Shown here: piece after piece, positions 1 through 22,207 of the stretch | Layout of the letters: each line of letters opens with the position of its first letter | Numbering within the stretch: position 1 is the stretch's first letter | Origin: a virus | IMG/VR virus record: IMGVR_UViG_3300007960_009857 | Location: 1-22,207 of that record | Reading direction: 5' to 3' (one strand) | Length of the DNA stretch: 22,207 nt | The notes under the pieces: generated by a model | The model's input: the letters and a program-made list of their open reading frames with translations, nothing else | What the model was told of the DNA's origin: nothing | Databases searched by the model: none | Position numbers and translations under genes: made by a program

Positions 1-102
1 AAGAGTTAAAGAGAAGAAGAGTTAAAGAGAAGAAGAGTTAAAGAGAAGAAGAGTTAAAGAGAAGAAGAGTTAAAGAGAAGAAGAGTTAAAGAGAAGAAGA
101 GA
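1..102. repeat. 16-bp tandem repeat array
   Basis: Six perfect head-to-tail copies of AAGAGTTAAAGAGAAG fill positions 1-96, and a partial seventh copy (AAGAGA) runs to 102. The plus strand is almost all purine, broken only by TT in each unit. The array begins exactly at the window edge, so its true copy number is unknown. There are no spacers, so it is not a CRISPR array. It could be an iteron-like or terminal repeat. It could also be an assembly artefact at a contig end, where short reads cannot resolve such arrays. Confidence 0.9.
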
Positions 103-103
103 A

Positions 104-115
104 CGCGCGCGCGCG
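104..115. repeat. (CG)6 dinucleotide tract
   Basis: Six uninterrupted CG dinucleotides directly follow the purine-rich array in otherwise AT-rich DNA. Alternating CG can adopt Z-DNA in vitro; any role here is unknown. Confidence 0.85.
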
Positions 116-150
116 TATGTATTTATAAACTGTTCCCACCTATCTCCCGA

Positions 151-156
151 TATAAT
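151..156 (+). promoter_or_regulatory. orphan consensus -10 element
   Basis: A perfect TATAAT lies at 151-156, followed by CCGC (157-160) and GCGG (176-179), which could pair around a 15-nt loop. No plus-strand start codon or open frame follows before the convergent gene ends at 216. If active, it would produce a short RNA or antisense RNA to that gene. A chance match in AT-rich DNA is equally possible. Confidence 0.25.
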
Positions 157-215
157 CCGCAAAGACAGTCAGCAAGCGGAAACGCAAAACGACATCACAA
201 GAAAAACAATTGGAT

Positions 216-731
216 TTATTGTATTTCATTTATTGTTTTGATAATTTCAAAATCGGTATCTGATATTTCTATTTTTTTGGTTTTGCAGCGTCCAGTGTAA
301 TACATATGCTGAGCGATAAAGCGGACAGCAAAAGTCCAGCGGACTGGCAAATCACCATCATTTGGAGGAAAGCCTATCATAGCCTCAAACTCAGGCATTT
401 GCTGAATGTCATCACACCAATCTGTGTCAGCAAAAAGTCCAATACCAATAATGTCCTGATGATTTTCAGATTGCAGTTCAGCCACTCTTTCAATGATTTG
501 CTTAAATGCCTGATTTCTTAAATTCATTAACACAATATTGCCATCAACACTTTCTGGATTGATTTCTTCTTGGCAATTTTTATTAAGGATAAAAAAGATT
601 TCAAAAATTTCACAATCTGTATTTCTCCAATCTCTTTCATCAATTCCAGAAACAAACAGTGGAAATTTCTTTTTTAACCTCATTATAATTTCATCAAGTA
701 ACAAATCTCTTTCATTTTCAGGGCTGAGCAT
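216..731 (-). CDS. hypothetical acidic protein, 171 aa
   Basis: I do not recognise this protein. It is soluble and acidic, with no signal peptide or membrane segment. The start at 731 is supported by an AGGA Shine-Dalgarno motif seven bases upstream on the minus strand, and a TGC-AATAAT extended -10 lies further upstream (771-776 on the plus strand). It is the only gene in the window read from the minus strand and is divergent from the gene at 813. That position would suit an early or regulatory gene, but this is inference. No motif pointing to a nuclease, DNA-binding fold or transferase was found. The coding call rests on frame length, the Shine-Dalgarno site and absence of a better frame on the other strand. 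Confidence 0.7.
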   Translation of the reverse strand: MLSPENERDLLLDEIIMRLKKKFPLFVSGIDERDWRNTDCEIFEIFFILNKNCQEEINPESVDGNIVLMNLRNQAFKQIIERVAELQSENHQDIIGIGLFADTDWCDDIQQMPEFEAMIGFPPNDGDLPVRWTFAVRFIAQHMYYTGRCKTKKIEISDTDFEIIKTINEIQ

Positions 732-768
732 ACAACAATCCTAATTCTTAGGGAATTATTTACAGTGG

Positions 769-812
769 AAATTATTGCAAAAATTCAAAAAATCCTATAT
801 GATGAAAAGTAA
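769..812. promoter_or_regulatory. divergent promoter region
   Basis: On the minus strand, TGC-AATAAT (complement of 771-776) preceded by T5 lies about 40 nt before the start of the gene ending at 216. On the plus strand, TATGAT (798-803) lies nine nt before ATG 813, with no Shine-Dalgarno site between. Both resemble the T-rich, TGC-extended -10 elements found before other genes in this window. No convincing TTGACA -35 box is seen. Confidence 0.5.
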
Positions 813-1475
813 ATGACCCAAAATCCATATAATAAAAGTTTGCCACAGGGTTGGGTTGAGGCAAAATATGAAACGGCAACTCACTATCTTATTGGTTATT
901 TAATGGAGCCTGGCTGTGAGTTTGAAAAACGCTGGAGCAGTTTTATTGGCAAATGGGAAAATGCAAAAGGCTTGGAGATGAGAATAAAACAACAAGAGAT
1001 TAGGCACGAGCATCAAGGCTTTGGTAATGTTAAAATGCGGGAGGCAGTTCAAAGAGCTTTGAAGCAATCAAAAACACGAGCCTATGGCACAATTGATATT
1101 CTGAGATTGGATAAAATATTAGTTGCAGAAAAATTATCACCAATGATAGCCCTTGACCCAAAAGGCTTTATTGCAAAAACTCCGGGCAGCAAAAAAGAAG
1201 CCAAATACCGCAAGCACGGTGTTCCTGATGATATTGCTGATGAGTTTGAGGCGCTGAGATATATCAAAGGACACGGACCCCCAATCAGTCAGACAGCGAG
1301 CACAAAAGCACGAGGAAACAGAGACCCAAGAATTAAGGCGCAAAGATGCGTGAGCGAGTGGGTCCGCTGGATTGAAGTTCAAGCTTTGGATAATTTGATT
1401 GCCAATTTACACGATGACAACAAAGCTGGAGATGTTGTTGTGGACAGAGAAGAGTTTTTGAAAATTTTAAGGTAA
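813..1475 (+). CDS. hypothetical protein, 220 aa
   Basis: I do not recognise this protein. It is hydrophilic and basic overall, with no membrane segment. A lysine- and arginine-rich central part (about residues 55-145) suggests nucleic-acid contact, but no named fold is visible. The start at 813 is chosen because a TATGAT -10 element ends nine nt upstream and no ribosome-binding sequence precedes it, as with other promoter-proximal genes here. Shorter frames on the opposite strand overlap it and are shadows. A structural or replication role cannot be assigned. Confidence 0.75.
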   Translation: MTQNPYNKSLPQGWVEAKYETATHYLIGYLMEPGCEFEKRWSSFIGKWENAKGLEMRIKQQEIRHEHQGFGNVKMREAVQRALKQSKTRAYGTIDILRLDKILVAEKLSPMIALDPKGFIAKTPGSKKEAKYRKHGVPDDIADEFEALRYIKGHGPPISQTASTKARGNRDPRIKAQRCVSEWVRWIEVQALDNLIANLHDDNKAGDVVVDREEFLKILR

Positions 1476-1510
1476 TATCATTATGATAAAAACACAACAA
1501 GAATAATTTT

Positions 1511-1528
1511 TTGCTATACAATGGAAAT
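1511..1528 (+). promoter_or_regulatory. leaderless-type promoter of the KTSC gene
   Basis: TTGC-TATACAAT (1511-1522) is followed by only GGAAAT and then ATG 1529. With TACAAT as the -10 hexamer, transcription would begin at or next to the A of the ATG. A T-run (1507-1512) lies just upstream. The block is nearly repeated at 1847-1862. Confidence 0.6.
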
Positions 1529-1819
1529 ATGAAAAATATATTTAACAAAATCAAAACAATTTTCCGCTACAAAAAACCCAGCATTTTAGTCAGTCCCACA
1601 AAAAAAGTTAATGTTCAGTCATCAGCAATTAGGGCTGTTGAATATGATGAGCAGACAAAAGACCTTTTTGTTGATTTCACAAAAGGAACAAAATACCGTT
1701 ATTCAGAAGTCAAAGCAGAAGATTTTTATAATCTTGTTTCCAGCGAGTCCGTTGGTAAGGAATTTGTTGCCTCTATCCGCAATTCCTACGAATTTGAAAA
1801 AATTGAGGAAAAGAAATAA
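1529..1819 (+). CDS. KTSC domain protein, 96 aa
   Basis: The C-terminal two thirds fit the KTSC domain: VQSSAI, then a YD turn, FVDFTKGTKYRY, SESVGKEF and a closing IRNSY. This small domain occurs in phage and plasmid proteins and at the end of some lysyl-tRNA synthetases; nucleic-acid binding is predicted for the family, but no activity is established. The N-terminal 25 residues are basic. The ATG at 1529 is preferred over in-frame TTG 1511 because TTG lies within the promoter. The gene has no Shine-Dalgarno site and would be translated from a leaderless message. It is followed 43 nt later by a gene with an almost identical promoter. Confidence 0.8.
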   Translation: MKNIFNKIKTIFRYKKPSILVSPTKKVNVQSSAIRAVEYDEQTKDLFVDFTKGTKYRYSEVKAEDFYNLVSSESVGKEFVASIRNSYEFEKIEEKK

Positions 1820-1846
1820 GCGAAAATTCTGCCACATTTTCAATTT

Positions 1847-1862
1847 TGCATATAATGGAAAT
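1847..1862 (+). promoter_or_regulatory. leaderless-type promoter of the small membrane protein
   Basis: TTGCA-TATAAT ends at 1856, then the same GGAAAT spacer seen upstream of 1529, then ATG 1863. The -10 is a perfect consensus. The initiation region GGAAATATGAAAA is shared with the promoter at 1511, suggesting duplication or strong selection for this arrangement. Confidence 0.65.
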
Positions 1863-2168
1863 ATGAAAACAATTCAAAACATACTTAACGCCGTTTGGCA
1901 AAAAATACAAAATGAACCAGTAATTATTAAGACAGCTTTGGCAACCGCAATTGCTGGAGGCTATCTTAATTTCCTGGCTCCAACGCAAATTACTCTTTTG
2001 GAAAACCTTGCAGCATTAGCTGTTTTTGTTATCACAGCTTATTCATTAAGAAGCGATGTTGCACCAGTTCCGCCAGAGCTGAGAGGAAGCATTATTCCTG
2101 GACATAAAGATAATGTTCCTAAGGAGTTTGTTATCAGTGATACCCCTTCTGGCGACCAAGAAAACTAA
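1863..2168 (+). CDS. small membrane protein, possible holin, 101 aa
   Basis: Two hydrophobic segments are visible, at about residues 20-40 (rich in A, G and L) and 44-62 (LLENLAALAVFVITAYSL), followed by a polar C-terminal tail of about 40 residues. Size and topology would suit a holin or another phage inner-membrane protein. No endolysin lies beside it and no family motif is recognised, so the holin idea is weak. Start ATG 1863 follows a perfect TATAAT by six bases. An in-frame extension upstream would read back through the KTSC gene and is rejected. The next gene begins 18 nt downstream with its own Shine-Dalgarno site, so the two probably form an operon. Confidence 0.7.
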   Translation: MKTIQNILNAVWQKIQNEPVIIKTALATAIAGGYLNFLAPTQITLLENLAALAVFVITAYSLRSDVAPVPPELRGSIIPGHKDNVPKEFVISDTPSGDQEN

Positions 2169-2185
2169 AAAAGGAAAAATATTAA

Positions 2186-3442
2186 ATGGACACTACAAAG
2201 AAAAATAAAATAATTGCAGCGCTTAAAAAGCACAACGGAAACGCAACAGCAGCAGCTAAAGAGTTAGATGTTCCTCCGAGGACAATGAGGCGCTGGGTTG
2301 CAGAAAATAATCTCCGTTTGCAAATTGATGATACCGATGCAGACAAAAGAAAAGTAACATCACAAAAACAAAAAGATGGCACGCTTTCACCAGATGCTTT
2401 ACATTTAACTCCAGAAGAGTTGATGGAAGCCTATAATCTGGGTGATGATTATTTTCCTGTTAAGTTGGATATTTCAGAGCGAGATGCAGGAACAGCCTCT
2501 GCTCCAAAAGTCAGCAGAGGCATTTCACTCACTGTTCAAAAAAAGCCAGAATTGCCAGAGCCAGCTTTTGAAGGCAGACCAATTACAATTAAGCCAAGAA
2601 AGCGCAGCAAGAAAAAGCAAAAAAAGACCACTGAGTTGGTGTTGGTCATTTCAGATTATCACGCACCCTATGTTGATTGGGATTTGCACAACGCCGCGCT
2701 TAGGCTGATTGAAGAAAATGAGCCAAATAGAATTATTGTTAATGGAGATTTGGTAGATTTTCCAACAGTTGGCAGACACCGTCAAACAACGCAAAGATGT
2801 ATGGCAACGGTGTCAGAGTGTATTGAAGTTGGCGGCAAGATTTTATCAGATTTAAGAGCAGCGGCAACCGAAGATTGCCAAATTGATTTTATTCCTGGTA
2901 ATCACGATGCGTGGCTTTCAAATTATATTCTTGATAAAGCAAAATCTATTTATGACATTACAGCATACGGAGAAGAAACTCCTGTGTGGTCATTTGAAAA
3001 GCTGTTTAGGCTAGAAGAAATGGGAATAAATATTGTTGGCGAGCCTGACACCTGGCCAAGTTCCCACATAGCGCTCACTCAGCATTTAATTGTTCATCAC
3101 GGTGATGTGGCGCGCAAAGGTTCTGGAGCCTCACCTCTGGCAAGTATGAGCGGAAAAGATTTTGCAGAAATCCACGGTCATACCCACAGACAAAGTATTG
3201 TTTCCAGATGCGTTCATTTTGCAGACGGTAGCACAAAGATTTATCAGGGCGGCGAGTGTGGGGCGATGTGTAAAATGGAAGATGGCGGATTTCCCACTTA
3301 CACAAGACACCCAGACTGGCAAACTGGTTTCTGTTCTGTTGAGTTATTGCTAGATGATAAAGGCAATAAGACAGAACATTATTCTATTGATTTGGCAACC
3401 TGGCAAAATTCTGTTTTAATGTGGCGCGGCAATGCTTGGTAG
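2186..3442 (+). CDS. HTH-metallophosphoesterase fusion, 418 aa
   Basis: The C-terminal part (about residues 150-400) is a calcineurin-like metallophosphoesterase with the metal-binding signature in order: SDYH (D157, H159), NGDLVD (G187, D188), GNHD (238-241), HHGD (near 304) and HGHTH (330-334). Such enzymes use two metal ions to hydrolyse phosphomonoesters or diesters; relatives act on nucleic acids or nucleotides, and the substrate here is unknown. Residues 1-45 look like a helix-turn-helix (AAKELDVPPRTMRRWV), joined by a basic, lysine-rich linker near 135-150. The DNA-binding head suggests action on DNA. AAGGA lies ten nt before ATG 2186, and the gene follows the small membrane protein in an operon. 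Confidence 0.88.
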   Translation: MDTTKKNKIIAALKKHNGNATAAAKELDVPPRTMRRWVAENNLRLQIDDTDADKRKVTSQKQKDGTLSPDALHLTPEELMEAYNLGDDYFPVKLDISERDAGTASAPKVSRGISLTVQKKPELPEPAFEGRPITIKPRKRSKKKQKKTTELVLVISDYHAPYVDWDLHNAALRLIEENEPNRIIVNGDLVDFPTVGRHRQTTQRCMATVSECIEVGGKILSDLRAAATEDCQIDFIPGNHDAWLSNYILDKAKSIYDITAYGEETPVWSFEKLFRLEEMGINIVGEPDTWPSSHIALTQHLIVHHGDVARKGSGASPLASMSGKDFAEIHGHTHRQSIVSRCVHFADGSTKIYQGGECGAMCKMEDGGFPTYTRHPDWQTGFCSVELLLDDKGNKTEHYSIDLATWQNSVLMWRGNAW

Positions 3443-3480
3443 ATTTATCGGAAATCATAGCAAATAATTATTTTTTACCT

Positions 3481-3502
3481 TACAATATGATAAAAGATTG
3501 TA
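3481..3502 (+). promoter_or_regulatory. probable promoter of ugd
   Basis: TATGAT at 3486-3491 lies 11 nt before ATG 3503, after a run of T residues (about 3470-3475). No Shine-Dalgarno site is present. The predicted leader would be at most a few bases. Confidence 0.45.
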
Positions 3503-4783
3503 ATGAATAAGGATAATGAAAAAGCAATTGGAGTAATTGGACTTGGCTGGGTTGGATTAGTTACATCAGTTTGTTTTGCTGAGCTAGGATATAATATAGT
3601 TGCTCACGATATTTTGCAAAACAAAATTAAAGATTTGAAGAACGGCAAAACAAATCTTTATGAACCTGATTTGCCAGAGTTGCTGAGTAAAAACAAAAAC
3701 AAAATTACTTTTACAACATCTGTTCAGGAGGTAATGAATAAAACAGAAATCATTTTTATTTGTGTTGATACACCCCCTACACAATTTGGAGATGCAGACC
3801 TTTCAAAAGTGTTTGCAGTGATTAGCAATTTGCAAGCAAGCACAGACCACATTTTGGTAATGAAAAGCACCGTGCCGCCAGGGACTGGCAACAAAATTAA
3901 AAACTATAATGAAAATATAGTGTATGTTTCCTGTCCGGAATTTTTGAAAGAAGGCAGCGCAATCAAAGATTTTATGAGTCCGGACAGAGTTGTTATTGGA
4001 ACAACAGAAGATGATAAAGATGCTGGACTTAAGGTTGCTGAGCTTTACAGTCAGCTTAACAGCCCAATAATTTTTACAGATTTGCCAAGCGCTGAGATGA
4101 TAAAGATTGCATCAAATGCTTTTTTGGCAACAAAAATATCTTTTATAAATGAAATAGCAAATGTTTGTGAAAAAGTTGATGCAAATATTGATGATGTTGC
4201 ATTTGGAATGGGAAGTGATACAAGAATTGGAAATGAATTTCTCAAAGCTGGTATTGGATATGGAGGCTCTTGTTTTCCGAAGGACGTCAGCGCATTAAAA
4301 ACAATGTCAGGAAATTTTGGATATTACTTTCAAACTCTTAATGCCACAATTGAAGTAAATGAAATGCAAAAGCGTTCTATCATCAACAGATTAAAAAAAC
4401 AGTTGGGTAATTTGCATAATAAACAAATAGGTTTGCTCGGAATGTCATTTAAGCCAAACACCGATGACATCAGAGAAGCACCAAGTGTTGTGATAGCAAA
4501 CAGATTAAAAAGCGAAGGCGCAAAAATTGTTGCTTATGACCCAGTTGCATCAAATCGGATTAAAGATGTGATTGATGAAATTGAAATGACAGAAATGCCA
4601 GAAAATGTTTTTGCTCAATCAGATGCTGTTGTTTTGATTACAGAGTGGAGCGAGTTCAGAGAATTAAATTGGGAAAATCTTTTTGGCAAGATGCTCACTC
4701 CTATCATTATTGATGGAAGGAATTGTTTAGATAAAGAACGATTGTTGCAGGCTGGATTTCTTTATCAAGGCATTGGACGATAA
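3503..4783 (+). CDS. ugd: UDP-glucose 6-dehydrogenase
   Basis: Oxidises UDP-glucose to UDP-glucuronate with two NAD+. The sequence is complete for the UDP-glucose/GDP-mannose dehydrogenase family at 426 residues. It starts with a Rossmann fold, GLGWVG (G13, G15, G18). CPEFLKEGSA follows in the middle, and the active-site block GGSCFPKD carries the catalytic cysteine at residue 257. The C-terminal substrate-binding domain has GMSFKPNTDD. It stands alone between the phosphoesterase and a probable terminator. Its product is the substrate of the decarboxylase at 7960-8919, so the two genes make one pathway to UDP-xylose. GDP-mannose or UDP-N-acetyl sugar dehydrogenases share the fold, but the paired decarboxylase favours UDP-glucose. 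Confidence 0.93.
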   Translation: MNKDNEKAIGVIGLGWVGLVTSVCFAELGYNIVAHDILQNKIKDLKNGKTNLYEPDLPELLSKNKNKITFTTSVQEVMNKTEIIFICVDTPPTQFGDADLSKVFAVISNLQASTDHILVMKSTVPPGTGNKIKNYNENIVYVSCPEFLKEGSAIKDFMSPDRVVIGTTEDDKDAGLKVAELYSQLNSPIIFTDLPSAEMIKIASNAFLATKISFINEIANVCEKVDANIDDVAFGMGSDTRIGNEFLKAGIGYGGSCFPKDVSALKTMSGNFGYYFQTLNATIEVNEMQKRSIINRLKKQLGNLHNKQIGLLGMSFKPNTDDIREAPSVVIANRLKSEGAKIVAYDPVASNRIKDVIDEIEMTEMPENVFAQSDAVVLITEWSEFRELNWENLFGKMLTPIIIDGRNCLDKERLLQAGFLYQGIGR

Positions 4784-4788
4784 ATCAC

Positions 4789-4821
4789 CAGAAGCGCCCT
4801 AGAGCGCTTTGGATTGTTTTT
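4789..4821 (+). terminator. possible intrinsic terminator after ugd
   Basis: AAGCGC (4792-4797) pairs with GCGCTT (4804-4809) around CCTAGA, and a T5 run follows at 4817-4821. The T run is separated from the stem by seven bases, so strength is uncertain. It would isolate ugd from the TAGT gene. Confidence 0.4.
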
Positions 4822-4947
4822 ACTAGCAAACACATATCAAACAGTTGGCAAGCACCCCTAAAAGCGGCTGAGCGCGCAGAAATGCTTTTTTGAAATGATA
4901 AAAAAGCCTGATTATCGGAAATTCCTGCAAAATAATCAATGTTCCCA

Positions 4948-4960
4948 TATAATGAGAAAA
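4948..4960 (+). promoter_or_regulatory. leaderless-type promoter of TAGT-ParB
   Basis: Perfect TATAAT at 4948-4953, then GAGAAAA, then ATG 4961. There is no Shine-Dalgarno site. It decides the start: the upstream in-frame codons at 4895 and 4952 would lie before or inside the -10 element. Confidence 0.6.
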
Positions 4961-6427
4961 ATGTCCAAATTAGATAAACAGCACCCAATGATAAATGATT
5001 TTTGGGAAATCTTGGATAATTATAAAGATTTGCCCTTGCCTAAATATCCTATTTATATACCAAGTAAGGGTAGGGCTGAGACAAAAGCAACGGCTGCAAA
5101 TTTTGAAGAGAATAATATTCCTTATACTTTTTCAATAGAAAAAGAAGATGAAGAAAAATACAGAAAAGCTTTTCCCAATGCCGAGTTTATTATTTTAGAA
5201 AAATCAAATCAAGGTAATCCATATTCAAGAAATACAATTAAAGAACACGCCCTTAAAAATGGACATAAATATCATTGGCATATTGATGATGATATAAAAA
5301 AAATGGCATATTATTTAGATGGCAAAAATAATTATTTTGATAATTTTGCTCAATGCCTATCCATTATAGAAGCAGTTTGTGATAAATATGAAAATATTGG
5401 AGCAGCAAGTCCAAGAAGCAGCGCTTTTTCAAGAACAGAAAAAAGCATTATTGGATTTAACAAAAATATTTATTGTGTGATGTTGTTGAAAAATGATAAT
5501 GATATTTGGTTCCGACCAGATGTTCTTGAAGATAAAGATATGAGTATGCAGATTTTGGCAAACGGAGAATGCACTGTTTTATTTAACCGACTTTTAATGT
5601 TTAATCCAAGCACGGGCACAAATTCAGGCGGACACGGAGTTCATAGTGAAAGAGTAAAAAGCAGAGCAGAAAGAGCAAAACAATTGGCTAAAAATTGGCC
5701 GGGAGCTTTTGAATTAAGAGAAACAAAAGATGGACTGAGACCAAAGCCGTCAAGAATTTGGCAAACTTTCAAACAAAGACCAATAAAAAAAGGAGAAAAC
5801 AATATGAATATACACGAAACATTAAAGGATTTATTGATTGATATAGATGATGTAAAACCTTTTTCAAAAAATCCCCGAAAGGGCAATGTTGATAAAATTC
5901 AACAATCACTGCAAGCAAACGGGCAATATCGTCCAATTGTTGTTAATAAAAAAACAAATGAAATTCTGGCTGGTAATCATACCTGGCAGGCAGCAAAGAT
6001 TTTAGGCTGGAAAAAGATTGCAGCCACATTTGTTGATGTCAGCAAAGAAGAAGCAAAGAAAATTGTTTTGATAGATAATAAATCCAGTGATGATGCTGAT
6101 TACTATAATGAAACTTTGAAAGAATTGCTGGAAGATTTGAAGAATGATTTAGATGGCACCGGCTATTCAGAAAGCGACCTAAACACACTGATTGCCGATA
6201 CTATGCCAAAAACAGATGCTTTTGAAGAATGGGAAAATATGCCCGATTTTGAGTCAGAAGATGTTTCTTCTGCCTATAAAACAACTGTTCATTTTCCAAC
6301 AGAAGAAGATGCTGATAATTTTTTTAAGCTCCTTGGAGTTGAGCGCAAAAAAGTTTTATGGTATCCTGATACAGACGGGCATAAGCCGACAGACGGCAAA
6401 AAAGAATATATCAAAGAAGAGGAATAA
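4961..6427 (+). CDS. TAGT-family glycosyltransferase fused to ParB-like domain, 488 aa
   Basis: Residues about 24-265 form a GT-A-like glycosyltransferase of the TET-associated family (TAGT). It has IYIPSKGRA at the start, HWHIDDD with D109-D111 as metal and sugar-nucleotide ligands, LEDKDMSMQIL (E190, D191, D193) and a late SGGH. TAGTs are predicted, and in some phages shown, to add sugars to hydroxymethylated pyrimidines in DNA. Residues from 282 form a ParB/sulfiredoxin-like domain (KPFSKNPRKG, then ILAGNHTWQAA), which binds or cuts DNA in other families. The joint falls exactly at ATG 5804, which has its own Shine-Dalgarno site, so two products are likely. Start 4961 is preferred because a perfect -10 ends seven bases before it. 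The next gene follows after one base. The glycosyltransferase half is more divergent than the one at 6429. Confidence 0.82.
   Translation: MSKLDKQHPMINDFWEILDNYKDLPLPKYPIYIPSKGRAETKATAANFEENNIPYTFSIEKEDEEKYRKAFPNAEFIILEKSNQGNPYSRNTIKEHALKNGHKYHWHIDDDIKKMAYYLDGKNNYFDNFAQCLSIIEAVCDKYENIGAASPRSSAFSRTEKSIIGFNKNIYCVMLLKNDNDIWFRPDVLEDKDMSMQILANGECTVLFNRLLMFNPSTGTNSGGHGVHSERVKSRAERAKQLAKNWPGAFELRETKDGLRPKPSRIWQTFKQRPIKKGENNMNIHETLKDLLIDIDDVKPFSKNPRKGNVDKIQQSLQANGQYRPIVVNKKTNEILAGNHTWQAAKILGWKKIAATFVDVSKEEAKKIVLIDNKSSDDADYYNETLKELLEDLKNDLDGTGYSESDLNTLIADTMPKTDAFEEWENMPDFESEDVSSAYKTTVHFPTEEDADNFFKLLGVERKKVLWYPDTDGHKPTDGKKEYIKEEE
5791..5803 (+). promoter_or_regulatory. internal ribosome-binding site for a ParB-only product
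   Basis: AAAGGAG (AGGAG at 5791-5795) lies eight nt before in-frame ATG 5804, at the junction of the two domains. It is as good as the sites before the scaffold and capsid genes. Initiation here would give a 207-residue protein (5804-6427) holding only the ParB-like domain and its acidic tail. Confidence 0.7.
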
Positions 6428-6428
6428 A

Positions 6429-7328
6429 ATGCAACCTCAATTTCCGATTTATATTCCCTCCAAAAGCAGAGCGAGCACAGCAACAACCCCGCGAGTTCTT
6501 GAGGATATGGGAGTTGATTATCGGATTGTTGTTGAGGAGCAACAGTATAAAGAATATTCTGAATATTTCAAAAAAAGTAGGTTGTTGGTATTGGACCCAA
6601 AATATTATGCTGAGTATGATGCCTGTATGGAAATTGAAGAAGGCGAGTCAAAGGGTTCTGGACCCGCACGCAATTTTATCTGGGAGCACTCAATCAGTGA
6701 AGGGCACGATTGGCACTGGACTATGGACGATAACATATATGAATTTTTACGGCTGCACAAAAATCAAAAAATAGGTGTTGGAGATGGAACAATTTTTGTG
6801 GCAATGGAAGATTTTTCATTAAGATATGAAAATGTTGCTATGGCTGGACCGCATTATCGGGGCTTTGCTGATGCAAGAAAAAAGATGCCACCTTTTATAA
6901 CTGGCACTCGGGTTTTTTCTTGTAATTTAATCCGCAATGATTTGCCTTTTAGATGGCGTGGCAGATATAACGAAGATGTGGATTTATCTTTAAGAATGCT
7001 CAAAGCTGGCTGGGCAACAATACAATTTTTTGCATTTCTCCAAGACAAGGCTAAAACTCAAACATTTGCTGGAGGAAATACAGAAGCTTTTTATGCAAAA
7101 GAAGGAACATATCTGAAATCAAAAATGTTGGTTGATTTACACCCTGATGTAACTGAGTTGGCGTGGAGATTTGGTAGAGTTCATCACCACGTGGATTACT
7201 CACAGTGGAGAGGAATGCCGCTGATTAAAAAGAAAGATTATCAATCATCAAAAAACAATCCTTATAAAATGAAACTTGTGAATAAAACAAGAAGCGGCAA
7301 GAAATCTGGTAAAAAATATCTTGATTGA
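6429..7328 (+). CDS. TET-associated glycosyltransferase (TAGT), 299 aa
   Basis: A full-length TAGT with the family blocks in order: IYIPSKSRA near the N-terminus, HWTMDDN (residues 96-102, nucleotide-sugar and metal binding), EDFSLRYENVAMAGP, FRWRGRYNEDVDLSL (N181, E182, D183, D185), a GGNTEAFY block, then HPDV and FGRVHHHVDY. The family transfers a sugar from a nucleotide donor to hydroxymethyl-cytosine or related bases in phage DNA. The start at 6429 follows GAGGA and sits one base after the preceding stop; longer upstream frames overlap the ParB domain and are rejected. It lies directly before TerS, so modification and packaging genes are interleaved. The likely donor is UDP-xylose or a derivative, judging from ugd and the decarboxylase nearby; glucose cannot be excluded. 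Confidence 0.88.
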   Translation: MQPQFPIYIPSKSRASTATTPRVLEDMGVDYRIVVEEQQYKEYSEYFKKSRLLVLDPKYYAEYDACMEIEEGESKGSGPARNFIWEHSISEGHDWHWTMDDNIYEFLRLHKNQKIGVGDGTIFVAMEDFSLRYENVAMAGPHYRGFADARKKMPPFITGTRVFSCNLIRNDLPFRWRGRYNEDVDLSLRMLKAGWATIQFFAFLQDKAKTQTFAGGNTEAFYAKEGTYLKSKMLVDLHPDVTELAWRFGRVHHHVDYSQWRGMPLIKKKDYQSSKNNPYKMKLVNKTRSGKKSGKKYLD

Positions 7329-7355
7329 AAAAAGAGCTTTTATCCAAAAACGCTT

Positions 7356-7370
7356 TATACTTAATTAACA
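7356..7370 (+). promoter_or_regulatory. leaderless-type promoter of terS
   Basis: TATACT at 7356-7361 is followed by nine bases and ATG 7371. No Shine-Dalgarno motif intervenes. Confidence 0.5.
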
Positions 7371-7970
7371 ATGGCAAGAAAAAACAAACTCACAGAAGAA
7401 CGAAAAGAAAAAATTGTTTCTTTTATCCGTGCTGGCAATTATGCAACACAGGCAGCGCAGGCGGCGGGAGTCAGTGAAAGCACATTTTACAGATGGCTTG
7501 CCAGGGGAAAAGATGCCGCTATTGTGTGCGAAAGATGGGAAGAAGATGTGGAAAACTGGAATAATTTGAATGATATGCAAAAGCGCAAACAGCAAAACAA
7601 AAAGCCCAATCTTGACAATGCGCCAGATGCTGATGATATTCTTTATTGGGAGTTTTGGGAGGCAGTCAAAAAAAGCGAAGCTGAGGCAGAAGCCTCTGCT
7701 GTTTTGCATATTAAGAAAGCAGCAAACGATGGCACCTGGCAAGCAGCCGCTTGGTATTTAGAAAGAAAATACAAAGACAGATGGGGACGACAGGATAAAA
7801 TCTCCCACGAAGGCACCATAAATCACTCACTAGGACTTAACGCATCAGAAGAAGAGATTGCAAACACAAGAAAGCGATTAGAGCAGGCGAGACAATTGCC
7901 AGAAGGAGGCGTGGAGATTACGCGGACTGAGTTAATAGAAGCGGAAATTATTGAAGACAATGAAGAGTGA
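7371..7970 (+). CDS. terS: terminase small subunit, 199 aa
   Basis: Recognises phage DNA for packaging and hands it to the large subunit. An N-terminal helix-turn-helix (about residues 18-45, AAQAAGVSESTFYRWLARGK) is followed by the conserved AEAEASAVLHIKKAANDGTW and AAAWYLERKYKDRWGRQD blocks typical of small terminase proteins. An acidic C-terminal tail ends the protein. It is separated from the large subunit by 2.7 kb of accessory genes, which is unusual because the two normally adjoin. Its last bases overlap the start of the UDP-xylose synthase gene. Start ATG 7371 is supported by the -10 element nine bases upstream. A 125-residue minus-strand frame over it is a shadow. Confidence 0.88.
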   Translation: MARKNKLTEERKEKIVSFIRAGNYATQAAQAAGVSESTFYRWLARGKDAAIVCERWEEDVENWNNLNDMQKRKQQNKKPNLDNAPDADDILYWEFWEAVKKSEAEAEASAVLHIKKAANDGTWQAAAWYLERKYKDRWGRQDKISHEGTINHSLGLNASEEEIANTRKRLEQARQLPEGGVEITRTELIEAEIIEDNEE

Positions 7971-8919
7971 TAATAAAACAGTCAGTGTTGTTTCTGGAGG
8001 CGCTGGTTTTCTTGGCTCTCACTTGTGCGAGGCGTTATTGGCAAAAGGACACCGTGTTATTGCCATAGATAATTTATCAACAGGCTCAAGCAAAAATTTG
8101 GCAAACATATTATTCACGGAGAAAGACTTTCAGTTTATTCACGGCGATATTACAAAGGCAATTTCAATCAAAGAAGAAGTCAATTTTATTTACAATCTGG
8201 CATCTCCTGCAAGTCCTAAAGATTATCAAAAGCTGAGTGTTGAAACACTGAGAGCGGGAGCATACGGCACAGAAAATCTTTTACAGCTAGCAGAAGACAA
8301 CAGCGCCAGCTTTTTACAGGCATCAACATCAGAAATATATGGAGACCCGCTTATTAGCCCACAAACAGAAAGCTATTGGGGAAATGTCAATCCAGTAGGA
8401 GCGCGCTCAATGTATGATGAGGCAAAGCGATACGGAGAAGCACTGGTTATGGCGCATCACCGCCAATACAAGACAGATACAAAGATTGCCAGAATATTTA
8501 ACACATACGGAACAAGAATGAAATCAGACGACGGCAGAGCAATCCCCACTTTTTTGGCTCAAGCATTACAAGATAAAGATATAACTGTTTTTGGCGACGG
8601 CACGCAAACGCGTTCTTTTTGTTATGTCGGTGATTGTATTGCTGGACTGATAGCTTTAATGGAAAGTTCATATCATAGCCCGATTAACATTGGCAATCCA
8701 ACAGAACACTCACTGCAAGAAGTGGCTGAAAAGGTTATTGATGCAACAAACTCAAGTTCTCAAATTGTTTATCTTGATTTGCCAGAAGATGACCCAAAGA
8801 CACGCAAGCCAGATATTAGCAAAGCAAAAAAAATCTTAAACTGGGAGCCAAAGATAGATTTGGAAAGAGGGTTGAAGATTGTTCTGCATCAGTCAAATTA
8901 TCAAGATTTGATTTACTGA
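7960..8919 (+). CDS. uxs: UDP-glucuronate decarboxylase (UDP-xylose synthase), 319 aa
   Basis: Converts UDP-glucuronate to UDP-xylose with bound NAD+. The short-chain dehydrogenase fold is clear: GGAGFLG (13-19) binds NAD, ASTSE (121-125) and YDEAK (Y152, K156) form the catalytic set, and YGDPL, ESYWGNVNP, ARIFNTYG and QTRSFCYV are hallmark blocks of the decarboxylase rather than of dTDP-glucose dehydratase. The start is ATG 7960; TTG 7951 in the same frame is less likely. The gene overlaps terS by 11 nt, so translation is probably coupled. It completes the route begun by ugd and probably supplies a pentose donor for the TAGTs or for the transferase at 16037. Confidence 0.92.
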   Translation: MKSDNKTVSVVSGGAGFLGSHLCEALLAKGHRVIAIDNLSTGSSKNLANILFTEKDFQFIHGDITKAISIKEEVNFIYNLASPASPKDYQKLSVETLRAGAYGTENLLQLAEDNSASFLQASTSEIYGDPLISPQTESYWGNVNPVGARSMYDEAKRYGEALVMAHHRQYKTDTKIARIFNTYGTRMKSDDGRAIPTFLAQALQDKDITVFGDGTQTRSFCYVGDCIAGLIALMESSYHSPINIGNPTEHSLQEVAEKVIDATNSSSQIVYLDLPEDDPKTRKPDISKAKKILNWEPKIDLERGLKIVLHQSNYQDLIY

Positions 8920-8929
8920 AATCTTTTAA

Positions 8930-9001
8930 GATGAAAAACAGCGTGCGCGTTTTTTTCCTGCTATTATCCAATTATGAACACTACACCACAAAAACTAAAT
9001 A
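8930..9001 (+). repeat. 72-bp direct repeat, copy 1
   Basis: Identical over 72 bp to 9211-9282, 281 bp apart. It contains a T7 run, TGC-TATTAT and the first nine codons (MNTTPQKLN) of the following frame. A-A-A-A-A-C and G-T5 arms around GCGTGCGC could also form a weak terminator-like hairpin for the upstream gene. Confidence 0.95.
8951..8973 (+). promoter_or_regulatory. leaderless-type promoter, copy 1
   Basis: TGC-TATTAT (-10 at 8962-8967) with a T run upstream; CCAATT separates it from ATG 8974. It drives the frameshifted gene. Confidence 0.6.
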
Positions 9002-9215
9002 TTATTTCCAATGTATGCACACGCGTTATCCAGCTTTCAAATGACACACCTGGACTTGGGAGCTAACTCCAAACAGCGCCGGTCCTGTTACAACTGGCAC
9101 ACTCCACCTAAACGCTCACCGAGATGGTGATGAATACTGGTTTGAAGTTGGCTTGATGGAAGCCGAAGGAATTATGTCAGACTGGGAGGATATGGACATT
9201 AAGTTCGCACGATGA
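8974..9215 (+). pseudogene. frameshifted small gene
   Basis: ATG 8974 opens a frame that stops at 9066 after 30 residues. From about 9045 another frame carries a protein-like sequence, TWTWELTPNSAGPV and then DEYWFEVGLMEAE, to TGA at 9213-9215. Joining the first 24 codons to this frame with a -1 shift near 9046-9051 would give a protein of about 80 residues. No standard slippery heptamer is visible, so a one-base loss (or a sequencing error) is more likely than programmed frameshifting. I do not recognise the product. It shares its promoter and first nine codons with the intact gene at 9255. Confidence 0.6.
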
Positions 9216-9282
9216 AAAACAGCGTGCGCGTTTTTTTCCTGCTATTATCCAATTATGAACACTACACCACAAAAACTAAATA
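9211..9282 (+). repeat. 72-bp direct repeat, copy 2
   Basis: Exact copy of 8930-9001. It begins inside the last codons of the pseudogene and ends nine codons into the gene at 9255. Outside it the two regions do not resemble each other. Confidence 0.95.
9232..9254 (+). promoter_or_regulatory. leaderless-type promoter, copy 2
   Basis: Same sequence as copy 1: TGC-TATTAT (9243-9248), CCAATT, ATG 9255. No Shine-Dalgarno site. Confidence 0.6.
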
Positions 9283-9623
9283 CCGAAAAAATTACCGAAG
9301 CCAACCTGAGCAATCCAAGATTTGCTTATTCAGATTGGTATAATATGCCAGTTGCAATGTCAATTGAATATGCTGGCTATCAATACTATTATCAACTGCC
9401 CAAAGATGATACTGAGCTGGAGACAATTAAGGTTTATGACCTTGATAAATACCCAGCTGGCATCAGCACAAACGGGGCTGAGCCTGTTGATGTTATTACA
9501 TACGGGCAAGACACCGTTGCAGAGCAACTCGGAGCATTTGAATATGCTGAACAGATTATTCTTGCATACATCAATGACCCGAGAAGCAGCGATTATTTAC
9601 AAACACAAAAGGAGACAAACTAA
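9255..9623 (+). CDS. hypothetical acidic protein, 122 aa
   Basis: I do not recognise the family. The protein is acidic and aromatic-rich, with a YAGYQYYYQLP stretch near residue 38 and no membrane segment. Its first nine residues (MNTTPQKLN) are encoded inside the 72-bp repeat and are shared with the pseudogene upstream, after which the sequences differ. It appears to be the first gene of a two-gene operon: the LPD29-like gene starts one base after its stop with a good Shine-Dalgarno site. Its function may lie with that partner. Confidence 0.7.
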   Translation: MNTTPQKLNTEKITEANLSNPRFAYSDWYNMPVAMSIEYAGYQYYYQLPKDDTELETIKVYDLDKYPAGISTNGAEPVDVITYGQDTVAEQLGAFEYAEQIILAYINDPRSSDYLQTQKETN

Positions 9624-9624
9624 A

Positions 9625-10206
9625 ATGATAATCACAACAACAACACTAAATGAAATCCTTTCAGCGAAAGCACAGAAAAAGCTGGAAGAAGTAATTGCAG
9701 AAGAGAATTGTGCAAGCCTTTCTCCGAAGCACACAGCAAAAATTATCCGTATTGTTCTCAAAGAAAACTGGCAGCTCCATAAGTTTTCTGTGAAGTCAGA
9801 CAGATATGGCATTTGGGTCAACTGGACAGATGGACCAACAGAACAACAAGTTGCAGAAATTCTTGATGTTTTTGGCGGAAGGCTGTTTGATGCAATGACA
9901 GACAGCACCGATTTCCAGTATATCCCATTTACTCAGTCAAACGGCGAAACAGTCAAAGTATGTTTCTATGGCTTTTCTCCCATTTATCGCAGGGACATTG
10001 GAGAATGGACTGAAAAGCGATTGAAGGCAAAAATCTCCAAGATTGTTGGAGAAGAGTTTCAATTGGCAAATGAATATGCATTTGATTTTATTGATGGCGA
10101 GCTTTTGCCCTTTGCAAGCGACTGCAACACCACACGCGGATTTACTATTTATGCAAAGATGTTTGAACAAACAGATTTGTATTCTAGCAAATCAAAATCA
10201 ATTTAA
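9625..10206 (+). CDS. LPD29-like domain protein, 193 aa
   Basis: The central region (about residues 38-95) resembles the large-polyvalent-protein-associated domain LPD29: AKIIRIVLKENW, then FSVKSDRYGIWVNWTDGPT, and a closing FGGRLFDAMTD. Such domains occur in proteins of phages and plasmids that are thought to help establish the element in a new host; no biochemical role is established. ATG 9625 is preferred because AAGGAG lies ten nt upstream. The longer frame from 9322 overlaps the previous gene and is rejected. A strong terminator follows 24 bases after the stop and ends this operon. Confidence 0.75.
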   Translation: MIITTTTLNEILSAKAQKKLEEVIAEENCASLSPKHTAKIIRIVLKENWQLHKFSVKSDRYGIWVNWTDGPTEQQVAEILDVFGGRLFDAMTDSTDFQYIPFTQSNGETVKVCFYGFSPIYRRDIGEWTEKRLKAKISKIVGEEFQLANEYAFDFIDGELLPFASDCNTTRGFTIYAKMFEQTDLYSSKSKSI

Positions 10207-10230
10207 CACTAGTAATTACCTCCTAAAGAG

Positions 10231-10258
10231 AAGCCCGCTTAATCGCGGGCTTTTCTTT
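10231..10258 (+). terminator. intrinsic terminator
   Basis: AAGCCCGC (10231-10238) pairs with GCGGGCTT (10245-10252) around TTAATC and runs directly into TTTTCTTTT. The T run doubles as the T-rich upstream part of the next promoter. Confidence 0.9.
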
Positions 10259-10279
10259 TGCTATCATAATATAGGAATA
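10259..10279 (+). promoter_or_regulatory. promoter abutting the terminator
   Basis: TTGCTAT-CATAAT (-10 at 10265-10270) ends nine nt before ATG 10280. The TTTTGC block equals that upstream of 1511 and 1847. An AGGA at 10273-10276 is too close to the ATG to be an ideal ribosome site. Confidence 0.5.
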
Positions 10280-10480
10280 ATGGATAGATTTTACCAATCA
10301 CAAACAGGAGATGCCAACTTTTTGACTTTGTTTTATTTTGAAGAGGTGTATGGCTCAGCACAAAAGAGCAAAGAAGAGGCTGTGGAAGATTTATCAAAAG
10401 CTTGGAAAGCAACTGCAAATTATGTTTATGAAATATCTTTAAGGAAAGAAACAAAAGAGCCTGTTTATTGGTGCAATTAA
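10280..10480 (+). CDS. hypothetical protein, 66 aa
   Basis: I do not recognise this small protein. It is mildly acidic and soluble, with a probable helix over residues 28-58 (SKEEAVEDLSKAWKATANYV) and aromatic residues at both ends. The start is set by the -10 element just upstream; in-frame extension to 10043 would run through the LPD29-like gene and the terminator. It lies alone between the terminator and a 190-nt gene-free stretch before terL. Confidence 0.6.
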   Translation: MDRFYQSQTGDANFLTLFYFEEVYGSAQKSKEEAVEDLSKAWKATANYVYEISLRKETKEPVYWCN

Positions 10481-10672
10481 CAAAGCGTGTAAAATGCGTG
10501 CAATCAGCCAGCAAAAGGACACAATTCCAAGCGCTCAGAAGCTCCTGAGGCTATCAGCAGAGCAAAAGAAGCATATTCACATACATCAGCAAGGCAAACA
10601 CGCCTGAGAGCTTTAGAAACGCGTTCTTGGAAATTCTGGCAAATTATTGTTTTTGATAATATAATAAGAGCA
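10481..10672 (+). other. gene-free stretch before terL
   Basis: About 190 nt without a convincing gene. One frame continuous with terL stays open from about 10493 but has no usable start before 10673, and its translation is rich in A, R, S and E. A 37-codon frame at 10494-10607 lacks a promoter or ribosome site. CTCAG and CTGAG (10535-10550) could form a short hairpin. No tRNA cloverleaf is seen. It may hold a packaging or regulatory site, or the remains of a gene. Confidence 0.4.
10650..10672 (+). promoter_or_regulatory. leaderless-type promoter of terL
   Basis: Perfect TATAAT at 10660-10665, preceded by TTTTTGATAA, then AAGAGCA and ATG 10673. No Shine-Dalgarno site. Confidence 0.65.
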
Positions 10673-12181
10673 ATGTCATTTATTCCTGCAAGATTGCTAT
10701 TCACAACAGAGGCTGAAAGAGAGCTTATCCAATCTGATGAATTGGCAAACGCTCTTTTTGTAGAAGAAGAAAAAGAAAAGGTTGGACAATCGTTTCTTTA
10801 TTTTCTTGAAAACTATGGCTCACATCTACCAGCAGATGGTGGTTCTCCAGAGCCATTACAAATGTGGGACTATCAGCCCAAGATGGCAGAAGTATTGGCA
10901 ATTGGCAATGATACAATTTGCCTTAAAAGTAGGCGCATCGGCTTTACTTTAATTGTGTGCCATTATCTTGTTTGGATTGCAGGCTTATCTGATGAAAAAC
11001 CTGGAGCGCGGTGCATAGCTATTTCAAAAAATCAAAGAGATGCGGACGAGCTTTTGGCCACTTGCCGCAGCATAGTTAATTGCCTACCCCCATATCTCAG
11101 ACCAGCAATAGGCGCAGAAGCAAAGAGCGCGCAGGGACAATTAGGCAAAGAAACAACAAAACACTTTTCTTTTCCGCTCAGAGATGGCGCGTCTATTCGC
11201 TCACTGCCAGCAAGCAGCAGCGCAGCGCGCTCATATACAGCCACTGTTCTTTTTCTTGATGAGCTGGCATTTCATCAAAACGCAGATGAAGTATGGGTTT
11301 CAGCAAAGCCAACAACAGAAGGCGGCGGACAAGTGATTGTGGGAAGCACAGGCAATGGGCGCAGCGGAGACGGCAAACACTTTTGTTTCTTGTGGGAACA
11401 GGCAGAGCGTGAAAAGATTATGGAGCCTATTTTTATTTCTTGGCGAGACAGAGAAGATAGGACGCAAGAATGGTATGATGAAACAGCAAAAACAATGCCG
11501 ACATTAGATAAGATGCAACAAGAATATCCAGATAATCCAGATGAAGCGTTTTCTGGTCAATCTGAAAACTTGGCGTTCTCAATTACATCACTGGCAGAAG
11601 CAGAGAGAACAGGAAAAGAATTTGACAATCTTTTGACAGAAAACAATTTGCCAGAAGCAGCTGATGAAATAGAAATAGGGATTGACTGGGGATTAAATTC
11701 GGCAGCAGTGATTGTTTATCCTTTAGCGGGCTTTGGCTTTTATATCATAGATGAGCTGGTGTCCAATACAGATGATGCTGAAACATTTTCAAAAAATACA
11801 TTGGCTTTGGCTTTTCAGTATGCACAAGAGCACAACACGAAAATTGGACGCGTGTTCTATGATGCCGCTGGTGCTCAGCAAATGAAATCTTTCCAACGCA
11901 TATCACCGCCCGACATTAGAATTACAAAAGTGCCATTTAATAAATATAAAACAAGGACTGTTGAATTTATTAGGCTACTTTTGAAAAGAACGAAAGCAAA
12001 AGAGCCGATTGGCACAATTGCAATTTCGGCAAGATGTGAAGAGACATTAAAGCAAATGAGAGACATTAAACAAATGGAAGATGGCAGATTGCACAAGGGC
12101 AATGACCACAGTGTTGATGCCTTGATTGCCGCTTTATCGCAGCGCGCTGTTGAGTGGGACAAAAATTATGGGGTTAATTAA
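10673..12181 (+). CDS. terL: terminase large subunit, 502 aa
   Basis: The packaging motor ATPase and nuclease. The N-terminal ATPase domain shows a degenerate Walker A-type loop KSRRIGFT (85-92) and Walker B with catalytic acid TVLFLDE (191-197). VGSTGNG (223-229) probably acts as the coupling motif. The C-terminal RNase H-like nuclease domain has IDWG with D338, YDAAG with D397, and DHSVDAL with D478 and D482. Length fits the family. The gene starts seven bases after a perfect -10 element and lacks a ribosome-binding site. Portal follows 35 bases later with its own -10 element, so each may be transcribed separately. The 2.7-kb distance from terS is unusual. Confidence 0.93.
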   Translation: MSFIPARLLFTTEAERELIQSDELANALFVEEEKEKVGQSFLYFLENYGSHLPADGGSPEPLQMWDYQPKMAEVLAIGNDTICLKSRRIGFTLIVCHYLVWIAGLSDEKPGARCIAISKNQRDADELLATCRSIVNCLPPYLRPAIGAEAKSAQGQLGKETTKHFSFPLRDGASIRSLPASSSAARSYTATVLFLDELAFHQNADEVWVSAKPTTEGGGQVIVGSTGNGRSGDGKHFCFLWEQAEREKIMEPIFISWRDREDRTQEWYDETAKTMPTLDKMQQEYPDNPDEAFSGQSENLAFSITSLAEAERTGKEFDNLLTENNLPEAADEIEIGIDWGLNSAAVIVYPLAGFGFYIIDELVSNTDDAETFSKNTLALAFQYAQEHNTKIGRVFYDAAGAQQMKSFQRISPPDIRITKVPFNKYKTRTVEFIRLLLKRTKAKEPIGTIAISARCEETLKQMRDIKQMEDGRLHKGNDHSVDALIAALSQRAVEWDKNYGVN

Positions 12182-12201
12182 CCGCAATATGAAGCAAAGA
12201 T

Positions 12202-12216
12202 TATACTTTTAAGAAT
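12202..12216 (+). promoter_or_regulatory. leaderless-type promoter of the portal gene
   Basis: TATACT (12202-12207), nine bases, ATG 12217; no Shine-Dalgarno site. Same -10 hexamer and spacing as the terS promoter. Confidence 0.5.
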
Positions 12217-13716
12217 ATGGGTATTTTTACAGGATTGAACAATATGATGGGAAAAAATACATTTCCGCCCACAAAAGAAATTGCAGACCGTTGGGAGTGG
12301 ATAGCATATTGGTCTGGATTGCGGGACAATAATGAAATCTATGTAAGGAATGAAGCAATCAAAAGAGGAATGGGCGGCAGAAATCGCCAAGCCTATATTG
12401 CTCAGCCCGTGCCGCGCGCTTTATCTCAAGCGAGCGCAAACCTACTTTTTGGAGAGCCGCCGACAATTAAAGCTGGCAACCCTGATGACCAAGAAAGACT
12501 TGATGCAATCATTGGAACAAATAAGCTCTTTGCACAATGCAGAGCGGCAGCAATTACAAGCAGTTCAGAAGGCGGTGTTTATCTTAAGGTCAGCATAGAC
12601 CCCAGCACCCCACGCGGACAGAAGGTTCCGCTTATTCAGTTTATTGAAGAACGCAGAGTTATTCCAAACTTTCAAAACTTTTCCGAGCTGGTGTCAGCAA
12701 CAGTTATTACAAACTGGCAAGAAAACAATAAAGTTTATAGACTGATGGAGAACCATATCCCCGGTTATATCTCATATGAGTTATATGCTGGAGGCAGCAA
12801 TGAAATTGGATTAAAAATTCCTTTGGCAAATCACCCGAAAACAGCAGGTATTGAAGAAGAGATGGAAACTGGCGTGAGTGAATTGCTGGTGTCATATATC
12901 CCCAACAGCCTTAATACAAACAGCCCATTTGGAGTCAGTGATTACGCAAATGGAATTGATGATTTGTTTTTTGCTTTTAACGATGCGACCAGCATAGCAC
13001 ACAGAGCAACACAAAGCGGCGTGCCACTCACTGTGTTGCCTCGTGAATTGCTAGATGAAAACCAATCACTTAATCACGAAAAAACAATTGTTGCAGTGAA
13101 TAAACTGGCAGATACTCTTGGAGAAGGCGATGTTTCAAAGATGATTGAAACAGTTCAGCACAACGCTCAGCAGGACAAGTTTATGAGTTATGCAAAAGAA
13201 GTTCTTGATTTGTTGCTTATCTTTTCTGGGATTAGCCCGCAGAGTATTGGCAGAAGCGTAGATGGCGGAGCAACAAGCGGCACAGCGCTTAAATTAAAAA
13301 TGTCATCAACACTATCAACTGCAGCAGGCAAAGCTGTATTTTATGAAGACAGTTTGGCTGAGATGCTCAGACTGGCAGCAATCTTGGATACAGAAACATT
13401 TGGCGATGGCAACAACATTAAAGAAGCAGCTGATTGGACAGAAGCTGAAAGCGCTGTTTCTGTTAAGCTAGATGATGGATTGCCTGATGATGAGATTGAG
13501 ATGGCAAATATTATTCAGAGGCTGAAAGCATCTGGAGCAATTTCCCTGGAGCAGGCAGTCAGAAAAGCCAATCCGCATATGACAGATGAACAAGTTGAAG
13601 CAGAGATTGATGCAATCAGAGCTGAAACACAAGCTGAAACAGCGGCAATCGGTGAAGCATTACCAACAACAAACATTGGTAATATTCTCAGCGACATCAC
13701 CGCAGAAGAGCTTTAG
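12217..13716 (+). CDS. portal protein, SPP1 gp6-like, 499 aa
   Basis: The portal ring sits at one capsid vertex and is the channel for DNA entry and exit. Supporting features are its position directly after terL, its length, and blocks typical of SPP1-type portals: an N-terminal WIAYWSG segment, PRALSQASANLLFGEPP (about 66-82), a central NSPFGVSDYANGIDDL, and FSGISPQSIGRSVDGGATSGTALKLKM written here only in part (SPQSIGR, then TSGTALKLK). The C-terminus is acidic and helical with repeated A, E and Q. No frameshift is seen. No MuF-type head protein follows, although one is common after this kind of portal. Confidence 0.9.
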   Translation: MGIFTGLNNMMGKNTFPPTKEIADRWEWIAYWSGLRDNNEIYVRNEAIKRGMGGRNRQAYIAQPVPRALSQASANLLFGEPPTIKAGNPDDQERLDAIIGTNKLFAQCRAAAITSSSEGGVYLKVSIDPSTPRGQKVPLIQFIEERRVIPNFQNFSELVSATVITNWQENNKVYRLMENHIPGYISYELYAGGSNEIGLKIPLANHPKTAGIEEEMETGVSELLVSYIPNSLNTNSPFGVSDYANGIDDLFFAFNDATSIAHRATQSGVPLTVLPRELLDENQSLNHEKTIVAVNKLADTLGEGDVSKMIETVQHNAQQDKFMSYAKEVLDLLLIFSGISPQSIGRSVDGGATSGTALKLKMSSTLSTAAGKAVFYEDSLAEMLRLAAILDTETFGDGNNIKEAADWTEAESAVSVKLDDGLPDDEIEMANIIQRLKASGAISLEQAVRKANPHMTDEQVEAEIDAIRAETQAETAAIGEALPTTNIGNILSDITAEEL

Positions 13717-13860
13717 TGGAAAAATCTGCCGCATATTAGTTTGTATGATACATTATATAAGTAGGTTCAGTTATCCGTAAAATAACGATTGGTGAAAATG
13801 CTACCAACGGAGGTCGCGCTCCGAAAAAAACGAAGAAAACGCATTAAAATAGGAGAAACA
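13717..13860 (+). promoter_or_regulatory. promoter and structured leader of the scaffold gene
   Basis: TATGAT at 13744-13749 is the likely -10, giving a leader of about 100 nt, unlike the leaderless genes around it. CGGAG (13808-13812) pairs with CTCCG (13819-13823) around GTCGCG and is followed by A7. AGGAG (13851-13855) lies five bases before ATG 13861. The hairpin does not resemble a terminator, as A residues follow it. Confidence 0.5.
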
Positions 13861-14454
13861 ATGTCAGAACAAGAAAATAATAATTCAGAAGAGACAGCCC
13901 CTGCCGAAAATACAGAAGCTGTTTCAAATGATAACGCAGCACAAGAAGACAGTTCAGCGCCAGTTGTGCCGGTGAGAGAATTGCAAAAAGAGCGCAGAGA
14001 GCGCCAAAATCTTGAAAAGAAGCTGGCTACCTTGCAGCAGCAGCAAGAAGAGGCAAGGCAAGCAGAGCTTACGGAAGTTGAAAGGCTCAAAGAAGAGCTG
14101 GAAAACACCAAGGCACAAGCAGCAGCAGCAGAGCAGGCGAGAGTTCTATCGGAGCAGCAATCTCTGGTAAGGGCAGCAGCAGGCTCAATGGCTTTTGCAG
14201 ATGTGAATGATGCAATCACATTTGTTAATTTTGAAACATTTGAAGGACTTGAAGGCAGCGAGCTATCTCAGGCAATCTCGGACGAAGTGTCCAGAGTCAG
14301 TCAGGAGAAACCGTATTTGCTGGCAAAGACAGAAGAACAGCATAAACGCGGAGTTGGTATCGCAGCCGACAGAGAGGGCGCAAACGAGCCAGCGCCAGAA
14401 GGTGAAGAAGCGTTGGGCGGATTTGTCCATAATCTTCTTTTCGGCAAGCAATAA
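13861..14454 (+). CDS. capsid scaffolding protein, 197 aa
   Basis: Guides capsid assembly and leaves before DNA enters. Assignment rests on position between portal and capsid genes and on composition: an acidic, low-complexity start (MSEQENNNSEETAP), then a long charged coiled coil at about residues 38-105 (RELQKERRERQNLEKKLA, later VERLKEELENTKAQ), and a C-terminal globular tail ending in GGFVHNLLFGKQ. Such tails bind capsid subunits in known scaffolds. No protease motif is visible. The start at 13861 has AGGAG upstream; the frame also extends to 13789, but without an ATG of comparable context. A terminator follows, so scaffold and capsid have separate signals. A minus-strand frame over it is a shadow of its biased composition. 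Confidence 0.82.
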   Translation: MSEQENNNSEETAPAENTEAVSNDNAAQEDSSAPVVPVRELQKERRERQNLEKKLATLQQQQEEARQAELTEVERLKEELENTKAQAAAAEQARVLSEQQSLVRAAAGSMAFADVNDAITFVNFETFEGLEGSELSQAISDEVSRVSQEKPYLLAKTEEQHKRGVGIAADREGANEPAPEGEEALGGFVHNLLFGKQ

Positions 14455-14478
14455 CACAAGGGGAATAATTGTTGGGAG

Positions 14479-14507
14479 AAAGGCGCTTTTATAAGGCGCC
14501 TTTTTTC
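14479..14507 (+). terminator. intrinsic terminator between scaffold and capsid genes
   Basis: AAAGGCGC (14479-14486) pairs with GCGCCTTT (14496-14503) around a nine-nt loop, and T6 (14501-14506) follows. Confidence 0.88.
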
Positions 14508-14543
14508 TTGTTCAAAAAAACACCGCAGATTAGAAAAAGAAGA

Positions 14544-14573
14544 TTACCCTAAAAAGTGCAGGGTAAAACCTGC
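14544..14573 (+). promoter_or_regulatory. leader with two competing hairpins before the capsid gene
   Basis: TTACCCT (14544-14550) can pair with AGGGTAA (14560-14566); alternatively GCAGG (14558-14562) can pair with CCTGC (14569-14573). The two share AGG and cannot form together. AAGGAG (14585-14590) and ATG 14601 follow. The arrangement could tune or stabilise the capsid message. No clear -10 element is identified, so the capsid promoter is unplaced. Confidence 0.4.
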
Positions 14574-14600
14574 TTAAATGAAACAAGGAGAAAATCAACA

Positions 14601-15515
14601 ATGGCAAACCAAATCCCCCTAAGTGGAGCAAGTGAAGCCGCTGGTGGCGCAATGTTGCCAACTCCCCTGGTAGAGTCCGTAGTGGAACAAATCCAGAGGG
14701 AAAGTGGCACGCTTAACCTTGTTGATACCGCTACAACAAACAGCCGCAAGGAGGCTATCCCCGTTTATAAGGGACGCCCGACTGCCCAGTTTGTTGATGA
14801 GGGAGCAAATAAACCGGTTGATGGTGCTGAATTTACCACCCTCAATCTCAATGTCAAGAAGTTGGCAGTTATTGTTCCTTTCACCGATGAGGTGCTAGCA
14901 GACGCACAGGAGGACCCCCGTGCCCTAGTTACTCCCGATGTTGTTGCATCATTTGCTGATGCCGCTGATAGTCATATCCTAGGATTGGCTGCCGGTTCTG
15001 GTATTAGCTCGGCTTTTGATAGTGCAATTGCCGATGATGCTGATGACAGCGTGGAGTATGGGACAGAGGGAGACGCCCTGCGCAGAGCGGTTTCAGCAGC
15101 TATGGGTAAGCTAGAAGCCAATGGCTATATGCCGAATGGCGTTCTTCTTGGTGGCGATAGCGGACAAATTATCAGAGACGCAAGGACCCAAGATGATAAC
15201 ACGGTCCCCGTTTATGATACCGCCTCCCCTCTATACGGACTAAACTCCGGAATCAGTACCAACCTCGCTAGGATTAGCGATGCAGCCGATGGTGATGTTA
15301 TCGGCGTTGTTGCTGATTGGAATTATTGTAGGTTCCGTGTTCGCTCTGACCTAAACCTCACGGTTAGTAATCAGGCAGCTTACACGCAAAGCGGAAGCCT
15401 AGTGTCAGCATTTGAAAAGAATGTTACACTCCTACGCTGGGAGATGCGTGCCGGATTTGTTATTACAGACCCGCGTGCGGTTATCACAATCACCAAGGGC
15501 GCAGCAGGCTCATAA
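14601..15515 (+). CDS. major capsid protein, HK97 fold, 304 aa
   Basis: Forms the icosahedral shell. Blocks typical of HK97-family capsid proteins are visible: an N-terminal arm with PTPLVESVVEQIQRES, EAIPVYKGRPTAQFVDEG, LNVKKLAVIVPFTDEVLAD (the E-loop and spine-helix region), NGVLLGGD and a closing MRAGFVITDPRAVITI. It is short and lacks a long N-terminal delta domain, which fits the separate scaffold gene upstream. The start has AAGGAG ten bases before it; a GTG at 14556 is rejected because it lies in the leader. Codon choice differs from neighbouring genes, with far more GCC, CCC, CTA and ACC, as expected for the most highly expressed gene. It is flanked by terminators on both sides. Confidence 0.92.
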   Translation: MANQIPLSGASEAAGGAMLPTPLVESVVEQIQRESGTLNLVDTATTNSRKEAIPVYKGRPTAQFVDEGANKPVDGAEFTTLNLNVKKLAVIVPFTDEVLADAQEDPRALVTPDVVASFADAADSHILGLAAGSGISSAFDSAIADDADDSVEYGTEGDALRRAVSAAMGKLEANGYMPNGVLLGGDSGQIIRDARTQDDNTVPVYDTASPLYGLNSGISTNLARISDAADGDVIGVVADWNYCRFRVRSDLNLTVSNQAAYTQSGSLVSAFEKNVTLLRWEMRAGFVITDPRAVITITKGAAGS

Positions 15516-15542
15516 GCAACCTTAGGTAAAACTAAACAAAAG

Positions 15543-15568
15543 AGGCTCCTGTAATGGGAGCCTTTTTT
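15543..15568 (+). terminator. intrinsic terminator after the capsid gene
   Basis: AGGCTCC (15543-15549) pairs with GGAGCCT (15557-15563) around TGTAATG, with T6 at 15563-15568. Confidence 0.9.
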
Positions 15569-15589
15569 GTGGCAAAAAATAATAAAAGA

Positions 15590-15603
15590 TATATTGTTAG
15601 TTT
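15590..15603 (+). promoter_or_regulatory. leaderless-type promoter of the connector gene
   Basis: TATATT (15590-15595), eight bases, ATG 15604; no Shine-Dalgarno site. Confidence 0.5.
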
Positions 15604-16044
15604 ATGGCTATCTATGCAACAGAAGAATTTTGTAATGCTTATCTTGGAGTTAATGATATTTCAGATGATGAAATTACCAAAGCCGAAGAAATGATTGATG
15701 ACTTGGCTATTGGCTCACAAGAACAAACTTTGGGCAATCGTGAAAGATTTGATTTTGATGGTGTGTGGCGCAAGCTTAATCCTGACCAGCTGATTGATTA
15801 TAAAGTTGATGCATTATCAAGAGCAACGGCAGAGCAAGTCAAATATCGGCGAGTGATGGGAGAAGATTTCTTTTATAAGCCTCAAAGAGATAAAGGCTCA
15901 ATGGACGGAGTTAGCTTTGAAGGCACCTTGCCTCACATCTCACCAAGAGCATTGGCAATTCTATCTGATGTTGGACTAGTTAATAAACTTGGCGCAAGCA
16001 GCGTGGTAGCCAAGATTAAACTAGAAGATATCGGTTATGAATGA
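15604..16044 (+). CDS. probable head-completion or head-tail connector protein, 146 aa
   Basis: The start MAIYATEEFCNAYLG followed by an acidic helix resembles the beginning of phage head-tail adaptor proteins of the gp6/gp15 type, and position directly after the capsid gene supports this. The remaining sequence is mixed alpha/beta with no membrane segment. Its role would be to join portal and tail and close the head after packaging. The resemblance is from motif memory and position only; an unrelated minor head protein is possible. It overlaps the next gene by eight bases, so the two are probably translated together. Confidence 0.55.
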   Translation: MAIYATEEFCNAYLGVNDISDDEITKAEEMIDDLAIGSQEQTLGNRERFDFDGVWRKLNPDQLIDYKVDALSRATAEQVKYRRVMGEDFFYKPQRDKGSMDGVSFEGTLPHISPRALAILSDVGLVNKLGASSVVAKIKLEDIGYE

Positions 16045-17059
16045 TAGTCAAAGAATAGATTTTTATGCAACACATATTCAGTATTTAGACCACATTTTGC
16101 CAGTGTGGGAAAAGTTGCCTGAGAGAAACAAGGGAAATTTTTATGTTTCTTATAAGCTCCATAAATATCTTGAAAAAAAAGATATTGAAATTGAAAATCA
16201 AAATCCTATCATCAATCTTAATTCTGAAAACAATGCTGAAAGATTAATGTATTGTGCATCACATATTAATTTGCAAAATGCAAGAGAAAGATATGGCAGA
16301 AAAGTAATTTATACAGAACACGGAGTTGGGCAATCTTATTCAGGAATAAAACACAAAAGTTATATTGGAGGCGAGCGGGCACGCGTTGTGGCAATCTTTG
16401 TTCCTGGAGAAAAACAAGCAGCTCAGCAAGAGTATTATTATCCAACAATCCCAGTTTATCCAATCGGCGTTCCTAAATTAGATAAATACCACGCAGCAAA
16501 AAAGAAGCCGAAAAATGAAAACACCGTGTGTGTCAGCTTTCACTGGGATTGCCAATTGTTGCCAGAAACAAGAAGCGCTTTTATTTATTACAAGTCAGCT
16601 TTGGCGCAGTTGGCTAAAATGGATAAAGAATACAATCTTGTTGGGCACGGACACCCTAATCAAAAAAGCAGATTTGAAAAGTTTTATCAAAGCATAGGTA
16701 TTCCTTTTATTGATAATTTTTTTGATGTGATTGATGAAGCATCATTATATGTATGTGATAGCAGCTCCACAATCTATGAATGGATTAGCCTTGAACGGAA
16801 TGTTGTTTTACTCAATGCTCCTTTTTATAGAAGAGATGTTGAACACGGAATGCGCTTTTGGGAGCACGCGGATATGGGCATCAATTGCAATAAAAAGAAA
16901 GAATTGAATGATAGCATTATTGAGGCTCTTAATCGTCCAAATGATTTTGATGAGCGCAGAAAAGAAATTGTTTCTGATGTTTTTGCCACAACAGATGGCA
17001 ACGCATCTCAGCTGGCAGCAGATGCTATTGTTGAAACAATAGAAAAATGGGCTGATTAA
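16037..17059 (+). CDS. GT-B transferase, CDP-glycerol glycerophosphotransferase-like, 340 aa
   Basis: Resembles the TagB/TagF group of transferases that add glycerol phosphate or sugars from CDP or UDP donors. Visible features are YTEHGVGQSY (H95), VGHGHPNQ (H204, H206) and CDSSSTIYEWISLERNVVLLNAP written in part (DSSSTIYEW, D241 to W249), matching the donor-binding half of the GT-B fold. No signal peptide or membrane segment is present. It overlaps the connector gene by eight bases and lies directly before the giant fibre gene, so fibre, capsid or host-envelope decoration is more likely than DNA modification. A glycosyltransferase using UDP-xylose is an alternative. The substrate cannot be fixed from sequence alone. 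Confidence 0.72.
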   Translation: MNDSQRIDFYATHIQYLDHILPVWEKLPERNKGNFYVSYKLHKYLEKKDIEIENQNPIINLNSENNAERLMYCASHINLQNARERYGRKVIYTEHGVGQSYSGIKHKSYIGGERARVVAIFVPGEKQAAQQEYYYPTIPVYPIGVPKLDKYHAAKKKPKNENTVCVSFHWDCQLLPETRSAFIYYKSALAQLAKMDKEYNLVGHGHPNQKSRFEKFYQSIGIPFIDNFFDVIDEASLYVCDSSSTIYEWISLERNVVLLNAPFYRRDVEHGMRFWEHADMGINCNKKKELNDSIIEALNRPNDFDERRKEIVSDVFATTDGNASQLAADAIVETIEKWAD

Positions 17060-17077
17060 CCTTGCAAGAGGCATTTA

Positions 17078-17095
17078 TAGGATTATCCTAAAACT
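17078..17095 (+). promoter_or_regulatory. promoter with overlapping palindrome before the fibre gene
   Basis: TATCCT (17084-17089) lies six bases before ATG 17096 and would be the -10. It is embedded in TAGGA-TTA-TCCTA (17078-17090), a perfect inverted repeat that could bind a regulator or fold at the very start of transcription. Confidence 0.4.
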
Positions 17096-18160
17096 ATGGC
17101 TGGAAAATTATACACCTGGGGTTGGTCTGATAGCGGAAGACTCGGAAACAACAAAACAAGTCCCTCTGATTTAGTACCGACTCAAGTAGGGGCAGATACC
17201 GTATGGGATTCTGTTTCAGCGGGTTATGGACATACACTAGCAATCTATGATGGACAACTTTATGCTTGGGGAGACAATAATTCTAATCAGCTAGGAGATG
17301 GAACAACAACTGACTCTCTCGTTCCGCTGTTAATTGACTCGGATACTGATTGGACCTCAGTTTCTTCTGGATATGAGTTTTCTTTAGCGATTAAAGCAGG
17401 GCAACTCTATTCGTGGGGGTCAAACGGCAGTGGAAGAACGGGTCAAGGTACATCATCAGGCAATACGACAACCCCAACTCTCGTGGGGTCAGATTCCGAC
17501 TGGCAACAAATATCTGCTTCAAAGGGAGGGGCTTTTGCTCTTGCAATTAAAGGTGGGCAGCTATATGCCTGGGGCTTAGCTACTTATGGAGCACTAGGAA
17601 ATGGCGTTACTTCAGGTTCATATTCCACCCCCCAATTGATTGATAGCGATACAGATTGGCAAATGGTTTCAGCGGGAGCAAGACATTCACTAGCAATCAA
17701 AGGCGGAAAATTGTTTTCGTGGGGAGCTGCTGCTAACGGACGCTTAGGAAACGGAACCACAACGCCAGATATAAGCGCCCCAACTCAAATCGGTGTTGAT
17801 GACTGGGATATGGTTTCAGCCGGAAATGGCGGGTCGCAGGATTTTTCCTTTGCATTAAAAGGAGGGTCTATTTTTACTTGTGGCTATGGCTCCGCTAAGG
17901 GTCTTGGCGTAGCATCTAATTTTTCTGATACGACAACTTTTACGCAGGTTGGGGTAGATACTGACTGGGATTATATTGCGGCGGGTTTTGACCACACTCA
18001 CGGAATAAAAGGAGGACTTCTTTTTGGTTGGGGCACTGACTCCTATGGTCAAGTTGGTGATGCCGGTTCAGGAACTAAAAATGAGCCTTTAGAAATTGAT
18101 AGTTCCGATAAATGGACCAGTGTGTCTGCGGGAAGACGCTATTCTGCAGCCATTGAATCC
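17096..18160 (+). repeat. seven RCC1-type repeats (coding)
   Basis: The seven strand motifs are LYTWG, LYAWG, LYSWG, LYAWG, LFSWG, IFTCG and LFGWG, spaced 50-55 residues apart. The sixth replaces the conserved tryptophan with cysteine. Seven copies is the number needed for one closed propeller. Confidence 0.8.
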
Positions 18161-21100
18161 GTAGGTGGGACAACTTACCCGGACGAAGTATTAGCAGACA
18201 GCCCATACCTTTACTGGCGCTTAGGTGAGGCAGCAGGCTCAGCGACTGTTGAAGACAGTTCAACAAATGATAGGGACGGCGATGTTTATAATAACACAGG
18301 ACCTGGATTAGGCGCAACATCACTTATTGTTAATCAGCCTGATAATGATGCTTTTGAATGCACAGGCAGCGGCGGAGCATTTCCTTATTATTCTGATGGA
18401 GATTTTTCAGGGATTTTTGCTGGCGGCGCGCTTACTGTTGAGGCTTGGGTCAGGCGCTCAGGAACCTCTGCATCTTCTGGAAGAATTGCAGCCAAAGAGT
18501 CAGGCTTTGGTTTTTCCTGGAGCGGGACAACCAATCAGCCGCGCTTTAATTGTATTTATAACAACACGAGCGGAAAAATTCTTAATGCGACAACAACTCT
18601 CAATCAAGATGAGGACTATCATATTGTCGGCGTTGCTTATGAAGAAAGCGGAACAATGTATATGGACCTCTACATCAACGGAGTTTTAGACGCCAGCACA
18701 ACCCAAGCCATCACAACATTTGGCAGCTCAAATACTACTTCTGCCTTTGCTGTGGGCGCAAGAATTCTTAATGCATCTTCTCCATCTCCGAGTACTTATG
18801 CAACCAATACATTTGTTGATGATGTGGCTATTTATCCAACCGCTCTTTCACCAGAAAGAATTGAAGACCATTATAACGCAGGTATGGCTGCATCTGGAGC
18901 ACCACCTGTAAATACAGTTTTGCCAGCAATCTCTGGCACAGAAAAAGTTGGAGAAACTTTAACAACAACAGACGGCACCTGGACTGGCAGCCCTACGCCA
19001 ACATACACTTATCAGTGGCAAGTTTCAGATGATGGCTCAACTGGTTGGAGTGATATATCAGGCGCAACAAGCAACACATACACATTAACATCAGCACAAA
19101 GCGGCAAGTATGTCCGTTCAGAAGTAACTGCAACAAACACAGAAGGAACTGTTATAGCAGAAAGCGCATCTTCTGGACAGATTGTTGAAGATGTTGCCAA
19201 TACAGCTATTCCAACAGTTTCAGGGACAACAAGAGTTGGTGAAACTTTAACAACAACAGACGGGACTTGGACTGGATTTCCAGCTCCAACTTATGCATAT
19301 CAGTGGCAAGTTTCCGATGATGGCATTTCAAGCTGGAGCAATATATCAGGAGCAACAAGCAGCACATACATTTTAACAACATCAGAAACTGGCAAATATG
19401 TTCGCTCAGCAGTAACTGCAACCAATTCAGAAAATTCAGTTACTGCCGAAAGCGCAAGCACAACTGTTATTAACGAAACTCCATCTATATCATCATTAAC
19501 AATTTCTGGGACAGCAGAAGTTGGAGAAACGCTCACTGCAAATATTACAGCGACAGGTTTTCCAACGCCAACATATACTTATCAGTGGGAAGAAAACGAT
19601 GGCTCTGGCTGGACAAACATTTCTGGAGCAGTTAGCAGCACATACATTTTAACATCAGCGCAAGCTGGCAACACAATCAGAGTTTCAGCAACTGCAACAA
19701 ACTCAGAGGGAAGCGATAGCGAAACAAGCGCAGCAACAACAGAAGTAATATGGGAGCCAGCAAATGCAACACTGCCAGAAATTAGTTATTCTGGATTTTT
19801 AGAAGTTGGCAATACGCTCACAGCAAGCGATGGCACCTGGACTGGCTATCCAGCTCCATCTGTTTTTACTTATCAATGGGAACAAAGTCCTAATGGCAAT
19901 GATACTTGGACTGAAATTGTAGGAGCAACAAATAACACATTTCTTTTAACTACAAATCAAACTGAAAAATATATTAGGGTAAAAGTCAGCACAACAACAA
20001 CATCTGGCAGTGCGAGCGCATACAGCGCAACAACTGGATTTGTCAGCGAAGACCCAGTTAATATCAGCGCACCAACAGTTACAGGAACAACTGCAAGCGG
20101 CGAGACATTAACAGCAGACCCCGGAACCTGGAGCGGCTTTCCTGAACCAAACTTTACTTATCAATGGCAAAGCAGCATCACAGGAAGCACAGAATGGACA
20201 AACATTTCTGGAGCAACCAATAGCACACTTGTATTAAATAACTTGGCTGGAAAATATATCAGGGTTTGGGTAACTGCAACAAACCCAGTTGGTTCAGCAA
20301 GCGCAGCAAGCGATGCGACAGGACCAGTTGTAGAAGCGCCAATAATCACAGATGCATTTATAACAGGAACAGAAATACAAGGGGAAACGCTCACAGCAAA
20401 CGCAACAACGACAGGTTATCCTGAGCCAACCCTAACTTATCAATGGCAAAGAAGTAATGATAATGTTTCTTGGCATAATATTTCTGGAGAAACTGCATCA
20501 ACTCTTCTTCTTGTTGGAGCTGAAACTCACCGATATATTAGGGTGATAATTACAGCAACAAACACAGAGGGCAGTGATGTATTTACAACAGACAGTGTTG
20601 GACCAATTGAAGCTTATCCAATTGCCAGCATACCAGTCATTTCTGGAACGCCAGAACCTGGAAATGATTTAACTACAACAGCAGATTTTGAAACAGGTTA
20701 TCCTGAACCAACAATTACAATTCTTTGGCAATATTCAGTCAATAATGGAGTTACTTGGCAAAATACAGCAAATACAACAACAACATATTCATTAACAACA
20801 GATGATTTAGGCAGATTATTCAGAACACAAATCACAGCTACCAATTATCTTGGCTCAGACACAGAAACAAGCGCACCGTACGGACCAATTGTTTCTTTGC
20901 CAGTATTGGTCTCATCACCGACAATTTCAGGCACAGAAATCGTTGGCAATACTTTAACAGCAACACCGGGAACATACACTGCATATCCAGCAGAAACATA
21001 TGCTTATCAGTGGGAAATTTCCGATGATGGATTGACTGGCTGGACAAGCATTTCAGGAGCAGCAAGCAACACACTATCATTAACCAGTTTTTATTCTGGA

Positions 21101-22126
21101 AAATATCTCCGAATTTCAGTTACTGCAAGCAACTCAGAAGGCAGCACAACCAACGCAAGCGCAGCAACCACACAAATCAGAGAAGCACCAGCAAACACAG
21201 CCCTACCATCTATTTCTGGTGTTTATGCAGTGAATGAAGTTCTCACAGCAGACCCCGGAACTTGGACAGGCTTTCCAACACCAACATATACTTATCAGTG
21301 GCAAAGAAATACTGGCGCAGGCTGGAGTGATATTTCTGGAGCAACAGCAAATGAATATTTAACAACAATTGATGATGAGCTGGCAATTTTAAGGGTTTCA
21401 GTAACTGCAACAAACAGTGTTGAAAGCGTAGAATTATTTACCAGCGCAACAGATGCAATACAGCCAGCACCAACAGCTCCAGAAAATGTTGAACAGCCAA
21501 CAATCTCTGGTCTTGCTGAAATTGATGCAACTTTGACATCAGACACTGGCGAGTGGAGCGGATACCCTGAACCAACAATTTCATTTGTTTGGGAAAGAAC
21601 AAAAAACACATCTGGAGCCTGGCAAAGCTTTTCAACAGATGAAGAAATTGTAATTGATGAAACTCTTTTAGGATATTATATTCGCCTTAAAGTTACTGCA
21701 ACAAACTCAGAAGGCACAGCAACAGAAAGCAGTGAATTTATTGGTCCAGTTTTTCAAAGAAGCTATGGACTCAGCACAGTATTGCCAACAAGTAACGGAA
21801 GATTGTTGCAAGTATTTGCTGGCGAAAGTATTGGAGTGGAGTTTGATAGCGAGTTTAATCCTAATGAAGCGCAAGAATTAAGATGGGCTGGAAGCGCCGA
21901 TGCTTGGATTAAAAACAAAACAAAAATAACGCGCTCTGGTGGTATGTCAGATGTTTATAGGGAAACTGTGGTAATTATTCCAAAGGTTGTTACAATACAA
22001 GAAGGCGATAAATTACAAATTAGGCATAATTCACAAACAAAGCTTTATGAAGTTTTAGAAATTGATTTCCTTGATTTAGATATTGCTTTGCCAAATGTTT
22101 ATAAATGCTATATCATAGAAAAATAA
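17096..22126 (+). CDS. giant tail or fibre protein: RCC1 propeller, LamG, ten Ig-like repeats, 1676 aa
   Basis: Domains in order: seven RCC1-type repeats (about residues 1-355), each with an L-Y/F-x-W-G strand and an ALAIKGG-like strand, predicting one seven-bladed propeller. A concanavalin/LamG-type domain follows (about 362-598; GGALTVEAWVRRS, YHIVGVAYEE, FVDDVAIYP). Then come ten Ig-like repeats (about 603-1549) and a C-terminal domain (1550-1676) with no recognised fold. The architecture indicates an extended surface protein with carbohydrate- or protein-binding ends, most simply the receptor-binding fibre or tip. There is no signal peptide or membrane anchor, as expected for a virion protein. 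Start 17096 is six bases after a -10-like hexamer. No frameshift was found over 5 kb. Confidence 0.88.
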   Translation: MAGKLYTWGWSDSGRLGNNKTSPSDLVPTQVGADTVWDSVSAGYGHTLAIYDGQLYAWGDNNSNQLGDGTTTDSLVPLLIDSDTDWTSVSSGYEFSLAIKAGQLYSWGSNGSGRTGQGTSSGNTTTPTLVGSDSDWQQISASKGGAFALAIKGGQLYAWGLATYGALGNGVTSGSYSTPQLIDSDTDWQMVSAGARHSLAIKGGKLFSWGAAANGRLGNGTTTPDISAPTQIGVDDWDMVSAGNGGSQDFSFALKGGSIFTCGYGSAKGLGVASNFSDTTTFTQVGVDTDWDYIAAGFDHTHGIKGGLLFGWGTDSYGQVGDAGSGTKNEPLEIDSSDKWTSVSAGRRYSAAIESVGGTTYPDEVLADSPYLYWRLGEAAGSATVEDSSTNDRDGDVYNNTGPGLGATSLIVNQPDNDAFECTGSGGAFPYYSDGDFSGIFAGGALTVEAWVRRSGTSASSGRIAAKESGFGFSWSGTTNQPRFNCIYNNTSGKILNATTTLNQDEDYHIVGVAYEESGTMYMDLYINGVLDASTTQAITTFGSSNTTSAFAVGARILNASSPSPSTYATNTFVDDVAIYPTALSPERIEDHYNAGMAASGAPPVNTVLPAISGTEKVGETLTTTDGTWTGSPTPTYTYQWQVSDDGSTGWSDISGATSNTYTLTSAQSGKYVRSEVTATNTEGTVIAESASSGQIVEDVANTAIPTVSGTTRVGETLTTTDGTWTGFPAPTYAYQWQVSDDGISSWSNISGATSSTYILTTSETGKYVRSAVTATNSENSVTAESASTTVINETPSISSLTISGTAEVGETLTANITATGFPTPTYTYQWEENDGSGWTNISGAVSSTYILTSAQAGNTIRVSATATNSEGSDSETSAATTEVIWEPANATLPEISYSGFLEVGNTLTASDGTWTGYPAPSVFTYQWEQSPNGNDTWTEIVGATNNTFLLTTNQTEKYIRVKVSTTTTSGSASAYSATTGFVSEDPVNISAPTVTGTTASGETLTADPGTWSGFPEPNFTYQWQSSITGSTEWTNISGATNSTLVLNNLAGKYIRVWVTATNPVGSASAASDATGPVVEAPIITDAFITGTEIQGETLTANATTTGYPEPTLTYQWQRSNDNVSWHNISGETASTLLLVGAETHRYIRVIITATNTEGSDVFTTDSVGPIEAYPIASIPVISGTPEPGNDLTTTADFETGYPEPTITILWQYSVNNGVTWQNTANTTTTYSLTTDDLGRLFRTQITATNYLGSDTETSAPYGPIVSLPVLVSSPTISGTEIVGNTLTATPGTYTAYPAETYAYQWEISDDGLTGWTSISGAASNTLSLTSFYSGKYLRISVTASNSEGSTTNASAATTQIREAPANTALPSISGVYAVNEVLTADPGTWTGFPTPTYTYQWQRNTGAGWSDISGATANEYLTTIDDELAILRVSVTATNSVESVELFTSATDAIQPAPTAPENVEQPTISGLAEIDATLTSDTGEWSGYPEPTISFVWERTKNTSGAWQSFSTDEEIVIDETLLGYYIRLKVTATNSEGTATESSEFIGPVFQRSYGLSTVLPTSNGRLLQVFAGESIGVEFDSEFNPNEAQELRWAGSADAWIKNKTKITRSGGMSDVYRETVVIIPKVVTIQEGDKLQIRHNSQTKLYEVLEIDFLDLDIALPNVYKCYIIEK
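18904..21745 (+). repeat. ten tandem Ig-like repeats (coding)
   Basis: About 95 residues each, with the pattern ISGT-x-x-x-GETLTA, G-T-W-T-G-x-P-x-P-TYTYQW, ISGA-T-x-x-T-Y-x-L, GKYIRV-x-V-TATN-x-EGS. Repeats 1 and 2 are most alike and those toward the C-terminus are more divergent, consistent with growth by internal duplication. Nucleotide identity is high locally around the TATN and YQW codons. Confidence 0.85.
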
Positions 22127-22127
22127 A

Positions 22128-22207
22128 ATGGGAAATTTTGATGATAAAAAAATTGCAGCTGATAGAATTGCAAAACTTGTAGGCTCTTTATATGAATATG
22201 CAACAAA
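22128..22207 (+). CDS. start of a further gene (partial)
   Basis: ATG 22128 follows the fibre stop codon by one base and opens a frame running off the window after 26 codons (MGNFDDKKIAADRIAKLVGS at the start). No Shine-Dalgarno site is seen, so translation may be coupled to the fibre gene. Too short to identify. Confidence 0.55.
   Translation, partial: MGNFDDKKIAADRIAKLVGSLYEYAT

Follow-up and report, generated by a model that had tools for sequence, protein, structure and literature searches.

Which end of the long fibre-like protein encoded at 17096-22126 is attached to the virion, and to which part of it, is the question raised by this locus. The window (the whole 22,207-nucleotide stretch that was analysed) carries the packaging and head module of a tailed phage (Table 1), and the position of the gene makes it plausible that its product is present in the virion. 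A first-pass annotation had described an RCC1 propeller, a LamG domain and ten Ig repeats and had left the attached end unclear. The order and number of these domains were correct, as judged by Pfam, repeat cutting and AlphaFold2, but a fifth part, a C-terminal domain of 123 residues, had been overlooked. This domain resembles head-closure proteins; the attached end is thus likely to be the C-terminus, which would make the protein a neck fibre and not a tail fibre.

Table 1. Features of the head module and domains of the fibre ORF (coordinates are those of the window unless otherwise given)
Feature	Coordinates	Strand	Evidence
Terminase large subunit	10673..12181	+	phrog_2, E-value 6e-26
Portal, SPP1 gp6 type	12217..13716	+	phrog_533, E-value 7.7e-64
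Scaffold	13789..14454	+	phrog_4866, E-value 5.6e-7
Major capsid protein	14556..15515	+	Phage_capsid, E-value 1.8e-22
Head-tail adaptor, Ad1-like, same family as A118 ORF8	15604..16044	+	phrog_541, E-value 0.0021
Glycosyl/glycerophosphotransferase-like gene between adaptor and fibre	16037..17059	+	PF04464, E-value 2.8e-5, 23.7 bits (cut-off 22.1)
Whole fibre ORF, 1676 aa: propeller, LamG, ten Ig, head-closure-like domain	17096..22126	+	ORF list, translation
Seven-bladed RCC1 propeller, aa 1-355, putative distal tip	17096..18160	+	Pfam, blade motifs, AlphaFold2, Foldseek, VIA-align
Linker and Laminin_G_3 (concanavalin-like) domain, aa 356-602	18161..18901	+	Pfam match at aa 441-589, low-confidence model
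Ten tandem Ig-like repeats, aa 603-1553, S+T 30%	18902..21754	+	Pfam, hand-cut repeats, composition
C-terminal head-closure-like domain, aa 1554-1676, putative virion anchor	21755..22126	+	phrog_615 match, hhalign, gene position
Minor head gene, 5' end, cut by the window end (whole at L001:44-874)	22128..22207	+	PHROG minor head, E-value 8.5e-30; Phage_min_cap2

The fibre ORF matches the Pfam families RCC1 (six stretches; E-value: 1.4e-53) and WD40_RLD (E-value: 2.6e-56), and seven blade motifs start at residues 5, 55, 104, 156, 206, 259 and 309. Residues 1-602 were modelled with AlphaFold2 from a 40-row alignment that included 39 viral RCC1 ORFs, hand-picked as single-propeller proteins from the 140 RCC1 ORFs (the ORF of the window excluded) in 77 loci. 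Block pLDDT is 73-98 over residues 1-350 and 81 for residues 351-360, and is low past residue 358. The model matches the solved RCC1-like domains of HERC2, HERC1, RPGR, UVR8 and RCC1 with Z-scores of 45-50, the VIA-align superposition on HERC2 RLD2 having a Z-score of 50.1 and an rmsd of 1.6 Å. Because this superposition spans the model range 2-355 over 343 residues, the propeller as modelled is complete, and the segment is predicted to be a full member of the seven-bladed RCC1 fold. The first-pass annotation had staked its reading on a closed propeller in the first 355 residues, and both the model and the structural match bear this out.

A propeller is not striking in itself, because viral RCC1 proteins are common; what sets this protein apart is the N-terminal place of the propeller, together with the C-terminal domain. 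The comparison set consisted of 77 loci, kept from the 80 best among 200 confirmed stretches. After 23 of their 140 RCC1 ORFs, which ran off contig ends, had been dropped, 117 were left, representing 87 distinct ORFs. In 82 of these 87 complete ORFs from the best 80 of 200 stretches, the propeller ends 30 or fewer residues from the C-terminus, with a median tail of one residue after it. In long ORFs, weak extra matches may lengthen the span assigned to the propeller (that of the window ORF reaches residue 720); this is of little concern for the 53 of the 87 whose size is that of a single propeller. Viral RCC1 proteins (phrog_4219, phrog_7220 and phrog_16766) belong to the same propeller family as the window protein, with 29-39% identity in the aligned rows, but the polarity of the window protein is inverted: its propeller is N-terminal and is followed by approximately 1320 residues, which agrees with anchoring through the C-terminus. 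Among the RCC1 ORFs of the 77 loci, none matches the window's LamG or C-terminal domain and two match its Ig domains. In locus L092 the order found here is reversed, with the Ig domains leading and RCC1 at the end. A LamG-like tail noticed by eye in locus L069 was dropped, having no Pfam match at an E-value of 0.01 or below. No relative was found when the RCC1 and LamG segments were scanned together as one protein.

The LamG domain has a Pfam match to Laminin_G_3 (residues 441-589; E-value: 8.2e-17) at 62.2 bits, above the cut-off of 27.6. Its model is weak, with block pLDDT of 65 or below, so it does not resolve a jelly-roll fold. The stalk that follows consists of exactly ten Ig units of 92-99 residues each, cut by hand at repeat anchors, and these are 30-68% identical pairwise at the protein level. 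Its composition is biased (S+T 30.3%, K+R 2.7%). The stalk matches decoration PHROGs, namely phrog_2973 (Hoc-like; E-value: 0.0034) and phrog_12736 (virion structural; E-value: 5.9e-32), and relatives with one Ig domain lie directly after the capsid gene in Sinorhizobium phage NV1.1.1 and Vibrio phage ZQ26, where they are labelled "decoration protein". T4 Hoc likewise has tandem Ig domains with a free N-terminal end and binds via its C-terminus. The chief rival to a neck fibre is a Hoc-like head decoration, with a ten-Ig stalk standing on the capsid faces, a C-terminal domain that binds the capsid, and a head-closure gene that lies elsewhere or is too diverged to be found. We regard this as unlikely. 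The decoration matches lie in the Ig region and none falls in the last 132 residues of the protein; the C-terminal domain, as described next, matches a connector family and not a capsid-binding one.

Residues 1554-1676 follow the tenth Ig repeat and differ from the stalk in composition (S+T 13%, K+R 11.4%). When the last 132 residues, which include the final residues of the stalk, were compared with PHROG, two families were matched: phrog_615, annotated as "head-tail adaptor" (E-value: 0.0094), and phrog_30512, whose function is not known (E-value: 0.066). Phrog_615 is thus the sole PHROG match of the C-terminal domain below an E-value of 0.05. In a one-genome search, phrog_615 matches positions 21923-22051 (E-value: 1.2e-4) and has no match elsewhere in the window or in the overlapping record L001, even at an E-value of 10. 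Among 68 other phage and viral records it has no match at an E-value of 0.01 or below, and among 14 control genomes it matches one (Bacillus subtilis) at an E-value of 0.01 and six at an E-value of 10.

Phrog_615 is a head-closure family, as the position and labels of its members indicate. Clostridioides phage protein phiC2p10 matches it over its full length (E-value: 1.1e-44), and the gene of phiC2p10 is flanked by those for an adaptor (phrog_132) and Neck1 (phrog_5). A tblastn search with phiC2p10 found relatives in 30 phage records, of which five, four of them annotated, were examined; these five relatives and phiC2p10 make up the six-protein alignment used below. In FNU_1P and MissE2 the relatives are labelled "head closure knob"; the gene before them is labelled "tail connector" or "head to tail adaptor", and the one after them is a type I neck gene. 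That of Abouo is labelled "head/tail joining protein", and that of PVJ1, a hypothetical protein, lies at a similar distance from the capsid gene.

Comparison of residues 1554-1676 with the six phrog_615-type proteins by hhalign gives a score of 24.4 (pairwise E-value: 0.0014), with a probability of only 17%. The pairing is in register, columns 60-100 falling on residues 59-99. For five of the six phages, the corresponding alignments of adaptor, Neck1 and tail-completion proteins score 13.4, 9.7 and 10.2, respectively. A score of 24.4 was reached by one of 300 shuffles and by none of 600 control ORFs (80-250 residues, drawn at random from the six-frame ORFs of the window, L001 and the RCC1 loci), the best of which scored 18.7. 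In pairwise hhalign comparisons, head-closure proteins from other families gave background scores, the domain pairing with the head-closure protein at rank 1 in two of eight phages and at ranks 3-12 in the others, and a HMMER search with the six-sequence profile did not single out the window ORF. The HQE residues near the C-terminus, invariant in the six aligned proteins, are absent from the window domain in the alignments. A single-sequence AlphaFold2 model of the domain has a pLDDT of 39.8, and a Foldseek search with it, which gave no match at an E-value of 0.001 or below, was not used as evidence. Because the matches are weak, the HQE residues are absent and the fold is not predicted, we propose that the domain works like a phrog_615 protein and do not class it as a member of that family. 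As a likeness, the assignment is supported by evidence that is weak but converging.

Other searches with this domain were negative. An exact-peptide scan of IMG/VR and GTDB genomes found no C-terminal homologue, only the last 13 residues in L001. Phages gave matches only at E-values of 4 or above and plasmids gave none; the tblastn matches in Pseudomonas phages Epa5 and Epa19 (E-value: 4) lie among short hypothetical genes away from neck genes and were set aside as chance. PDB sequence searches with the domain, A118 ORF9, phiC2p10 and two aligned profiles found no relevant chain. NCBIfam returned noise only for the domain, and because it was of no use either for phiC2p10 and the FNU_1P protein, both known head-closure proteins, absence from it is uninformative, and Pfam is likewise uninformative for known head-closure members. 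A stand-alone product of the domain from an internal start is not supported, as no clear ribosome-binding site precedes the in-frame TTG and GTG codons at residues 1563, 1570, 1571 and 1581.

The position of the gene agrees with the likeness of the domain. L001, an IMG/VR contig of 15189 bases, overlaps the last 123 nt of the window at 100% and encodes, in order, the minor head protein, Neck1, a 153-aa protein, a 351-aa protein, the tape measure, Dit and an NHL-repeat tail-tip protein; the 153-aa and 351-aa proteins stand in the tail-completion and major tail positions, respectively, and neither has a PHROG match. The combined order is capsid, adaptor, transferase, fibre ORF, minor head, Neck1 and tail genes. 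The fibre ORF accordingly lies between adaptor and Neck1, the head-closure position, with the transferase and minor head genes intervening. In A118, VanLee, Picard, DT1 and TVCOM_ph1 the gene after the adaptor encodes a stand-alone protein of 93-124 residues with a connector-family match. In two of these, Listeria phage A118 and TVCOM_ph1, the adaptor belongs to phrog_541, as in the window, and the protein in the head-closure position with this match follows immediately. The head-closure families phrog_3881, phrog_25 and phrog_793, each of which matches one of four reference phages in the same search, have no match at an E-value of 1 or below in the window and L001. Because of this absence no other owner of the plug function is visible in the two records, which, at 22 kb and 15 kb, may miss parts of the genome. 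The lack of a further head-closure candidate in them also speaks against a Hoc-like decoration.

The same neighbourhood bears on whether the protein is a tail fibre, or another fibre, encoded out of place. Its C-terminal part would then be a fibre-specific attachment or chaperone domain that resembles phrog_615 by chance. Cyanophage RCC1 genes do adjoin tail-fibre or baseplate genes, and the phrog_615 match is weak; the gene of the window, however, stands among neck genes, the composition of the C-terminal domain is unlike that of the stalk, and phrog_615 matched none of the 68 other records. A fibre of this kind seems distinctly improbable.

A metagenome assembly chimera, in which a fibre gene was joined to a head-closure gene, would also produce this arrangement. 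No independent contig spanning the gene, and no near-identical contig across the stalk, was found: L002 stops at 14860, L001 starts at 22085 and shares only the last 123 nt, and L006 starts within the gene after the fibre ORF and so lacks the stalk. Searches for relatives with the capsid, adaptor, portal, terminase and minor head proteins returned the same phage (L002, L005, L006, L008 and L022) or no match; L003, L007 and L023, also returned, were rejected as remote or spurious loci. The reading frame, however, is open and uninterrupted by stops through all domains, and GC3 agrees between the Ig array (0.242) and the C-terminal domain (0.252). As the top DNA identity between any two Ig repeats is 74.9%, a collapsed assembly repeat is unlikely. 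We consider a chimera very improbable.

The arrangement that we favour, and consider probable, is a neck fibre, or whisker, anchored by a stopper, with the C-terminus as the head-closure plug and the propeller as the free tip. The last approximately 123 residues would form a head-closure subunit (stopper, Hc1), attached to the adaptor ring and shutting the channel once the DNA has been packaged. The ten Ig domains would serve as a flexible stalk, and the LamG domain and RCC1 propeller would form the free N-terminal tip, probably binding glycans or proteins of the host surface or the environment. If assembly follows that of SPP1 gp16, a ring of six copies would surround the neck and display six fibres, presumably pointing outward. 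An Ig domain is about 4 nm long, and tails measure approximately 0.15 nm per tape measure residue. On these figures the 1009-residue tape measure predicts a tail of about 150 nm, and the fibre would reach about 50 nm. As its tip would fall short of the tail tip, a role in side-on capture or in tethering to a surface is a better fit than one in final receptor binding.

Connector structures offer precedents. The SPP1 connector is gp6(12) gp15(12) gp16(6), with the stopper hexamer below the adaptor dodecamer and the gp16 N-terminus resting in a crease of the adaptor gp15 (PMC9701221). In phage 812 the stopper includes an external beta-sandwich, and the stopper termini touch neck decoration proteins (PMC12886913); the adaptor of roseophage R4C bears a peripheral Ig-like domain (PMC10276861). 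These structures show that neck proteins accept outward additions, and by analogy an N-terminal fusion pointing outward would be sterically reasonable. Like the window protein, the R4C adaptor and 812 stopper are connector proteins with accessory beta domains, but what they add is a single small domain, or the whisker is a protein of its own (PMC10276861, PMC12886913), and not a fibre of ten Ig domains, lectin and propeller. SPP1 gp16 and the related stoppers (phrog_615, phiC2p10) share with the window domain the place after the adaptor, a length of about 115-123 residues and a weak in-register profile match. The known stoppers compared here stand alone at 93-124 residues, whereas the window protein bears approximately 1550 residues N-terminal to this domain, which lacks the HQE residues of phrog_615-type proteins.

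The neck passage structures (NPS) of the lactococcal phage TP901-1 and the 936 group are neck fibres with carbohydrate-binding domains and are proposed to help adsorption (PMC6669499, PMC4493119); the NPS carbohydrate-binding domain binds cells weakly, and a role in side-on capture or tethering is suggested (PMC6669499). As described there, NPS is a separate protein with an N-terminal BppU-like anchor and a coiled-coil stalk, and is non-essential in TP901-1. The window protein, by contrast, has an RCC1 propeller at its N-terminus and an Ig stalk, and its anchor would be a C-terminal stopper. In titles and the opening parts of abstracts, with limited coverage of subscription papers, no case of such a fusion or of RCC1 fibres was found.

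If the stopper-anchored arrangement is correct, a whisker has been fused to an essential gatekeeper, so that it could not be shed without loss of the plug and its copy number would be fixed; the whiskers of the phages cited above are separate proteins and sometimes dispensable. Such a fusion would show how the conserved head-tail connector comes to acquire accessory modules for adhesion, and long ORFs in the head-closure slot could be used as a search rule for further cases. A bolder extension, which we hold to be a long shot, is that the pull on the fibres upon host binding could affect the timing of neck channel opening. The DNA-retaining stopper ring would then double as the base for six fibres tipped with lectin and propeller, with adhesion welded to the gate and a sensor-like trigger at the neck in place of one at the tail tip. 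The stalk contains 18.8% threonine, and it may be speculated that the product of the adjacent transferase gene could modify it.

The CDP-glycerol glycerophosphotransferase-like gene, which is sited amid the neck genes, shares 8 nt with the head-tail adaptor gene and ends 36 nt before the fibre gene. The threonine-rich Ig-like stalk of the fibre could be a glycosylation substrate of its product. The UDP-glucose dehydrogenase, both TET-associated glycosyltransferases (TAGTs) and the epimerase possibly constitute a set for DNA base-sugar modification.

Sugar-related and transferase-like genes in the window
Gene	Coordinates	Remark
UDP-glucose dehydrogenase	3503-4783	
TAGT, first of two	4895-6427	Fused to ParB N-terminal domain
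TAGT, second of two	6192-7328	
Nucleotide-sugar epimerase	7951-8919	
CDP-glycerol glycerophosphotransferase-like	16037-17059	Amid neck genes

The contig break between the window and L001, the overlapping contig that carries downstream neck and tail genes, falls at the fibre gene's 3' end. Window positions 22085-22207 match L001 with 100% identity across exactly 123 nt, and k-mer assemblers can leave an overlap of this length between adjoining contigs. Because a tail-tip protein of L001 (7828-9900) has NHL repeats (Pfam E-value: 2.6e-15), the virion may carry a second propeller type.

Viral ORFs of great length consisting almost entirely of RCC1 repeats are found at loci L080, L102, L107, L069, L036 and L044. 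The longest (L107; 4916 aa) is open at both ends, and that of L069 is complete at 3005 aa.

Repeated DNA in the window includes two identical copies of a 72-bp direct repeat (8930-9001 and 9211-9282). The extreme contig start (1-101) is a tandem array in which a 16-bp unit is repeated 6.3 times without mismatch.
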